The position numbers and the translations under genes are program-made. DNA of 59,639 nt from Leisingera sp. ANG-Vp (GTDB taxonomy: Bacteria > Pseudomonadota > Alphaproteobacteria > Rhodobacterales > Rhodobacteraceae), in assembly GCF_000813725.1 (NCBI RefSeq), contig NZ_JWLD01000084.1, forward strand, positions 1 to 59,639. Reading direction: 5' to 3'. A model generated the notes under the pieces. The model was not told the DNA's origin, did no database searches, and saw only the letters and a program-made list of their open reading frames with translations. This document shows, piece by piece, positions 1 to 59,639 of the stretch. How positions within the stretch are numbered: the stretch's first letter is position 1; every line of letters starts with the position of its first letter.

Positions 1-935
1 GGGGAGGGAGGGTGCGGGGGGCGGGTTTCGCGCCAGACCGACACCAGGCCGGAGGCGATGATCAGGCTGCTGCCGGTCCAGACGGCCAGGTCCGGCCATT
101 CGCTGAAGATCAGAACACCCCAGACCACCGACATCGGCATGGCGACGTATTCGAAGGGGGCGGCCAGAGCGGCTTCGTTCAGGCGGTAGGCCTGGCTGAC
201 CAGGTAGCCGCCGATGGAGCCTGCCAGGCCCACGCCGATCAGATAGGGCCAGTCCTGGGGGGCGGGCCAGATCCAGGCGCGCAGGATGAAATCAAGCGCC
301 GCGCCGCTGCCTTCGTACCGCCCGTCGCCGAACATGAGGCCGGCCAGGGCGCTGACGATCAGAAAGCCCAGCATCGGGTAGAAGGCGAGGGTTGCGCCGC
401 TTTCCGAGCTGCCTGCGCGGCGGGTCAGCACATGCAGGGTGGCATAACCGCAGGCGCCGAAAAAGGGCAGCAGGGCGGCGGCCTGGAAGGTGCCCGGGCC
501 CGGGCGCATGATGATCAGCACACCCAGGAAACCCGCGCAGACTGCACCCCAGCGCCAGGGGCCGGGGCGCTCGCCCAGGAACAGGGCGGACAGGGTGGTG
601 ACGATCAGCGGGGTGGCAAAAGCAATGGCGACGGCTTCAGCGAGGGGCAGGATGGCGAGACCGGTGAAGAAACAGAGGTTTGCAAACAGTACCGCGCAGC
701 AGCGCAGCAGGTGCAGTTTCGGCTGATGGGTGCGCAGGCGGCTGTAGCCGCCCTCGAGCGGAACGATCACGGCGAGCATGACAATCATCGCCACAACAGA
801 GCGGAACAGCACGACTTCATACAGCGGGTAGTCGCCGGACAGGAACTTGAAGATCATGTCGATGACAGAGAAGGCCACGCCGGCGCCTGCTGCGGCCAGC
901 AGCCCGAAGATATTGACCTGCGCCTGCGTGTTCAT
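1..935 (-). CDS. DMT-family (EamA/RhaT-like) inner-membrane transporter, 3'-truncated by window edge
   Basis: Reading the minus strand from the ATG at 935 gives an open frame to the window edge (about 311 residues, no stop seen). The protein starts MNTQAQVNIFGLL and is made of repeated hydrophobic helices with two EamA-type halves, including LAEAVAIAFATPLIVT and GERPGPWRWGAV, the usual signature at the end of the first EamA repeat. EamA proteins are 10-helix drug/metabolite exporters. The substrate cannot be told. A GGAG lies about 8 bases before the start. The 3' end of the gene is outside the window, so whether it forms an operon with the next gene is unknown. Confidence 0.85.
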   Translation of the reverse strand, partial: MNTQAQVNIFGLLAAAGAGVAFSVIDMIFKFLSGDYPLYEVVLFRSVVAMIVMLAVIVPLEGGYSRLRTHQPKLHLLRCCAVLFANLCFFTGLAILPLAEAVAIAFATPLIVTTLSALFLGERPGPWRWGAVCAGFLGVLIIMRPGPGTFQAAALLPFFGACGYATLHVLTRRAGSSESGATLAFYPMLGFLIVSALAGLMFGDGRYEGSGAALDFILRAWIWPAPQDWPYLIGVGLAGSIGGYLVSQAYRLNEAALAAPFEYVAMPMSVVWGVLIFSEWPDLAVWTGSSLIIASGLVSVWRETRPPHPPS

Positions 936-986
936 CGGACAGCTCCGCCGGGATCAGTCGTGGGGTGTATGGGGATCAGTGGCGCA

Positions 987-1035
987 ATTGCCGGGAACTG
1001 GCAATGGGGCGGCGCCCGGAAATTCATGAATTTCC
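987..1035. promoter_or_regulatory. Two adjacent palindromes in the intergenic region upstream of the DMT and NIPSNAP genes
   Basis: ATTGCC-N7-GGCAAT lies at about 987-1005 and a perfect 18-bp palindrome, GGAAATTCATGAATTTCC, at 1018-1035. They sit in the 264-bp gap between two divergent genes. They could be operators; no regulator can be assigned and no clear -35/-10 pair was recognised. Confidence 0.3.
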
Positions 1036-1199
1036 CCGTAAAATTCTTCTCCAGGATTTCCAGCCGCAGAACGCGCGTTGAGTGACTGGAGGCGGGCCCG
1101 CGGGGCATCTGTGTTTGTGAACGGCGGATCACACAAAGTCATTGGGCTTGGCCGGGCGGTATGCCTAGCCTTCACAGAAAATCTGCAAGGAAGAGGCAT

Positions 1200-1538
1200 A
1201 TGATCACCTGCTACATCACCTATGAAATTGAACCGGCCAAGACCGAAGCCTTCGAGATTTACGCCAAGGCCTGGATCCCGCTGGTGGAGCGGTTCGGCGG
1301 CACGCATCACGGTTACTTTCTGCCGCATGAAAGCGCCAATGACCTGGCGGTGGCGCTGTTTTCCTTCCCCTCGCTGGCGGCTTATGAGGACTATCGCGCC
1401 AGAAGTTTCGAGGACGGGAGCTGTCTGGCCGCGTTCCAATACGCCAAGGACAACGGCATCGTCCGGCGCTATGACCGGACTTTCCTGCGGCCGGTACTGG
1501 AGGGGGATTTGGCGCCGCTGAAGGCAGCGATGGGTTAG
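1200..1538 (+). CDS. NIPSNAP family protein (112 aa)
   Basis: Small soluble alpha/beta protein starting [12 protein letters not shown], with the NIPSNAP/dimeric ferredoxin-like pattern: an N-terminal strand, a helix ending in [18 protein letters not shown], and [13 protein letters not shown]. The start at 1200 is chosen over an upstream in-frame ATG at 1161 because AAGGAAGAGG lies just before it and homologous proteins start with this strand. Bacterial NIPSNAP proteins are of unknown function and are often found with small-molecule metabolism genes. It is convergent with the UPF0178 gene and overlaps its end by four bases. Confidence 0.85.
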
Positions 1539-1993
1539 CGGCCTGATTTGGCAGCGCGCAGCTCGCGCTCCAGCGCATCCAGAAAACGGGAGCGGTCGGC
1601 CTTGGTGAAGCCTTTGCCGCCGCCCTGCGTTCCCAGCGGATTGGCAGCACGCAGATCTGCCATCAGGTCGCGCATTGCCAGCTGCTGGCCGATGTTAGCC
1701 TGGGTAAAGCGCTCGCCGTTGTGGCGCAGCACGCGGGCGCCGGCTTCGATGCATTTGGCGGCCAGCGGGATGTCGCCCGTCACCACCACGTCGCCGGGGC
1801 CGCAGCGCTCGGCGATCCACATGTCGGCCACATCGGCGCCCTCTGCCACGATCACGGTTTCCACCAGCGGGTTCTGCGACGGCCGCAGCCCGCCGTTGGA
1901 GACCACAAACATGCGCAGGCCGTGACGGGTCGCAACCCGCTCGGCCTCCTGCTTCACGGGGCAGGCGTCGGCGTCGATGTAGAGCGCGCTCAC
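1535..1993 (-). CDS. UPF0178 (YaiI/YqxD, DUF188) family protein
   Basis: 152 aa, the usual size for the family. It begins [14 protein letters not shown], the conserved acidic/Cys N-terminus of the PIN-like DUF188 proteins, and has the [20 protein letters not shown] block typical of the fold. The molecular function is not established; the PIN-like fold suggests a nucleic-acid role. The start codon overlaps the stop of sthA by four bases, so it is probably translationally coupled as the last gene of the fghA-sthA-yaiI operon. Confidence 0.9.
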
Positions 1994-3486
1994 TCGGCCG
2001 CCTTCTTGTCCGCTTCCGCAGGCTTTTCCGCCTTGGGGGCGGGTTTGGCCTTGGGCTTGCGGGCGGGCTTCTTCACCTTGAACTCCTCCGGGATCGGCAT
2101 CCGGTTGAAGGCGTCAAGACCGGCAACCTTATAGGCCTCGGCCAGGGTCGGGTAGTTGAAGGTGTTCTGCACGAAGTAATCCACGGTGCCTTGCAGGTTC
2201 ATTACCGCCTGGCCGATGTGGATCAGCTCGGTGGCGCCTTCGCCGACGATCTGCACACCCAGCACCCGGCGGGTTTTGAGGGACAGCAGCATCTTCAGCA
2301 TGCCGTGCTCCAGCCCCATGATGTGGCCGCGCGAGGTTTCGCGGAAGCGTGCCTCGCCGACTTCATATGGGATGCCGCGCTCTTTCAGCTCTTCCTCGGA
2401 CATGCCGCAGGTGGACATTTCCGGCACTGAGTAGATGCCGTAGGGATACCAGGGGCTTTCCGGCATGGTCGGGGTATCGAGCGCGTGGCAGGCGGCGACC
2501 CGGCCCTGCTGCAGCGAGGTGGAGGCCAGCGACGGGTGGCCGATCACATCGCCGGTGGCATAAATATGCGGCACCTCGGTCTGGTAGGTCTTGCGGTTGA
2601 CGCTGAGACGGCCGCGGTGGTCGGTCTTCAGCCCGGTGGCCTCGAGGTTCAGCGCGCCGGTGGCGCCCATGCGGCCGGCTGCAAACAGCAGCATTTCGGC
2701 GCGCACGTGGCGGCCGTTTTCCAGGGTGACCTCGACATGCTCGCCCGCGTCTTCGATGTTTTCCACCGCGGAGCCCAGCCGCAGGTCGACGCCGTTTTCG
2801 CGGATCTGGTGGGTGAACTCCTGGATCAGGGTCTTGTCGATGAAGTCGAGGAAGGTCTCGCGCGGTTCAATCAGGGTGACGCGCACATCGAGGGCCGAGA
2901 ACATGGTGGCGTATTCCACCCCGATGACGCCGGCGCCGATGACCACCAGCGAGCGCGGGATTTCTGCCATCTCCAGGAATTCATCGCCGTCCAGGATGGT
3001 GGTGCCGTTGAACGGCACGTAGTCCGGGCGGTAGGTCTTGGTGCCGGTGGAGATCAGGAATTTCTCCGCGGTCATCCGCGTGGTTTCGCCGGCCTCGGTT
3101 GCGACCTCGACCTCGTTCGGGCCGGTGAATTTGGCCAGGCCGAGCAGGGTATCCACGTGGTTGCGGTTGAACTGGTGTTCCAGCACGTCGACCTCGTGAT
3201 CCAGGGTCTTGTGCAGGCGCGCCTTCAGGTCCTCGGCGAGGATGTCATCCTTGACCCGGTAGGAGCGCCCGTAAAAAGAGCGCTCGCGCCAGCCGGAGAG
3301 GTTCAGCACGGTTTCGCGCAGGGTTTTCGAGGGGATGGTGCCGGTGTGCACCGACACGCCCCCCAGCCGGTCCTTGCGGTCGATCACCAGCACCCGGCGG
3401 TGCAGTTTGCCTGCCTGGATGGCAGCGGCGCGGCCCGAGGGGCCGGAACCGATGATGATCAGGTCATAATCAAATTCGTCACTCAT
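1990..3486 (-). CDS. sthA: Soluble (Si-specific) NAD(P)+ transhydrogenase SthA
   Basis: 498-aa flavoprotein of the pyridine nucleotide disulfide oxidoreductase family that moves hydride between NADPH and NAD+ in the cytoplasm. The FAD-binding GSGPSG lies at residues 13-18, the NAD(P) fold [13 protein letters not shown] near 181-193 and the second FAD motif ATGDVIG near 310. The position of the redox-active CxxxxC of lipoamide dehydrogenases is [11 protein letters not shown] without cysteines, which is diagnostic for SthA. The last about 30 residues are a Lys/Ala/Pro-rich tail ([14 protein letters not shown]) beyond the usual end. AAGGACG precedes the start; fghA ends 18 bases upstream and the UPF0178 gene overlaps downstream. 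Confidence 0.96.
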
Positions 3487-3504
3487 GGCCGCGTCCTTTG
3501 TCTC

Positions 3505-4338
3505 TTAGTTCTGGTACAGCGCGTCGGCGTGGAAGGAGACATGCTCCTCCATGAAGGTCGACACGAAGAAATAGCTGTGGTCATAGCCCGGCTGCATCCG
3601 CAGGGTGGCCTGCTGGCGGCGCTCGGCTGCCGCGTGGGCCAGTGCTTCGGGCTTCAGAAGGTCGATGAACTGATCCGAGGTTCCGGTGTCGATCAGGATC
3701 GGGCCGTCAAAGCCTTTTTCGCGCATCAAGAGGGTCGCATCATGCTTGGCCCAGGTTGCCTCATCGTCGCCCAGATAGGCACTCAGCTGCTTGCGGCCCC
3801 AGTCCGATGCGGTGGGGTTGGAGATCGGTGCAAAGGCGGAAACCGATTTGTAGCGGCCCGGCAGGTTCATCGCCAAGGTCAGCGCGCCATGTCCGCCCAT
3901 GGAGTGGCCGGTGATCGCCTGGCGGTCCAGGTCGATGGCGAATTTCTCACCCAGCAGCGCGGGCAGTTCCTCGGCCACATAGTCCCACATGCGGAAATGC
4001 GGCGCCCAGGGCTCTTGCGTTGCGTTCACGTAAAAGCCCGCGCCCTGGCCCAGGTCGTAGGCGTCATCATTGGCAACGCCTTCGCCGCGGGGGCTGGTGT
4101 CGGGGAAGACGATGGCGATGCCCTGCTCGGCGCACCAGGCCTGGGCGCCTGCCTTGGTCATGGCGTTTTCATGGGTGCAGGTGAGGCCCGAGAGATACCA
4201 CAGCACCGGCACCGGGCCGTCCTGGGCCTCTTCCGGCAGGAACAGGCCAAAGGTCATATCGCAGCCGGTCGCGCTGCTGGCGTGCTTGTAGACGCCCTGG
4301 GTGCCGCCAAAGGCGCGGTTCTCGGAAACGGTTTCCAT
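3505..4338 (-). CDS. fghA: S-formylglutathione hydrolase
   Basis: 277-aa alpha/beta hydrolase (esterase D family) that splits S-formylglutathione to formate and glutathione, the second step of glutathione-dependent formaldehyde oxidation. The nucleophile is S146 in TGHSMGGHGAL; the acid is in LIDTGTSDQFID and the histidine in GYDHSYFF. LTCTHENAMTKAGAQ and DTSPRGEG are family hallmarks. It is first in an operon with sthA. The partner dehydrogenase gene is not in the window. It would help clear the formaldehyde made by the amine-demethylating enzymes encoded 25-50 kb away; that link is metabolic inference, not linkage. Confidence 0.96.
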   Translation of the reverse strand: METVSENRAFGGTQGVYKHASSATGCDMTFGLFLPEEAQDGPVPVLWYLSGLTCTHENAMTKAGAQAWCAEQGIAIVFPDTSPRGEGVANDDAYDLGQGAGFYVNATQEPWAPHFRMWDYVAEELPALLGEKFAIDLDRQAITGHSMGGHGALTLAMNLPGRYKSVSAFAPISNPTASDWGRKQLSAYLGDDEATWAKHDATLLMREKGFDGPILIDTGTSDQFIDLLKPEALAHAAAERRQQATLRMQPGYDHSYFFVSTFMEEHVSFHADALYQN

Positions 4339-4562
4339 GCGTGAGGCTCCTTAACTCTGTTAGCCCTATCGCTATCTGCTGAATGCGGCAGCGTCCAGCG
4401 GGCGGGCGGCGGCAATTCCGGTTTTTGCGGCAGAAGGCTTGCGAAATTGCAAACAACTGAGTGAGGAAGCGGGATCCAGCCGCGGTCCGGGGCCTTTCCG
4501 GCGCTGGACAGCGGCAGCGGAACGCGGGACAGTCCGGCGGAACAAACGGGAGGCACAGGGCC

Positions 4563-4904
4563 ATGAGCGATTTTCTGAGACTGACACCTGAGGCGGCTGA
4601 GGCGGAAGTGGAGCGCCCGGCGCCGGAGAAGGTGCTGGCGGGCGATCCGGTTTTCACGACCTGGAACGCCGAGGAGCGCGACGGGTTGTACTGCGGCATC
4701 TGGCAATCGACGCCCGGCAAGTGGCGGATCTCCTATGACGAGTGGGAGTACTGCCGGATCCTGGAGGGGCGCTCGGTGATCACCAGCGACGACGGCACCG
4801 AATATCCGCTCGCGGCGGGCGACAGCTTCATCCTGCGGCCCGGTTTCAGCGGCACCTGGGAGGTGATCGAGACCACCCGCAAGGATTACGTGATCCGGCT
4901 CTGA
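4563..4904 (+). CDS. Cupin-domain protein (113 aa)
   Basis: Single-domain cupin starting MSDFLRLTPEAAEAEVE. ISYDEWEYCRILEGRSVI and PLAAGDSFILRPGFSGTWEV form the two cupin motifs of the (S)-ureidoglycine-type DUF861 cupin subgroup. An in-frame ATG at 4461 exists, but the upstream residues are not family-like and GGGAGG lies close to 4563. The function is not known. It is divergent from fghA and convergent with the AEC transporter, 9 bases away. Confidence 0.85.
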   Translation: MSDFLRLTPEAAEAEVERPAPEKVLAGDPVFTTWNAEERDGLYCGIWQSTPGKWRISYDEWEYCRILEGRSVITSDDGTEYPLAAGDSFILRPGFSGTWEVIETTRKDYVIRL

Positions 4905-4913
4905 TCCGGAAGA

Positions 4914-5837
4914 TCAGGAAACCCAGGCGATCACCGCCGGCACGGTGACAATAGACACCACGGTTGAGATGAAGATGGCGGCGGAGGCCCGGTGCGGGGC
5001 CACGCCATAATGCTGCGCCAGCATGTAGACATTGCCCGCCACCGGCAGCGATGCGGCAGCGATGGCAACGGCGGCCGCAAAGGGCGCCGCCGGGATCAGC
5101 CACAGCACTGCGACGGCGACGCAGGCCGGGTGCAGCACCAGTTTTGCAAAGCTGAGCCAGCCTGCGACCTGCACCCGCTCGGCGGATTTCGAGGCGAGCG
5201 AGGCGCCGATGGCAAAGAGCGCACCGGGCGTTGCAGCGCCGCCGAGGATGGTCAGGAAATCATTTGCGGGCGCCGGAATCCGCAGCTCTGATGCCGACCA
5301 GGCGAGGCCCGCGAGGATGGACAGGATCATCGGGTTCTTCAGCAGGCCCAGCCCGACCAGTTTAAGCGTTGCTGTGCCCAAGCCCTGGCCGCGCCCTGCG
5401 TTGATCAGAATGACGATCAGCGAGGAGAACACCACCAGATCGACGCTCAGCACCACCATCATCGGTGCCACCGAGGCCGGGCCGAACAGGATAGCCATCA
5501 TCGGCAGGCCCAGGAAACCAACGTTGCCGATCGCTGCGCATTGCGCCTCCACCGCGGCCGTTTGCATGTCCAGCCCGCGGATCATGGCGACGGCCGTCAC
5601 CAGCAGGTAGACCGCCAGCGTGCCTGCGAGATAGCCCAGGATCAGCGCAGGGTCGAAGACCTCGGCAAAGGAAAGGTTGGCGGCAAAGCCGAAAATCATC
5701 GCCGAGAGCGGGAAGTAGAACACAAACTTGGTGAGATAGGCAGTGGCTTCTTCGGTAAAGAAGCGGCTGCGCCCGGCCCCGTAGCCAAGGCCGATGATTG
5801 CAAAGAAGGGCAGGGTGCGGAAGAAAATCTCAGCCAT
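4914..5837 (-). CDS. AEC (auxin efflux carrier) family transporter
   Basis: 307-aa polytopic membrane protein with about ten hydrophobic segments arranged as two halves. GNVGFLGLPMM in the middle and the C-terminal LPVAGNVYMLAQHYGV match the paired conserved segments of the AEC/MdcF family. Bacterial members are secondary carriers, mostly for malonate or other organic acids; the substrate here is unknown. Length is normal. A 7-bp inverted repeat sits immediately upstream of the start and may regulate it. Confidence 0.9.
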   Translation of the reverse strand: MAEIFFRTLPFFAIIGLGYGAGRSRFFTEEATAYLTKFVFYFPLSAMIFGFAANLSFAEVFDPALILGYLAGTLAVYLLVTAVAMIRGLDMQTAAVEAQCAAIGNVGFLGLPMMAILFGPASVAPMMVVLSVDLVVFSSLIVILINAGRGQGLGTATLKLVGLGLLKNPMILSILAGLAWSASELRIPAPANDFLTILGGAATPGALFAIGASLASKSAERVQVAGWLSFAKLVLHPACVAVAVLWLIPAAPFAAAVAIAAASLPVAGNVYMLAQHYGVAPHRASAAIFISTVVSIVTVPAVIAWVS

Positions 5838-5842
5838 TGGCG

Positions 5843-5867
5843 AATTGGTAACCTGAATTGACCAATT
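5843..5867. promoter_or_regulatory. Inverted repeat AATTGGT-N11-ACCAATT upstream of the AEC gene
   Basis: Perfect 7-bp arms with an 11-base spacer, ending 6 bases before the AEC start codon on the minus strand. It resembles a regulator operator. The half-site ATTGGT is the same as in the tmm/dmmD palindromes, but the spacing (11 instead of 4) differs. Confidence 0.35.
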
Positions 5868-5890
5868 GGCAAAGAGGTTTCGCTAAGGCA

Positions 5891-5966
5891 AGGGCTCCCG
5901 CCTGTTCACGGGCAGTCCGGGGACTGCCCTTCACAGTTGGGCGTGGCCCCGTGCTGCGCACGGGGC
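5891..5966. repeat. Left half of hairpin-chain element, copy B
   Basis: Contains GGCTCCCGCCTG, then the hairpin GGGCAGTCC-GG-GGACTGCCC (5910-5929), then CAGTTGGGCGTGG and the hairpin CCCCGTGC-TGC-GCACGGGG (5947-5965). The same order of parts, with different but still self-pairing stems, occurs at 21,280-21,410 and 48,540-48,750. The matching right half lies at 6,903-6,985, beyond the pseudogene. Confidence 0.6.
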
Positions 5967-6100
5967 AAGAGATCCGCTGAGACACGCTCTAAGGGCGGGT
6001 GCGCTCTGAGGCGCCGCTTCGATTGCGGGATTGTCCTAGACAGCCTCAACGGTGTGCTGCCTGCAATGCGGGCTTGGCGGTTTGCCGGATTGCGGTTTAG

Positions 6101-6848
6101 ATGCCAGCCATGCCTGATGCCGTATTTCAGCACCGCCGCAATGTCCGCAACACTGGGGACCTGTTCTGATCTCCGGGCTTGTACTTCGACTTTGGCGACA
6201 GCCTCATGTTGGACTTCAGCGAGGTTCCCCCGCCCTGCCGGCTGGCGATGTTCGGCGGCGGGCAGGTGTTCCGTGATTGCGTGAAATCGGTGATCTGCCG
6301 GACGCCTGAGGCAAAGCACCGTGTGAGCTGGGGAGTCGGCATTGATGGCGCCGCGGCCGCCAGTATCGAGTTCGACATTGCCGAGGGCAATTGCGCCTTG
6401 ATTTCCTCGCGGAACTGGGGCGTGCCGGGGTGCGAGCATGTGCCTTGTCCCAGTGCGATGTCTCCGTTGTTTGATGGTCAGGCAGAACCGGAGCATGAAG
6501 TTGTGCTGTTCAGCCATGCTTTGAAGTCGGATGGCCTGCTGCGGATGCCGGGCATACCTGAGCTGGACAATGGCCGGGCGAACTTGGAAGAGGCGCTGGC
6601 CTTCATTGCCAGCGGCGAAACGGTGGCGGCCAATTCCTATCATGGGACCTACTGGACGATGTGCCTGGGCCGCCGGGTGCTGTCTGTGCCGTTCAATGAA
6701 AAGTTCCGGCACTTCCGGGAAAACCCGGTGTTCGCAGGACCGTAGGACTGGCCGGAAATGCTCGCCCGGCGGAACGCCGGGAGGGGGGCTGGAGGAGGCA
6801 CGGGCCCGGAACAGGGCGTTTTATACAAAGGTGTGCGATCTGAACTAG
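6101..6848 (+). pseudogene. Decayed polysaccharide pyruvyl transferase-like gene (two nonsense codons and a frameshift)
   Basis: One reading frame runs from the ATGs at 6101/6110 through an in-frame TGA at 6167, continues as LYFDFGDSLMLDFSEVP to ANSYHGTYWTMCLGRRVL (the C-terminal NSYHG signature of polysaccharide pyruvyl transferase-like proteins), hits TAG at 6743 (FAGP*DWPEMLARR), then shifts frame in the G-rich run at about 6776-6793 and ends as GGLEEARARNRAFYTKVCDLN at 6848. Sequence after each lesion remains protein-like, so this is a gene with three separate lesions rather than a short real gene. About 245 codons remain. The TGA sits where a Cys or other residue is expected (GDLF*SPGLYF). 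It is bracketed by the two halves of a hairpin repeat. Confidence 0.7.
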
Positions 6849-6902
6849 ATTTGGACCTGAAGCTTTGCTCAGAGATGAGCGCAACAGCTGCCTTCACGCC
6901 TG

Positions 6903-6985
6903 CCCGCAGCGCTTCAGCGCTGCCGGGCCCAACCGGGGAGGGGCAGCCTGTGGCTGCTCCGGAGCGGGCGGGAGTGCCCCCTTTG
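6903..6985. repeat. Right half of hairpin-chain element, copy B
   Basis: Hairpin GCAGCGC-TTCA-GCGCTGC (6906-6923) followed by GGGCCCAACC, then a GGGGCAGCC-TGT-GGCTGCTCC hairpin and GGGCGGGAGTGCCCCC. The order matches the right part of the copy at 48,651-48,750, where the first stem is instead GCAGCGCGC-GAA-GCGCGCTGC. It may also act as the terminator of mbfA, whose stop codon lies at 6992. Confidence 0.55.
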
Positions 6986-6991
6986 CCTAGA

Positions 6992-7966
6992 TCAGCCGCT
7001 GCCGATCAGGGCACCGGCGCCGAGCACCAGGGCGCCGCCCAGCACAACCTGCATCGTGGCGCGCCAGAACGGGGTTTGCATGAAGCGGTTCTGGATCCAG
7101 GCGATGGCCCAGAGCTCCACGAAGACGATCAGCAAGGCGAGCGTAGTGGCGGTCCAGAACTCGGGGATCAGGTAAGGCAATGCGTGGCCGAGACCGCCCA
7201 CGGTGGTCATCACGCCGGAGGCAAGCCCGCGCTTGACCGGCGAGCCGCGGCCTGAAAGTTCGCCGTCGTCCGAGGCTGCCTCGGTAAAGCCCATCGAGAT
7301 GCCTGCCCCGACCGAGGCGGCAACGCCGACCAGGAAGGTCGTCCAGGTGTCCTGGGTGGCAAAGGCGGTGGCAAAGATCGGCGCCAGGGTGGAGACCGAT
7401 CCGTCCATCAGCCCCGCCAGCCCCGGCTGCACCCAGGTCAGTACAAACTGGCGGTGGGCGGCGGCGTCCTCTTCAGCGCGGGTGCCTTCGTCGAGACGCG
7501 TCTCCTCCAGTTCGCCCGCCCGCGCCTGGTGGCCAGCTTCAGCTGCGGCCAGATCACCCAGCAGCCTGCGGGTGGCGGCATCCTGGGTGCGGGCGGCAGC
7601 GGCGGTGTAGAAGCGTTCGGCATCGCGCTCCATCGCCCGGGCCTCGGTGCGGATGCGCTCCAGACTCAGGTTCTCCATCAGCCAGACCGGGCGGCGGGCA
7701 TAGAATCCTGCCACATGCTCGCGCCGGATCAGCGGGATCGCCGGGCCGAACCGCGCCTCATGCAGGGTAATCAGCTGGGCGCGGTGTTCGTCCTCTTCCG
7801 CTGCCATGCCCTCGAACATGGCGGCTGAGGCGGGATATTCTGCCCGCAGCCGTTCTGCGTAGCCCCGATAGATACGCGCATCATCTTCTTCCGAGGAAAT
7901 CGCCAGGGCCAGAACCTCCTGCCCGCTCAAATCCGCAAAGCGTTTGCGTTGTGTGAAGAACCGCAT
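6992..7966 (-). CDS. mbfA: Membrane-bound ferritin-like iron exporter MbfA
   Basis: 324 aa with two parts. The N-terminal ferritin-like (erythrin) domain of about 165 residues has acidic metal-binding helices (SSEEDDARIYRGY, AAEEDEHRAQLI, AAEAGHQ). The C-terminal VIT1/CCC1-like membrane domain has about five helices, starting at GLAGLMDGSVSTLAPIF and containing GISMGFTEA. In alphaproteobacteria this family exports iron and is repressed by Irr under iron limitation. Here a perfect TTTAGAA-N3-TTCTAAA box lies 14-30 bases upstream of the start, in line with Irr control. Length and architecture are complete. Confidence 0.93.
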   Translation of the reverse strand: MRFFTQRKRFADLSGQEVLALAISSEEDDARIYRGYAERLRAEYPASAAMFEGMAAEEDEHRAQLITLHEARFGPAIPLIRREHVAGFYARRPVWLMENLSLERIRTEARAMERDAERFYTAAAARTQDAATRRLLGDLAAAEAGHQARAGELEETRLDEGTRAEEDAAAHRQFVLTWVQPGLAGLMDGSVSTLAPIFATAFATQDTWTTFLVGVAASVGAGISMGFTEAASDDGELSGRGSPVKRGLASGVMTTVGGLGHALPYLIPEFWTATTLALLIVFVELWAIAWIQNRFMQTPFWRATMQVVLGGALVLGAGALIGSG

Positions 7967-7979
7967 CTTCTGCCCTCAA

Positions 7980-7996
7980 TTTAGAATTATTCTAAA
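7980..7996. promoter_or_regulatory. Irr box (iron control element) at mbfA
   Basis: The sequence TTTAGAATTATTCTAAA is a perfect 7-3-7 inverted repeat and fits the iron control element recognised by the Fur-family regulator Irr in alphaproteobacteria. It lies just upstream of mbfA and about 117 bases upstream of the divergent TetR gene. The position suits repression of mbfA; effect on the TetR gene is possible but not shown. Confidence 0.8.
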
Positions 7997-8112
7997 CATA
8001 ACGGTTTCGCGAGCGCCCGCAAGCCGTGAACAGTAATGCTGTTGCAAAGGGGCGGTACGGATTACATTAGGGGAGAGCCAGCTGCCCTAGCCCCCTATCC
8101 CGAGGAGTCCGC

Positions 8113-8730
8113 ATGAACCAGCAAGCCAGCGTCCTGCGCACCGGCCGGAAATTCGACCAGGTCCTGGAGGGCGCACGCGAGGTCTTCCTGGCCGATGGAT
8201 TCGAAGGCGCCAGCGTCGACAAAATTGCCAAGGCGGCGGGGGTCTCCAAGGCAACGCTGTACAGCTATTTTCCTGACAAGCGGATGCTGTTCATGGAGGT
8301 GGTGCGCTCGGTCTGTGTCCAGCAAGCGGAAAACCCGCTGGATCTGGCGGCGGCCAGCTGCGGCCCGCAGGAGGTGCTGCGGGTGGCGGCGGAACATGTG
8401 CATGGGGTTCTGATGGGCGGCATCAGCCTGCAGCTGTTCCGGATCTTCGTGGCTGAGGCTGACCGCTTCCCTGAGCTGGGTCCGATGTTCTACGAAAGCG
8501 GTCCAATGGTGCTGCACGGGCAGATTCGCGACTATCTGGCGGTTGCTGCGGAACGGGGCGAACTGGCAATTGCGGATGTTGATCTGGCTGCCGCGCAGTT
8601 CGTCGAACTGTGCAAGGCGGATATCTTTTTGCGCTTCCTGTTCAATGTCGACGAGGCGTTCTCTGAAGCAGAGCGCAAGCGGGTGATTGACGGGGCAATC
8701 GGGACTTTTATGGCGCGCTACGGCGCCTGA
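8113..8730 (+). CDS. TetR/AcrR family transcriptional regulator
   Basis: 205 aa. The N-terminal helix-turn-helix (about residues 15-60) reads GAREVFLADGFEGASVDKIAKAAGVSKATLYSYFPDKRMLF, an almost canonical TetR DNA-binding domain (described here in two parts: GAREVFLADGFEGASV and AGVSKATLYSYFPDK). The C-terminal all-helical ligand domain resembles AcrR-type C-terminal domains. The ligand and targets are unknown; neighbours are mbfA (divergent) and a cytochrome c (convergent). CGAGGAGT precedes the start. Confidence 0.92.
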   Translation: MNQQASVLRTGRKFDQVLEGAREVFLADGFEGASVDKIAKAAGVSKATLYSYFPDKRMLFMEVVRSVCVQQAENPLDLAAASCGPQEVLRVAAEHVHGVLMGGISLQLFRIFVAEADRFPELGPMFYESGPMVLHGQIRDYLAVAAERGELAIADVDLAAAQFVELCKADIFLRFLFNVDEAFSEAERKRVIDGAIGTFMARYGA

Positions 8731-8765
8731 AGGGGCAGACCATCCCGCTTGTCCTGGCTGATGTT

Positions 8766-8787
8766 CCGGCGGCTGCTCTGCCGCCGG
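8766..8787. terminator. Bidirectional terminator-like hairpin between TetR and cytochrome genes
   Basis: Perfect 7-bp stem CCGGCGG / CCGCCGG around an 8-base loop, between two convergent genes. No strong T-run on either side. Confidence 0.5.
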
Positions 8788-8791
8788 TCTG

Positions 8792-9268
8792 TTAGTGGGT
8801 AATGAAAGTGTTCGGCGTGTTGCGGTAGGTCTCGTGACAGCCGAGGCAGCTTTGCATCAGGCTGGGCAGAGTCCGGCGCAGCCCGGGCAGGGAGCGTGCG
8901 TTGAGTGATTTGGCAGCCGCTTGTGCCATTTCGGCGCGGTTTTCGAAATCCTTCCAGCTATGCCAGATCAGCGGCCGTGCATTGGAACGCGGATCCAGCC
9001 GCGGTTTTTTGAAATGCTTGCGGATCGACTTGGTGGATTTGACCAGCAGCCGCCGCGCCGCGCGGGCCCTGTCCTGATCAAAAGTGCTGCGCCCGGCCAT
9101 CATGCCGGTGAGTTCGTCCAGCGCTGCCTTTTGCGAGGTCATCAAGGCAATCCGGCGGGCGACATGCTTGTCATAACCGCTGCCGGCCGTGCTGGGGGCA
9201 GAGCTGCCAATGGCCAGTGCGGCAATCACCGCCAGAAAGACCGCGGCTTTGTGCCGGCGGGCGTTCAT
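8792..9268 (-). CDS. Periplasmic class II c-type cytochrome (cytochrome c'-like), 158 aa
   Basis: The N-terminus MNARRHKAAVFLAVIAALAIGSS is a signal peptide, followed by a four-helix-bundle-like chain and a single C-terminal heme site, SCLGCHETYR (CLGCH at 141-145), as in class II cytochromes c. The start at 9268 was chosen over an upstream in-frame start at 9370 because AGAGGTG precedes it and it begins the signal peptide directly. Cytochromes c' bind NO or transfer electrons in the periplasm. No partner gene is adjacent. Confidence 0.88.
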   Translation of the reverse strand: MNARRHKAAVFLAVIAALAIGSSAPSTAGSGYDKHVARRIALMTSQKAALDELTGMMAGRSTFDQDRARAARRLLVKSTKSIRKHFKKPRLDPRSNARPLIWHSWKDFENRAEMAQAAAKSLNARSLPGLRRTLPSLMQSCLGCHETYRNTPNTFITH

Positions 9269-9307
9269 CGCGGCACCTCTTGGCGTGCGGAGCGAATCAA
9301 ATGACAA

Positions 9308-9322
9308 GAACAAAATAAGAAC
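9308..9322. promoter_or_regulatory. LexA (SOS) box at imuB
   Basis: GAAC-AAAATAA-GAAC is an exact match to the alphaproteobacterial LexA operator GAAC-N7-GAAC (GTTC-N7-GTTC on the other strand). It lies upstream of imuB, a gene known to be damage-inducible in many proteobacteria, and just upstream of the divergent cytochrome gene. Confidence 0.85.
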
Positions 9323-9405
9323 ATATAGTGTGGCACTCCCATAATCGGGCTGGCTCCGGGCCTGTTTCACCCGTCGCTATGCCCCCGTTTGCATGCCTGC
9401 TGCCC

Positions 9406-11100
9406 ATGTCCCACCGCCGTATCTTATCGCTTTGGTTTCCGCGTCTTGGGGCGGAACGCATCATGCGGGCGGAGCGCGGCGGGATTACCGGGCCGCTGGC
9501 CGTTGCCGGGGAAGTGTCCAACACGCAGGTTATTTCCGCGTTAAACGCCGCCGCTTTGGCGGAAGGCCTGCAGCCCGGCCAGCCGCTGCGCGATGCGCAT
9601 GCGATGTGCTCAGGCCTGGTGGTGCGGCCGCGCAACCGGGCCGCCGAGGCGGCGTTTCTGGCAGCGCTCAGGCGCTGGGCGGGCAAGTTCAGCCCCTGGG
9701 TGGCCGAGGCCGGGGAGGAGGGGCTGGTGCTCGACATCAGCGGCTGTGCGCATCTGTTCGGCGGCGAGGCGGCGCTGATGGAGACGGCGGGGCGCGATTG
9801 TGCGGAGATGGGCCTCAGCGTGCAGATGGGGCTGGCGGATACTCTGGGCGCGGCCTGGGCGCTGGCGCGGTATGCGGGCGCGGAGGCGGTGCCGGACCGC
9901 ACCGGCGACGCCATTGATCAGGAGGCGCCCGCCACCCGCGCCCGGGCGCAGAAACGCACGCCGCGGCAGAGCGCCAAACGCCGCCACTGGACCCGGGGCG
10001 GGGCAGCGCCGCAGGTGCAGGCGCCGCCGCCGCAGATGGGCCGGATTGCCGAACCGGGGCAGGCCTATGCCGCGCTTGGGCCCTTGCCGGTGGCAGCGCT
10101 GCGGCTGGACGGGGCTATGGTGGCGCAGCTGAACCGGCTGGGATTGCGCCGGATCGGCGACCTGCTGGGGCAGCCGCGGGCGGGGCTGGCGCGCCGTTTC
10201 GGCCGCGGGCTGGTCCTGCGGCTGGACCAGGCGATGGGCAGCGCGCCGGAACCGGTCTCGCCCGCCCGCAGCCCGGATCATTTTGCGGTGCGGCTGACCC
10301 TGCCGGAACCGATCGGGCTGATGGAGGATCTGCTGGCGGGCATCGACAGGATGCTGCCCCGGCTCTGCGCCCGGCTGGAGGCGCGCGGCCGGGGCCTGCG
10401 CAGCCTGCGGCTGGAAGCGCACCGCTGCGACCAGGCGATGGAGACGGTGGCGGTGGGTCTGGCGCGGGCGACCCGCGATCCGGCCCGCATCCGGCCCCTG
10501 CTGGAGATGAAGCTGGAGCAGATCGATGCAGGCTACGGCATCGACATGCTGCGGCTGGAGGCCCTGCAGACCGAAGCCATCCACGACCGTACCCCCGCAG
10601 GCCATGCCGAGGCAGGCGCTGCGGCGCGCGCCCGGCAGGAGGCCCGGCAGGCGGATGAGGCGACGCTGGAGGATCTGATCGGCCGTCTTGGCGCCCGGCT
10701 GGGGCTGGAGGCGGTCACCCGCTATCACCCGGCTGAAAGCCATATCCCGGAAAAGAGCTTCACCGTGCAGGCGGCGGCCTGGAGCGAGCCTGCGGCGGGC
10801 GATTGGCCGCGTGCCTCCCGCCCGCGCCCGCTGCTGCTGTGGCGGCCCGAACTGGTTCATGCGCCGCAGGTGCCGCAGGTGCCGGAACGCTTCCGCTGGC
10901 GCGGCCGCGACTGGGCGCTGGCCGGTGCTGAAGGCCCCGAGCGGATTGCGCCGGAGTGGTGGCTGGAAGATCCCGAGTGGCGCAGCGGCGTGCGCGACTA
11001 CTGGGTGGTGGTGACCGCCTGCGGTGCGCGGCTGTGGCTGTTCTTTGCCCATGGCGGCGCGCTGTCGGGGGGATGGTTCTGCCATGGGTCATTTGCCTGA
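9406..11100 (+). CDS. imuB: ImuB, Y-family DNA polymerase-like mutagenesis protein
   Basis: The protein starts MSHRRILSLWFPRLGAERI and is about 564 aa. It has the palm region with PLAVAGEVSNTQVISALNAAA and a little-finger/C-terminal region ending PERIAPEWWLEDPEW, the conserved ImuB tail (E-WW) near WRGRDWALAGAEGPERI. ImuB lacks the polymerase catalytic acids and works as a scaffold with ImuA and DnaE2 in SOS mutagenesis. An insert of basic residues (about 190-230) is unusually Arg/Ala-rich. Upstream in-frame starts at 9328 and 9379 exist, but conservation begins at SHRRILSLWFP. The SOS box ends 83 bases upstream. No imuA or dnaE2 is adjacent. Confidence 0.88.
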   Translation: MSHRRILSLWFPRLGAERIMRAERGGITGPLAVAGEVSNTQVISALNAAALAEGLQPGQPLRDAHAMCSGLVVRPRNRAAEAAFLAALRRWAGKFSPWVAEAGEEGLVLDISGCAHLFGGEAALMETAGRDCAEMGLSVQMGLADTLGAAWALARYAGAEAVPDRTGDAIDQEAPATRARAQKRTPRQSAKRRHWTRGGAAPQVQAPPPQMGRIAEPGQAYAALGPLPVAALRLDGAMVAQLNRLGLRRIGDLLGQPRAGLARRFGRGLVLRLDQAMGSAPEPVSPARSPDHFAVRLTLPEPIGLMEDLLAGIDRMLPRLCARLEARGRGLRSLRLEAHRCDQAMETVAVGLARATRDPARIRPLLEMKLEQIDAGYGIDMLRLEALQTEAIHDRTPAGHAEAGAAARARQEARQADEATLEDLIGRLGARLGLEAVTRYHPAESHIPEKSFTVQAAAWSEPAAGDWPRASRPRPLLLWRPELVHAPQVPQVPERFRWRGRDWALAGAEGPERIAPEWWLEDPEWRSGVRDYWVVVTACGARLWLFFAHGGALSGGWFCHGSFA

Positions 11101-11174
11101 AAGGCGCGGACCGTTCGGCGGCGGACGAATGGTTTTTCTTGGGCAGGTATCAAAGAAGGGCGTAGGATGGGGCC

Positions 11175-11864
11175 ATGATCACACCGCGTTTCGATATCCT
11201 GGGCCAGGCCATCAGCGACGCCAGCCGCACGCAAATGCTGTGCGAGCTGATGGAGGGGCGGGCCTATACCAACAAGGAGCTGGCGGCGGCTGCCGGGGTG
11301 ACGCCGCAGACCGCCTCGGCGCATCTGCGGATGCTGCAGGATGCGGGCCTTGTGGTGGCCGAAAAACGCGGCCGCTGCGTCTATCACCGGCTGGCCAGTG
11401 CCGAGGTGGCCCATGCCCTGGAGCAGCTGGCGGCAATTGCGCCGGCGGACAGCCTGCACCGGGCCCAGCAGCGCAAGGCAGGCGGCCTGGCCCAGCTGCG
11501 CAGCTGTTATGACCATCTGGCCGGGCCTTTGGCAGTGGCGATGACCCGGGCGTTTCTGGACCGCGGCATGCTGGTGGAGGCCGATGGCGCCTTCCGCGCG
11601 GAGCCTGCCGGGGAGTGGCTGAAGATGGGGGTGCTGCTGCCGGAGAGACCCGCGCGCCAGCCCTTTGCCCGGCCCTGCCTGGACTGGACCGAGCGCAAAC
11701 TGCATGTGGCAGGCCCGATGGGGCGGCAGATCCTGGATCACGCGCTGGACAGCGGCTGGGTCAAACGGCACCGGCACAAGCGCGGCCTGGTGCTGACGGC
11801 GCCGGGACGGGCAGCGCTGGAGCAGATTCTGGGCGTGCAATGCGGAGAGCTGGCAGCGGCCTGA
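11175..11864 (+). CDS. ArsR-type winged-helix transcriptional regulator
   Basis: 229 aa. The N-terminal winged helix (about 1-80) includes DILGQAISDASRTQMLCELM, YTNKELAAAAGVTPQTASAH and HLRMLQDAGLVVAEKRGRCV, a typical ArsR-like DNA-binding domain. The C-terminal about 130 residues form a helical extension (SCYDHLAGPLAVAMTRAFL, ending LGVQCGELAAA) found in a subgroup of larger ArsR proteins. No metal-binding cysteine cluster is obvious. Target genes are unknown. Confidence 0.88.
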   Translation: MITPRFDILGQAISDASRTQMLCELMEGRAYTNKELAAAAGVTPQTASAHLRMLQDAGLVVAEKRGRCVYHRLASAEVAHALEQLAAIAPADSLHRAQQRKAGGLAQLRSCYDHLAGPLAVAMTRAFLDRGMLVEADGAFRAEPAGEWLKMGVLLPERPARQPFARPCLDWTERKLHVAGPMGRQILDHALDSGWVKRHRHKRGLVLTAPGRAALEQILGVQCGELAAA

Positions 11865-11978
11865 ACCCTTCAAAACATGGGGAAACCGGGGTGCGGCGGC
11901 TGTGCGCCGGCTGCATCACAGAAAAATTCGAACGTCATAAACCTTGATTTGCAGGGGGAAAGAGGCAAGCTTTATCTT

Positions 11979-12323
11979 ATGAGCTTTGATCAGGTGCAGC
12001 CTTTTCCCGGATCTCCCATTCCTCAGCAAGTCGCATTTGACCGGCGGGAACTGTCGGTCATTTTGACGTTGTACGGCCGCATGGTCGCGGCAGGCGAATG
12101 GCGTGATTACGGGATTTCTTCCTTGCGTGATCTGGCAGTGTTCTCGGTCTTCCGGCGCACGGCAGAGCATCCGCTCTACCGTATCGAAAAACGCCCCAAG
12201 CTGCGGCAGCGGCAGGGGCAGTATTCGGTGGTCGGCATGGACGGGCACATCCTCAAGCGCGGTGCAGACTTGAAAACCGTGCTGCGGGTGCTGGAGCGCA
12301 AGCTGATCCGCTCCGTGGAGTAG
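11979..12323 (+). CDS. DUF2794 family protein (114 aa)
   Basis: Small basic protein starting MSFDQVQPFPGSP, with VAFDRRELSVILTLYGRMVAAGEWRDY (cited as FDRRELSVILTLYGRMVAAG) and YRIEKRPKLRQRQGQYSVVG, a conserved pattern of the alphaproteobacterial DUF2794 family. The start at 11979 replaces an upstream in-frame ATG because the family begins here and a GGGGGAAAGAGG tract precedes it. The function is unknown. It is convergent with the NlpC/P60 gene. Confidence 0.85.
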   Translation: MSFDQVQPFPGSPIPQQVAFDRRELSVILTLYGRMVAAGEWRDYGISSLRDLAVFSVFRRTAEHPLYRIEKRPKLRQRQGQYSVVGMDGHILKRGADLKTVLRVLERKLIRSVE

Positions 12324-12349
12324 CCGCGGGGATCGCGGCGGAGCGGGGA

Positions 12350-12371
12350 CCGGAAAATTCGAATTTTCCGG
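12350..12371. terminator. Perfect 22-bp palindrome between convergent genes
   Basis: Arms CCGGAAAATTC / GAATTTTCCGG, followed by a second small hairpin around AAGATCTTCGCAAGAT. It lies between the DUF2794 and NlpC genes that point at each other, so it most likely terminates both. Confidence 0.5.
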
Positions 12372-12418
12372 CCAAAGATCTTCGCAAGATTTTTGCCGCC
12401 TGCGGCTGCCGGTCCGGC

Positions 12419-13237
12419 CTATGCCAGCCGTTTATGCGCGGTGAGCGGGCCATCGCCCTGCGCCTCAATCCGTTCGATTGCCGCGCCGATGGGTTCGAGG
12501 GCCACTGCCATGTCATGAGCATTGGCGTGGATCAGCGTCTGCGCATCCCGCACCATGGCCACGTGGCCTTTCCAGAACAGCAGGTCGCCGCGGTGATAGT
12601 CTTCGGCCGGTGCGCCCAGCTCCGTCTCCTGCATGTCGCTGTCGCCGGGGCAGGGGATGCCGCACGCCAGGAGTGCCGCTTGCACCAAGCCGGAGCAGTC
12701 GATGCCAAAGCAGCTGTTGCCGCCCCAAAGATACGGCGTGCCGAGGAACAGCTCTGCCACCGCTGCCGGGTCATCTGTATGGGCGCCAAGCGGTGACAGG
12801 TGGCGGGCAGGGATGAAGCCAAGGTTGGTTTCCAGGAACCGCCCTTCGCCGCCCAGGACCTGCACCCGGCTGCCATGGCTGAGGGCCTGGGCCTCAGGCG
12901 ATTTGAAATCATCTGCCGTATAGGCGTGAGTGGCAGGAGCGCTGACCCAATGTGTCGCCTCAAAGGGCGAAGTGAGTGATGAACTGGGCAGATAGCCCAC
13001 GTATCCATCTTTGGCCGCCTGCAGGAAGGACCAGCCGCCTCGGTCTTCATAGACGGTGACCGGCTCGCCGTAGACAAGCTGGCGGTCGCGGGCGCCATCC
13101 GGCGCGCGCAGCAGGTCTGCAACCGGCACACTGATGCGGGCGGAAGTTCCGTCTACCCGCTCAATGCCCTCTGGCACATCTTCCAGATGCGCGGCGGCGA
13201 CGCGGGTGTTTATGGGCAGGCGGCGGCGGTCGGCCAT
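12419..13237 (-). CDS. C40 (NlpC/P60) family cysteine peptidase with SH3-like domains
   Basis: 272 aa starting MADRRRLPINTRV. N-terminal bacterial SH3-like region (about 30-150) is followed by the NlpC/P60 domain with the catalytic motif CFGIDCSGLVQAALL (Cys about 181) and GHVAMVRD supplying the His. Such proteins cut gamma-D-glutamyl-diamino acid bonds in peptidoglycan peptides. An in-frame TTG at 13246 overlaps the upstream stop, but the ATG at 13237 has a better-placed GGAG. It follows the M17 peptidase by only 5 bases, so the two are likely one operon for murein- or cytosolic peptide turnover. Confidence 0.9.
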   Translation of the reverse strand: MADRRRLPINTRVAAAHLEDVPEGIERVDGTSARISVPVADLLRAPDGARDRQLVYGEPVTVYEDRGGWSFLQAAKDGYVGYLPSSSLTSPFEATHWVSAPATHAYTADDFKSPEAQALSHGSRVQVLGGEGRFLETNLGFIPARHLSPLGAHTDDPAAVAELFLGTPYLWGGNSCFGIDCSGLVQAALLACGIPCPGDSDMQETELGAPAEDYHRGDLLFWKGHVAMVRDAQTLIHANAHDMAVALEPIGAAIERIEAQGDGPLTAHKRLA

Positions 13238-13242
13238 AAGGT

Positions 13243-14625
13243 TCAAAGCTCCAGCATGCCCGGCAAGGCGGCAAAGAGCGCGCGGGCGCCTTGCAAGGCG
13301 CCGCCCTTGGGACGGCCCGGCGCGGCGGCCGGGGTCCAGCCGTAGATGTCGAAATGCATGTAGCGGGCCTCGCCTGCAAAGCGGCGCAGGAACAGGGCCG
13401 CGGTAATCGATCCCGCAAAGCCGCCTGACGGTGCGTTGTCGAGGTCGGCGATGCCGGGTTCGATCATCTTTTCATAAGGCTCGTGGAAGGGCATCCGCCA
13501 GACCGGATCTGCATTGGCAGCGGCACTTGCGGACAGTGCGGCGGCATCGGCGTCATGATCGGTATAGAAGGGCGAGAGGTCCGGGCCCACTGCCACACGC
13601 GCAGCGCCGGTGAGGGTCGCCATGGAGATCAGCAAATCGGGCTCTTCCTCGGCAGCCAGCGCCAGGGCATCGGCCAGCACCAGGCGGCCTTCGGCGTCGG
13701 TGTTGTTGATCTCGACCGTCAGCCCCTTGCGCGAGGTGAGCACATCGCCGGGGCGGAAGGCGGGGCCGGAGACGGCGTTTTCCACCGCGGGAATCAGCAC
13801 CCGCAGCTGCAGCGGCAGGTTTGCGGCCATGATCATCCGGGCGAGCCCCAGCACATTGGCGGCACCGCCCATGTCCTTTTTCATCAAGGCCATGCTGTTG
13901 CCGGGCTTGAGGTTCAGCCCGCCGGTGTCAAAGCAGACGCCCTTGCCTACCAGGGTGAGTTTCGGTCCGGCATTGCCCCAGCGCAGGTCGATCAGCCGCG
14001 GCGCACGGTCCGAGGCGCGGCCGACGGTGTGAATCAGCGGGAAGTTCTGCTCCAGCAGTTCGGTGCCGGTGATGACTGAGGCCTGGGCGCCGAATTCCTC
14101 TGCCAGGGCCGCGGCGGCGGCCTGCAGCTCGTCCGGCCCCATGTCTGAGGCCGGGGTGTTGATCAGGTCGCGGGTCAGGCATTCGGCAGCCGCCAGCGAT
14201 TCGATGGCATCCGCATCAATGCCTTCGGGGGCGACCAGCCCCGCAGCCCCGCCCTTGCCCTCTTTGTAGCGGCCGAAACGGTAGGCAGTCAGCAGCCAGC
14301 CCAGCGTTTCCGTGGCCGCAGAGTCTTCCGGCAGGCCGGAGGCAATCCGGTAGGTGTCCCCGGGCAGTTTCTGCGCGGCTTCGGCCAGCACGAAACGGCG
14401 GCGCGCCCGCTGGGCGGAGCTGCCGTAGCCGGCCAGGGCCATCTCAAGGCTTCCGTCTTCTGCGGGCACTGCCAGTGCCTGGCCGCAGGCGCCAGTGAAG
14501 CCCTGTGCCTTGGCCCAGGCCTGAACGCGCTGCGGCTGGCCCGAGAGCCAGCTTTCGCAGGTGTCAGAAGAGAGGATGTGCAGCGGACAGGCGTCCGGGC
14601 TGGCAGCGGCAAAGACGGGCGGCAT
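13243..14625 (-). CDS. M17 leucyl aminopeptidase family protein
   Basis: 460-aa cytosolic dizinc aminopeptidase. The signature NTDAEGRLVLADAL is intact, with upstream metal-binding residues in LVGKGVCFDTGGLNLKP and MKKDMGGAA. The N-terminal regulatory domain is shorter and more divergent than in E. coli PepA, which is common in alphaproteobacterial paralogues. It releases N-terminal amino acids from peptides. It is the first gene of the pair with the NlpC/P60 peptidase. Confidence 0.93.
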   Translation of the reverse strand: MPPVFAAASPDACPLHILSSDTCESWLSGQPQRVQAWAKAQGFTGACGQALAVPAEDGSLEMALAGYGSSAQRARRRFVLAEAAQKLPGDTYRIASGLPEDSAATETLGWLLTAYRFGRYKEGKGGAAGLVAPEGIDADAIESLAAAECLTRDLINTPASDMGPDELQAAAAALAEEFGAQASVITGTELLEQNFPLIHTVGRASDRAPRLIDLRWGNAGPKLTLVGKGVCFDTGGLNLKPGNSMALMKKDMGGAANVLGLARMIMAANLPLQLRVLIPAVENAVSGPAFRPGDVLTSRKGLTVEINNTDAEGRLVLADALALAAEEEPDLLISMATLTGAARVAVGPDLSPFYTDHDADAAALSASAAANADPVWRMPFHEPYEKMIEPGIADLDNAPSGGFAGSITAALFLRRFAGEARYMHFDIYGWTPAAAPGRPKGGALQGARALFAALPGMLEL

Positions 14626-14711
14626 GGGGATACTCCGGATTGCGGATCACGTTTGATGCGCCAGAGTAGCCGCCGCAGCGCGGCCTGCAAGCCCCGCAGG
14701 GTACGGAAAGC

Positions 14712-15101
14712 TCAGATCGTCATGTCCTGCTCGTCCCAGACCGCTGTGAGGGAGCGTTCGCCCACCCGCATCAGCCGGAACAGGATTGCTGCAACAGCCG
14801 GAGAATCCTCAGAATCAATAGCTTGTGTCACGTCATTGGCGATTGCTGCCAGCGCCGTCATGCCGATCTGATCGGCAATGGCGATCAGCGAGCGGGCGCT
14901 TTTGCGCAAAGCCATCATGTCGTTCTGCCGCCACAGACGCTCGCAATGCGTCAGGCGGACTGCCATTTCCTCAACCGCGCGGCACACCACATCTTCGGCA
15001 CCGGTTTCGCCGAGCTGCTCATAGAGCGCGGTGAGTTTGTCAGGATCAAGGCGCACTGTCTCCGAGTGCATCACTGTTAGTATATTGGCCACCACATTCA
15101 C
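14712..15101 (-). CDS. Hypothetical helical protein (129 aa), weakly Hpt-like
   Basis: Entirely helical, with no signal peptide. It carries CRAVEEMAVRLTHCERLWRQ and ALRKSARSLIAIADQIGM, a heptad-like pattern suggestive of a four-helix bundle similar to histidine-phosphotransfer domains, but the His context is not convincing. GGGTG precedes the ATG at 15101; an internal ATG at 15071 is an alternative start. No function can be assigned. It is followed by the M17 gene 86 bases further on. Confidence 0.6.
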   Translation of the reverse strand: MNVVANILTVMHSETVRLDPDKLTALYEQLGETGAEDVVCRAVEEMAVRLTHCERLWRQNDMMALRKSARSLIAIADQIGMTALAAIANDVTQAIDSEDSPAVAAILFRLMRVGERSLTAVWDEQDMTI

Positions 15102-15435
15102 CCAAATTCATTATGCCCCCACGGCACGTCTGCCAATTTGCGCCGCACAGGTTTTCAAAAGGTTTCTGCGGGGGGCTCAAATCTTTCGAATTTACTGACA
15201 ATGCTGGGAATTATCCCCAGAACGGCGCGGCGGAGCAGGGATTCGGAACTGGGATTTGCGGAACTTCCGCGGGCCTGCCGGTGCGCACCTCAAGCAGCTG
15301 TTGCCCCGCTGGAAAGCCTTGCGGCGCTCCTGTCCTTGTGAACGGCGGCGGGGCGGAAGCGGCATCTGTACTGTTTGTCAAAGGCGGGATGGGATGACCC
15401 GCATCCCACGCGGGCTGCCCTGCGCCACGGCAGGG
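15102..15435. other. 334-bp intergenic region with no recognised gene
   Basis: Lies between the small helical protein and DUF3095, both on the minus strand. It holds short hairpins (CTGGG-AATTAT-CCCAG and GGGATG-ACCCG-CATCCC) but no convincing ORF, promoter or RNA gene. It would contain the promoter of the downstream minus-strand gene. Confidence 0.4.
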
Positions 15436-16599
15436 TCAGAGGCCCCTTGGCCGGTTGCCAAAGGCGGCTGCCAGATTGGCGGCGGCCTGGGTATAACCCC
15501 CTGCCGCGCCATCGACAAAATGCACATGACCGTCTTCGACCGGCGAGGGCACAATGCAGGTCACCATGGCGGCGTCCTGCTCGTGCAGGCCGAAATGCAC
15601 CAGGCCCTCGGCGGCGGCCTGGTCCAGATGCATGCGGATCCGGTCGCGGATCTCCGGCGTGCAATCCAGCGTCATTTTTAGCCCGTCGTCGAACTTGCGG
15701 AAGTCGGAATTCGCTTTGAGCACAGACAGGTAATGCACCGGGTCGAAGCCGCCGACGCGGCGCTTGGTGATGAAAAGCAACGCGGCAAAAGCGCTGTGGG
15801 CAAGAAGGTAGAGCTTTCTTAAAACCAGCGGGGATTTGCCGCGCGACGCATGGGCTTCCAGCGCGAATCCGGCAGGGGGGAACTGCAGTTTCGGCCCGGT
15901 TTCGGGCACCGGATGGCCGTTGCTTTCCAATTCCCCGGCCATGTCCAGCAGATCCGCTGAAAGCCGGGCAAAGGCCTGCGCCGGAGTGCCGGGGGCAGGC
16001 TGGGCCACCACCGACAGGATGATCCCGTTGCGGGCCGGGGTGTTGCTCCAGCGGCAGGAAAGGCCCGAGAGGTCCGGCGGGTCGGCCTGAGGGGCAGCGG
16101 CCACCTCAAACGCCCCCGCCTTCATCTGCGCCTCGGCCCAGGCCAGGCCGCCGCCGCTGAACATGGCAAAATCGGCGTGCTCCGAGACCGCGTAGCGGGC
16201 GATCTGCACGTCCAGCCCCTCAGCCCGGACCCAGGACAGCGGCAGCATCGCGGCGCGCAGGCCAATGCCGTATTCCGCTTCGGTCCAGCTGCGCAGTGCT
16301 GCGAGAACCTGTTCCGCGGTTTCCCGGTGGCAGGGCGGCACCGCAAAGGAAGCGCCGTCGCCGCCGAAGATATAGGGGAAGGCCTCGCCCTGCAGCGCGT
16401 TGCGCATGGCGGCAATCACCGAGGCGCCGATCATGTTGACGGTCTTGTAGCGGCCTGCGGCCACCAGCCCGGTGGAGTTCACTATATCGGTGCAGCAAAG
16501 GTGCCAGTCAGGCGGCAGCGGCACAAAGCCTTCCGGGCCGGACAGGCTGGCGAAGTCCGGGGCCTTGGGGAGGCTGGCATAGAATGTGTCCGATGTCAT
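15436..16599 (-). CDS. DUF3095 family protein, class III nucleotide-cyclase-like
   Basis: 387 aa. The N-terminal half resembles a class III nucleotidyl cyclase fold: CCTDIVNSTGLVAAGRYK (D38) and YIFGGDGASFAVPP (GGDG, D81) place two acidic residues as the metal-binding pair. The C-terminal half (MTLDCTPEIRDRIR and VHFVDGAAGGYTQAA) is the family-specific part. Whether it makes a cyclic nucleotide is not known. It is divergent from the MFS gene with 114 bases between them. Confidence 0.82.
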   Translation of the reverse strand: MTSDTFYASLPKAPDFASLSGPEGFVPLPPDWHLCCTDIVNSTGLVAAGRYKTVNMIGASVIAAMRNALQGEAFPYIFGGDGASFAVPPCHRETAEQVLAALRSWTEAEYGIGLRAAMLPLSWVRAEGLDVQIARYAVSEHADFAMFSGGGLAWAEAQMKAGAFEVAAAPQADPPDLSGLSCRWSNTPARNGIILSVVAQPAPGTPAQAFARLSADLLDMAGELESNGHPVPETGPKLQFPPAGFALEAHASRGKSPLVLRKLYLLAHSAFAALLFITKRRVGGFDPVHYLSVLKANSDFRKFDDGLKMTLDCTPEIRDRIRMHLDQAAAEGLVHFGLHEQDAAMVTCIVPSPVEDGHVHFVDGAAGGYTQAAANLAAAFGNRPRGL

Positions 16600-16713
16600 G
16601 TGTTCCGCCCCGGTGCCGCGCCTGTGACCTGCCGTTCCTGCCTAAACGAATTGTGCCGCGGGGCCAAACATGCAAGCTGTGCGGCAGAAGAAAAGATCAC
16701 CGGGGGGCGGGGA

Positions 16714-17886
16714 ATGCAGGCGGGATTGATATTGTTGTGCCTGGCCTATGTGCTGAGCCAGTTTTTCCGTGCCTTCCTGGCGGTGCTGTCGGGCGTGCTG
16801 GGGCAGGACATCGGCGCGGCGCCGGATGATCTGGCCTTTGCCTCGGGCATGTGGTTCCTGTCCTTTGCCGCGATGCAGCTGCCGGTGGGCTGGGCTTTGG
16901 ACCATGTCGGACCGCGGCGGACGGCAGCGCTGCTGCTGCTCTTGGGCGGCGGCGGCGGTGCGGCGCTGTTTGCCGCGGCTACGGCGCCTTTGCATGTGAG
17001 CATCGCGATGTTCCTGATCGGCATTGGCTGCTCGCCGGTGCTGATGGCGTCATACTACATCTTTGCCCGCCAGTATCCGCCTGCGCGTTTTGCCACTTTG
17101 GCGGCTGTGATGCTGGGCGTGGGGTCGGCCGGCAATTTGGTGGCTTCTTACCCGACCGCGCTGGCGGTGGATCTGTTCGGCTGGCGCGGGACACTGGCAG
17201 GCCTGGCTGTGATCTCGGCTGTGGTGGCCGCGGGGATTTTCGTGACTGTATCAGACCCGAACAAGCCGGAGGGCGAGCATAAGGGATCGGTCTTTGATTT
17301 GCTGAAGATGCCGGTGATGTGGGCGATCTTTCCGCTGATGCTGGTGGCCTATGCGCCGTCAGGCGCGCTGCGGGGGCTGTGGATCGGGCCCTACCTGAAC
17401 GATGTCTATGGCCTCAGCACGCAAGCCGTCGGGCTGGCGACGCTGGTGATGGGAGCGGCGATGATCGCCGGCACCTTTGCCTATGGGCCGCTGGACCGGG
17501 TGCTGGGAACCCGCAAATGGCTGATCCTGGGCGGCAACGTTCTGGGCTGTGCGAGCTTGGGCGGGCTGATCCTGTCCAGCGGTGCGCCGGTCTGGATGCC
17601 GGTGGTGATGATGGCAGCCGTTGGCTTTTTCGGGGCGTCCTTCCCGGTGATCATGGCGCATGGCCGCGCCTTTGTGCCGCCGCATCTGGCCGGGCGGGGT
17701 GTCACGCTCTTGAACCTCTTTGGCATCGGCGGCGTGGGAATCATGCAGTTTGCCACCGGGCGCATTCACGCAGAAATGACCGGTGCGGACCTAACCTTGC
17801 CCTATACGGGGATTTTCACGTTCTTTTTGGTGTGTCTGGGCGCGGGATGCGCAATTTATCTGCTCAGCCGGGACAGCATGGACTGA
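16714..17886 (+). CDS. Major facilitator superfamily transporter
   Basis: 390 aa, 12 predicted membrane helices in two six-helix halves. GWALDHVGPRRTAALLLLL is the loop 2-3 MFS signature, and GPLDRVLGTRKWLILGG is its counterpart in the second half. The start at 16714 is the first Met of the first helix; the open frame continues far upstream but overlaps DUF3095 antisense and is not protein-like. The N-terminus has almost no cytoplasmic leader. Substrate unknown. Confidence 0.9.
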   Translation: MQAGLILLCLAYVLSQFFRAFLAVLSGVLGQDIGAAPDDLAFASGMWFLSFAAMQLPVGWALDHVGPRRTAALLLLLGGGGGAALFAAATAPLHVSIAMFLIGIGCSPVLMASYYIFARQYPPARFATLAAVMLGVGSAGNLVASYPTALAVDLFGWRGTLAGLAVISAVVAAGIFVTVSDPNKPEGEHKGSVFDLLKMPVMWAIFPLMLVAYAPSGALRGLWIGPYLNDVYGLSTQAVGLATLVMGAAMIAGTFAYGPLDRVLGTRKWLILGGNVLGCASLGGLILSSGAPVWMPVVMMAAVGFFGASFPVIMAHGRAFVPPHLAGRGVTLLNLFGIGGVGIMQFATGRIHAEMTGADLTLPYTGIFTFFLVCLGAGCAIYLLSRDSMD

Positions 17887-17968
17887 GAGGGGACTTTAAA
17901 CTTGTCTCCGATGGCAGTAATACTCCGCCGCCGGCCATGAGGCCGGGTGATACTGGAGAAACAGACAA

Positions 17969-18991
17969 ATGGGTTACCGCATCGTCGTCGTTGGCGCCAC
18001 TGGCAACGTGGGCCGCGAAATGCTGAACATCCTGGCCGAGCGCCAGTTCCCTGTGGATGAGATCGCTGCGCTGGCAAGCCGCCGTTCTCTCGGCACTGAA
18101 GTCAGCTTTGGCGATAAGACACTCACTACCCAGGATCTGGACACCTTCGATTTCGCAGGCTGGGACATGGCGCTGTTTGCCGTGGGCTCCGCCGCGACCA
18201 AGGATTACGCGCCCAAGGCGGCTGCCGCGGGCTGCGTGGTGATCGATAACTCCTCGCTCTACCGCTATGACCCCGAGATCCCGCTGATCGTGCCGGAGTG
18301 CAACCCGGAAGCGATCCACGATTACAAGAACAAGAACATCATCGCCAACCCCAACTGCTCGACCGCGCAGATGGTGGTGGCGCTGAAGCCGCTGCACGAC
18401 CGCGCCAAGATCAAGCGCGTTGTGGTTTCGACCTACCAGTCGGTGTCGGGCGCCGGCAAAGACGGCATGGACGAGCTGTGGGACCAGACCAAGGCGATCT
18501 ACAACCCGACCACCGAGGTTGCGCCGAACAAGTTCCAGAAGCAGATCGCCTTCAACGTCATTCCGCAGATCGACGTCTTCATGGAAGACGGCTCGACCAA
18601 GGAAGAGTGGAAGATGGTTGTGGAAACCAAAAAGATCGTCGACCCGTCGATCAAGGTCACCGCAACCTGTGTGCGTGTGCCGGTGTTTGTCGGCCACTCC
18701 GAAGCCGTGAACATCGAGTTCGAAGAGTTCCTGGACGAGGATGAGGCACGCGACATCCTGCGCGAGGCGCCGGGCATCATGGTGATCGACAAGCGCGAAG
18801 CCGGCGGCTACGTCTCGCCGATCGAATGCGCGGGCGACTTTGCCACTTTCATCAGCCGCATCCGCCAGGATTCGACCATCGAGAACGGCATCAACCTGTG
18901 GTGCGTCAGCGACAACCTGCGCAAGGGCGCGGCGCTGAACGCGGTGCAGATCGCCGAGCTGCTGGGCCGTGAAGTCCTGAAGAAAGGCTAA
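17969..18991 (+). CDS. asd: Aspartate-semialdehyde dehydrogenase
   Basis: 340-aa cytosolic enzyme that reduces aspartyl-4-phosphate to aspartate semialdehyde for lysine/diaminopimelate, threonine and methionine synthesis. The NADP fold GATGNVG is at residues 9-15, and catalytic C130 is in IIANPNCSTAQMV. CVRVPVFVGHSEAVNIEF is the substrate-binding region. Length is standard. TGGAGAA precedes the start. A strong terminator follows, so it is monocistronic. Confidence 0.97.
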   Translation: MGYRIVVVGATGNVGREMLNILAERQFPVDEIAALASRRSLGTEVSFGDKTLTTQDLDTFDFAGWDMALFAVGSAATKDYAPKAAAAGCVVIDNSSLYRYDPEIPLIVPECNPEAIHDYKNKNIIANPNCSTAQMVVALKPLHDRAKIKRVVVSTYQSVSGAGKDGMDELWDQTKAIYNPTTEVAPNKFQKQIAFNVIPQIDVFMEDGSTKEEWKMVVETKKIVDPSIKVTATCVRVPVFVGHSEAVNIEFEEFLDEDEARDILREAPGIMVIDKREAGGYVSPIECAGDFATFISRIRQDSTIENGINLWCVSDNLRKGAALNAVQIAELLGREVLKKG

Positions 18992-19012
18992 GCCTTTTAT
19001 CCTTTTGGTGAG

Positions 19013-19046
19013 GGGGCTGCTTCGGAAGAGGCGGCCCCTTTTCTTT
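19013..19046 (+). terminator. Rho-independent terminator of asd
   Basis: GGGGCTGC / GCGGCCCC stem (one G-U pair), 10-base loop, followed by TTTTCTTTTG. Confidence 0.85.
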
Positions 19047-19113
19047 TGCACGGCTGCCGGAGCGGGCTGGTGTTTCTATTGTGAAGCCGACAGCAGACTG
19101 AGAGGATGAAACA

Positions 19114-19518
19114 ATGTACGCACTGGATGACTTCAGCACTGGCGCCCCTGCCGCCCCGATGCTTCCAGTCTTTGGCCCGGCGGCGGAGTCCGGGCCGGTC
19201 TTCCCGTCGTTTGGGGCTGCCCCGCCGCTGCCGGCCGTTCGGGCCGGGCATCCGGCGTCTGCACCAGCGCTGGACAGCCTGTCCGCAGCGGAATTGAGGA
19301 AGCGCTTGGCTGGGGACTTCAAGGCGGCCGGGGACTGGTTCTCCCTGTGCAGTCTGCTGCGCAGAAAAGGGTTTTCCCTGCGGTTGCGCGAAGGAGATTT
19401 ATGGATCTGCGATGCGGGCCGCCGCGCCCCGCTGGCCTCTTGCGAGGCGCTGGGCATTGACCTGGCGGAGGCGGAGCTGCGTTTTGGCCCGCCGCAGCCG
19501 AAGCGGGCCGCCGCTTAA
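19114..19518 (+). CDS. Hypothetical Pro/Ala-rich protein (134 aa)
   Basis: The first about 55 residues are low-complexity Ala/Pro/Gly; the rest looks like a small folded domain (LSAAELRKRLAGDFKAAGDW, FSLCSLLRRKGFSLRLREGD, WICDAGRRAPLASC). No known family was recognised. It has no signal peptide or membrane segment. AGAGGATGAAACA precedes the start. It stands between asd and the DUF4139 gene and may be taxon-restricted. Confidence 0.6.
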   Translation: MYALDDFSTGAPAAPMLPVFGPAAESGPVFPSFGAAPPLPAVRAGHPASAPALDSLSAAELRKRLAGDFKAAGDWFSLCSLLRRKGFSLRLREGDLWICDAGRRAPLASCEALGIDLAEAELRFGPPQPKRAAA

Positions 19519-19612
19519 GGAACCCCAGAGTGCTGGCCTCGGCGCAGGCCGGCCGCTAGGCTTGGCATCAGGCGGGACGATTTTCCCGCGCGGATTTTGA
19601 TCGAGAGATGCC

Positions 19613-21256
19613 ATGCGATTTTCAGTGCTTGCCTTTGCCATGGCTGCGGCCCTCCCAGCTGCGGCTGAAACCATTCCCGTCAGCAGCTCAGTCACAGAAG
19701 TGACGCTCTATCCGGGGCTTGCGGATGTGACCCGGACCGCGGCCCTGGCCCTGCCGGAGGGGCGCCACCGGCTGATCCTGCAGAATGTCCCGAAAACCGC
19801 CCTGCTGGAAACCTTGCAGGTGGAGATCGCCGGCGCCCGGCGTGTCGCCACTTTGCTGCGGGCGGACTATGTGCCGCCGCGTGATGCCGATGATCCCGAG
19901 GTTCAGGCCGCTGAGGCGCGGGTGAAAGAGGTCGAGGCCCGGATGGCGGCCGTGCGGGACGAGGCTGCGCGTGCGCGGTCCGGGGTGCGGGCGGCGGAGG
20001 CCTCCATCGGGTTTCTGCAGCAGCTGGGCGCAAACGAAGGCCTGGCGCAGGCGGATGCTGCCGCGCTGAGCGAAATTGCCCGGATGATCTCCACTGAGGC
20101 CGCCGGAGCCAGTCAGGCTGCTGTCGCAGCGGAGGCCGAGGCACGCCGGATCGAGCTGCAGCTGGAGGATCTGGAAGACGAACTGGCAGAGGCGCAGGCA
20201 GCGCTGGCTGCAATCACGCTGGAAGATGACGACCGCCTTTTTATCGCTGTGGACATTGAGGCAGAGCAGGCCGGTGAAGGCTCGGTGACGCTCAGCTATT
20301 TCTCGGGCGGCTATGATATTGGCTGGCAGCCGGCCTATGAAATGCATCTTGCAACGGACGGCGAACCGGAAGTAACGCTGAAGCGCGCAGTGATGCTGAA
20401 GCAGGACACGGGAGAAAACTGGGATGATATTGCCCTGACCCTCTCAACCGCTGTTCCATTTGAGCAGGGCAGCCCCTCTGTGCTGCACCCCTGGCTGCGC
20501 CGGATTGAAGAACCCGCACCGCCGCCTTCAGCGAAACGGCAGTTGCAGGACGGCAACTTTGCTTCCCTTGCAGAGCCAGTTCTGGAGGCGCCTGTCATCG
20601 TTGAAGAAGCCCAGGGCGGCTGGGGCGCAGACCTGGGCGGTGCGGCGGCAACCTACCGGTTCGCTCTGCCGGTCTCAATTGCATCCGGCGCCGATCTGCT
20701 GCGGCTGGAGATGGACAGCCTGAGGGCCGAGGCAAAGCTGCAGGCGGTGGCGGTGCCGTCGCGGGATGAAACCGCCTACCGGGTGGCCACTTTCGCAAAC
20801 ACATTCGGCGAGCAGCTTCTGGCCTCGGATGAGGTGCCGCGGTTTGTGGACGGCAAGCTGGTTGCGCTGGAGCCTTTCGAAGGGCTTGCTCCGGGAGCAG
20901 AGATGGAGGCGGGCTTTGGCCCGATCAAAGGGCTGCAGCTGCATCGGGATGTGCTGGGGCAGAGCGAGGGGGAGCAGGGGCTGATCTCGCGCAGCAATGC
21001 CCAGGTGCAGAAGGTGGAGATCGAGGTCGAGAACCAGACCGCGCAGGATTGGCAGCTGCGGCTCTTGGACCGGGTGCCCTATTCGCAGCAGGATGATTTG
21101 GAAATCACCTGGAGCGCGCGGCCGCGGCCCTCGGAAGAAAATGTCGAAAAGCAGCGCGGCATTCTGGCCTGGGACATGGAGCTGAGTGCAGGCGAAAGCC
21201 GGACCATCCAGCTTGAGACCACGCTGAACTGGCCTGAGGATATGGAATTGCGCTGA
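19613..21256 (+). CDS. DUF4139 domain protein (mucoidy inhibitor MuiA-like), exported
   Basis: 547 aa. Signal peptide MRFSVLAFAMAAALPAAAET is followed by an N-terminal DUF4140-like strand region (VTEVTLYPGLADVTRTAAL), a coiled coil of about 110 residues rich in Ala/Glu/Arg (residues about 95-205), and the C-terminal DUF4139 beta domain from about 215 (LSYFSGGYDIGWQPAYEMHL and the end WPEDMELR). The family has no defined activity. Envelope location is inferred from the signal peptide. It is convergent with hpaI, with a very strong hairpin between. Confidence 0.88.
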   Translation: MRFSVLAFAMAAALPAAAETIPVSSSVTEVTLYPGLADVTRTAALALPEGRHRLILQNVPKTALLETLQVEIAGARRVATLLRADYVPPRDADDPEVQAAEARVKEVEARMAAVRDEAARARSGVRAAEASIGFLQQLGANEGLAQADAAALSEIARMISTEAAGASQAAVAAEAEARRIELQLEDLEDELAEAQAALAAITLEDDDRLFIAVDIEAEQAGEGSVTLSYFSGGYDIGWQPAYEMHLATDGEPEVTLKRAVMLKQDTGENWDDIALTLSTAVPFEQGSPSVLHPWLRRIEEPAPPPSAKRQLQDGNFASLAEPVLEAPVIVEEAQGGWGADLGGAAATYRFALPVSIASGADLLRLEMDSLRAEAKLQAVAVPSRDETAYRVATFANTFGEQLLASDEVPRFVDGKLVALEPFEGLAPGAEMEAGFGPIKGLQLHRDVLGQSEGEQGLISRSNAQVQKVEIEVENQTAQDWQLRLLDRVPYSQQDDLEITWSARPRPSEENVEKQRGILAWDMELSAGESRTIQLETTLNWPEDMELR

Positions 21257-21286
21257 CCCCTGAACGGCCCGTGTGTGGAACCTGGA

Positions 21287-21440
21287 GCGGGGGAACTCCC
21301 GCCCGTCGTCAGCTATTTCAAATAGCTTCCTCCCGTTGGGCGTGGCACCGCGCATCGCGCGGTGCCACGCCCAAGGCTGCTGCCGTTGTTCTGGCTTTGC
21401 CAGAGCAGCGGTCAGGCGCGGGAGGGTTTCCTTTGCGGTT
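21287..21440. repeat. Hairpin-chain element, copy C, between DUF4139 and hpaI genes
   Basis: Order of parts: GCGGGGGAACTCCCGC, then AGCTATT-TCA-AATAGCT (21311-21327), then the very strong hairpin at 21336-21374, then TCTGGC-TTT-GCCAGA. The first three parts match copies B and A in order, with covarying stems. Confidence 0.6.
21336..21374. terminator. Perfect 18-bp-stem hairpin between convergent genes
   Basis: TTGGGCGTGGCACCGCGC pairs perfectly with the downstream arm around a 3-base ATC loop. It probably terminates both the DUF4139 gene and the hpa operon, and it is the core of repeat copy C. Confidence 0.65.
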
Positions 21441-21452
21441 TGCTGCCGACGG

Positions 21453-22223
21453 TTAGTCTGCCTTCCACTTGGCCGCCAGGTCGCGGGCGTTGCGGGCCAG
21501 CACCATGACGTCGATGCCGACTGCCAGGAACTGCGCGCCCATGTCCGCGTAGGCCTGGGTGGCCTCATCTGTGGTGCCGAGGATGCCGGGGGCGATCCCT
21601 GCCGCCTTGATGCGGGTGATGGCATCGGCAATTGCCGCGCGCACCTCTGGGTGGGCGGAGTTGCCCTGGTGGCCCATGTCGGTGGAGAGATCCGCCGGGC
21701 CGATGAAAACGCCGTCGATGCCCTCGACCTGCAGGATTTCGTCCAACGCCTCCATTCCGGCGCGGTTTTCCACCTGCACCAGCAGGCAGACCTCCTGATC
21801 GGCGGTCTGGATATACTCAGTGACCGTGCCGAACATGGTGGCGCGCGCTGCCGTTGCCCCGACGCCGCGCACGCCCTTTGGCGGGTAGTGGCAGGCACGG
21901 ACCAGCTCGCGGGCCTGATCGGCGCTTTCGACAATCGGCACCAGCACCGTCTGCGCGCCCGCATCCAGCACCTGCTTGATCATCCAGGTCTCGCCCACTG
22001 GCACCCGCACCACCGGGTGGCTGGGGGAGGCGGCCAGCGCCATCAGCTGGTCGCGGATTGAGCGGATGTCATTGGGCGCGTGTTCGCCGTCGATTACCAG
22101 CCAGTCGAAACCGCTGGTGCCCATGATCTCGGCAATCTGGCCGTCGGCAAAGCTCATCCAGCAGCCGATCTGGCGTTTGCCCTGTGATAGAGCCTGTTTG
22201 AAGGGGTTCTTGGGCGCGGGCAT
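21453..22223 (-). CDS. hpaI: 4-hydroxy-2-oxoheptane-1,7-dioate aldolase (HpcH/HpaI family)
   Basis: 256-aa class II aldolase that splits 4-hydroxy-2-oxoheptanedioate to pyruvate and succinic semialdehyde, the last step of homoprotocatechuate meta-cleavage. Family motifs are seen: FDWLVIDGEHAPND, LVQVENRAGMEALDEI (metal-binding Glu) and GVFIGPADLSTDMGHQG (metal-binding Asp). Normal length. It is the last gene of the minus-strand hpa operon, 12 bases after hpaH. Confidence 0.93.
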   Translation of the reverse strand: MPAPKNPFKQALSQGKRQIGCWMSFADGQIAEIMGTSGFDWLVIDGEHAPNDIRSIRDQLMALAASPSHPVVRVPVGETWMIKQVLDAGAQTVLVPIVESADQARELVRACHYPPKGVRGVGATAARATMFGTVTEYIQTADQEVCLLVQVENRAGMEALDEILQVEGIDGVFIGPADLSTDMGHQGNSAHPEVRAAIADAITRIKAAGIAPGILGTTDEATQAYADMGAQFLAVGIDVMVLARNARDLAAKWKAD

Positions 22224-22235
22224 GGGGGCCTCCTG

Positions 22236-23036
22236 TCAGGCGAAATTGATGGATACGGAACCGAAGGGGCCGAAATCTGCGGCGATCTCCGTGCCCGGCG
22301 GACATTCGATGGGGCGGATGAAAGAGCCCGAGAGCACGATATCCCCGGCGTCGATCTGTTGTCCATATTCCGCCATCCGCCGCGCCAGCCACAGAACCGA
22401 GGTGACGGGGTCGTTCAAGACGCCTGCGCCGAGACCGGTTTCCTCGACCGTGCCGTTGCGGGCCGCGATGGCACCCACCCAGCGCAGGTCATGAGCGTCA
22501 ACTGCGTGGCGGCCCGCACCCAGCACCACGCCGGCATTGGCGGCGTTGTCGCTGACGGTGTCGGTGATGATGCGGGCCTGGCCGGTGTCCGGGTCGGCGC
22601 GCAGGATACGGGTGTCGAGGATCTCCAGCGAGGGCGCCACATAATCCGTGGCAGCCAGCACGTCTTCGCGGGTGCAATCGGCGCCTGCCAGAGGGGATTT
22701 CATGACAAAGGCGATCTCGGCTTCGACCCGCGGCTGGATGAAGCGGCCTGCGGGAACAGTGCTGCCGTTTTCAAACGCCATGTCGTTCAGCAGCACGCCG
22801 CTGTCGGGCGTGGTGATGTTCAGCGCCTGCTGCATGGCGCGGCTGGTGAGGCCGATCTTCCAGCCGATTTTCTTGCGGCCGGAGGCCAGTTTCTGTCTGA
22901 TTAGAGCCTTTTGGACCGCATAGGCGTCATCCTGCGTCATGCCGGGATAGGCCAAGGACAGCAGGCCGCATTGCTCACCGGTTTCTTCGGCCTTGAACAA
23001 CTTTTCGGCGGCTTCCTGGTGCTGTTCCGGGGTCAT
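22236..23036 (-). CDS. hpaH: 2-oxo-hept-4-ene-1,7-dioate hydratase
   Basis: 266 aa, FAH/MhpD-type hydratase that adds water to 2-oxohept-4-ene-1,7-dioate before the aldol cleavage by Hpa[16 protein letters not shown] carries the acidic metal ligands, and [19 protein letters not shown] is the hydratase signature. It overlaps hpaG by four bases (23033-23036), which points to translational coupling. Confidence 0.92.
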
Positions 23037-23899
23037 GCTTCATCTCCGCCGAATTCATCGGCAACCGTGTTGCGCAGGATGCCGATGCCTTCGACCTCGA
23101 CCTCGACCACATCGCCGGGCGCCAAGTATTTCGGCGGGTCGAACCTAGCGCCTGCGCCTGTCGGGGTGCCGGTGATGATCACGTCGCCCGGCTGCAGGGT
23201 GGTGAAGGTCGAGATATAGGCGATTTCCTCGCGGATCGGGAACATCATCCGGTTGAGGGTGTCCTCCTGGCGGACCTCTCCGTTCACACGGGTAAGGATG
23301 CGGGCATCATCCAGCTGGCCCGCATCAGTGAAGGGCACCAGCCAGGGGCCGATGGAACCGGAATTGTCCCAGTTCTTGCCTTGGGTCACGTTGAACTTGG
23401 CGTGGCGCACCCAATCGCGGATGGTGCCCTCATTCGCTAGTGTTAGAGCCGCAATACGGCTGTAGGCGTCTTCTGGTTTGATCCTGCGGCCTGGCTTGCC
23501 GATCACCACGGCGACCTCGCCCTCGTAGTCCAGCGTGTGGTTTTCCGGCGGCCGGATCAGTGGGCGTTCTGCCCCGGTGAAGGAGCGCGGGAAGCGGGGG
23601 AACAGGGACATGTGCTTGGGCTGGGCCGAGCCGTCCTTGTACTCGGCGTTGCGGTCCGGGAAGTTGACGCCGACGCAGATGATCTTTTCCGGATTGGGGA
23701 CCGGGATTTCAAAAGTGAAATCCGTGTGGGAGACGGGCTGGCCTTTGGCGGCTTCTGCCAGTTTCGGGAGACCTTCGGCGGCGATCACGTCACGCATCGT
23801 GGGCCAGTCCGGGAACTGCGGCGACAGGGCGATCATGCCCGCATCAGTGGCCGCACCATAGAAGGTCTCGCCGTTGGCGGTGTAGGTGGCAAAGCGCAT
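23033..23899 (-). CDS. hpaG: Fumarylacetoacetate hydrolase family protein, probable OPET decarboxylase (HpaG-type)
   Basis: 288 aa with a short N-terminal domain and a FAH catalytic domain. VGVNFPDRNAEY, LDYEGEVAVVIGKPGRRI (metal-binding Glu residues) and QPGDVIITGTPTGAG are present. In this operon it best fits 5-oxopent-3-ene-1,2,5-tricarboxylate decarboxylase, which converts the isomerised ring-cleavage product. It is half the size of the fused two-domain E. coli HpaG, and a separate hpaF supplies isomerase activity. The start overlaps the stop of the decarboxylase gene by one base. Confidence 0.85.
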   Translation of the reverse strand: MRFATYTANGETFYGAATDAGMIALSPQFPDWPTMRDVIAAEGLPKLAEAAKGQPVSHTDFTFEIPVPNPEKIICVGVNFPDRNAEYKDGSAQPKHMSLFPRFPRSFTGAERPLIRPPENHTLDYEGEVAVVIGKPGRRIKPEDAYSRIAALTLANEGTIRDWVRHAKFNVTQGKNWDNSGSIGPWLVPFTDAGQLDDARILTRVNGEVRQEDTLNRMMFPIREEIAYISTFTTLQPGDVIITGTPTGAGARFDPPKYLAPGDVVEVEVEGIGILRNTVADEFGGDEA

Positions 23900-25311
23900 C
23901 AGGTCAGGCTCCTTGCGATTTCGGTGATGACATCGAAAGCCATCATCACGTCTGCCTCAGTGGTCTCGAACTGGCCTGCCTGGAAGCGGATCACCAGCTG
24001 GCCGTCGACCCGCGTTTGTGTCAGGTAGATGCGGCCGTCGTCGTTAATCGCGTTCACCAGCCGAAGGTTCAGATCGTCCAGATCGGCGGCGCCCCCGGGG
24101 GCATAGCGGAACGACCAGAGCGACCACATCGGTGCGGTGGTGATCTCAAAATCAGGCTCTAACTTGAGCTTATCGTGCAGTTGATTCGACCAAGTGATGT
24201 GATTCCTCAGCCGCTGGCGCAGCCCTTCCAGCCCGTAGGTGCGGATCAGGAACCAGATTTTCAGCGCGCGGAAGCGGCGGCCCAGCGGCACCGACCATTC
24301 GGAATAGTTGATGATGCCGTCATGGCCGTGGGTCTTGAGGTATTCCGGGCTGATCGCCAGGGTTTGCACCAGATCATCCGGATTCTTCAGGAAATGGGCG
24401 GAGCAGTCGAACTGCACGCCAAGCCATTTGTGCGGGTTGAAGACGATGCTGTCGGCACGCTCCACCCCCGGCCAGTAGTGGCGGTACTCCGGGCAGATCA
24501 TCGCGGAGCCGGCCCAGGCGGCGTCCACATGGGTGTAGAGGCCGTACTTCTCAGCGACGTCCAGCACCTGGTCCACCGGGTCGGTGGCGCCAACACCTGT
24601 GCCGCCGACGCAGAGGATCACACCTGCGGGCTGGTGGCCCGCGGCGAGGTCGGCCTCGATAGCGGCTTCCAGCGCGTCCGGGTCCATGCCGCGCCAATCG
24701 CCCTTGATCGGCACGCGGATCAGGTTCTGCTGGCCGATGCCCGCAACCCAGATAGCGCGGTCGATGGAAGTGTGGACCTCGGAGGAGCAATAGATGCGCA
24801 GCGCTTTCTGGCCAAACAGACCCTGCTGATTGCCCTGCCAGTTCAGCGCCTTCTCCCGCATGGTCAGGACGGCTGCGAGTGTGGCAGAGGAGGCGGAGTC
24901 CTGGATGACGCCCTGGAACTGGTCCGGCAGGTCCAGCGCCTGGCGCAGCCAGTCCATCATTCGGGTTTCCATTTCGGTTGCGGCGGGCGAGGTCTGCCAC
25001 AGCATGCATTGCGGCGCGATGGCCGAGGCAAGGAACTCCGCCAGCACCGAGGGCGCCGCGGCGTTGGAGTTGAAATAGGCAAAGAAGCGCGGGTGCTGCC
25101 AATGGGTGATCCCCGGCAGCACGATGTCCTCGAAGTCGCGGAAGATCGCCTCCATCCCTTCGCCATCCTCGGGCGGGGTTTGGGGCAGCGCGTTCAGCAC
25201 CTCGCCGGGTTCGGTCTTGGCCCGCACCGGGCGGTCGCCGACGGTCAGGTGGTAGTTCTGGGTCCAGTCCGCGACCCGGCGGCCCCATTCGGAGAATTCA
25301 TCCCATTTCAT
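23899..25311 (-). CDS. PLP-dependent aromatic-L-amino-acid decarboxylase family protein
   Basis: 470-aa group II decarboxylase (DDC/TDC family). Conserved features: PLP-lysine K295 in NPHKWLGVQFDC, D263 in THVDAAWAGSA pairing with the PLP nitrogen, H180 stacking on the cofactor, and HWQHPRFFAYF near residue 73. Members decarboxylate tyrosine, phenylalanine, DOPA or tryptophan. Its place inside the hpa operon suggests it makes tyramine or a related amine that is later oxidised to a hydroxyphenylacetate; the exact substrate cannot be read from sequence. It is separated from the class I dioxygenase gene by about 120 bases. Confidence 0.88.
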   Translation of the reverse strand: MKWDEFSEWGRRVADWTQNYHLTVGDRPVRAKTEPGEVLNALPQTPPEDGEGMEAIFRDFEDIVLPGITHWQHPRFFAYFNSNAAAPSVLAEFLASAIAPQCMLWQTSPAATEMETRMMDWLRQALDLPDQFQGVIQDSASSATLAAVLTMREKALNWQGNQQGLFGQKALRIYCSSEVHTSIDRAIWVAGIGQQNLIRVPIKGDWRGMDPDALEAAIEADLAAGHQPAGVILCVGGTGVGATDPVDQVLDVAEKYGLYTHVDAAWAGSAMICPEYRHYWPGVERADSIVFNPHKWLGVQFDCSAHFLKNPDDLVQTLAISPEYLKTHGHDGIINYSEWSVPLGRRFRALKIWFLIRTYGLEGLRQRLRNHITWSNQLHDKLKLEPDFEITTAPMWSLWSFRYAPGGAADLDDLNLRLVNAINDDGRIYLTQTRVDGQLVIRFQAGQFETTEADVMMAFDVITEIARSLT

Positions 25312-25434
25312 TTGTGCATACTCTCAATGGACGCGGAGCAGTCCTCAATCTTCTTTTCTTCAGCCCGGCGGTACCGGCAGGCGCTTTCGCGCCCGCCCAG
25401 CCAGCCGCGCCCCTCAGCTTTGATACCGCGAGGT

Positions 25435-26415
25435 TCAAGGTGCAATAATCGGCTGCGCGTTCAAGGCGCTGGGTTTCGGGGTTGTGCCTTCGAAGACCGA
25501 GCCTTCCTCGAACCAGCTGCGCGGCGCCGGGGCGCCCCAGAGGGTCTGGCGCTGGGGATCGGTAAGCGACCATTTGATCGGCTCCAGATCCGGGTCGACG
25601 GTCTGGTAGTCAGAGCAGTAGATCTCGATTCGGTGGCCATCGGGGTCACGCACATAGAGGAAGAAGGCATTGGAGATGCCATGGCGGCCGGGGCCGCGTT
25701 CGATGTTGCCGACGTAGCCGGTGGTGGACATCAGATCCAAGAGGTCAATGATATTGAGCGGGGTCGGAACCCAGAAAGCGGTGTGGTGCAGGCGCGGGCC
25801 GAGGCCGTTGGTGAAGGCCACGTCATGGACGCCGCCCTTGCGGTGCATCCAGGCCGCCCAGACCTTGCCGCTCTCGTCATCCTCGGTGAACTCGGTGGTC
25901 CGGAAACCCATCTCGTTATAGAAGGCGACCGCGCCGTCCACATCCGCGCTGAACATGTTGAAATGGTCTATGCGCAGCGGTTTTACCCCGTTGTAGAGCC
26001 TGTATTGCTGGTGGATCGGCTCCAGCCGCTCCATCTTGACGTAGAACTCCAGCGGGATGCCCCAGGGGTCGCGGGTGCGCAGGGTGCGGCCCATGTGGGG
26101 GCGGTCAACCCACTCGACGGGAAGGTCCTTGGAGGCGAAGAACTCTGCTGCCTTGTCCAGATCCGGCTCGTCATAAAGCTTGAAGCCCAGAACGCCGACC
26201 GAGGCCTCAGCCGCCTGAACCAGCACGATGCAGTGGTGGCCGCGTTCTTCCATTGCGCGGAGATAAATGCGCTCGGCGTCCTCATGCGTCACTTGCAGCC
26301 CAAGCGTGTCCACATAGAAGGCGCGGGAGGCGGCGAGGTCGGTCACGGCGTATTCCACATGGGACAGCCGCACGATGTTGAAGGGCGGATAGAGGTTCGG
26401 GGCGGGGACGGGCAT
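25435..26415 (-). CDS. hpaD: 3,4-dihydroxyphenylacetate 2,3-dioxygenase, class I extradiol (VOC fold)
   Basis: 326 aa with two VOC (glyoxalase-like) modules. The N-module starts RLSHVEYAVTDLAASRAFY; the C-module carries the 2-His-1-carboxylate metal site: H151 (RIDHFNMFS), H210/211 (PRLHHTAFWV) and E264 (GHRIEIYCSDY). This is the type of the Brevibacterium/Arthrobacter homoprotocatechuate dioxygenases. It cleaves the ring of 3,4-dihydroxyphenylacetate next to the hydroxyls. A second, unrelated dioxygenase for the same step is encoded 13 bases upstream. Confidence 0.92.
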   Translation of the reverse strand: MPVPAPNLYPPFNIVRLSHVEYAVTDLAASRAFYVDTLGLQVTHEDAERIYLRAMEERGHHCIVLVQAAEASVGVLGFKLYDEPDLDKAAEFFASKDLPVEWVDRPHMGRTLRTRDPWGIPLEFYVKMERLEPIHQQYRLYNGVKPLRIDHFNMFSADVDGAVAFYNEMGFRTTEFTEDDESGKVWAAWMHRKGGVHDVAFTNGLGPRLHHTAFWVPTPLNIIDLLDLMSTTGYVGNIERGPGRHGISNAFFLYVRDPDGHRIEIYCSDYQTVDPDLEPIKWSLTDPQRQTLWGAPAPRSWFEEGSVFEGTTPKPSALNAQPIIAP

Positions 26416-26428
26416 TCGGGGTCTCCTT

Positions 26429-27283
26429 TTACTGAACCGGGAAGATCACGTTGGTCTGGCCGGTGCCGGAACTGGGGAAATACTCGGTGATCACTTCGCA
26501 AGGGGCGGTGTAGCTGTCCCAGCCAAGCGCACCATATAGCATGGCGGTGTCGTGCATGGAGCCTTCGCCGCAGCAGAAGTCGGCGTATTCGCCCAGCATT
26601 TTGAGGAAGGTGGCATGGTCGCCCTTCTGCCACAGCTCCAGCACCCGCAGGTCCATCTGGCGGTTGAACTCGGAACTGATGGTGAAGGTGCCGTTGTTGG
26701 CGGCATAGTCCTTGTTCGCCCAGATCTTGTGGCTGAGCGAACCTGAGGCGACCAGCAGCACCTTGCTATCTGAGGCCTCGACTGCCGCGCGGATGGCTTC
26801 GCCGATCACCCGGCTTTCGCCGTGATCGTGGACGGTGCACCAGGCGGCAATGGACACCACCTTGAAATCGCCCTCGCGGCTCATGAAACGCATAGGAACC
26901 AGCGTGCCGTATTCCAATTCCAGCGAGTCGATCTGATGCGACAGGGTATAGACGCCTTTGTCCGAGGCCGCCGCCGCGATGGCGTCGCCAAGGTCCGGAT
27001 TGCCTTCGTATTCATAGGGCAGGTTCTGGATGAACTGCGGGAATTCGTTGGAGGTGAACAGCCCCTTGAAGCGGCGGTTGGCGTTGATGTGGAAACCTGC
27101 GTTGATCACCCAGTGAGTGTCGCAGATCACGATGGTATCGGCGCCGAGTTCCTTGGCGCGGCGGGCGATTTCCCGGTGGCCGTCGATGGCGGGCTTGCGG
27201 GCGCCCTCCAGCCGGCCGGGCTGTTCCGACATCAGCATGGTGGGCACATGGGTGCATTTGGCGGCGAGAACGATTTCTCCCAT
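26429..27283 (-). CDS. hpaD: 3,4-dihydroxyphenylacetate 2,3-dioxygenase, class III extradiol (LigB type)
   Basis: 284 aa of the LigB superfamily. N-terminal AAKCTHVPTMLMSE supplies one metal His, VICDTHWVINAGFH the next, and VASGSLSHKIW and GEGSMHDTAMLYGAL are further conserved blocks. E. coli-type HpaD belongs to this class. It carries out the same ring cleavage as the neighbouring class I enzyme. It follows hpaE by 39 bases and precedes the class I gene by 13. Confidence 0.9.
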   Translation of the reverse strand: MGEIVLAAKCTHVPTMLMSEQPGRLEGARKPAIDGHREIARRAKELGADTIVICDTHWVINAGFHINANRRFKGLFTSNEFPQFIQNLPYEYEGNPDLGDAIAAAASDKGVYTLSHQIDSLELEYGTLVPMRFMSREGDFKVVSIAAWCTVHDHGESRVIGEAIRAAVEASDSKVLLVASGSLSHKIWANKDYAANNGTFTISSEFNRQMDLRVLELWQKGDHATFLKMLGEYADFCCGEGSMHDTAMLYGALGWDSYTAPCEVITEYFPSSGTGQTNVIFPVQ

Positions 27284-27322
27284 GGTCTTCTCCTCAAAGA
27301 CTGGTTGCGCGTTTCCTTGAGG

Positions 27323-28834
27323 TCAGGCGCCGAGGCGCGGGATCTTGTGCTGGCCCAGGGCAAAGCCGACGTGTTTCTGCTCCATGTAGAACTCGAAAGA
27401 CCAGTCGCCGCCGTCGCGGCCGATGCCGCTGGCCTTGACCCCGCCAAAGGGCGTGGGCAGGTGGCGGACGTTTTCCGAGTTCACCCAGATCATCCCGGCT
27501 TCGAGATGGTTGGTGAAGCGCAGGGCGCGGGTCAGGTCATTGGTCCAGACGTAACCGGTGAGACCGTATTGGGTGTCATTGGCCAATGTTAGAGCCTCAT
27601 CCTCGTCCTTGAAACGTATTGCGGTGAGGACGGGGCCGAAGATTTCCTCCTGCGCGATGGTCATATCGTTGGCGGCATTGGTGAACAGCGTCGGGCGGAC
27701 GAACCAGCCCTTTTCGCCCTCGCGGCGCCCGCCCGCGGCGATGGTGGCGCCGTCCTGCTTTGCGGTCTCGAAATAGGAGGTGACCTTGTCGAAATGCACC
27801 TTGTGGATCAGCGGGCCGACCTCAGTGGCCGGGTCCAGCGGGTGGCCGACCTTGATGTTATTGACGCGCTCGATCAGCTTGGCTTCGAAGCTGTCCGCGA
27901 TGCTCTCCTGCACCAGCAGGCGCGAGGAGGAGGTGCAGCGTTCGCCGTTCAGCGAATAGATCATGAAGATCGCGGCATCCAGCGCGCGGTCGAGGTCGGC
28001 GTCGTCAAACACTACAACCGGATTCTTGCCGCCCAGTTCGAAATGCACCCGTTTCAGGGTGTCGGCGCCTTGTTTCATGATCATCGAGCCGGTCTTGCTT
28101 TCGCCGACAAAGGCGATGGCCTTGATGTCGGGATGTTCGGTGAGGGCCTTGCCGGCGTCCTCGCCAAAACCGTTCACCAGGTTCCAGACACCGGCGGGCA
28201 GGCCGGCCTCATGGGCGATTTCGGCCAGGATGCGGGCGGTGAGGGGGGAGAATTCGGCCGGTTTGTGGACCACGGTGCAGCCTGCGGCGAGCGCGGGGGC
28301 GATCTTCCAGGTCGACAGCATGAAAGGCGTGTTCCAGGGGGTGATCACGCCCACCGGGCCGATTGGTACCCGGGTGGTCACATTCATCAGCGTCGGCGAC
28401 TGCAGCTGCTGGCCGTCGCGGGCCGAGGTGGCCTTGTCCGCAAAGAAACGGAAGTTTTCGGCGCCGCGCAGCGCCGCCTTGGACATGAAGCGCAGGGCCT
28501 GCCCGGTGTCCCAGCATTCGCACAGCGCGATTTCCTCGGCGCGTTCGACGATCAGGTCGGCGATGCGGTTGAGGATCTTCTTGCGCTCCAGCGCCGGCAT
28601 GTCGCGCCATGCCGGGAAGGCTGCCTTGGCGGCGGCAGCCGCGGCGTCGATGTCTTCGCTGCCGCCTTTGGAGACGGCGCATATTGTGCTCTCATCCACC
28701 GGCGAAGATGTTTCGAACGTGGCGCCGGAGGCCGCAGGGCGGCTTTCGCCGCCGATCAGGTTCAGGATACCGGCTTCGCGGAACCGGGTCAGGTGGCTGT
28801 TCAGCGTTTCGATGTTGGTGGTCAGGTCGCTCAT
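27323..28834 (-). CDS. hpaE: 5-carboxymethyl-2-hydroxymuconate semialdehyde dehydrogenase
   Basis: 503-aa NAD-dependent aldehyde dehydrogenase. N168 in ITPWNTPFML, E266 in VHFELGGKNP and catalytic C300 in NGERCTSSSR are present. Oxidises the ring-cleavage semialdehyde to the carboxylate. The start at 28834 (MSDLTTNIETLN) is chosen over the upstream ATG at 28876, which lies inside hpaF: 28834 overlaps the hpaF stop as TGATG and the family begins there. Confidence 0.95.
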   Translation of the reverse strand: MSDLTTNIETLNSHLTRFREAGILNLIGGESRPAASGATFETSSPVDESTICAVSKGGSEDIDAAAAAAKAAFPAWRDMPALERKKILNRIADLIVERAEEIALCECWDTGQALRFMSKAALRGAENFRFFADKATSARDGQQLQSPTLMNVTTRVPIGPVGVITPWNTPFMLSTWKIAPALAAGCTVVHKPAEFSPLTARILAEIAHEAGLPAGVWNLVNGFGEDAGKALTEHPDIKAIAFVGESKTGSMIMKQGADTLKRVHFELGGKNPVVVFDDADLDRALDAAIFMIYSLNGERCTSSSRLLVQESIADSFEAKLIERVNNIKVGHPLDPATEVGPLIHKVHFDKVTSYFETAKQDGATIAAGGRREGEKGWFVRPTLFTNAANDMTIAQEEIFGPVLTAIRFKDEDEALTLANDTQYGLTGYVWTNDLTRALRFTNHLEAGMIWVNSENVRHLPTPFGGVKASGIGRDGGDWSFEFYMEQKHVGFALGQHKIPRLGA

Positions 28835-29226
28835 CACTGGTCCGCCTTCTGCATGTGGTCGCGGATGGTGCCGCATTTCGGGGAAAGCTCGGGGTCGATG
28901 TCGCGCATCTCCAGCGAGAGCGCGATGGAGTGCTGCTGCATGGCCGGCTCAAGGAAAGATTGGGCCGCATCGAACACCGCCTGGGCGGCGCGCTTGCGGG
29001 TGTCCAGGTCCCGGCCGGCGCGCAGCCGCACCGAGATGTCGATATAGCCGTGCTGCGGATTGCCGTCGGCAATCGAGACATGATTGGCCGCAAAGGCCCG
29101 CACCCGGATACCCGCGAGGGGAAACACGCCGGTGGCCGCTGCTGCCTGCCGCAAATAGCTGCAAAGCGCGGCGATATCGGTGCGCTCCTCCATGTTGGCT
29201 GAGTAGTCCAGCGTGATGTGCGGCAT
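28834..29226 (-). CDS. hpaF: 5-carboxymethyl-2-hydroxymuconate delta-isomerase
   Basis: 130 aa starting MPHITLDYSANMEERTD; the catalytic Pro directly after the initiator Met is the hallmark of the CHMI/tautomerase family. It isomerises 5-carboxymethyl-2-hydroxymuconate. The start at 29226 is preferred over 29265 because of this N-terminal Pro and the GAGAGG 10 bases ahead. It is the first gene of the hpa operon, and hpaR is divergent. Confidence 0.93.
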   Translation of the reverse strand: MPHITLDYSANMEERTDIAALCSYLRQAAAATGVFPLAGIRVRAFAANHVSIADGNPQHGYIDISVRLRAGRDLDTRKRAAQAVFDAAQSFLEPAMQQHSIALSLEMRDIDPELSPKCGTIRDHMQKADQ

Positions 29227-29243
29227 TTGCGTTACCTCTCGTG

Positions 29244-29267
29244 AATTACTTAACATGTGTAGCAATT
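29244..29267. promoter_or_regulatory. Candidate HpaR operator (imperfect palindrome)
   Basis: 24-bp imperfect palindrome with arms AATTACTTAACA and TGTGTAGCAATT (9 of 12 positions pair) in the hpaF-hpaR intergenic region, 18 bases upstream of hpaF. MarR-family HpaR proteins bind such palindromes between hpaR and the catabolic genes. Not compared with known sites. Confidence 0.5.
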
Positions 29268-29340
29268 GAGGTGCCGTGAGTCAAGCAGAAGAAATCCAAG
29301 CGGCAATTGCGTTTACCCGGAAGGGGGGTGATAATCGGAT

Positions 29341-29781
29341 ATGACCAAGATGATGCCGGCCACAGACCGTTCCCTTCCCATCGCGCTTCTTCGGGCGCGC
29401 GAGCGTGTGATGGGGCCGATCCGCGCCCTCTTGAGCGGCGCTGATCTGACTGAACAGCAGTGGCGGGTGCTGCGGGTGGTGCAGGAGGACGGGCCGATCG
29501 ATCCGACCCAGATTGCTGACAAGGCCTGCCTGCTGCTGCCGAGCCTGACGCGGATCCTGCAGAAGCTGGAAGAGAAACAGCTGATCAGCCGCGAGCGCGA
29601 CACCGAGGACCGTCGCCGCCAAGTGGTCCGGATTGCGCCCGCGGGCGAGAAGATCATTGCGGACAACATTGACGCGAGTCTTGAGCTGATGAACCGCACC
29701 CGGGCCAAGATGGGAGCTGACCGCTATGAAGCGCTGCTGGACCTTCTCAATGAGCTGGATGAGATCGACCTGTCCGAGTGA
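29341..29781 (+). CDS. hpaR: MarR-family homoprotocatechuate operon regulator HpaR
   Basis: 146 aa winged-helix MarR protein. LTEQQWRVLRVVQEDGPID, IADKACLLLPSLTRILQKLE (recognition helix region) and the wing RERDTEDRRRQVVRIAP are characteristic of HpaR. It is divergent from hpaF. HpaR represses the hpa genes and is relieved by the aromatic substrate in enterobacteria; the same is likely here. Confidence 0.93.
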   Translation: MTKMMPATDRSLPIALLRARERVMGPIRALLSGADLTEQQWRVLRVVQEDGPIDPTQIADKACLLLPSLTRILQKLEEKQLISRERDTEDRRRQVVRIAPAGEKIIADNIDASLELMNRTRAKMGADRYEALLDLLNELDEIDLSE

Positions 29782-30053
29782 GTCGCATTTGCCGCATTTG
29801 GCGCGGATGCTGGGGCGGGTGACGCAAACCGGGTGAGGGTGGCGTTTTTGCTGAACTTGTGATGCGTCATGATTTTAATGTTTTAAAACAGTTCATTGCG
29901 TTGAAAATCATGTTGTGGTTGCGCCGAATGTCATGCTGCATTTGCACTGTCGAATTGCGGAATATGACGCAAATGGCGTGTCCGGCGTCCGATATCGCTC
30001 TGTGAAAGGCAGCGTTTCTCGACGACCCTTGCGGGGACAGTTGAGAGGACATC
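29782..30053. other. Intergenic region upstream of mgdA
   Basis: 272 bases with no ORF. AT-rich around 29,865-29,915, including ATGATTTT and AAAATCAT arms separated by 27 bases and the palindrome GTTTTAAAAC. Probably carries the mgdABCD promoter; no copy of the tmm/dmmD palindrome was found here. Confidence 0.35.
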
Positions 30054-31304
30054 ATGCGGTATTCCGGCCTGAAAGTGATCAAGGAGGCCCTGACGGGCCA
30101 CAAGGGATGGCGCCCGACCTGGCGCGATCCGGAACCCAAGAAAAGCTACGATGTGGTGATCATCGGCGGAGGCGGCCACGGGCTGGCGACGGCCTATTAC
30201 CTGGCCAAGAACCACGGCATCACCAATGTCGCGGTGATCGAGAAGGGCTGGATCGGCGGCGGCAACGTGGGCCGCAACACCACCATTATCCGCTCCAACT
30301 ATCTGCTCGACGGCAATGAGCCGTTTTATGAGCTGTCGCTGAAACTGTGGGAAGGGCTGGAGCAGGACTTCAACTACAACGCCATGGTCAGCCAGCGCGG
30401 CATTCTGAACCTGGTGCACACCGATGCGCAGCGCGACGCGGCGCGGCGCCGGGGCAATGCGATGATCCTGAATGGCTCGGACGCGGAGCTGCTGGACACC
30501 GATGGCGTCCGCGCGATGTATCCGTTCCTGAACTTCAACAACGCGCGCTTCCCGATCAAGGGCGGCCTCTTGCACCGCCGCGGCGGCACCGTGCGCCATG
30601 ATGCGGTGGCCTGGGGCTATGCCCGCGGTGCGGACCTGCGCGGTGTCGACATCATTCAGAACTGCGAAGTCACCGGCTTCAAGATCGAGAACGGCAAATG
30701 CCTGGGCGTGGAGACCACCAAGGGCTTCATCGGCGCCAATAAGGTGGCGAGCTGCGTGGCCGGTTCCTCCAGCCGTGTGATGGAGAAGGCGGGCATGCGC
30801 CTGCCGATCGAAAGCCATGTGCTGCAGGCCTTTGTCTCGGAAGGGCTGAAGCCGGTGCTGGACGGGGTCATCACCTTTGGTGCCGGCCACTTCTATTGCA
30901 GCCAGTCGGACAAGGGCGGCCTGGTCTTTGGCGGCGACCTCGACATGTACAATTCTTACGCGCAGCGCGGCAATCTGCCGGTGGTCGAAGATGTGATCGA
31001 GGGCGGCATGGCGCTGATCCCGGCGCTGGGCCGGGTACGGATGCTGCGCAGCTGGGGCGGCATCATGGACATGTCGATGGACGGCTCCCCCTTCATCGAC
31101 AAGACCCATGTGGACGGCCTCTATTTCAACGGCGGCTGGTGCTACGGCGGGTTCAAGGCAACCCCGGCCTCGGGCTGGTGCTATGCGCATCTGCTGGCGA
31201 CGGACACGCCGCACAAGGTGGCCACGGAATACCGGCTCGACCGGTTCCGCAAGGGCCGCATGATTGACGAAAAGGGCCAGGGCGCCCAGCCGAACCTGCA
31301 CTGA
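30054..31304 (+). CDS. mgdA: Sarcosine oxidase beta-subunit family protein; probable N-methylglutamate dehydrogenase subunit A
   Basis: 416-aa FAD amine oxidase. Rossmann motif VVIIGGGGHGLATAYYLA at 34-51, and H182 in GGTVRHDAVAWGYARG, at the position of the covalent FMN His of heterotetrameric sarcosine oxidase (SoxB). N-methylglutamate dehydrogenase MgdABCD is built from SoxB/D/A/G homologues in this same gene order. Because the operon lies in a cluster with tmm, dmmDABC, mgsABC and gmaS, oxidation of N-methylglutamate (to glutamate and a C1 unit on tetrahydrofolate) is the more likely role than sarcosine oxidation; this is inference from context. Confidence 0.85.
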   Translation: MRYSGLKVIKEALTGHKGWRPTWRDPEPKKSYDVVIIGGGGHGLATAYYLAKNHGITNVAVIEKGWIGGGNVGRNTTIIRSNYLLDGNEPFYELSLKLWEGLEQDFNYNAMVSQRGILNLVHTDAQRDAARRRGNAMILNGSDAELLDTDGVRAMYPFLNFNNARFPIKGGLLHRRGGTVRHDAVAWGYARGADLRGVDIIQNCEVTGFKIENGKCLGVETTKGFIGANKVASCVAGSSSRVMEKAGMRLPIESHVLQAFVSEGLKPVLDGVITFGAGHFYCSQSDKGGLVFGGDLDMYNSYAQRGNLPVVEDVIEGGMALIPALGRVRMLRSWGGIMDMSMDGSPFIDKTHVDGLYFNGGWCYGGFKATPASGWCYAHLLATDTPHKVATEYRLDRFRKGRMIDEKGQGAQPNLH

Positions 31305-31320
31305 GGAAAGGAAAACAGCG

Positions 31321-31608
31321 ATGATTATCAACCATCCGATCCTCGGGCCGCGGGATAGCCAGGAGTTCACCTACCTGGGCGATGCAACCCTGATCGACCG
31401 TCCCGACTGGGAAGCTGACGACGCAGCAGGGCAGTTCCACGACTACCTGTATCTCCGCGACAACCCGGCGGGCGAGCACCGCGAGCTGTGGTTCCACGAG
31501 CAGGGCGACCGCTCCTGGCTGGTGGTGACCCGCAACACCGTGACCCATGAAATCCTGAATGTCGAACTGGCCCGTGATGTGGCCCGGGCAAGGGGGCGCA
31601 GCAAATGA
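31321..31608 (+). CDS. mgdB: Sarcosine oxidase delta-subunit family protein lacking zinc ligands; probable MgdB
   Basis: 95 aa starting MIINHPILGPRDSQEF, with DYLYLRDNPAGEHRELWFHE and VVTRNTVTHEIL matching SoxD. Classical SoxD binds zinc through Cys-x2-Cys near the N-terminus (CPxCGPR), a His and a later Cys. Here the first two are His and Leu (HPILGPR), the His remains (WFHEQGDRSW) and the last Cys is Asp. The 31264 upstream start lies inside mgdA and is rejected. AGGAAAGGA precedes 31321. It overlaps mgdC by four bases. Confidence 0.83.
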   Translation: MIINHPILGPRDSQEFTYLGDATLIDRPDWEADDAAGQFHDYLYLRDNPAGEHRELWFHEQGDRSWLVVTRNTVTHEILNVELARDVARARGRSK

Positions 31609-34600
31609 CTGACACCGTAATGAACGCGGGGATGAATGCAGGAACGGTTGCGTTCCAGGCCGACGGCAGCACCGGGGCCCGCAAGGGCGTGCAGGTAAAC
31701 CGTCTGGATGGCGGGCTGATCAAGGGCAGCAAGGCGCTGAACTTCACCTTCGACGGCAAGCGCTACAAGGGGTTTGAGGGCGACACGCTGGCCTCGGCGC
31801 TGCTCGCGAACGGCGTGCGGCTGATGGGCCGGTCGTTCAAATACCACCGTCCGCGCGGGCCTCTGACCTCGGGCTCGGAAGAACCCAACGCGCTGGTAGA
31901 ATTGCGCAGCGGCGGGCGGCAGGAGCCGAACACCCGCGCCACCGTGGCCGAGCTGTATGATGGTCTGGAGGCGAACTCGCAGAACCGCTGGCCGTCGCTG
32001 CAGCATGACTTCATGGCGATCAACGACCGGTTTTCGAACTTCCTGACCGCGGGCTTCTACTACAAGACCTTCATGTGGCCTGCAGCCTTCTGGGAGAAGC
32101 TGTACGAACCCATTATCCGCAAGGCGGCGGGTCTGGGCAGCATCAGCTTTGAGGATGACCCGGACGCTTATGACAAGGGCTTCCTGCATTGCGACCTGCT
32201 GGTGATCGGCGCCGGGCCCACCGGCCTGATGGCGGCGCTGACCGCGGGCCGTGCTGGCGCGCAAGTGATTATTGCCGATGAGGACTTCCTGCTGGGCGGG
32301 CGTCTGAATGCCGAGACTTTTGGCATTGGCGATCTGACCGGCGCGGCTTGGGTCGAGCAGGCGCAGGCCGAGCTGGCGTCGATGCCGAATGTGCGGGTGA
32401 TGCCGCGCACCTCGATCATCGGGGCCTACGACCATGGCATCTATGGCGCGGTGGAGCGCACGGCCGACCACGTGCTGGCGCCGGAAGCAGGCAAGCCGCG
32501 GCAGATCCTGTGGCGGATCTATTCCAAGCGGGCGATGCTGGCGGCAGGCGCCACTGAGCGGCCCATTGCCTTTGAAAACAACGACCGCCCCGGCGTGATG
32601 CTGGCGGGTGCGGTGCGCGCCTATGCCAACCGCTGGGCGGTGACGCCGGATCAGACCGTTGCGGTTTTCACCAACAACGACGACGGCCACCGCACCGCGG
32701 CGGACCTGATCGCCAAAGGTGTAAAGGTCACTGCAGTGATCGACACCCGCGCAGAGGCGCCCAAGGTCGAAGGAGCCGAGCTGTTTGCCGGCGCCCAGGT
32801 GATCGACACCAAGGGCCGGCTGGGCCTGGAAGTGGCGCGGCTGCGTCTGGCCAATGGCGCCACCCGCGACGTGCCCTGCGGTGCGCTGGCGGTTTCCGGC
32901 GGCTGGAACCCGAACGTGCATCTGACCTGCCACCAGCGCGGCCGTCCGGCCTGGCGCGAGGACATTGCGGCCTTTGTGCCAGCAGGGGATCTGCCGCAGA
33001 ACATGTCCGTGGCTGGTGCTGCTAACGGAGATTTCTCCACCGCTGCCGCATTGCGGGCCGGTGCCGAGGGGGCCGTGGCCGCATTGTCAGAGCTGGGCAT
33101 TGAAGCCAAGGCAGACGCTCTGCCCGAGGCCGAGGATGCGCCGATCAACGTGACCCCCTTCTGGTACGTGAAGGAAGGCAAGGGCCGCGCCTGGCTGGAC
33201 CAGCAGAACGACGTCACCGTCAAGGATGTGAAACTGGCGCATCAGGAGAACTTCCGCTCGGTCGAACATCTGAAGCGCTACACCACCCTGGGCATGGCCA
33301 CCGATCAGGGCAAGACCTCCAACATGGGCGGTCTGGCGATCATGGCTGAACTGGCGGGCAAGCAGATCCCCGAGGTCGGCACCACTATGTTCCGTCCGCC
33401 CTATACGCCGGTCTCCTTTGGCGTGATGGCCGGCCGCTCGGTGGGCGAAGAGTTCCGCCCCACCCGCAAGACCCCCAGCCACAAATGGGCTGAGGAGCAG
33501 GGCGCCGAGTTTGTCGAGGTCGGCCAGTGGCTGCGCGCCCAGTGGTTCCCCAAGAAAGGCGAAACCCATTGGCGCCAGTCGGTGGACCGCGAGGTGCTGC
33601 AGACCCGCAACTCGGTGGGTATCTGCGACGTGACCACGCTGGGCAAGATCGACGTGCAGGGCAAGGATGCGGCGGCGTTCCTGAACAAGATGTATGCCAA
33701 TGCCTTTGCCAAGCTGCCGGTGGGCAAGGTCCGCTACGGCCTGATGCTGCGCGAGGATGGCATCGCCTATGACGACGGCACCGCGGCGCGCTTTGCCGAG
33801 GATCATTTCGTGGTGACCACCACCACCGCCAACGCAGTTCTGGTCTACCGCAACATGGAATTTGCGCGCCAGTGCCTGTTCCCAGACATGGATGTGCAGC
33901 TGATCTCGACTACCGAGGCCTGGGCACAGTTCGCGGTGGCGGGTCCAAATGCCCGCAAGCTGTTGCAGAAAGTCGTGGACCCCGAGTTCGACATCTCGAA
34001 CGAGGCGTTTCCCTTCATGGCCTGCGGTGAAGTCACTGTCGCAGGAGGTTGCCGGGCGCGGCTGTTCCGGATCTCCTTCTCGGGCGAGCTGGCCTATGAG
34101 ATCGCGGTTCCGACCCGCTATGGCGATGCGATGATCCGCAAGCTGATGGAAGCGGGCGAGGAGTTCGACGCTGTGCCTTATGGCACCGAGGCGCTGGGCG
34201 TCATGCGGATCGAGAAGGGCCATGCTGCCGGCAACGAGCTGAACGGCACCACCTCGGCGCTGAACCTCGGCATGGGCCGGATGGTCAGCAAGAAGAAGGA
34301 CTGCATCGGCAATACGCTGAGCGAGCGTGAGGGCATGAACCAGGAGAACGCCCTGAAGCTGGTTGGTTTCAAGCCGGTGAATGCCGCTGAACCGGTGCAG
34401 GCCGGGGCGCATCTGATGAATGCCGATGGCGAGGTCAGCGCAGCAACCGATCAGGGCTATATCACCTCGGCCGCCTATTCGCCGGTGCTGGGCTGCTCGA
34501 TCGGGATCGGCTTCCTGAAAAGCGGCGACAGCCGCAAAGGCGAGGTGATCCGCGCGGTCAACCCGCTGGAAGGCAAGGAAGTCCAGGTCGAAGTTGTCAG

Positions 34601-34643
34601 CGCGCATTTTGTGGATCCGGAAGGGGAGCGTCTCCGTGGGTAA
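31605..34643 (+). CDS. mgdC: Sarcosine oxidase alpha-subunit family protein; probable MgdC
   Basis: 1012 aa, the normal size for this subunit. N-terminal ferredoxin-like part (FTFDGKRYKGFEGDTLASAL; FKYHRPRGPLTSG), a middle NAD/FAD-binding part from about 195 (LLVIGAGPTGLMAALTAGRA) and a C-terminal GcvT/aminomethyltransferase domain from about 630 that binds tetrahydrofolate (FRISFSGELAYEIAVP, GTEALGVMRIEKGH). The GcvT part takes the C1 unit removed from the substrate as 5,10-methylene-THF. Overlaps mgdB (ATGA) and mgdD. Confidence 0.88.
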   Translation: MTDTVMNAGMNAGTVAFQADGSTGARKGVQVNRLDGGLIKGSKALNFTFDGKRYKGFEGDTLASALLANGVRLMGRSFKYHRPRGPLTSGSEEPNALVELRSGGRQEPNTRATVAELYDGLEANSQNRWPSLQHDFMAINDRFSNFLTAGFYYKTFMWPAAFWEKLYEPIIRKAAGLGSISFEDDPDAYDKGFLHCDLLVIGAGPTGLMAALTAGRAGAQVIIADEDFLLGGRLNAETFGIGDLTGAAWVEQAQAELASMPNVRVMPRTSIIGAYDHGIYGAVERTADHVLAPEAGKPRQILWRIYSKRAMLAAGATERPIAFENNDRPGVMLAGAVRAYANRWAVTPDQTVAVFTNNDDGHRTAADLIAKGVKVTAVIDTRAEAPKVEGAELFAGAQVIDTKGRLGLEVARLRLANGATRDVPCGALAVSGGWNPNVHLTCHQRGRPAWREDIAAFVPAGDLPQNMSVAGAANGDFSTAAALRAGAEGAVAALSELGIEAKADALPEAEDAPINVTPFWYVKEGKGRAWLDQQNDVTVKDVKLAHQENFRSVEHLKRYTTLGMATDQGKTSNMGGLAIMAELAGKQIPEVGTTMFRPPYTPVSFGVMAGRSVGEEFRPTRKTPSHKWAEEQGAEFVEVGQWLRAQWFPKKGETHWRQSVDREVLQTRNSVGICDVTTLGKIDVQGKDAAAFLNKMYANAFAKLPVGKVRYGLMLREDGIAYDDGTAARFAEDHFVVTTTTANAVLVYRNMEFARQCLFPDMDVQLISTTEAWAQFAVAGPNARKLLQKVVDPEFDISNEAFPFMACGEVTVAGGCRARLFRISFSGELAYEIAVPTRYGDAMIRKLMEAGEEFDAVPYGTEALGVMRIEKGHAAGNELNGTTSALNLGMGRMVSKKKDCIGNTLSEREGMNQENALKLVGFKPVNAAEPVQAGAHLMNADGEVSAATDQGYITSAAYSPVLGCSIGIGFLKSGDSRKGEVIRAVNPLEGKEVQVEVVSAHFVDPEGERLRG

Positions 34644-35217
34644 GTTCGATAATCATGGTCTGAAAGCGGTCTCTCCCCTGGGCGGGTTTGAGCCGCAGGT
34701 GGATGCCTTCACCGGTCTCTTGATCCGCGAGGTGACGGACCGGGCGCTGGCCTCGCTGGGCGCACGCCAGGGCAGCGAAGACGCGGTGAAATCCGCCGCC
34801 GCCTCCTATCTGGGCGGGGCTCTGCCGGAGCCTGCAAGCTGGAACGCAAATGGCGAGTTTGCAGCCTGGTGGATGGGACCGGATCTGTGGATGATCTCGG
34901 CGCCGCATGACAGCCACGAGCTGCTGGCGGGTGAGCTGAAGGAAGCTGTCGGCGAGGCCGGTTCCGTGGTGGAGCAGACCGACGGCTGGTGCCGTTTCGA
35001 CATGGAAGGCAGCCGCTGCTTTGACGTGCTGGAGCGGCTCTGCAATGCCAATATCCGGGCGGGGAAGCCGGGTGATGCCACCCGGACCTCGATGGAGCAT
35101 CTGGGGGTTTTCCTGCTGTGCCATGAGGCCGGACAGAAATACTCGATCGTGGGGCCGCGCAGCTCTGCCGGGTCGCTGCATCACGCGCTGGTGGCGGCGG
35201 CGCAGTCAGCGATTTAA
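34636..35217 (+). CDS. mgdD: Sarcosine oxidase gamma-subunit family protein; probable MgdD
   Basis: 193 aa. The GTG at 34636 (VGKFDNHGLKAVSPLGG) is preferred over the in-frame ATG at 34594 because GGAAGGGGAG lies in front of it and the preceding residues are alpha-subunit sequence in another frame. It overlaps mgdC by 8 bases. LDVLERLCNAN-like and HLGVFLLCHEAGQKYSIVGP blocks fit SoxG. It is the last subunit of the four-gene operon and is followed by a terminator-like hairpin. Confidence 0.82.
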   Translation: MGKFDNHGLKAVSPLGGFEPQVDAFTGLLIREVTDRALASLGARQGSEDAVKSAAASYLGGALPEPASWNANGEFAAWWMGPDLWMISAPHDSHELLAGELKEAVGEAGSVVEQTDGWCRFDMEGSRCFDVLERLCNANIRAGKPGDATRTSMEHLGVFLLCHEAGQKYSIVGPRSSAGSLHHALVAAAQSAI

Positions 35218-35237
35218 GGCTCTATAAACGAGTTTGG

Positions 35238-35268
35238 CAGGCGCTCCGGCTTACGGGGCGCCTGTTTC
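35238..35268 (+). terminator. Terminator of mgdABCD
   Basis: CAGGCGC-T-CCG / CGG-G-GCGCCTG hairpin followed by TTTCATTT. It overlaps the 3' end of the convergent LysR gene. Confidence 0.7.
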
Positions 35269-36195
35269 ATTTGGCGGCAGCACAATGAACTCGGCGGCGG
35301 CGGGGCTGGCGGCCCAGTCTTTGCAGGCTTTGGCAAACGCGCTGGTGATGCGGCGCGGGTTGGTGCGGTTGTAGCCGACGGCCAGTGACAGCGGGGTGCC
35401 GCCGTCGGCAATGGGCCGCGCCGCCAGCGGCTGGCCGCCATAGCTGAGATCGGTGGCGGGGCGCATGTTCAGGATGGCACAGCCGTGGCCCGCGGCGACC
35501 ATGGCGCGGACCATCTCGGTGGTGTTGGCTTGAACGATGGTTTCCGGCCGGCGGGTGAGGCCGGCAAACAGGCGCAGCTGATAATCGGTGACCATTGGCC
35601 GGTTCAGGGCAATCAGCGGCTCATTTGCCAGATCGGCGAGGCTCAGTACCTCATTTGCCGCCAGCGGGTGGCCGGGATGGAGCAGCGCGTAGGGTGGCGC
35701 CTGCAAAAGGACATCATAGTCGATTTGCGGATGGCTGCCGTCCGGAACAAACAGGATTGCGTCATAGCGGCCGTCCTGCAGGCCCGCCTGGGCGGCATCG
35801 TTGTGGCATTCCTCCAGCTCCAGCGCGACCTGATGCCGGGGCGCCAGGAAAGGCGTGAGGATTTGCGGTAGGAAGCCGGGGGCCACGGGCGCGTAATAGC
35901 CAAGGCGGAAGCTGCCGGTGAACTCCTGTTTCAGTTCGGCACCTTCGGCCAGGATTGAGTCGTAGTCCTCCAGCAAGCGGGTGAACTTGCGGGCCATGTC
36001 GCGGCCGGCCCGGGTGGGTTCAATGCCGCGGGCGCGGTGGCGGGTGATGAGCTGGAGCTGAAACTGTGTCTCGATCTGGTCAATTGCTGCCGAGACGGCT
36101 GAAGCAGCCACATGCAGCTCCTCGGCGGCGCGGCTGATGCTGCCGTGCTGCAGCGCGGTGGTGAAATAGCGCATGGCCTTGAGGGTGACGGTCAT
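35251..36195 (-). CDS. LysR-family transcriptional regulator
   Basis: 314 aa. The N-terminal winged helix reads AMRYFTTALQHGSISRAAEE, then LHVAASAVSAAIDQIETQF; the C-terminal periplasmic-binding-like effector domain runs from about 90 (GSFRLGYYAPVAPGFLPQIL). It is divergent from the sterol desaturase-like gene, so it probably regulates it. A perfect CCTCTGA-ATT-TCAGAGG palindrome covers its Shine-Dalgarno sequence. Confidence 0.92.
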   Translation of the reverse strand: MTVTLKAMRYFTTALQHGSISRAAEELHVAASAVSAAIDQIETQFQLQLITRHRARGIEPTRAGRDMARKFTRLLEDYDSILAEGAELKQEFTGSFRLGYYAPVAPGFLPQILTPFLAPRHQVALELEECHNDAAQAGLQDGRYDAILFVPDGSHPQIDYDVLLQAPPYALLHPGHPLAANEVLSLADLANEPLIALNRPMVTDYQLRLFAGLTRRPETIVQANTTEMVRAMVAAGHGCAILNMRPATDLSYGGQPLAARPIADGGTPLSLAVGYNRTNPRRITSAFAKACKDWAASPAAAEFIVLPPNETGAP

Positions 36196-36200
36196 CTTTA

Positions 36201-36217
36201 CCTCTGAATTTCAGAGG
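36201..36217. promoter_or_regulatory. Palindrome CCTCTGA-ATT-TCAGAGG over the LysR ribosome-binding site
   Basis: Perfect 7-3-7 inverted repeat ending 6 bases before the LysR start on the minus strand. In the LysR mRNA the AGAGG Shine-Dalgarno would lie in one arm of the hairpin. It may be an autoregulatory operator or a translation-limiting hairpin. Confidence 0.45.
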
Positions 36218-36294
36218 AATGTTATCTGAATATTCTGTTTTTCAAAGATGAAATTCCGCGGCAGGCTGTAGCTATCCTGAAAGGAGGGCAGCAG

Positions 36295-37275
36295 ATGAGC
36301 GAACAGGATCTGAAAGGCTGGAACCACTTGCCGGCATTGCCGCTGCAGACATCGCCGCTGTTTCACTGGCCGCCGCGGCCGGTTGCGGCGCTGAAGTGGT
36401 GGCTGAACGGCTGGTTTCTGATCTCGGAAAAACTGATCATTGCGGGCATTGCGCTGATCTCTTTCTACTGGTTCCAGCCGCCGCTGGAGGAGAGCCAAAA
36501 CCTGTCGCTCAGCTGGATCGCCCCGATGTATCTGCGCAACCTGGTTCTGATGGCCGGGGTGGCCGGGCTGCTGCACCTCTATTTCTACAGTTTCACCGCG
36601 CAAGGAAAGCGGCTGAAATACGACCCGCGGCCGCTGATGAAGAACGGGCGCCAGTTCACGCTGGGCGGGCAGATCCGGGACAACATGTTCTGGACCCTGA
36701 CCAGCGGTGTGTTTTTCTGGACTGCTTATGAGGTGCTGATGTTCTGGGCGATGGCCAATGGCTATGCGCCGATGATCACCTGGGCGGCGCATCCGGTCTG
36801 GTTCATTGCCCTGTTCTGGCTGATCCCGATCTGGGAGAGCTTTTACTTCTACTGGATCCACCGGCTGCTGCATGTGCCGTTCTTCTACAAACACGTGCAC
36901 GCGCTGCATCACCGCAATATAAACGTGGGCCCCTGGTCAGGCATGTCGATGCACCCGGTGGAGCATCTGATCTTCCTCGGCTCGGTGCTGATCCATTGGG
37001 TGGTGGCGGCGCATCCGGTGCATATTCTGTACCATCTGCAGTTCAACGCGCTGACTGCCGCAACCACCCATACCGGCTTCGAAGGGATGCTGATGAAGGA
37101 CAAGAACCGGCTGTCGCTGGGCACCTTCCACCACCAGATGCACCACCGCTATTTCGAGTGCAACTACGGCTCGCTGGAGGTGCCCTGGGACAAGGTGTTC
37201 GGTTCCTTCCACGACGGCACGGTGAAGGCCGACGCGGTGATGAAAGAGCGCCGCAAGCGGATCATGGGAAGCTGA
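36295..37275 (+). CDS. Sterol desaturase/fatty acid hydroxylase family membrane protein
   Basis: 326 aa with four or more membrane helices and the full set of di-iron histidine boxes: HRLLH (189-193), HVHALHH (about 200-206) and HHQMHHRYFE (279-288). Such enzymes hydroxylate or desaturate lipid-like or small hydrophobic substrates using O2. An AAGGAGGGC precedes the start. The substrate is unknown. It stands between mgdABCD and tmm and is divergent from a LysR regulator. Confidence 0.87.
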   Translation: MSEQDLKGWNHLPALPLQTSPLFHWPPRPVAALKWWLNGWFLISEKLIIAGIALISFYWFQPPLEESQNLSLSWIAPMYLRNLVLMAGVAGLLHLYFYSFTAQGKRLKYDPRPLMKNGRQFTLGGQIRDNMFWTLTSGVFFWTAYEVLMFWAMANGYAPMITWAAHPVWFIALFWLIPIWESFYFYWIHRLLHVPFFYKHVHALHHRNINVGPWSGMSMHPVEHLIFLGSVLIHWVVAAHPVHILYHLQFNALTAATTHTGFEGMLMKDKNRLSLGTFHHQMHHRYFECNYGSLEVPWDKVFGSFHDGTVKADAVMKERRKRIMGS

Positions 37276-37292
37276 GGCCTCAGGCTGGAACT

Positions 37293-38297
37293 TCAGGCCG
37301 AGGGGATCGGCCGGTTGTCCTGGACCCGGAACAGGTTCACCTTGCGGCGTTCCTCCTGCGGGGTGACGCCGAAGCTTTCGCGGTAGTGCTGCGACAGGGT
37401 CGAGGAGGTGGCGTAGCCCACCGCGTTGGCGATCGAGGTGATCGAGTCGCGGGAGTACATCACCAGCTGCCGCGCCGCGTTCATCCGCAGGGTGCGGTAG
37501 TAGATCGCCGGGCTTTGGCCGGTGGCGGACTTGAAGCTGCGCTCCAGCTGGCGCGGCGAGACGCCGATTGTGCTGGCGGCATCGCGGATCGAAACCGGGT
37601 GTTCCAGATTGTCGGCAAAGAGCTCAACAGCCTTGGCGACCGGTGGCGGCAGGCTGTCGGCGGTGCTGTCGGTCTTGAAGGCGGGGATCTTCTGGCGCAC
37701 GCCCTCGGCGCGGACCATCGGATGCTGGAACCAGCAGGCGACCTCGGTCATCACCGCATCGCCCAGGGCCTGTTCGATCAGCTTCAATGACAGGTCGAAC
37801 ATCGCCGCGGCGCCGCTGGCGGTGTACCGGCGGCGGTCCAGCACGATCACGTCGTCAACGGTGGCCAGTGAGGGGAACTCGGCGGTGAAAGCGGCCTTGT
37901 AGCACCAGTGTACCGAGCAGCTGTGGCCGTCCAGCAGGCCGGAACGGGCCAGCGGGAACACCCCGCCTGATACGGCGCCCATCTTGGTGCCGTGGCGGGC
38001 CAGGTGGCGCAGCTTGCCGTTGGAGGCCTTGGGGTCGTCGAACTTGCCTTGCGGGCTGGACAGCAGGAACAGGGTGTCGATCTCTTCGGCCTGATCCAGC
38101 GAGCAGTCCGGCTGGAAAGCCACATTGGCGGAGGCATTCACGCTGGCGCCGGCCTCGGACACAAGTTTCCATCGGAAGGTTTCGGTGCCGGCAATTTCAT
38201 TTGCCGCACGCAGGGGTTCGATGGCCGAGGTCAGGCAGGCCATTGGAAAGCCGGGAAAAATCAGGAAGCCGAGAGTCATGTTATTGCCGCGCTGCAT
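37293..38297 (-). CDS. GlxA-family AraC-type regulator (DJ-1/PfpI + HTH)
   Basis: 334 aa. N-terminal DJ-1/PfpI-like domain (LGFLIFPGFPMACLTSAIEPLR; VFPLARSGLLDGHSCSVHW) of about 200 residues, then an AraC HTH domain (DAASTIGVSPRQLERSFKSA and VGYATSSTLSQHYRESFGVTP). Members include GbdR and SouR, which sense glycine betaine, dimethylglycine or sarcosine breakdown products. An amine-related role here is inference from family and location. An in-frame ATG at 38279 (MTLGFLIFPGF) is an equally good start. Confidence 0.9.
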   Translation of the reverse strand: MQRGNNMTLGFLIFPGFPMACLTSAIEPLRAANEIAGTETFRWKLVSEAGASVNASANVAFQPDCSLDQAEEIDTLFLLSSPQGKFDDPKASNGKLRHLARHGTKMGAVSGGVFPLARSGLLDGHSCSVHWCYKAAFTAEFPSLATVDDVIVLDRRRYTASGAAAMFDLSLKLIEQALGDAVMTEVACWFQHPMVRAEGVRQKIPAFKTDSTADSLPPPVAKAVELFADNLEHPVSIRDAASTIGVSPRQLERSFKSATGQSPAIYYRTLRMNAARQLVMYSRDSITSIANAVGYATSSTLSQHYRESFGVTPQEERRKVNLFRVQDNRPIPSA

Positions 38298-38346
38298 GAG
38301 GTGGAGTTTAGCTTGCGAATGAGGATTCGCACAGCAGCGAAGGGGT

Positions 38347-38380
38347 GCCTGCGCCGTACAGGAAGGAAAACGGCGCAGGC
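38347..38380. terminator. Hairpin downstream of tmm
   Basis: Perfect 11-bp stem GCCTGCGCCGT / ACGGCGCAGGC with a 12-base loop, 21 bases after the tmm stop on the minus strand. No T-run follows. Confidence 0.5.
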
Positions 38381-38400
38381 GATCTGCCGGGGACGGGTCC

Positions 38401-39747
38401 CTAGTTCTGCAGATAAACTTCGAGGGTGTCGTCCAGGGCGTCCTTCCACGGGGTGTGGTGCACGGGCGCCATGGTGCCGGTGATGACCGATTTGTAGGAG
38501 TTGTTGCGGAAGGCCATGATGTCCTCCGCCTTGTGCCCCTTCCACTCGTAGAAGGCCTGGCAGGCGCCGGCCACGTCGAAGGTAGGGTAGTCGGTCTCTT
38601 CGATCAGCTCCAGCACATAGTCGCCCTGGTATTTGATCGCGTATTTGACGTCCGGTGAGGCTTCTTCGCGCTCTTCGCGCTCTTTGACGTCGGCCAGCAG
38701 GGTCTCTTTGTCTGCCGGGATCTCGATCTTGCCCATGATCGCATCGCGGACCCACCAGGCCTGCGCGTCGAACATGTTGAAGGTGAACCACTGGTCCTGC
38801 ATGCCCAGATAGAACATCTTGGGGTTATGGGCATAGACCACGCCTTTGTAGAGGTCGGCAGTGGCCAGGCGGTTGGCGGTCTTCAGGCGCAGATCGTCCG
38901 GCAGGAAGTTGAAGTAGTGCTTGTAGCCGGTGCAGAGGATGATTGCGTCGACCTCTTTCTGGGTGCCATCGGCAAAGGTGGCGGTGTTGCCGCTGACCGA
39001 CTCCAGCGCGGGCACTTCGTCCCAGTTCTCCGGCCATTTGAAGCCCATCGGCTCGCTACGGTAGGAGGTGGTGATCGATTTGGCGCCGTATTTCCAGCAC
39101 TGGGAGCCGATGTCTTCGGCCGAGTAGGAGGCGCCGAGGATCAGGATGTCCTTGCCGGCGAATTCGCGGGCGTCGCGGAAGTCATGGGCGTGCAGCACGC
39201 GGCCGTTGAAGGTGTCGAAGCCGGGGTAGAACGGCACGTTCGGGGTCGAGAAGTGGCCCGAGGCGCAGATCACGTGGTCGAAATCTTCCTTGTAGGTGCT
39301 GTCCTTGGAGTGGTCATGGACGGTGATGGTGAAATTGCCCGCGCCCTCGTTGTACTCCACCCAGCGGATGGCTGAGTTGAAGCGGATCCACTTGCGCACG
39401 TTGGCCTTTTTCACCCGGCCTTCGATGTAGTCGAACAGCACGGCGCGCGGCGGGTAGGATGCGATCTGCTTGCCGAAATGCTCCTCGAAGGAATAGTCGG
39501 CAAATTCCAGGCCCTCCTTGGGGCCGTTGGACCACAGGTAGCGGTACATCGAGCAGTGCACCGGTTCGCCGTTTTCATCCAGGCCGGTGCGCCAGGTGTA
39601 ATTCCACAGGCCGCCCCAGTTGTCCTGCTTCTCGAAGCAGACGATCTCGGGGATCTCTTCCCCTTTGTTGGCGGCGGACTGGAATGCACGCAGCTGCGCC
39701 AGGCCGGAGGGGCCGGCGCCGATGATGGCAATGCGTTTCTTGGTCAT
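38401..39747 (-). CDS. tmm: Trimethylamine monooxygenase (class B flavin monooxygenase)
   Basis: 448 aa starting [20 protein letters not shown], with FAD motif GAGPSG at 10-15, NADPH motif [20 protein letters not shown] near 198-217 and FMO-type [14 protein letters not shown]. Blocks such as [20 protein letters not shown] and [18 protein letters not shown] match marine bacterial Tmm. The enzyme oxidises trimethylamine to TMAO with NADPH and O2 in the cytoplasm. The in-frame ATG at 39834 is rejected because GGGAGAGCC precedes 39747 and the family starts there. Two palindromes of the tmm/dmmD type lie immediately upstream. Confidence 0.92.
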
Positions 39748-39758
39748 GTGGCTCTCCC

Positions 39759-39774
39759 ATTGGTTCAGACCAAT
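39759..39774. promoter_or_regulatory. Palindromic operator, tmm site 1 (ATTGGT-N4-ACCAAT)
   Basis: ATTGGTTCAGACCAAT is a perfect 6-4-6 inverted repeat 12 bases upstream of the tmm start. It fits the size and symmetry of GntR/FadR-type (FCD) operators, and a GntR gene lies 1.5 kb away. A near-copy is found upstream of dmmD. Confidence 0.7.
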
Positions 39775-39790
39775 GTATTTATTTGGTTCA

Positions 39791-39806
39791 TTTGGTCTGA
39801 TCCAAA
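39791..39806. promoter_or_regulatory. Palindromic operator, tmm site 2 (TTTGGT-N4-TCCAAA)
   Basis: TTTGGTCTGATCCAAA, one mismatch in the arms; its centre is 32 bp from that of site 1, about three helix turns. It lies in the shared region between tmm (minus) and the binding-protein gene (plus). Confidence 0.6.
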
Positions 39807-39909
39807 TAGGTCCAAATTTGCGCCGGTAAGTCAACCAATTTTCATTGGAGGAATAAGATTCTTCTCAATTGGACTGGAAGCGCGCAAAATTATTGTTAGG
39901 ATTCAAACC

Positions 39910-41211
39910 ATGAAGACGACGAGTTTTGCGCATCAACTGACCGCGCGCGCGGCGCTGCCCCGGTTGTCCGTAGGGATGACAGAATCAGTGAATATAGGCT
40001 TTTTAGGCCCGCTTTCAGGGCGGGTGGAGAGCTGGGGGCTGCCCGGATTGAACGGTTGCCGGATCTGGGAGGACGGGCTGAACAAGGCCGGCGGGGTGCT
40101 GGTTGGCGGCCGCCGATACCCGATTCGAATCCATTCCTACGATTGCGGCTACAACCCTGACCGGGCGCTGGAAGGCGCGGTGGAACTGGTACAGAAGCAT
40201 AACGTTAAGCTGATGCTGATGCTGGGCGGAGACACATTCGCCCCGGTGCAGGACTTCCTGATGCGCAACAAGGTGCTGACCTCGACCCTGCTGCCCACCG
40301 ATCTGTCGCCGGATACGCCCTATCTTATCGCGCCCAGTGAAGCGCACCCGATCCAGAATGTGACCGGCGTCGCCTGGCTGGCCGAGAACCGGCCGGAGCT
40401 GAAAACCGTCGCTTTGTGCAGTCAGATGGACCTGCTGGGGCTGCCGACGCAGGCGGTTTACCGGGCGGCGTTCAAAGCGGCGGGCAAGAAGATCCTGAGG
40501 GAAGTGCAGTATGATGCATGCTCAATGGACCCAGGGCCGGTGGTGGATCCGATGCTGGAAAGCGGCGCCGATATCCTGTGCTGGTGCTCATCCTACACAC
40601 CGATGGTGCATGCGATGACCGAATACGCCTATGCCAAAGGGTTCAAGGGGCAGATCATCAGCTGCACCATGGATGGCTACGGCAAGCTGGTGGAGAAGAC
40701 CTCGGAAGAATTCATGGAGGGGGTTCTGTTCCAGTTCCCGGACTTTGACGATCCGCTGCTGCGGGAGAAAGCGTTCTTCTTCAATCAGCCCCACACGTTC
40801 TATGAAGAATACAACCGCCGCTTCCCAGGAACCTGGTCCGCGGTGAGCTGGGAATATGTGGCGATCCTCGATATCTGGCACAGCGCGGTGGAAAAGGCGG
40901 GCTCGGTCGAGTCCCCGTCGGTTCTGGCAGCGATGAAACAGCTGGGTCATGTCACCCACGCCTTTGGCCACGCGGAATGGTGGGGCGAGGAAATCTTCGG
41001 CATTTCAAACGCTTTGGTGGGGGATTGGCCGGTGGTGACCATCCAGGAAGGCAAGGCGCGGATTGCCGGGTTCGGCTCCATCCCGGGCTGGCTGGCGCAG
41101 CATTCCAACCTTCTGAAGGCGGAAATGGCGGCACTGGGGCAGCTGTGGCACCAGCGGCTGGAAAGCGCGGCGCCCGGCAATGAGGCCAGCGCGCGGGCGG
41201 TCCTGGGTTAA
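39910..41211 (+). CDS. Periplasmic-binding-protein-like protein (Peripla_BP_5/AmiC-FmdD type) without visible export signal
   Basis: 433 aa. VNIGFLGPLSGRVESWGLPG starts the type I binding fold, and EDFMRNK-like MLMLGGDTFAPVQDF, QIISCTMDGYGKLVEKTSEE and LVGDWPVVTIQEGKARI are closely shared with the paralogue at 42423. Its N-terminus (MKTTSFAHQLTARAALPRLSVGM) has no hydrophobic core, Tat or lipoprotein motif, unlike that paralogue. A cytoplasmic ligand sensor like AmiC is one explanation; an internal ATG at 39976 would give an even plainer cytosolic form. It is divergent from tmm and convergent with the GntR gene. Confidence 0.82.
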   Translation: MKTTSFAHQLTARAALPRLSVGMTESVNIGFLGPLSGRVESWGLPGLNGCRIWEDGLNKAGGVLVGGRRYPIRIHSYDCGYNPDRALEGAVELVQKHNVKLMLMLGGDTFAPVQDFLMRNKVLTSTLLPTDLSPDTPYLIAPSEAHPIQNVTGVAWLAENRPELKTVALCSQMDLLGLPTQAVYRAAFKAAGKKILREVQYDACSMDPGPVVDPMLESGADILCWCSSYTPMVHAMTEYAYAKGFKGQIISCTMDGYGKLVEKTSEEFMEGVLFQFPDFDDPLLREKAFFFNQPHTFYEEYNRRFPGTWSAVSWEYVAILDIWHSAVEKAGSVESPSVLAAMKQLGHVTHAFGHAEWWGEEIFGISNALVGDWPVVTIQEGKARIAGFGSIPGWLAQHSNLLKAEMAALGQLWHQRLESAAPGNEASARAVLG

Positions 41212-41217
41212 TCCGGC

Positions 41218-41943
41218 TCAGACTTCCTGCAGCAGCAGTTTCTGCTCGTCGATCAGGTGCAGCTTGATGAATTCCACCGCCGATTCCACATCGCGCGAGG
41301 CGATGGCGTTGAACAGCGTGTTGTAGCGCTTCTGGTAGTCCTGCATCCGCTGCGGCGTCAGGTGGCGGCGGCGCAGGGCGGTGCGGTAGGACAGGCGGCA
41401 GGCCTCGATCGTCAGCTCGTAGCAGGAGTGCAGCAGCGGGTTGCCGGAACCCTCGGCGATCTTGCGGTAGAGATCCTCCTCAGCCTCGATGAACGCATCC
41501 GTGTCGGTGCGCACGGCTTCGATGCGGGAGAGGATTTCGTCCAGCTCTTCGATCTGGCGCGGCGTCATGTTGATAACGGCGAGGCGGATCAGCTCCGGTT
41601 CCAGAATTCCGCGCACCACCAGGTGGTCCAGCGGTGAGACTTCCTTGGCCAAGGTGGAATAAGACGTCTCGGGCTTGGGATCGGAGCGGAATTTCACGAA
41701 ACTGCCAGAACCCGGGCGGCGGTGGATCACGTTTTGCGCAGCCAGAACATCCAGTGCCTCGCGTACAGTATTGCGGGCAACGCCGAGCTCGGACGCCAGG
41801 GTGCGCTCGGATGGCAGCCGGGTGTCGACCGGGTATGTGCCGGATTTGATGCGGGCAAACAAAGTGTCAATCACCACCTGCACGGTGGCGCCCACCGAAT
41901 GGGTGGTCAGGATCTGCGACGTGGTTTCTTCCGCTGAGCTCAT
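41218..41943 (-). CDS. GntR-family regulator, FCD (FadR) subfamily
   Basis: 241 aa starting MSSAEETTSQILTTH. The winged helix reads IKSGTYPVDTRLPSERTLAS and ELGVARNTVREALDVLAAQN, the classic GntR pattern. The C-terminal helical FCD domain (VVRGILEPELIRLAVINMTP and the metal-site His near HSCYELTIEACRLS) usually binds a small carboxylate. The in-frame ATG at 42030 is possible but the earlier 29 residues look unlike the family. It is placed between the two binding-protein genes and is the best candidate to bind the ATTGGT-N4-ACCAAT sites. Confidence 0.92.
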   Translation of the reverse strand: MSSAEETTSQILTTHSVGATVQVVIDTLFARIKSGTYPVDTRLPSERTLASELGVARNTVREALDVLAAQNVIHRRPGSGSFVKFRSDPKPETSYSTLAKEVSPLDHLVVRGILEPELIRLAVINMTPRQIEELDEILSRIEAVRTDTDAFIEAEEDLYRKIAEGSGNPLLHSCYELTIEACRLSYRTALRRRHLTPQRMQDYQKRYNTLFNAIASRDVESAVEFIKLHLIDEQKLLLQEV

Positions 41944-42422
41944 AATCTGGTTTTCCCGGCCGGCTGAGCGGGAGAATCCCCTGCTCCTGATCACTGCAAC
42001 AGGGGTGCCAATACCGGCTTTGGAGGCCATTTTGCAACCATCTGACGCAGCTGTGATTGGCTTTCAGCCTACCGGTTTCTGCGCCAGACAGCAAGAAAGT
42101 TGAGGAAATTGGTTCAGAAATTGGCTTTCTGGTTGATTTGTTAAGGTGAGCGGTAAGGGTATGTTTTAATGCCGTTTTTAATGTGCTTATTGCCGCATTT
42201 GCGCAGCTGTGGTCTGATTTTGGTGCCTTTTCGGTCCTGAAAGTGAAAGAAAATTTCTTGACGGTGAACCATCTCGCTGCCAGCCTTGATCCAGGGTGGG
42301 TCCAATTTGGATCAACTGGTTCAGTGGCGTTGGCCTGAACCCGCGGGTCCCGCAGGAGGGCCTCATCCCGCAGAACACACCGCCGCAAAAACAAACAGGC
42401 GGGTCCAACATGGGAGAAGAAG
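41944..42422. other. Intergenic region between the GntR and ABC transporter genes
   Basis: About 480 bases without an ORF. ATTTGGATCAACTGGT at 42305-42320 and ATTGGTTCAGAAATTGG at 42108-42124 each keep one half of the tmm/dmmD palindrome. A possible promoter is TTGTTA-N16-TATGTT near 42,138. It probably controls both the GntR gene and the transporter operon. Confidence 0.4.
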
Positions 42423-43712
42423 ATGATTTCCAAGATCGTGAAATCGGGGCTGACCCGGAGGACGTTCCTTCATTCGACGGCGGCTGCCGCGATGAGCGCC
42501 GGGCTGCCGGGCACGTCACTGGCGGCGGGCAGCACCATCAAGATCGGCTTTCTGGCGCCTTTGACCGGCGCGGTGGCGGCCTGGGGCAAGCCCGGGCTGG
42601 ACGGCTGCGAGATCTGGGCCGAGAGGGTGAATGCCGCGGGCGGCATCAAGCTGGGCGATGGCAGCCACAATGTCGAGTTCGTGGCCTATGATAACGAATA
42701 CGACCCGGCCAAGGCGCGCACCGGCGCCACCAAGCTGATCCGCGAAGACGGTGTCAGCTTCATCATGATGCTGGGCGGCGACACCTGGCCAGGGGTGCAG
42801 CCGGTGGCGGACAAGACCGGCATGCTGTTTTCAACCCTGCTGCCGTCGGACCTGTCGCCGGATACAAATACGCTGATTGCGCCGGCCGAGGTGCATCCGA
42901 TCTACAATGTGACCGGCGTGGAGTGGCTGGCCGAGAACAGGCCGGAACTGAAAACCGCGGTGATGTGCGCGCAGGACGACGCGCTGGGGCTGCCCTCGGT
43001 CGCGACCTATTTGGCGGCCTTTGAGGCAGCGGGTATCGAGATGCTGGACGCGCCGCTGCTGTTTGACCCGGCGACCACGGATTTTGCACCGGTTGTGACC
43101 CGGCTGATCAGCAAGAACCCGGATATCGTCTGTCTGGACACCTGCTACAGCGACTATGTGCACCCGATTGCCGAGCAGCTGTTCCAGCAGGGGTTCAAGG
43201 GGCAGATCATCTCCTGCACAGCGGATTTCTATGACCAGATGATCGCCAAGACCTCGGAAGAGTTCATGGAGGGCTTTGTCTTCCAGTTCCCGGATTTCGA
43301 CGATCCGGCGCTGAACGGCGATAACATCAATTTCACCGATCCCAATGGTTTCTATGCCGAGTTCAATAAGCGGCACCCGGGCCAATGGGGCGCGGTGAGC
43401 TGGGAATATGCCTCGATCATGGATCTGTGGAAGGCGGCGGCCGAGAAAGCCGGATCGGCCAGCCCGGATGCGGTGGCCGCGGCAATGAAAGAGGGCAAGG
43501 GCAAGCACGCCTTTGGCGATGCCGACTGGTGGGGTACCGAGCTGTTTGGCATCGACAATGCGCTGGTCGGCGACTGGCCGGTGGTGGCGATCGAGGGCGG
43601 CAAGGCCACGATCAAGGAGTTCCGCTCGATCCCGGACTGGTACGCCAAGCATGGCGACCTGCTGGTCAAGCATATGCAAGCCTATGACCAGATGTGGGAT
43701 CAGCGCAGCTGA
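42423..43712 (+). CDS. Substrate-binding protein of HAAT-type ABC transporter, Tat-exported
   Basis: 429 aa. Twin-arginine signal SGLTRRTFLHSTAAAA (RR at 12-13) followed by Ala-rich core and mature start near GSTIKIGFLAPLTG. The Peripla_BP_5 fold is shared with urea/short-chain amide binding proteins (FmdD/UrtA-like). DTCYSDYVHPIAEQLFQQG and GQIISCTADFYDQMIAKTSE match the paralogue at 39910. It starts the operon of two permeases and two ATPases. The ligand is not known; position argues for a methylated amine or product. Confidence 0.92.
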   Translation: MISKIVKSGLTRRTFLHSTAAAAMSAGLPGTSLAAGSTIKIGFLAPLTGAVAAWGKPGLDGCEIWAERVNAAGGIKLGDGSHNVEFVAYDNEYDPAKARTGATKLIREDGVSFIMMLGGDTWPGVQPVADKTGMLFSTLLPSDLSPDTNTLIAPAEVHPIYNVTGVEWLAENRPELKTAVMCAQDDALGLPSVATYLAAFEAAGIEMLDAPLLFDPATTDFAPVVTRLISKNPDIVCLDTCYSDYVHPIAEQLFQQGFKGQIISCTADFYDQMIAKTSEEFMEGFVFQFPDFDDPALNGDNINFTDPNGFYAEFNKRHPGQWGAVSWEYASIMDLWKAAAEKAGSASPDAVAAAMKEGKGKHAFGDADWWGTELFGIDNALVGDWPVVAIEGGKATIKEFRSIPDWYAKHGDLLVKHMQAYDQMWDQRS

Positions 43713-43787
43713 CCTTTCAGGCAGGCAATCAGGCGGTGCGGGGCAAGTTTCCGCGCCGCGGGACCGACTGAAAAAAGAGACAATCCA

Positions 43788-44657
43788 ATGCTGGACCTTC
43801 TGGCGCAGACCGGCCTCAACGCCGTGTATGCTGCGAGCTATATTTCCCTTGTTGCTGTGGGGCTTGTGCTGATTTTCGGTGTCATGGGGGTGATCAACTT
43901 TGCCCATGGCGAACTGTTCATGGCGGGCGCCTATGCGATTGTGGCGCTGTATGCCGGGCTAAATGTGCCGTTCTTTCTGGCCGTGGCGGCGGGGCTCCTG
44001 TTTGTCGGCTGCCTGGGCCTGCTGATGGAGAGGGCGCTGTTCCGGCCGTTGAAGGACAACCCCTTGGGCGGCCTGGTGGCTTCGATCGGGTTCCTGATGA
44101 TCCTGCAGGCGCTGGCGGTGATGGGATTTGGCGTGCGGATGGTGCATATCCCGCCGGTCACGCAGGAGGTGATTGCGTTCTCCGAGAAAGTACGGCTGCC
44201 GGTGGCGCGGCTTTATGTGATCATCGCCGCCATCGTGCTTCTGTCGGCGCTTTGGTACTTTTTGAAACGCACCAAATTCGGCTGGGCTTTGCGCGCCTCG
44301 GCGCAGGACCCGGAGGCTGCGGCGCTGCAGGGGATATCAATCACCCAAACCGCGCGGATTGCCATGTTCATCGGTGCGGGTCTGGCTGGGATTGCCGGGG
44401 CCCTGACCGCGCCGCTGGTCTCGGTCAACCCGCATATGGGCCATTCGGTGATTGTCACCGCCTTTATCGTCATCATCGTCGGCGGGGTCGGCTCGCTGGA
44501 GGGCGCCATCGTCGCCTCGGTTGCCTATGCGCTGGTGCATACATTTGTGACCACCTTCTGGGACGGCGTGCTGGCCGACATCGTCGGGCTGTCGCTGATG
44601 CTGCTGGTGCTGATCGTGAAGCCGACTGGATTGTTTGGGAGTGCGGACCGTGCCTAA
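43788..44657 (+). CDS. ABC transporter permease, LivH type
   Basis: 289 aa, eight or so membrane helices. GVMGVINFAHGELFMAGAYA is the LivH/BraD signature, and ISITQTARIAMFIGAGLAGIAG is the EAA-like region. It pairs with the following LivM-like protein to form the membrane channel. 75 bases separate it from the binding-protein gene. Confidence 0.93.
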   Translation: MLDLLAQTGLNAVYAASYISLVAVGLVLIFGVMGVINFAHGELFMAGAYAIVALYAGLNVPFFLAVAAGLLFVGCLGLLMERALFRPLKDNPLGGLVASIGFLMILQALAVMGFGVRMVHIPPVTQEVIAFSEKVRLPVARLYVIIAAIVLLSALWYFLKRTKFGWALRASAQDPEAAALQGISITQTARIAMFIGAGLAGIAGALTAPLVSVNPHMGHSVIVTAFIVIIVGGVGSLEGAIVASVAYALVHTFVTTFWDGVLADIVGLSLMLLVLIVKPTGLFGSADRA

Positions 44658-45630
44658 GTTCCTGATTTGGATCGCGGCGCTGGCCGCGCTGATCGCCCTG
44701 CCGCATGGGCTCAGCTTCTCGCAGCAGGAAATCCTGGTGTTCCTGACCATCAATGTGCTGCTGGTAGCGAGCTACCGGCTGCTGACGCTGACCGGCGAGT
44801 GGTCGCTGGGGCATGTGGTGATCATGGGGGTGGGGGCTTATAGCTCGGCTCTGCTGACCAAGAAGCTGGGTGTTTACGTGCCGGTGTCAATGCTGCTGGG
44901 CGGGGTCTTTGCCGCATTGATTGCGGTGCTGCTGTCCTTCCCGCTGTTCCGGATGAAGGGGTTCTATTTTCTGATCGGCTCTTTTGCCGCCGGCGAAATC
45001 ATCCGCCTGCTGTGGAAGCGGTTCCGCGATCCCTTTGGCGGCGCGAAGGGGATCAAGGGGATCGACCCGATGCCGGATTTCTCGGTTGGCTTCTATCAGT
45101 TCGATTTCTTCGAGCCGACCTCCTACTACTACTTTGCAGGCGTTGTTGTGGCGGTTTGCCTGTGGATCCTGTGGCGGATCGAGAAGTCGCCGGTTGGCCT
45201 CACCTTCCATGCGGTGCATTGGCAGGACAAGCTGGCGCAGGCCTCGGGGGTGAATGTGCGGGCCTACCGGACGCTGGCCTTTGCCATTGCCTCGGGCTTT
45301 GCCGGCATTTCCGGCGCGCTGCTGGCGCATTACGTGGGCACCATCAATCCCAACGCCTTTGACATCGACCTGATGGTCTTCGTGCTGACCTGGGCAATTG
45401 TCGGCGGCACCGCGACCTTTTATGGGCCGATCCTGGGCTGTGTGGTGCTGACCGTCATCAACGAGGTTGTGCTGCGCGAGCTGGGGCTCGAGCAGATGCG
45501 GCCGCTGATCTATGGCGCCATCATGATCCTGTCGATCCTGTTCCTGCCCAATGGGTTGGAAAGCATCGTGCAGAAATTCACTCAAAGACGTGCCTCGAAC
45601 GGCGCGCCGGAACGGAGCCCGGCAGAATGA
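44650..45630 (+). CDS. ABC transporter permease, LivM type
   Basis: 326 aa. Starts VPKFLIWIAALAALIALPHG from the GTG at 44650, chosen because GGGAG is 8 bases in front; TTG at 44635 and GTG at 44641 are alternatives. SLGHVVIMGVGAYSSALLTK and GVNVRAYRTLAFAIASGFAG are the LivM signatures. It overlaps the LivH-type gene by 8 bases and the following ATPase gene by 4, so it is translationally coupled. Confidence 0.92.
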   Translation: MPKFLIWIAALAALIALPHGLSFSQQEILVFLTINVLLVASYRLLTLTGEWSLGHVVIMGVGAYSSALLTKKLGVYVPVSMLLGGVFAALIAVLLSFPLFRMKGFYFLIGSFAAGEIIRLLWKRFRDPFGGAKGIKGIDPMPDFSVGFYQFDFFEPTSYYYFAGVVVAVCLWILWRIEKSPVGLTFHAVHWQDKLAQASGVNVRAYRTLAFAIASGFAGISGALLAHYVGTINPNAFDIDLMVFVLTWAIVGGTATFYGPILGCVVLTVINEVVLRELGLEQMRPLIYGAIMILSILFLPNGLESIVQKFTQRRASNGAPERSPAE

Positions 45631-46394
45631 CCGATTTTCTCGAAGTCAAAGACCTGACCATGCGGTTTGGCGGCCTGGTGGCAGTAGACAGCCTGTCGTT
45701 CAAGGTGGCGCATGGCTCGATCCATGGTCTGATAGGTCCGAACGGAGCGGGCAAGACCACAACGTTCAACATGATCTCAGGCTTTTACACGCCGACCTCG
45801 GGGCAGGTGCTGCTGCGGGGCGAGGATATATCCGGCCTGCAGATGCATGAGGTGGCCCGGCGCGGAGTTGTGCGGACGTTCCAGCATTCCACTCTGTTTG
45901 CCGAACTGACCGTGCTGGAGAATGCGCTGGTCGGCACCCATATGCCGTTCCGCCCCAACATCTTTGCCGCGATCATCGGCTGGGACAAGGAGGACCGCAG
46001 CGGCGCCGAGGCGCGTGCCAAGGAAGCATTGGAGTTCTTTGGCCTGGATCACGTGATGCACGAGCGGGCGGGTGATCTGTCCCATGGGCATCAGCGGGCA
46101 CTGGGCATGGCGGTGGCTTATGCCAGCCACCCGGATGTGGTCCTGCTGGACGAGCCGTTCACCGGTATGAACCCGGAAGAGACGCGGCAGATGATGGATC
46201 TGATGGAGCGGCTTAAGGCCGACGGGATCACCATCCTGATCGTCGAGCATGACATGCAGGCGATCATGGGGCTGTGCGACAACATCACCTGCATGAGTTT
46301 TGGCAAATTCCTGGCTGAAGGCGGCCCGCATGAGATCCGCAACCATCCGGCGGTGATCGAGGCTTACCTGGGAGGCGCGCGCCATGTTGCTTGA
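45627..46394 (+). CDS. ABC transporter ATP-binding protein, LivG type
   Basis: 255 aa. Walker A GPNGAGKTTTFNMISGF, signature LSHGHQRALGMAVAYAS (a His replaces the usual Gly after LS), Walker B VVLLDEPFTGMNPEE and H-loop LIVEHDMQAIMGLCD. The C-terminal LivG extension is present. Start overlaps the permease stop by four bases. Confidence 0.93.
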   Translation: MTDFLEVKDLTMRFGGLVAVDSLSFKVAHGSIHGLIGPNGAGKTTTFNMISGFYTPTSGQVLLRGEDISGLQMHEVARRGVVRTFQHSTLFAELTVLENALVGTHMPFRPNIFAAIIGWDKEDRSGAEARAKEALEFFGLDHVMHERAGDLSHGHQRALGMAVAYASHPDVVLLDEPFTGMNPEETRQMMDLMERLKADGITILIVEHDMQAIMGLCDNITCMSFGKFLAEGGPHEIRNHPAVIEAYLGGARHVA

Positions 46395-47091
46395 GATGAA
46401 GAACATCGCCGTCAACTACGGCAAGATCAACGCAATCCGGAACATCTCGGTTGCGGTGCCGGAGGGCAAGATCGTCACCATCATCGGCGGCAACGGCGCG
46501 GGCAAGACCACTACGCTGCGGGCGATGTCGGGGATGCTGCCGATCACTGCGGGCGAAATCACCTTCGAGGGCAAGCGGATCGACCATCTGCCCGCGTATA
46601 AGGTGGTGGCCAACGGTATCGCCCATGTGCCGGAAGGGCGGCGGATTTTCCCCGACATGACGGTCGAGGAAAACCTGCGCACCGGGGCGTTTCTGCGCAA
46701 GGACAAGGACGCGGTGGAGGAGGACCTGGAAGATGTCTTCACCCGCTTCCCGCGGCTGCGCGAACGGCGCACCCAGATGGCCAAGACGATGTCGGGCGGC
46801 GAACAGCAGATGCTGGCCATCGGCCGCGCGCTGATGTCCAAGCCGCGGCTTCTCTTGATGGATGAACCCTCGATGGGGCTGGCGCCGGTGATTGTCGAGG
46901 AAATCGCCCAGATCGTTGAGGAGATCAACGCCAACGGGCTGTCGGTCGTCTTGGTCGAGCAGAATGCCGAGCTGGCGCTGGAACTGGCTGACTACGCCTA
47001 TGTCCTGGAAACCGGAAATGCAGCAATGGAGGGACCTGCAGATGAGCTTCACGGAAACGAACACGTCCGCGCCGCGTATCTGGGGCTTTAA
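46384..47091 (+). CDS. ABC transporter ATP-binding protein, LivF type
   Basis: 235 aa. Walker A GGNGAGKTTTLRAMSG, signature MSGGEQQMLAIGRALMS, Walker B LLLMDEPSMGLAPVIVEEI and H-loop replaced by VEQNAELALELAD, as usual for LivF. It overlaps the LivG-type gene by 11 bases and the next small gene by 50. Confidence 0.94.
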   Translation: MLLEMKNIAVNYGKINAIRNISVAVPEGKIVTIIGGNGAGKTTTLRAMSGMLPITAGEITFEGKRIDHLPAYKVVANGIAHVPEGRRIFPDMTVEENLRTGAFLRKDKDAVEEDLEDVFTRFPRLRERRTQMAKTMSGGEQQMLAIGRALMSKPRLLLMDEPSMGLAPVIVEEIAQIVEEINANGLSVVLVEQNAELALELADYAYVLETGNAAMEGPADELHGNEHVRAAYLGL

Positions 47092-47650
47092 GCGGGACAC
47101 GGAAATGAAGGTGGCGCGCGCGGCTGGCTGGTCCCGCGCCGACCTGATCTGGGAGCGGTTGATGGAGCGGGCGCTGGCAGAGGCTGCGGCGGGGCATGTA
47201 CGAAAGGCGATGCGCCTGTTCCGGCTGGCTGGCCTGCTGGCGCGGATTGCCTTTCCTGGCGCAGACTTGCGGCAGGCCACAGCCCCCGCCAATCTGGCGG
47301 TGCTGGCGTTCCGCTCGGGGGCGCTGGAGGAGGCTGAGAAGCTGCAAGCCCGCGCGTTGCGGGTTTGGAGCGGCGCCTCGGAGCAAGTGGCGGAGATGTT
47401 TATCGCTCCGCGCAGCCGCTCGTCGCTGTTTCATTTGCGTATGGAGGCGCTGCACCGGGAAACCTACCACGGCAATCTCAAAATCAGGATCGGTGCGATT
47501 GCTTCTGAAACGGAAGAGACCCTGCGCAGCCTGACGTCCGGCTGGCCCGTGGGCCACCGTCATGCCAGCCGGTGGCGCGGCGAGAAGCCGGTGGTGTTTG
47601 ATGGCACCCGCAAGGTGCTCGGGGCCTGTCTGCTGCTGCTGGATGACTGA
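47042..47650 (+). CDS. Hypothetical helical protein at the end of the ABC operon (202 aa)
   Basis: Starts MSFTETNTSAPRIWGFKRDT. The ATG at 47042 has GGAGGG 8 bases in front and lies inside livF-like sequence; 47105 (MKVARAAG) is a second choice. The body is helical and tetratricopeptide-like: AAAGHVRKAMRLFRLAGLLA and LAFRSGALEEAEKLQARALR look like helix-turn-helix repeats. No known family was recognised. The 50-base overlap with the ATPase gene implies co-translation. Confidence 0.75.
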   Translation: MSFTETNTSAPRIWGFKRDTEMKVARAAGWSRADLIWERLMERALAEAAAGHVRKAMRLFRLAGLLARIAFPGADLRQATAPANLAVLAFRSGALEEAEKLQARALRVWSGASEQVAEMFIAPRSRSSLFHLRMEALHRETYHGNLKIRIGAIASETEETLRSLTSGWPVGHRHASRWRGEKPVVFDGTRKVLGACLLLLDD

Positions 47651-47680
47651 GACGCTGCGTTTTGCGGCAGCTGGTGCAGG

Positions 47681-47701
47681 CCCGGGGTCCTCGGCCCCGG
47701 G
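47681..47701 (+). terminator. Hairpin after the ABC operon
   Basis: CCCGGGG-TCCTCGG-CCCCGGG followed by TTTCAATG; a likely terminator of the transporter operon. Confidence 0.6.
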
Positions 47702-47880
47702 TTTCAATGTTCCGGGCTGGAGCGGCGGGGCAACAATTTTCTTTCCTGTGACGGTGAGGGCTTGGGAAAAACTGGTAATGGCAGTAAAATAATTTTCGCG
47801 TGGTTTCTTGCGGCCGTAAAAGTTTTTGCGTAATCCCCGCTGCGCGCTTGTCAGAGGCTGTCCATAAGGAAGATAACACA

Positions 47881-48537
47881 GTGGCAAAACCCAAAGACGA
47901 TACCGACGCAGTGGCCAACAATCTTTCGCAAGATCCGCATCGAGTCCGGGATGGCTCGGAAAAAGTTCTGGAAGTGGCCATCGGCCGCGAGGTCCGCTCG
48001 TTCCGGCGTCAGCAGGGGATTACAGTGGCGGACCTGGCCAATCTGACCGGATTGTCGATCGGGATGCTCTCGAAGATCGAGAACGGCAACACCTCGCCGT
48101 CGCTGACAACGCTGCAGCTGCTGGCCAATGCTTTGAGCGTGCCGATCACGTCTTTCTTCCGCCGGTTTGAGGAAACCCGCGAGGCGGTGCATACCAGGTC
48201 GGGCGAGGGGGTGGAGACTGAGCGCGCAGGCACGCGGGCCGGGCATCAGTACCAGCTGCTGGGGCACCTGGGCGCGAATGCGTCGGGCGTTGTTGTCGAA
48301 CCCTATATGATTACCCTGACCGAAGAGTCGGATGTCTTTCCGACCTTCCAGCATGACGGCATCGAGATGCTTTACATGCTGGAAGGCGAGGTCGACTACC
48401 GGCATGGCGACAAGGTGTTTTCCCTGAAGGCCGGGGATACGCTGTTTTTTGACGCTGATGCGCCGCATGGGCCCGAAGGGCTGGTGAAGCTGCCTGCACG
48501 CTATCTGTCGATCATCTCATATCCGCAGTCGAGCTGA
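47881..48537 (+). CDS. XRE-family regulator with C-terminal cupin sensor
   Basis: 218 aa from a GTG start (VAKPKDDTDAVANN) preceded by AAGGAAG. HTH: VADLANLTGLSIGMLSKIEN, GNTSPSLTTLQLLANALSVP. The cupin_2 domain at the C-terminus has FQHDGIEMLYMLEGEVDYRH and LKAGDTLFFDADAPHGPEGL. Such proteins often control amine, polyamine or amino acid catabolism. It is placed between the ABC operon and dmmDABC. Confidence 0.92.
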   Translation: MAKPKDDTDAVANNLSQDPHRVRDGSEKVLEVAIGREVRSFRRQQGITVADLANLTGLSIGMLSKIENGNTSPSLTTLQLLANALSVPITSFFRRFEETREAVHTRSGEGVETERAGTRAGHQYQLLGHLGANASGVVVEPYMITLTEESDVFPTFQHDGIEMLYMLEGEVDYRHGDKVFSLKAGDTLFFDADAPHGPEGLVKLPARYLSIISYPQSS

Positions 48538-48542
48538 GATAT

Positions 48543-48752
48543 GGCGGGAAGCTCCCGCCTGCTTGAAGAACATCTGAAGATGTCCTTGCGCAGTTGGGCG
48601 TAGCGCCGCGCGGTGCGCGGCGCGGTCGTGTATTGCCTTAAGCTTGCTATCTGCCGCCTGCAGCGCGCGAAGCGCGCTGCCCGGCCCAACGCTGCACAGG
48701 GGGCAGGCGCAGCCAGCCGTCTGATGCAGGGGCGGGAGCACCCCCCCCTATA
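48543..48752. repeat. Hairpin-chain element, copy A
   Basis: Fills most of the 311-base gap between the XRE-cupin gene and dmmC. Parts in order: GGCGGGA-AGC-TCCCGCC (48543-48559); AAGAACATC/GATGTCCTT hairpin (48566-48587); CAGTTGGGCGTAG; CGCCGCGC-GGT-GCGCGGCG (48604-48622); GCAGCGCGC-GAA-GCGCGCTGC (48660-48680); CCGGCCCAAC; GGGGCGGGAGCACCCC. It may act as the terminator of the two flanking convergent transcripts. Confidence 0.6.
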
Positions 48753-48848
48753 GGTAAAAAAGAAACTGCCGGAGCGCGAAGCAACGGCAGTCAGTAAGGC
48801 GGGCCTAAGTGACAGGGGGTAGGGACGGCCCGCCAGGTCCGCTCGGGA

Positions 48849-49892
48849 TCAATCGTCGGGCCAGATACCGTCCGAGGTCGGGCTGCCGTCGTCATATTGC
48901 GAGAGCCACTCCACCATCAGCGGGCGGTTGTCGATGAAGCCCTTGTAGGTGGCCAGTTCCTCGGGCAGGTCGCGGATCACCCGGTGCAGGCGGCGGCCCC
49001 ATTTCGGCACTGTCACTAGATCGTTGAAGCTGATCAGGTAGCAGCGGATCGGGAACACCAGCGCGTTGGAGCGCGGCAGGCGGAAGAAGGTCTGCAGCTC
49101 GACCCGCAGGTGCTGCTTCTCGCCGATGTTCTCCATCGTCAGGCCCTGCTTCATCACACCCCATTTGTGGTAGTTCTCGGGCGAGGTATCCAGCAGCGGG
49201 TTGACCGTCATGGTCCAGTTCAGGCGGCGGGCCGGCTGGCCCTGCTGGATGTTCAGCAGGAACTTCAGCGCGCGCACAAAGATGCCCATTTCATGCGCTT
49301 TAGGCACTGGCGCGTGCCATTCAAAGAAGTTCATGCCGATGTCGAAGTCCAGCGACCAGTCGGCCTGGGTGGTGACCATGCCGGCATCCATCCACAGGTT
49401 GTCGTCACGCTGGTCCAGCACCGCGAAATCGCCCTGGGTCTGGCGGGTGATGTATTCCATCGGCCCGTAGGGCAGGGTGCTTTCATCGAGGAAGGTGAAG
49501 GTGTCGTCGATGCCCAGCGGCTTGTTGATCCAGCGCCAGCGGTTGCCGTCCTTGTGCAGTTCAAACAGGTCCGGGTACTCGCGCGCCTTGGCTTCCATGA
49601 TCAGTTCGACCAGATCCCAGCCGGCCAGCGTCATATGCGGAAGCGACTGGCAGCGCAGCGGGTCGTTGGCCAGGACGCGTGCCCGGTCTTTCATTTCCGC
49701 GACATAGTGCTCGTCCACGTCGAAGGTGCGTTCAAACACCGAGCCGGGCCGGTAGGATGTGTGCGGCTCCATGTTCACCGAGTACATGTAGCTGTCTTCG
49801 TGGAACGGGAAGGGGAAGCGTTTGATCGCCCAGTCCGAGTTCTTGAAGGTGAAGTCGCCGTGGAAGGTTTCGTCGTTGAATTGGATCGTCAT
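48849..49892 (-). CDS. dmmC: Dimethylamine monooxygenase subunit DmmC (heme-dependent oxidative N-demethylase, DUF3445)
   Basis: 347 aa, starts MTIQFNDETFHGDF. It belongs to the DUF3445 heme-dependent oxidative N-demethylase family: FPFPFHEDSYMYSVNMEPHT, YITRQTQGDFAVLDQRDD and LRVELQTFFRLPRSNALVFP are family blocks. In the Dmm complex this is the catalytic heme subunit that converts dimethylamine to methylamine and formaldehyde with O2. It is the last gene of dmmDABC, 11 bases after dmmB. Confidence 0.88.
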   Translation of the reverse strand: MTIQFNDETFHGDFTFKNSDWAIKRFPFPFHEDSYMYSVNMEPHTSYRPGSVFERTFDVDEHYVAEMKDRARVLANDPLRCQSLPHMTLAGWDLVELIMEAKAREYPDLFELHKDGNRWRWINKPLGIDDTFTFLDESTLPYGPMEYITRQTQGDFAVLDQRDDNLWMDAGMVTTQADWSLDFDIGMNFFEWHAPVPKAHEMGIFVRALKFLLNIQQGQPARRLNWTMTVNPLLDTSPENYHKWGVMKQGLTMENIGEKQHLRVELQTFFRLPRSNALVFPIRCYLISFNDLVTVPKWGRRLHRVIRDLPEELATYKGFIDNRPLMVEWLSQYDDGSPTSDGIWPDD

Positions 49893-49903
49893 ATCTGTCT
49901 CCC

Positions 49904-50869
49904 TCAGCGGTCCAGGACCAGGGTTTTGCCTTCAAAGCGTGAAACGCAGGGCATGATGTGCTTGCCGCCTGCCTTCTGCTCGTCGGTCAGCCAGTGGTCG
50001 TAGTGCAGGAATTTGCCGTCGTAGCCGATGACGTTGGTCTCGCACTGTCCGCAGGCGCCGCCGCGGCAAAGGTAGGGGGCGTCGATGCCCGCCGCTTCCA
50101 GGGCTTCCAGCAGCGACTGATGCTCGCCGACCTGTACCACCTTGTTGGAAACAGCGCATTTCACTTCGAACGGCTTGCCGGAAGCAGGCGCCAGGAATTC
50201 CTCGGAATGCACGGCCTCGCGCGGCCAGCCCATGTCCTCCGACGTGCCATGCACCCATTCAATCATGCCTTTGGGGCCGCAGACATAGACATGCGTGCCA
50301 AGCGGCTGGGTGGCAAGCAGGGTGCTGAGGTCGATCGCTTCGCCCTGGTCATCGTGATAGATGTTCACCTTGCCCGGATACTTCGCCTCCAGGTCCTCGG
50401 CGTAGGTGCCGAGCGAGGCGTTGCGGACCGAATAGTGCAGCTCAAACTGGCCGCCCATCATCGAGAGCTGGTGCATCTGGGCGATAAACGGCGTGATGCC
50501 GATGCCGCCGGCCAGCATCAGGTGCTTCTTGGCGCGCAGGTCCAGCGAAAACAGGTTCACCGGATTGGAGATCACCATCTCCATGCCCTCTTTTACCTGG
50601 GAATGCATGAATTTGGAGCCGCCGCGGCCTTCATCGTCGCGGCGCACCGAGATCATGTAGGCGCCGCGGTCAGCCGGGTCGGACATCAGCGAATAGGCAT
50701 TCAGGCGGGTGATATCGCCGTCCTGCATTTCCACCACGGTATGGGCGCCGCCCGAGAACGTGGGCAGGTCGCCGCCGCCGGTGCGGACGAATTTGAACCG
50801 GGTGACGAGATCGTTGATCGGTTTGACCTCAGCCACGGTGACATTCAGTTTTGCGGTGCCAGCACTCAT
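49904..50869 (-). CDS. dmmB: Dimethylamine monooxygenase subunit DmmB (phthalate dioxygenase reductase-like)
   Basis: 321 aa. Flavin domain (RLNAYSLMSDPADRGAYMIS), NAD(P) domain (LMLAGGIGITPFIAQMHQLS; VYVCGPKGMIEW) and a C-terminal plant-type [2Fe-2S] domain with CRGGACGQCETNV and a later Cys (MPCVSRF). It supplies electrons to the heme subunit. The start at 50869 overlaps the dmmA stop (ATGA); the longer frame to 50995 is dmmA antiparallel frame sequence and is rejected. Confidence 0.9.
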   Translation of the reverse strand: MSAGTAKLNVTVAEVKPINDLVTRFKFVRTGGGDLPTFSGGAHTVVEMQDGDITRLNAYSLMSDPADRGAYMISVRRDDEGRGGSKFMHSQVKEGMEMVISNPVNLFSLDLRAKKHLMLAGGIGITPFIAQMHQLSMMGGQFELHYSVRNASLGTYAEDLEAKYPGKVNIYHDDQGEAIDLSTLLATQPLGTHVYVCGPKGMIEWVHGTSEDMGWPREAVHSEEFLAPASGKPFEVKCAVSNKVVQVGEHQSLLEALEAAGIDAPYLCRGGACGQCETNVIGYDGKFLHYDHWLTDEQKAGGKHIMPCVSRFEGKTLVLDR

Positions 50870-51477
50870 TTGAACAGCTCCACTTTCTCGGGGATATTGC
50901 CCGGATCTTCGGCATCCACCCGCACGCCCTGGAAGGCGGCGAGGCGGCGCGAATAGTGATCGCGCACGAACAGGCTGAGGCCGCAATGGCTGCATTCAAA
51001 CGGGTCGGTGGTGACGTCCTCGGTGATGCCCTTGCAGTGCACGCATTGCATGCGCCGCGCGGTGGAGCCGCGGTGCTCGGTCTGAATCGCGGTATGGGGG
51101 ATGCCGGCGGCGGTGGCCTCGGCCATGGCCTGGCCCATCAGGCTTTCGGTGCCGGTCAGATAGACTTGGGTGCCCATGTGGCAGTCCAGAAGGGCGCGGC
51201 GGATGCGGCTTTGCGCGGCCTCATAGGAAGGGCCCGCGTAATACTGGCCTGCGCCCAGCTCTTCCAGCTGACTGCTGTATTTTCTGCCGGTGTCCTTGGG
51301 GATGTAGATGATATGGGCTTTGGCCCAGAACGCCGCGTCGGCGGATTTGGCCAGATCAAGGATCGCCTCGGCGCCTTCGGCGTCGGCAATCATCAGGTGG
51401 CCGCTGCCGGCGCGGGCTTCAAGCTCGCCGTAGACGGGGCGGCTTTTGATGGAAGGGGGGAATACGGTCTTAGACAT
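50866..51477 (-). CDS. dmmA: Dimethylamine monooxygenase subunit DmmA
   Basis: 203 aa. The N-terminal part (KSRPVYGELEARAGSGHLMI; IIYIPKDTGRKYSSQLEELG) is followed by a C-terminal zinc ribbon with two Cys pairs: CVHCKG and CSHCGLSLFVRDHYSRRLA. These match the small DmmA subunit. It lies directly before dmmB in the conserved order dmmD-A-B-C. Confidence 0.86.
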   Translation of the reverse strand: MSKTVFPPSIKSRPVYGELEARAGSGHLMIADAEGAEAILDLAKSADAAFWAKAHIIYIPKDTGRKYSSQLEELGAGQYYAGPSYEAAQSRIRRALLDCHMGTQVYLTGTESLMGQAMAEATAAGIPHTAIQTEHRGSTARRMQCVHCKGITEDVTTDPFECSHCGLSLFVRDHYSRRLAAFQGVRVDAEDPGNIPEKVELFK

Positions 51478-51549
51478 GTGGGTCGCTTTTCCTGCAGTCC
51501 GGGTGAACGAAAGCGGGCGCCTCCGGGATGGAGACGCCCGGGATCCGGA

Positions 51550-52695
51550 TCAGCCCTTTGCGGTGCGGATCGATTTGTCCTTGTCGTAGAAGGGCATCTC
51601 TTCGGCGGTGGCGGCGATTTCGGTGCCGTCGCTGTTGCGGACGGTCAGCTCGGTGCCCGGCTTGGCGCAGGCCACCGGCATCCGCGCGATGCCCACGTTG
51701 TGCTTGTTCACGTCGGAGTACATGCCGTAGGTGACCACGCCGACCTTTTCGCCGTTTTGCAGCAGGTCCGCGCCTTCATCCGCCGGGGTGGTGCCCTCCA
51801 GCATGACGCCGTAGATCTTGAACCGCTCCTTGCCTTCGGCAGCATAGTGGTTCTCGGCACCGATGAAGCCGGTTTTGCCCGGGGAGACGGTGAACTCGAG
51901 GCCCAGCTCCCACAGCGTGTCGCCGCAGGTCTCATCGTCGAACGGATAGGTCTCGGAGTTGTCGCCCGGGTAGAACAGCAGGTAGCTTTCGGTGCGCAGC
52001 AGGTCGAGGGTGGAGAACTGCACCGGCACGATGCCCATGTCCTTGCCCTTGTCCAGGATGCTGTCCCAGACGTGTACTGCATCTTTGGCCTGGCAGAAGA
52101 TCTCATAACCGCGCTCGCCGGTATAACCGGTGCGCGAGATCATTACCGGGCAGCCGAACAGCTTGGTCTGGATGATGCCGAAGTAAGCCAGATCGCGGAT
52201 GCCGGGCACGTATTCAGCCAGGAAATCTACTGCAACCGGCCCCTGCAGCGACATATCGTGCAGGTTGTCGTCGAAGATCACCGAGCAGTTCTTGCCGGCT
52301 GCAACCGTGTTCAACTGCTCCATACCGGTGCCGGTGCCATGCACAACCATCCAGCTGTTCACTGACAGGCGGTAGATGATGCAGTCGTCCACGAACTTGC
52401 CCTGGTCATTCAGGATCGAGGCATAGGTGGAGCGGCCCGGCATGATCTTTTCGACGTTGCGGGTGGTGACCCGGTCGATGACCTGCGCGGCGTGCTCGCC
52501 CACGACGTGGACTTTCTTCAGGCCGGAAACATCCATCAGGCCTGCTTTGGTGCGGATCGCCTCATAGTCGGCTTTGGCGCGCTCCGGGGTGTGGTCATAG
52601 AACCAGGCGGTTCCCATACCGTTCCAATCTTCCAGCTCGCCGCCGATTTCCCTGTGGCGCTGCGCCAGTGCTGAAGTCCGCCAGATGATGGCCAT
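51550..52695 (-). CDS. dmmD: DmmD, aminomethyltransferase (GcvT)-like protein of the dimethylamine monooxygenase operon
   Basis: 381 aa starting [19 protein letters not shown] GcvT-fold, tetrahydrofolate-binding protein: [34 protein letters not shown] and the C-terminal [14 protein letters not shown]. It is proposed to capture the formaldehyde or methylene unit released by DmmABC on tetrahydrofolate. The in-frame ATG at 52725 lacks a better ribosome site; GGGAGAAACGCAA precedes 52695. First gene of the operon. Confidence 0.88.
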
Positions 52696-52710
52696 TTTGC
52701 GTTTCTCCCT

Positions 52711-52726
52711 ATTGGTGCGGACCAAA
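52711..52726. promoter_or_regulatory. Palindromic operator, dmmD site 1 (ATTGGT-N4-ACCAAA)
   Basis: ATTGGTGCGGACCAAA is the counterpart of tmm site 1, 16 bases upstream of the dmmD start. Confidence 0.7.
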
Positions 52727-52743
52727 ATTCTTGATTTGGTTCC

Positions 52744-52759
52744 ATTGGTCTGGTCCAGT
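52744..52759. promoter_or_regulatory. Palindromic operator, dmmD site 2 (ATTGGT-N4-TCCAGT)
   Basis: ATTGGTCTGGTCCAGT corresponds to tmm site 2; the spacing from site 1 (33 bp centre to centre) is nearly the same as at tmm (32 bp), and GATTTGGTTCCATTGG between them matches TATTTGGTTCATTTGG at tmm. Confidence 0.6.
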
Positions 52760-53151
52760 TAGCCAAGAGAGGGGGCTGGATGTCAATGATTATTCCTAAC
52801 AGGAAAAATATTTCGCTTAAAATGCCGATTTCGAACGGGTTTGCGGCATGAATTGGCCTGAAACGGTCTTTCTTGGCTGTTTTCTTCTGGTTGCGACAGC
52901 TGCGGATCAACCCGTTTCGGCTGAGAATCAGGCGCGGAGGTGCCGGAGATTCGCGTGATTCCGTCGCAAAACCGCAGCTCTGTCATGGGTTTGACGCTGA
53001 CGAGCCCGGGCCGCTGTCGTCTGGAACCGGTTCAAGCCAAAGCGGGCTAAGTCCTTGGATGTTCGTGGCTTACCAGGCTTCAAAAGCGACAAAATACACA
53101 TGCAGATGCGGCGGAAGTTTCCCTGCAAGTGAACAAATTTTCACATGAAGA

Positions 53152-53224
53152 TTGACAGCTCAGCCCCCGGGGAACCAATAATAAAGGAAAATAATATTCC
53201 CAAGAGGCAAAAAATGCCCGGGAA
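53152..53224 (+). promoter_or_regulatory. Possible amt promoter and leader hairpin
   Basis: TTGACA at 53152-53157 with AATAAT 19 bases later is a plausible sigma-70 promoter. Downstream the inverted repeat TTCCC-N4-GGCA-AAAAA-TGCC-C-GGGAA (53197-53224) lies just before the ribosome-binding site of amt. Confidence 0.4.
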
Positions 53225-53248
53225 CACTGCCAACAGGAGGGCAAAACA

Positions 53249-54622
53249 TTGGATGGAAATCTGAACGCGTTAACAACGGTGTTCACCGAGTTCTACTACT
53301 GGGTGACCGTTGTCTTCATGTTCCTCATTCACGTGGGGTTCTGCATGTATGAGGTCGGCGCCAGCCGCCACCGCAACCACATGCACACACTTATGAAAAA
53401 CATCATGATCATTCCGCTGGTCACGGTGACTTTCTTCTTCTTCGGATGGTGGATCTACTGGGCGTTCCCCAGCTTCCCCTTCTTCGGAGGCCTGAACCAT
53501 GACGCCGGCGCGGCGAATCTGCCGTGGTCGCAGAACATGGGCACCAACCTTTCCGACCGGATCACCGGTGTGTTCTGGGCGGCGTTCCTGCTGTTTTCCT
53601 GGACTGCCGCCTCGATCGTGTCGGGTGCGGTGATCGAGCGCATCCGCTCGTCCGCCCTGTGGGTGCACGCGGTGATGATCGGCTCGGTGTTCTGGATCAT
53701 CGACGCGGCCTGGGGCTGGCATGCCGAAGGCTGGATGGTGAAATACCTGGGCTACCACGATGCTTATGCGTCCGGCGTGATCCACGCGATTGCCGGCGGT
53801 TATGCGCTGGGTGTGATCATGGTGCTGGGTCCGCGCCTGGGCAAGTTTGCCGCTGACGGCACTCCGCGCGATATCCCGCCGCATAACCCCTGGATGCTGA
53901 CCATCGGGATCTTCCTGATCTACTCGGGCTTCTGGGGCTTCTACGCCGCCTGCAACATCCCGGCGATCTCGCCCGAAGGAATCGGCGGTCTGATAACCGG
54001 CGAAACCTGGACGGCCACCAACATCTATCTGGCGCCCACCTCGCTGTCCGCGATCACCTTCAACTTCCTGATGTCGCTGTCCGGCGGTCTGATGGCAGCC
54101 TATGTGGTGTCCAAGGGCGATGCGTTCTGGACCTTCTCCGGCGGTCTGGCGGGCATCATCACCGCGTCCGCGGGCAACGATCTGTATCACCCGATCCAGG
54201 CGATGCTGGTTGGCGCAGTTGGCGTCGTGATCGTCTACAAGCTGCACTACTGGGTCGAGCGCACGTTCAAGATCGACGATGCGGTTGGTGCGGTTGCTGT
54301 GCACGGCTACTCCGGCATCGTGGGCCTGATCATCGCCGGCTTCCTGCTGTGGGGCGCACCGAGCTCGCCGTATGAAGGCTATGCTGCTGTGAACCCGGTT
54401 GGCCAGACCATCGGTGCGGTGATCATGTTCTTCGTGCTCGGCTTCCTGCCTGCCTTTGTGATCTCCAAGCTGCAGGCTGCTGCCGGCGTGCTGCGGATCC
54501 CGGAGGAGGTTGAACTGCAAGGCCTCGATTACGCTGAACACCATGCCTACGAAGACGCCAAGGCCGAAATCATTGCTGCGGACAAGGCAGCTGTGAACGG
54601 CAGCGGCGTCCCGGCTGAATAA
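53249..54622 (+). CDS. amt: Divergent Amt-family (methyl)ammonium transporter
   Basis: 457 aa from a TTG start (LDGNLNALTTVF read with Met), chosen because GGAGG is 8 bases in front and the nearby ATG at 53253 is out of frame. Eleven membrane segments. Family residues are kept: the D/H pair of the substrate site in YHDAYASGVIHAIAGG and the second pore His in VAVHGYSGIVGL. Other regions depart from standard AmtB. No GlnK gene is adjacent, which is unusual for Amt. Its place beside dmm/mgs/gmaS suggests methylammonium uptake or recapture. Confidence 0.88.
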   Translation: MDGNLNALTTVFTEFYYWVTVVFMFLIHVGFCMYEVGASRHRNHMHTLMKNIMIIPLVTVTFFFFGWWIYWAFPSFPFFGGLNHDAGAANLPWSQNMGTNLSDRITGVFWAAFLLFSWTAASIVSGAVIERIRSSALWVHAVMIGSVFWIIDAAWGWHAEGWMVKYLGYHDAYASGVIHAIAGGYALGVIMVLGPRLGKFAADGTPRDIPPHNPWMLTIGIFLIYSGFWGFYAACNIPAISPEGIGGLITGETWTATNIYLAPTSLSAITFNFLMSLSGGLMAAYVVSKGDAFWTFSGGLAGIITASAGNDLYHPIQAMLVGAVGVVIVYKLHYWVERTFKIDDAVGAVAVHGYSGIVGLIIAGFLLWGAPSSPYEGYAAVNPVGQTIGAVIMFFVLGFLPAFVISKLQAAAGVLRIPEEVELQGLDYAEHHAYEDAKAEIIAADKAAVNGSGVPAE

Positions 54623-54633
54623 GGAGAATTGGA

Positions 54634-54849
54634 ATGTCTACGATCGGATACGACAGCTGGGCTGTGGATCTGGCAGAAGTTGGGGCGGTCTACCCCTTCC
54701 AAGGATCAGAAGGAATCATGGTTGTCCTGGGGGTGGTCTTCTGGATTGCCTGGCACAGGATCCAGTTTGTCCGCGAGGGTGAGCATTTGGAGAAGGCCAA
54801 GCATATGGGGGACAAGGAGAAAATAAACTCCTTGCTCGAAAAATACTGA
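54634..54849 (+). CDS. Small single-span membrane protein (71 aa) coupled to amt
   Basis: Starts MSTIGYDSWAVDLAEVGAVY, with one hydrophobic helix (IMVVLGVVFWIAWHRIQF, residues about 28-45) and a charged C-terminal tail (EGEHLEKAKHMGDKEKINSL). AAGGAGAAT is 6 bases in front of the ATG. Lies 11 bases after amt and before a terminator, so it is co-transcribed with amt. No family recognised. A short frame in another phase (from 54629) is not protein-like. Confidence 0.8.
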   Translation: MSTIGYDSWAVDLAEVGAVYPFQGSEGIMVVLGVVFWIAWHRIQFVREGEHLEKAKHMGDKEKINSLLEKY

Positions 54850-54864
54850 CCCGGATCTAACCAG

Positions 54865-54893
54865 AGGCGCGCCGGACGGCGCGCCTTTTCTTT
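54865..54893 (+). terminator. Rho-independent terminator after amt and its small partner
   Basis: AGGCGCGCC-GGAC-GGCGCGCCT stem (9 bp) followed by TTTCTTTCC. Confidence 0.88.
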
Positions 54894-54922
54894 CCTTCAG
54901 GGGAAAATAAGTTTCATAAGAG

Positions 54923-54951
54923 TTGAACGGCAGATCGCAAACTGCTAGCCT
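54923..54951 (+). promoter_or_regulatory. Candidate promoter of mgsA
   Basis: TTGAAC at 54923 and TAGCCT at 54946 separated by 17 bases, 31 bases before the mgsA start and after the amt terminator. Weak -10 match. Confidence 0.35.
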
Positions 54952-54982
54952 TGATTCGAGATGAAAAGCAGGAGGCACACCC

Positions 54983-55879
54983 ATGTGCGGGATTGTCGGT
55001 CTTTTTCTGAAAGACAAATCACTAGAGCCAAAACTGGGCGATATGCTCACCGATATGCTCATCACCATGACGGACCGCGGTCCTGACAGTGCGGGCATTG
55101 CAATCTACGGATCCGAAGCGGACGGGCGCACCAAGCTGACCGTTCAGTCGGATGCGCCGGAGGAGGCCTTTGACGGGCTGGACGGCGCCCTGGCCGAAGC
55201 GCTGAGCAGCGATGTGTCGATCCGGGTGATCGATACCCATGCGGTGCTGGACGTGGCCGCGGGCAAGGCTGAAGAGGCGCGCAGCGCGCTGGCCGAACTG
55301 CGCCCCGGCATGCGTGTCATGAGCGCAGGCGACACCATTGAGATCTACAAGGAAGTGGGTCTGCCCGAGAAAGTCGCCGAGCGTTTCGACGTGCGCGGCA
55401 TGAGCGGCACCCACGGCATCGGCCACACCCGTATGGCCACCGAATCCGCCGTGACCACCGAGGGCGCACACCCGTTCTCGACCGGCTCGGACCAGTGCCT
55501 GGTGCACAATGGTTCGCTGTCCAACCACAACTCGCTGCGCCGCAAGCTGCGCCGCGACGGGGTGCGGATCGAAAGCCAGAACGACACCGAAGTCGGCGCG
55601 GCCTACCTGACCTGGAAGATGCAGAACGGCGCTACCCTGGGCGAGGCGCTGGAAGGCACCCTGGAAGACCTGGACGGCTTCTTCAACTTCGTGGTGGGCA
55701 CCAAGGACGGCTTTGGCGTGGTCCGCGACCCGATCGCCTGCAAGCCGGCCGTGATGGCGGAAACCGACCAGTATGTGGCCTTCGGTTCCGAATACCGCGC
55801 GCTGGTGAACCTGCCGGGCATCGAAGACGCCAAGGTCTGGGAGCCCGAACCCGCAACCGTTTACTTCTGGAACCACTAA
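54983..55879 (+). CDS. mgsA: N-methylglutamate synthase subunit A (class II glutamine amidotransferase-like)
   Basis: 298 aa. MCGIVGLFLKDKS places the N-terminal nucleophile Cys at position 2; MTDRGPDSAGIAIYG, HTRMATESAVTTEGAHPF and HNGSLSNHNSLRRKL are the Ntn amidotransferase blocks. In MgsABC it works with the FMN subunit to transfer the methylamino group (from gamma-glutamylmethylamide) onto 2-oxoglutarate, giving N-methylglutamate. CAGGAGGCAC precedes the start. mgsB starts 1 base after its stop codon. Confidence 0.9.
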   Translation: MCGIVGLFLKDKSLEPKLGDMLTDMLITMTDRGPDSAGIAIYGSEADGRTKLTVQSDAPEEAFDGLDGALAEALSSDVSIRVIDTHAVLDVAAGKAEEARSALAELRPGMRVMSAGDTIEIYKEVGLPEKVAERFDVRGMSGTHGIGHTRMATESAVTTEGAHPFSTGSDQCLVHNGSLSNHNSLRRKLRRDGVRIESQNDTEVGAAYLTWKMQNGATLGEALEGTLEDLDGFFNFVVGTKDGFGVVRDPIACKPAVMAETDQYVAFGSEYRALVNLPGIEDAKVWEPEPATVYFWNH

Positions 55880-55880
55880 G

Positions 55881-56564
55881 ATGCAGACATACGATCTTGA
55901 AGCAAATGGCCTGCGCGGTCTGAATTCGACCCTGCAGGAGCAGAATGGCGGTACCAACAAGACCGCCTGGGAAGTCGTGAACCCCAAAGGCAGCCATGCG
56001 ATCGCCGTGGGCCTGGACTCGCCGATTGACGTGACCGTCAAAGGCTCCACCGGCTACTACTGCGCCGGCATGAACCAGCAGGCGACTGTGCGCGTCGAAG
56101 GCTCGGTTGGCCCGGGTGTGGCGGAAAACATGATGTCCGGCCAGGTGATTGTCGAAGGCGACGCCAGCCAGTACGCCGGTGCCACCGGCCACGGCGGCCT
56201 GCTGGTCATCAAGGGCAATGCCTCCTCGCGCTGCGGCATCTCGATGAAGGGCATCGACATCGTCGTGCACGGCAACATCGGCCACATGTGCGCCTTCATG
56301 GCGCAGGCGGGCAACCTGGTTGTCTGCGGCGATGCCGGCGATGCGCTGGGCGACAGCTGCTACGAGGCGCGCCTGTTCGTGCGCGGCTCGGTTAAAAGCC
56401 TCGGCGCAGACTGCATCGAGAAAGAGATGCGGCCTGAGCACATCGAGATCCTCAAGGATCTGCTGGAACGTGCAGGCTCCGACGCCAAGCCGGAAGAGTT
56501 CAAGCGCTACGGCTCGGCCCGCCAGCTTTACAACTTCGACGTCGACAACGCGCAAGCGTACTAA
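55881..56564 (+). CDS. mgsB: N-methylglutamate synthase subunit B (glutamate synthase GXGXG-domain protein)
   Basis: 227 aa, single-stranded beta-helix repeats of the GltB C-terminal type: KGSTGYYCAGMNQQATVRVE, GGLLVIKGNASSRCGISMKG and GNLVVCGDAGDALGDS. Part of the MgsABC complex; the corresponding domain in glutamate synthase has a structural role. Followed by mgsC after 17 bases. Confidence 0.9.
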   Translation: MQTYDLEANGLRGLNSTLQEQNGGTNKTAWEVVNPKGSHAIAVGLDSPIDVTVKGSTGYYCAGMNQQATVRVEGSVGPGVAENMMSGQVIVEGDASQYAGATGHGGLLVIKGNASSRCGISMKGIDIVVHGNIGHMCAFMAQAGNLVVCGDAGDALGDSCYEARLFVRGSVKSLGADCIEKEMRPEHIEILKDLLERAGSDAKPEEFKRYGSARQLYNFDVDNAQAY

Positions 56565-56581
56565 GGACAGGATCAAAAGGC

Positions 56582-57913
56582 ATGGATAACAAGAACATCC
56601 CCCGTACCGAGCCGATCCAGTCGGCGACTTTCACCAACCCGATCAACGCGGAAATCCGCCGCGCGGCTGCCACCGGGATCTACGATATCCGCGGCGGCGG
56701 CGCCAAGCGCCGGGTCCCGCACTTCGATGACCTGCTGTTCCTCGGCGCCTCGGTCTCACGCTACCCACTGGAAGGCTACCGCGAGAAATGCGAGACCAAG
56801 GTGACCCTTGGCACCCGTTTCGCCAAAAAGCCGATTGAGCTGGACATCCCGGTCACCATCGCCGGCATGAGCTTTGGCGCACTGTCGGGTCCTGCAAAAG
56901 AGGCCCTGGGCCGCGGTGCATCCGCAGCCGGCACCTCGACCACCACCGGTGACGGCGGCATGACCCCGGAAGAGCGCGGCCACTCCTCGAAACTGGTCTA
57001 CCAGTACCTTCCGTCCCGTTACGGCATGAACCCGGATGACCTGCGTAAAGCGGACGCCATCGAAGTTGTGGTCGGCCAGGGCGCCAAGCCCGGCGGCGGC
57101 GGCATGCTGCTTGGCCAGAAGATCTCGGACCGGGTTGCAGAGATGCGCTGCCTGCCGAAAGGCATCGACCAGCGCTCCGCCTGCCGCCACCCGGACTGGA
57201 CCGGCCCGGATGACTTGGAAATCAAGATCCTGGAGCTGCGCGAAATCACCGATTGGCAGGTGCCGATCTATGTGAAGGTGGGCGGCACCCGTCCCTATTA
57301 CGACACCGCCCTGGCGGTGAAGGCCGGCGCCGACGTTGTGGTTCTGGACGGTATGCAGGGCGGCACCGCCGCAACCCAGGATGTGTTCATCGAGCATGTC
57401 GGCCTGCCGACCCTGGCCTGTATCCGCCCGGCTGTGCAGGCGCTGCAGGATCTGGGCGTGCACCGTGAAGTGCAGCTGATCGTCTCCGGCGGCATCCGCA
57501 CCGGTGCGGACGTGGCCAAGGCAATGGCGCTGGGCGCTGACGCTGTGGCCATCGGCACCGCGGCACTGATTGCGCTGGGCGACAACGACCCGAAATGGGA
57601 GAGCGAGTACCAGAAGCTGGGCACCACTACGGGCGCCTATGACGACTGGCACGAAGGTCTGGACCCGGCGGGCATCACCACCCAGGACGCCGAGCTGATG
57701 AAGCGCGTCGATCCGGTCGATGCCGGCCGCCGCCTGCGCAACTACCTCAAGGTGATGACCCTGGAAGCCCAGACCATTGCCCGCGCCTGCGGTCACAACC
57801 ACCTGCACAACCTCGAGCCCGAGGACCTGTGCGCCCTGACCATGGAGGCCGCCGCCATGGCGCGCGTGCCGCTGGCCGGCACCGACTGGTACCCGGGCAA
57901 GGCAGGGTTCTGA
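56582..57913 (+). CDS. mgsC: N-methylglutamate synthase subunit C (FMN glutamate synthase-like)
   Basis: 443 aa, the FMN/iron-sulfur catalytic part of glutamate synthase: TIAGMSFGALSGPAKEALGR, GQGAKPGGGGMLLGQKISD, VDGMQGGTAATQDVFIEHVG (seen as LDGMQGGTAATQDVF) and LIVSGGIRTGADVAKAMALG. It adds the amine to 2-oxoglutarate. A terminator-like hairpin lies between it and gmaS. Confidence 0.92.
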   Translation: MDNKNIPRTEPIQSATFTNPINAEIRRAAATGIYDIRGGGAKRRVPHFDDLLFLGASVSRYPLEGYREKCETKVTLGTRFAKKPIELDIPVTIAGMSFGALSGPAKEALGRGASAAGTSTTTGDGGMTPEERGHSSKLVYQYLPSRYGMNPDDLRKADAIEVVVGQGAKPGGGGMLLGQKISDRVAEMRCLPKGIDQRSACRHPDWTGPDDLEIKILELREITDWQVPIYVKVGGTRPYYDTALAVKAGADVVVLDGMQGGTAATQDVFIEHVGLPTLACIRPAVQALQDLGVHREVQLIVSGGIRTGADVAKAMALGADAVAIGTAALIALGDNDPKWESEYQKLGTTTGAYDDWHEGLDPAGITTQDAELMKRVDPVDAGRRLRNYLKVMTLEAQTIARACGHNHLHNLEPEDLCALTMEAAAMARVPLAGTDWYPGKAGF

Positions 57914-57922
57914 AGTTAAGCA

Positions 57923-57955
57923 GGGCGCGGCCGGCAACGGTCCGCGCCCATTTTC
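57923..57955 (+). terminator. Terminator-like hairpin between mgsC and gmaS
   Basis: GGGCGCGG / CCGCGCCC perfect 8-bp stem, 11-base loop, followed by ATTTTCG. It may set the ratio of gmaS to mgsABC transcript. Confidence 0.6.
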
Positions 57956-57988
57956 GAAATACGTTCAACAGGGAAAGGAAGTAGGACC

Positions 57989-59320
57989 ATGACGACAGAT
58001 CTGGCTGCTTTCGCAAAAGAAAAAGGCGTTAAGTACTTCATGATCTCCTTCACCGACTTGTTCGGTGGCCAGCGCGCCAAACTGGTGCCGGCGCAGGCGA
58101 TCGCGGATATGCAGGAAGACGGGGCCGGCTTTGCCGGTTTTGCCACCTGGCTTGACCTCACCCCGGCGCACCCGGACATGCTGGCGGTGCCGGATCCCTC
58201 TTCGGTGATCCAGCTGCCGTGGAAGCCGGAGGTCGCCTGGGTGGCGGCTGACTGCGTCATGGAGGGCGAAGACGTGGCCCAGGCGCCGCGCAACGTGCTG
58301 CGCCGCCTGATCAAGGAGGCCGCGGACGAAGGCCTGCATGTGAAGACCGGCATCGAAGCCGAATTCTTCCTGCTGACCCCGGATGGGGAGGAAATCTCCG
58401 ACCCCTTCGATACCGCCGAGAAGCCTTGCTATGACCAGCAGGCGGTGATGCGCCGCTATGACGTGGTGCGCGAGATCTGCGACTACATGCTGGAACTGGG
58501 CTGGGGCCCGTATCAGAACGACCATGAGGACGCCAACGGCCAGTTTGAGATGAACTGGGAGTTCGACGACGCGCTGTCCACTGCTGACAAGCACAGCTTC
58601 TTCAAGTTCATGACCAAATCGGTGGCGGAAAAGCATGGCTACCGCGCAACCTTCATGCCGAAGCCGGTCGAGGGCCTCACCGGTAACGGCTGCCACGCCC
58701 ATATCTCGGTCTGGGACGCGCCGGGCGCCGACTCCCGCAACAACGTCTTTGCGGCTGACAAAGGCGAAGGCCAGATTGCCGAGCTGGGCCTGTCAGAGCA
58801 GGGCGGCTGGTTCCTGGGCGGCATCATGAAGCACGCCTCGGCCCTGGCGGCGATCACCAATCCGACGGTGAACTCCTACAAGCGCATCAACGCGCCGCGC
58901 ACCATGTCTGGCGCGACCTGGGCGCCGAACACCGTGACCTGGACCGGCAACAACCGCACCCACATGGTGCGCGTGCCCGGCCCCGGCCGGTTCGAGCTGC
59001 GCCTGCCTGACGGTGCGGTGAACCCCTACCTGCTGCAGGCGGTGATCATCGCCGCGGGCCTCTCCGGTGTCCGCTCCAAGGCCGACCCCGGCCCGCGCCA
59101 CGACATCGACATGTACGCCGAAGGCCACACCATCACCGATGCGCCGAAACTGCCGCTCAACATGCTGGATGCGCTGCGCTTCTACGACAAGGACGATGGT
59201 TTGAAGGCAATGATGGGCGAGGAATTCTCGGCCGCGTACCTCAAAATGAAGCAGCAGGAGTGGAACTCCTTCGTGAACCATTTCTCCCGCTGGGAGAAAG
59301 AGAACACGCTGGATATCTGA
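57989..59320 (+). CDS. gmaS: Gamma-glutamylmethylamide synthetase
   Basis: 443 aa, a glutamine-synthetase fold enzyme of the GlnT/GmaS group (starts MTTDLAAFAKEKGVKYFMIS). GIEAEFFLLTPDGEE and DHEDANGQFEMNWEFDDALS hold metal-binding acids; HAHISVW and NSYKRINAPRTMSGATWAPN are conserved blocks; NRTHMVRVPGPGRFELRLPD and PYLLQAVIIAAGLSG complete the active site. It joins glutamate and methylamine with ATP, the first step of the indirect methylamine pathway, and the product feeds MgsABC. AAAGGAAG precedes the start. Confidence 0.94.
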   Translation: MTTDLAAFAKEKGVKYFMISFTDLFGGQRAKLVPAQAIADMQEDGAGFAGFATWLDLTPAHPDMLAVPDPSSVIQLPWKPEVAWVAADCVMEGEDVAQAPRNVLRRLIKEAADEGLHVKTGIEAEFFLLTPDGEEISDPFDTAEKPCYDQQAVMRRYDVVREICDYMLELGWGPYQNDHEDANGQFEMNWEFDDALSTADKHSFFKFMTKSVAEKHGYRATFMPKPVEGLTGNGCHAHISVWDAPGADSRNNVFAADKGEGQIAELGLSEQGGWFLGGIMKHASALAAITNPTVNSYKRINAPRTMSGATWAPNTVTWTGNNRTHMVRVPGPGRFELRLPDGAVNPYLLQAVIIAAGLSGVRSKADPGPRHDIDMYAEGHTITDAPKLPLNMLDALRFYDKDDGLKAMMGEEFSAAYLKMKQQEWNSFVNHFSRWEKENTLDI

Positions 59321-59622
59321 GCCCTGCCTCTGATTCCCCCTGTTCAGCCCCCGTGCTGAACTTCGCACGGCCCGGGCATCGCCCGGGCCTCTTTTGTTTG
59401 CGGCAGGCTTTGCCGCATATGCGCCGTCTTCACCCGGGGTGAAATTCCGCCTGTTTCCGATCCGCGGCAGAAACAGCAAAATCCCCCTGTTTTTCAGGGA
59501 AAACCGCGCAAGAATGTGTTGACGTGCAGGAAAATTATTTAATTAATAGGAATATATCTTGCCTCGCGGGGATCATCAGCAGCGGGGCGTGACGCGGAAG
59601 TTATGGCAACAGGGAGAGGGCC
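59321..59622. other. Intergenic region after gmaS
   Basis: Apart from the terminator it is AT-rich near 59,530-59,570. A TTGACG at 59519 with AATTAA-type sequence about 17 bases later is a weak promoter candidate for the gene that starts at 59623. No regulatory palindrome of the tmm type was seen. Confidence 0.4.
59369..59398 (+). terminator. Rho-independent terminator of gmaS
   Basis: GGCCCGGGC-ATC-GCCCGGGCC (9-bp stem) followed by TCTTTTGTTT. Confidence 0.9.
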
Positions 59623-59639
59623 ATGAGCTACAAGAGTGA
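59623..59639 (+). CDS. Start of an unidentified gene, cut by the window edge
   Basis: ATG preceded by CAGGGAGAGGG; the five readable codons give MSYKS. Too short to assign. Formate-tetrahydrofolate ligase proteins can begin like this and would suit the pathway, but that is a guess. Confidence 0.5.

Follow-up and report, generated by a model that had tools for sequence, protein, structure and literature searches.

In the introduction of one report, only MttP (unvalidated) and TmaT are named as implicated in transport of trimethylamine (TMA); TmaT of Myroides profundi is a Na+/TMA symporter of the BCCT type, a single-protein secondary transporter that supplies TMA for oxidation (PMC11708041). 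No ABC importer for TMA was found described in the literature. The roseobacter TMAO importer TmoXWV is an ABC system with an OpuAC-family binding protein, and tmoX adjoins tmm in some relatives (e.g. G004, G201 and G314). The HAAT-type ABC importers, the class that we take to be TC 3.A.1.4, include LivKHMGF/LivJ for branched-chain amino acids and UrtABCDE for urea, each with five components, a type I binding protein and LivG/LivF-type ATPases. A further relative is AmiC of Pseudomonas aeruginosa, a Peripla_BP_6-type protein that has no export signal and whose gene is presumably located beside its regulator.

The window analysed here, a stretch of 59,639 nucleotides from Leisingera sp. ANG-Vp, contains a HAAT-type transporter operon on the plus strand, preceded by tmm (minus), a leaderless paralogue of its substrate-binding protein (plus) and a TmoR-like GntR gene (minus), in that order (Table 1). 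The open reading frames and their domains bear out the components that a sequence-only reading of this DNA listed: a binding protein with a Tat-type signal (SBP), a pair of Liv-type permeases, two ATPases and one helical protein. Its description of the genes as one coupled operon holds for the four overlaps of 8 (LivH/LivM), 4 (LivM/LivG), 11 (LivG/LivF) and 50 bases (LivF/helical protein), but the SBP and LivH genes are 75 bases apart and this junction is therefore not overlap-coupled. A chance run of reading frames is excluded because the five transporter genes occur together in 73 of 80 related loci and the helical protein in 62, the loci spanning up to 10 kb on either side of the transporter and some ending early at contig ends. 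The helical protein has no Pfam or NCBIfam match and no PDB match at E≤0.001. The hairpin in the SBP/LivH gap is not significant (z = -1.64; 9 of 200 shuffles fold equally well), no Rfam family reaches its gathering score between 38000 and 49000, and a promoter and terminator scan gave no excess over shuffles.

Table 1. Features of the tmm and transporter region, in window coordinates.
Feature	Coordinates	Strand	Evidence and remarks
tmm, trimethylamine monooxygenase	38401-39735	-	NF058570 equivalog, 830 bits (cut-off 675); FMO-like
Divergent tmm/SBP2 intergenic region	39736..39909	.	Palindrome TTGGTTCAGACCAA at 39760-39773, one-mismatch copy at 39792-39805; candidate TmoR operator
SBP2, leaderless SBP paralogue	39910-41211	+	Peripla_BP_6 from 39976; 52% identical to SBP
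GntR/FCD regulator, TmoR-like	41218-41943	-	FCD and GntR domains; ORF open to 42030, start probably ~41943
Inverted repeat TCCAATTTGGATCAACTGGT upstream of SBP	42301..42320	.	TTGGT-like half-sites
Substrate-binding protein (SBP)	42423-43712	+	429 aa; Peripla_BP_6, 172 bits (cut-off 31.7); Tat-type signal
GC-rich hairpin, SBP/LivH gap	43733..43759	+	Predicted fold
LivH-type permease	43788-44657	+	BPD_transp_2
LivM-type permease	44650-45630	+	BPD_transp_2; GTG start, alternative TTG at 44635
LivG-type ATPase	45627-46394	+	ABC_tran and BCA_ABC_TP_C
LivF-type ATPase	46384-47091	+	ABC_tran
Helical (TPR-like) protein, role unassigned	47042-47650	+	Model pLDDT 83.9

The HAAT assignment is based on the Peripla_BP_6 binding protein, the two BPD_transp_2 permeases and the two LivG/LivF-type ATPases encoded together. 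The best sequence models for the subunits are those of Liv and Urt, all below cut-off: scores against the Urt NCBIfam models are 35.2 of the required 492.75 bits (UrtA), 198.7 of 250.3 (UrtB), 96.7 of 296.2 (UrtC), 209.1 of 304.1 (UrtD) and 230.3 of 285.8 (UrtE), and against the Liv models 50.2 of 477 (LivK-type), 109.6 of 379 (LivH), 113.7 of 366 (LivM), 268.1 of 362 (LivG) and 266.3 of 441 (LivF). With all five subunits under the curated cut-offs, the models do not place the transporter with UrtABCDE or LivKHMGF. The transporter shares the general organization of these systems but is unlike them in its Tat-type signal, its acidic and Trp-rich invariant residues and its linkage to TMA enzymes.

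The SBP carries the twin-arginine motif LTRRTFLHS, and the RR pattern is matched by 39 of 44 SBP rows in alignment A1, the other five being three KR variants and two that start after the signal. The model of the protein (pLDDT 86.8) has a fold of the LivK/UrtA/AmiC type, and its structure matches do not discriminate among these three. In a sequence alignment, its residues differ from those of leucine-binding protein at the aligned backbone-binding positions, which we take to be the amino-acid-binding residues of that protein. Eleven positions (W54, D143, D186, T266, D268, Y270, W322, W327, E328, W369 and W370) are invariant in all 57 SBP and SBP2 rows and D120 is kept in 55. The genome's five other Peripla_BP_6 proteins, whose alignment is uncertain, show just D120, D186, T266, D268 and Y270 of this set, each a single time. 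We infer from sequence that the invariant residues are candidate pocket residues.

The presence of tmm beside the transporter, as the sequence-only reading had it, is confirmed by the NF058570 match. The plus-strand frame 38827-39375 (u38827), a seeming conserved neighbour, is an antisense image of tmm, as is the long N-terminus of the frame 39478-41211. Among the 80 kept relatives, tmm lies within the locus in 48 and elsewhere in the genome for 23 of the other 32, 71 in total. In the family as a whole tmm is present in 81 of 394 genomes, and 12 of the 13 genomes with the transporter have it (Fisher p = 3e-8, uncorrected for kinship). The transporter is absent from 69 of the 81 tmm genomes and is thus dispensable for Tmm; as the free base, TMA is able to cross membranes. 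Linkage of the transporter to methylated-amine genes recurs in several alphaproteobacterial families. The genes most often found next to it encode TMA enzymes, a ranking that takes no systematic account of amidases and urease. The flanks of tmm-less loci are mixed, the ten proteins scanned being trimethylamine dehydrogenase (TMADH), a CCG-domain protein, an amidohydrolase, a peptidase M20, an NMT1-like protein, a P-type ATPase, a Na+/alanine symporter, an RNase, a sigma-54 activator and a phytochrome. Neither tmm nor a TMADH of at least 50% identity occurs in five of the 80 genomes (L028, L045, L055, L064 and L086, of which L045 has no MAG label).

Of the nine genomes without tmm, four (L044, L046, L063 and L065), whose SBPs are 77–83% identical to that of the window, encode TMADH near the transporter, as do the distant relatives L214, L215, L216, L220 and L222. 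TMADH is unrelated to Tmm, yet consumes the same compound. The L046 enzyme scores 1301.8 bits against TMADH 1djn versus 535 against histamine dehydrogenase, and Y60, W264 and W355, which we take to be functional positions of TMADH, are kept in eight of ten linked rows. The exceptions are L222, with Ala in place of the first of them, and L044, which is truncated at that point; L065 and L223 belong to the same genome. Four genomes, one close and three distant (G405, G467, G536 and G645), have TMADH with no tmm and no match to TMAO demethylase (Tdm) at 1e-150, and so no TMAO route was found in them. The replacement of tmm by TMADH near the transporter, together with these four genomes, favours TMA as the substrate. 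This reading is weakened by Tdm, which all the close TMADH genomes but L046 encode (L044, L063 and L065) and by which TMAO may be usable there. The five genomes with neither tmm nor TMADH, the many tmm genomes lacking the transporter and the passage of free-base TMA across membranes likewise count against it.

The sequence-only reading also suggested that the transporter takes the place of TmoXWV. This was rejected, because the same genome encodes a TmoX on contig C64 (80% identical to Ruegeria pomeroyi chain 4xz6), beside ATPase- and permease-type genes and TorTS, and TmoX occurs in 10 of the 13 family genomes carrying the transporter. In tmm-bearing genomes no anticorrelation is seen between the transporter and TmoX (9/12 versus 37/69, p = 0.22); SBP2 and TmoX show a weak one (8/23 versus 38/58, p = 0.014, uncorrected for kinship). 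The SBP itself was rejected as TmoX, being a Peripla_BP_6 protein with no match to the 4xz6 chain at E≤0.001. A second Tdm-like gene of the genome, on contig C46, scores 1067.7 bits (cut-off 1100), and the OpuAC transporter beside it was likewise rejected as TmoX, with no 4xz6 match at E≤1e-5. L090 has its best match to 7yle, which we take to be a DMSP binding protein, so that L090 is presumably of that type; L089 matched neither.

Between tmm and the transporter, SBP2, which goes unmentioned in the sequence-only reading of the operon, forms a clade separate from the SBP. By eye and by motif it has no export signal: the twin-Arg motif is present in none of 13 SBP2 rows, and its orthologues share a conserved non-signal N-tail around SSFAHRLAxxSALPRLSVGM. 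SBP2 resembles AmiC in its domain, its lack of an export signal and its position beside a regulator, and the AmiC fold match belongs to the model of its paralogue, the SBP. It differs in its distinct N-tail and in its neighbour, a GntR/FCD repressor rather than the antiterminator AmiR, so that no AmiR-type pairing is found at this locus. The GntR gene agrees with the published TmoR in family and position, a further point absent from that reading; in the available part of the TmoR study the effectors, deduced from mutants, are DMA first and TMAO second (minor), not TMA, and the binding assays used just the DNA-binding domain (PMC13390433). In the tmm/SBP2 region, TTGGTnnnnACCAA recurs within one mismatch in 26 of 30 regions (the window and 29 loci) versus 0.16 in mononucleotide shuffles, a contrast that is not independent because the motif was derived from the counted sequences, several of them near-copies. 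Upstream of the SBP, 19 of 30 regions carry ACCAATTT-N2..6-AAACTGGT with no more than 2/16 mismatches (one of them at a different position; shuffles 0.05), again as a motif derived from the counted sequences. A common operator was rejected, since the tmm palindrome lies upstream of the SBP in just 2 of 30 within one mismatch; the SBP has its own inverted repeat with half-sites related to the palindrome. Co-regulation of tmm and the transporter genes is suggested by these motifs, and we propose SBP2 as a candidate cytoplasmic methylamine sensor.

A new methylated-amine transporter, raised by the sequence-only reading, is the best reading of the linkage across families. From its proposed substrates TMA is favoured and TMAO and DMA are possible, with no support found for gamma-glutamyl amides, N-methylglutamate, urea or formamide. 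On balance, and by a slender margin of confidence, we think it probable that the operon encodes a HAAT-family ABC importer with TMA as main substrate, feeding the neighbouring Tmm as TmaT does TMA oxidation but as a multi-component system, and that it may also take up TMAO or DMA. TMA would be imported as the trimethylammonium cation: the Tat-exported SBP would capture it in the periplasm and pass it to the two permeases, the two ATPases would drive uptake, and leaderless SBP2, with the distinctive residues of the SBP, would signal the amount of amine in the cytoplasm to the tmm promoter under TmoR control. More doubtful, though possible, is that the transporter is a first ABC-type TMA importer and evolved with a leaderless SBP copy that remains cytoplasmic, recognizes the methylamine of the SBP or one close to it, and controls the repressor TmoR via the conserved N-tail, one kind of pocket thus serving both uptake and gene control. 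If SBP2 is the TmoR sensor and has the ligand of the SBP, the TmoR effectors would speak for DMA or TMAO and fit badly with TMA.

Alternatively, but with low probability, the operon would supply Tdm as a second importer of TMAO. The distant relatives L213, L217 and L218 adjoin Tdm in genomes that lack both tmm and TMADH, a placement that fits TMAO or DMA as substrate, and the Tdm of the close TMADH genomes and the minor effect of TMAO on TmoR point the same way; the TmoX and TorTS elsewhere in the genome, the frequency of TmoX in transporter genomes and the four TMADH-linked genomes with no Tdm or tmm found argue against it. Rather improbable is an importer of DMA, or a broad system for TMA, DMA and MMA: DMA is the product shared by the linked routes as well as the main TmoR effector, and in the window the operon is followed, 1.2 kb downstream, by HODM and Dmm reductase genes, but either gene is found in only 7 of 80 loci (L008–L012, L018 and L085) compared with 48 for tmm. 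We consider it quite improbable that the transporter serves general nitrogen supply, with a short-chain amide, urea, an amino acid or some other nitrogen compound as its substrate. The fold equally near LivK, UrtA and AmiC and the Liv and Urt models as best matches would agree with this, as would hydantoinase- and carbamoylase-type genes common to four loci (L053, L055, L056 and L059, all but L055 with tmm elsewhere in the genome); set against it are the failure of every Urt and Liv cut-off, the changed leucine-binding-protein ligand positions and the predominance of TMA enzymes as neighbours.

TMA serves as a nitrogen source in the sea and gives rise to climate-relevant amines, and its uptake at low concentration by Tmm-bearing bacteria has no assigned gene in the literature found. 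SBP2, if a sensor, would give a role to the 'gene of unknown function' that separates tmm from tmoR, and might account for the response of TmoR to DMA. Found next to tmm or TMADH in several families of the Alphaproteobacteria, the transporter would mark active scavenging of methylated amines.

The six genes of the transporter operon, with overlaps of 8, 4, 11 and 50 bases, were confirmed by an ORF check as the sequence-only reading gave them, and a gap of 75 bases separates the gene of the Tat-type binding protein (SBP) from that of the first permease. Five products fall into Pfam families (Peripla_BP_6, two BPD_transp_2 and two ABC_tran proteins), and the helical protein has no family match in Pfam or NCBIfam; it is TPR-like, is present in 62 of 80 loci, and is strongly conserved in its C-terminal half (RSSLFHLRMEA, then RW.GE.P, in 21 aligned rows). 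The surroundings tell more than the operon itself. The order in the window is tmm, a second binding protein gene (SBP2), a leftwards transcribed GntR/FCD gene, and the transporter. An AraC regulator lies just downstream of tmm, and a 60% identical copy of it adjoins a TmoV-type gene on contig C64 of the same genome. A separate group of leftwards transcribed genes resembles a pathway for an aromatic amine or for homoprotocatechuate.

Features of the window and of related loci (L, locus; G, genome; C, contig; G000 is the window's own genome)
Feature	Position	Strand	Evidence
Decarboxylase, two FAA hydrolase-type proteins, glyoxalase-fold dioxygenase, aldehyde dehydrogenase	22236-28876	-	one FAA hydrolase-type match weak
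GlxA/GbdR-like AraC regulator	37293-38297		GbdR model, 235.7 bits, cut-off 480
tmm (trimethylamine monooxygenase)	38401-39735	-	NF058570, 830 bits, cut-off 675
SBP2, second Peripla_BP_6 protein	39910-41211	divergent from tmm	52% identical to SBP
Helical protein	47042-47650		
TmoX, ATPase/permease-type partners, TorT, TorS, TorR-like regulator	L224:3812-12754		
Second Tdm-like gene	G000:C46:11148-13394 (L105:6074-8398)		1067.7 bits, just below cut-off 1100
TMAO permease-type gene near SBP2	L063:5134-6768		NF053774, 865 bits, cut-off 690
SBP2 copy with one internal TGA, adjoining tmm	L155 (G381:C330:1659-2930)		

A search through named genomes yielded 415 confirmed relatives, of which the best 80 were kept, so that the counts describe close relatives; the closest SBP among these is that of Leisingera sp. 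ANG-M1 (98%). Among the 80, tmm lies inside the locus in 48, either in the order tmm, SBP2, GntR, SBP (29/48) or adjoining SBP divergently (18/48), with one other arrangement, and it is found elsewhere in the genome in 23 of the remaining 32, for a total of 71/80. Against a background of 81 tmm-containing genomes among 394 of the window's family, 12 of the 13 family genomes with an SBP of at least 73% identity have tmm (p 3e-8, kinship ignored). A class-wide draw of 367 genomes contains such an SBP in eight besides the window's, all eight with tmm less than 500 bases away, but some of these are named loci (G625 = L078, G813 = L073) and are not independent evidence. One record, L052, is titled Oceanobacillus sp. 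HTM 045 yet carries an alphaproteobacterial-type transporter, and the tmm coordinates of its genome (G409) equal those of G004 of the window's family; it is probably wrongly labelled.

In SBP2 orthologues a conserved Met start shortly precedes SSFAHRLAxxSALPRLSVGM or a variant of it, and the twin-arginine motif occurs in none of 13 SBP2 rows versus 39 of 44 SBP rows; judged from this tail and these counts, SBP2 is leaderless. The type forms a clade of its own (15 rows, support 99, in a midpoint-rooted 73-row tree built by a quick method), with matches in 24 genomes of the family survey at 46–55% identity to SBP. Counted by eye from coordinates, SBP2 lies less than 250 bases from tmm in opposite orientation in 21 of these, the exceptions being G275, G064 and G246. 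The tmm/SBP2 gap contains TTGGTnnnnACCAA at no more than one mismatch in 26/30 regions, and upstream of SBP a different inverted repeat, ACCAATTT-AAACTGGT, occurs at no more than two mismatches in 19/30 regions (1 of 19 elsewhere), both motifs having been derived from and counted on one sequence set that includes several near-copies. Passages of PMC13390433 describe the GntR protein TmoR of R. pomeroyi (SPO1553) as the tmm repressor, infer DMA as its main effector, TMAO as a minor one and TMA as none, and report that, where tmoR and tmm are neighbours, one gene of unknown function usually stands in between; the window's layout agrees with this arrangement.

The AlphaFold model of SBP (pLDDT 86.8) has a type I fold, and because LivK-, UrtA-, aromatic-acid- and AmiC-type proteins match it about equally well, the ligand is not nameable from the fold alone. 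Eleven residues (W54, D143, D186, T266, D268, Y270, W322, W327, E328, W369 and W370) are invariant in all 57 SBP and SBP2 rows, and D120 is kept in 55/57. The genome encodes five further Peripla_BP_6 proteins; there D120, D186, T266, D268 and Y270 are each found a single time and the others never, in an uncertain alignment at 20–30% identity. Several of these residues align in sequence with leucine-binding protein positions that we take to have ligand roles, and the acidic, Trp-rich set would suit a methylammonium cation.

We consider TMA the likeliest substrate, with a slightly better than even chance of being right; TMAO, DMA or an unrelated compound would account for the remainder. TMAO is served by another locus of the genome, on C64, whose TmoX is 80% identical to the R. 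pomeroyi chain; the genes after it resemble those for the ATPase and permease of a different OpuAC system. TorT and TorS, each scoring above the cut-off of a TMAO model, lie alongside together with a TorR-like regulator (266 bits against a cut-off of 275), which makes this a TMAO sensing and uptake locus. Immediately after the Tdm-like gene on C46 comes an ABC transporter of the OpuAC type, distinct from TmoX, and the gene may encode a demethylase acting on a different methylated amine. A tmm match is missing from nine of the 80 genomes (L028, L044, L045, L046, L055, L063, L064, L065 and L086), four of which (L044, L046, L063, L065) carry a TMADH gene close to the transporter. Tmm and TMADH share TMA as substrate but are not related to each other. 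The L046 enzyme matches Methylophilus TMADH (1djn) over its full length with 1301.8 bits, versus 535 for histamine dehydrogenase. Positions aligned with Y60, W264 and W355, presumably the residues holding TMA, are kept in 8/10 transporter-linked TMADH rows, or in 7/9 genes since L065 and L223 are one genome; L222 has Ala at the first position and the L044 sequence is cut there. More distant transporters (48–63% identical) also lie near TMADH (L214, L215, L216, L220, L222). In a TMADH search of 50 of the 80 named genomes, the enzyme occurs together with tmm in L035 (79% and 64% for its two copies; judged from coordinates, this genome is G288) and L076 (64%, partial), and we infer that matches of 38–46% are other flavoproteins. 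Four genomes with TMADH, G405 (L046), G467, G536 (listed as 100% complete, 7 contigs) and G645, lack tmm and show no Tdm match at 1e-150; a search for a TMAO route there thus came up empty, which favours TMA.

Other observations point away from TMA. Tdm is over the cut-off in three of the four close TMADH genomes (L044 = G403, L063 = G418, L065 = G420), being absent only from L046, and also in G737. Distant transporters in L213 (G709), L217 (G612) and L218 (G521) adjoin a Tdm over the cut-off in genomes with no tmm match and no TMADH at 1e-190, and for this branch TMAO or DMA is the more natural substrate; the L213 call rests on the Tdm genome search, because a family scan of the roughly placed L213 stretch gave no match. 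Five of the 80 genomes (L028, L045, L055, L064, L086) lack both tmm and a TMADH of at least 50% identity. Furthermore, if SBP2 were a sensor for TmoR with the ligand of SBP, the published effectors, DMA and TMAO but not TMA, would draw the ligand away from TMA. As a side observation, the L063 genome, with TMADH and Tdm but no tmm match, carries near SBP2 a TMAO permease-type gene whose product we take to be a BCCT-type protein. Such proteins may carry TMA too, given TmaT, the Na+/TMA symporter of Myroides profundi.

A supplementary legend of PMC4744692 on fhs neighbourhoods including tmm, tdm and tmoR names an uncharacterised HAAT-family periplasmic binding protein, and a figure legend of PMC7574528 gives, as a recurrent member of TMA/DMA/MMA clusters, an ABC transporter substrate-binding protein. 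As proteins implicated in TMA transport, the introduction of PMC11708041 gives MttP (unvalidated) and TmaT alone. No assignment of the transporter was found in open-access titles, abstract beginnings and passages, a scope outside which most subscription papers fall, or in passages of PMC10130141, PMC5520151, PMC4543880 and PMC9870897. Genomic evidence gives good support to the suggestion that this is a new transporter for methylated amines. The architecture is known, and the substrate class is probably new.
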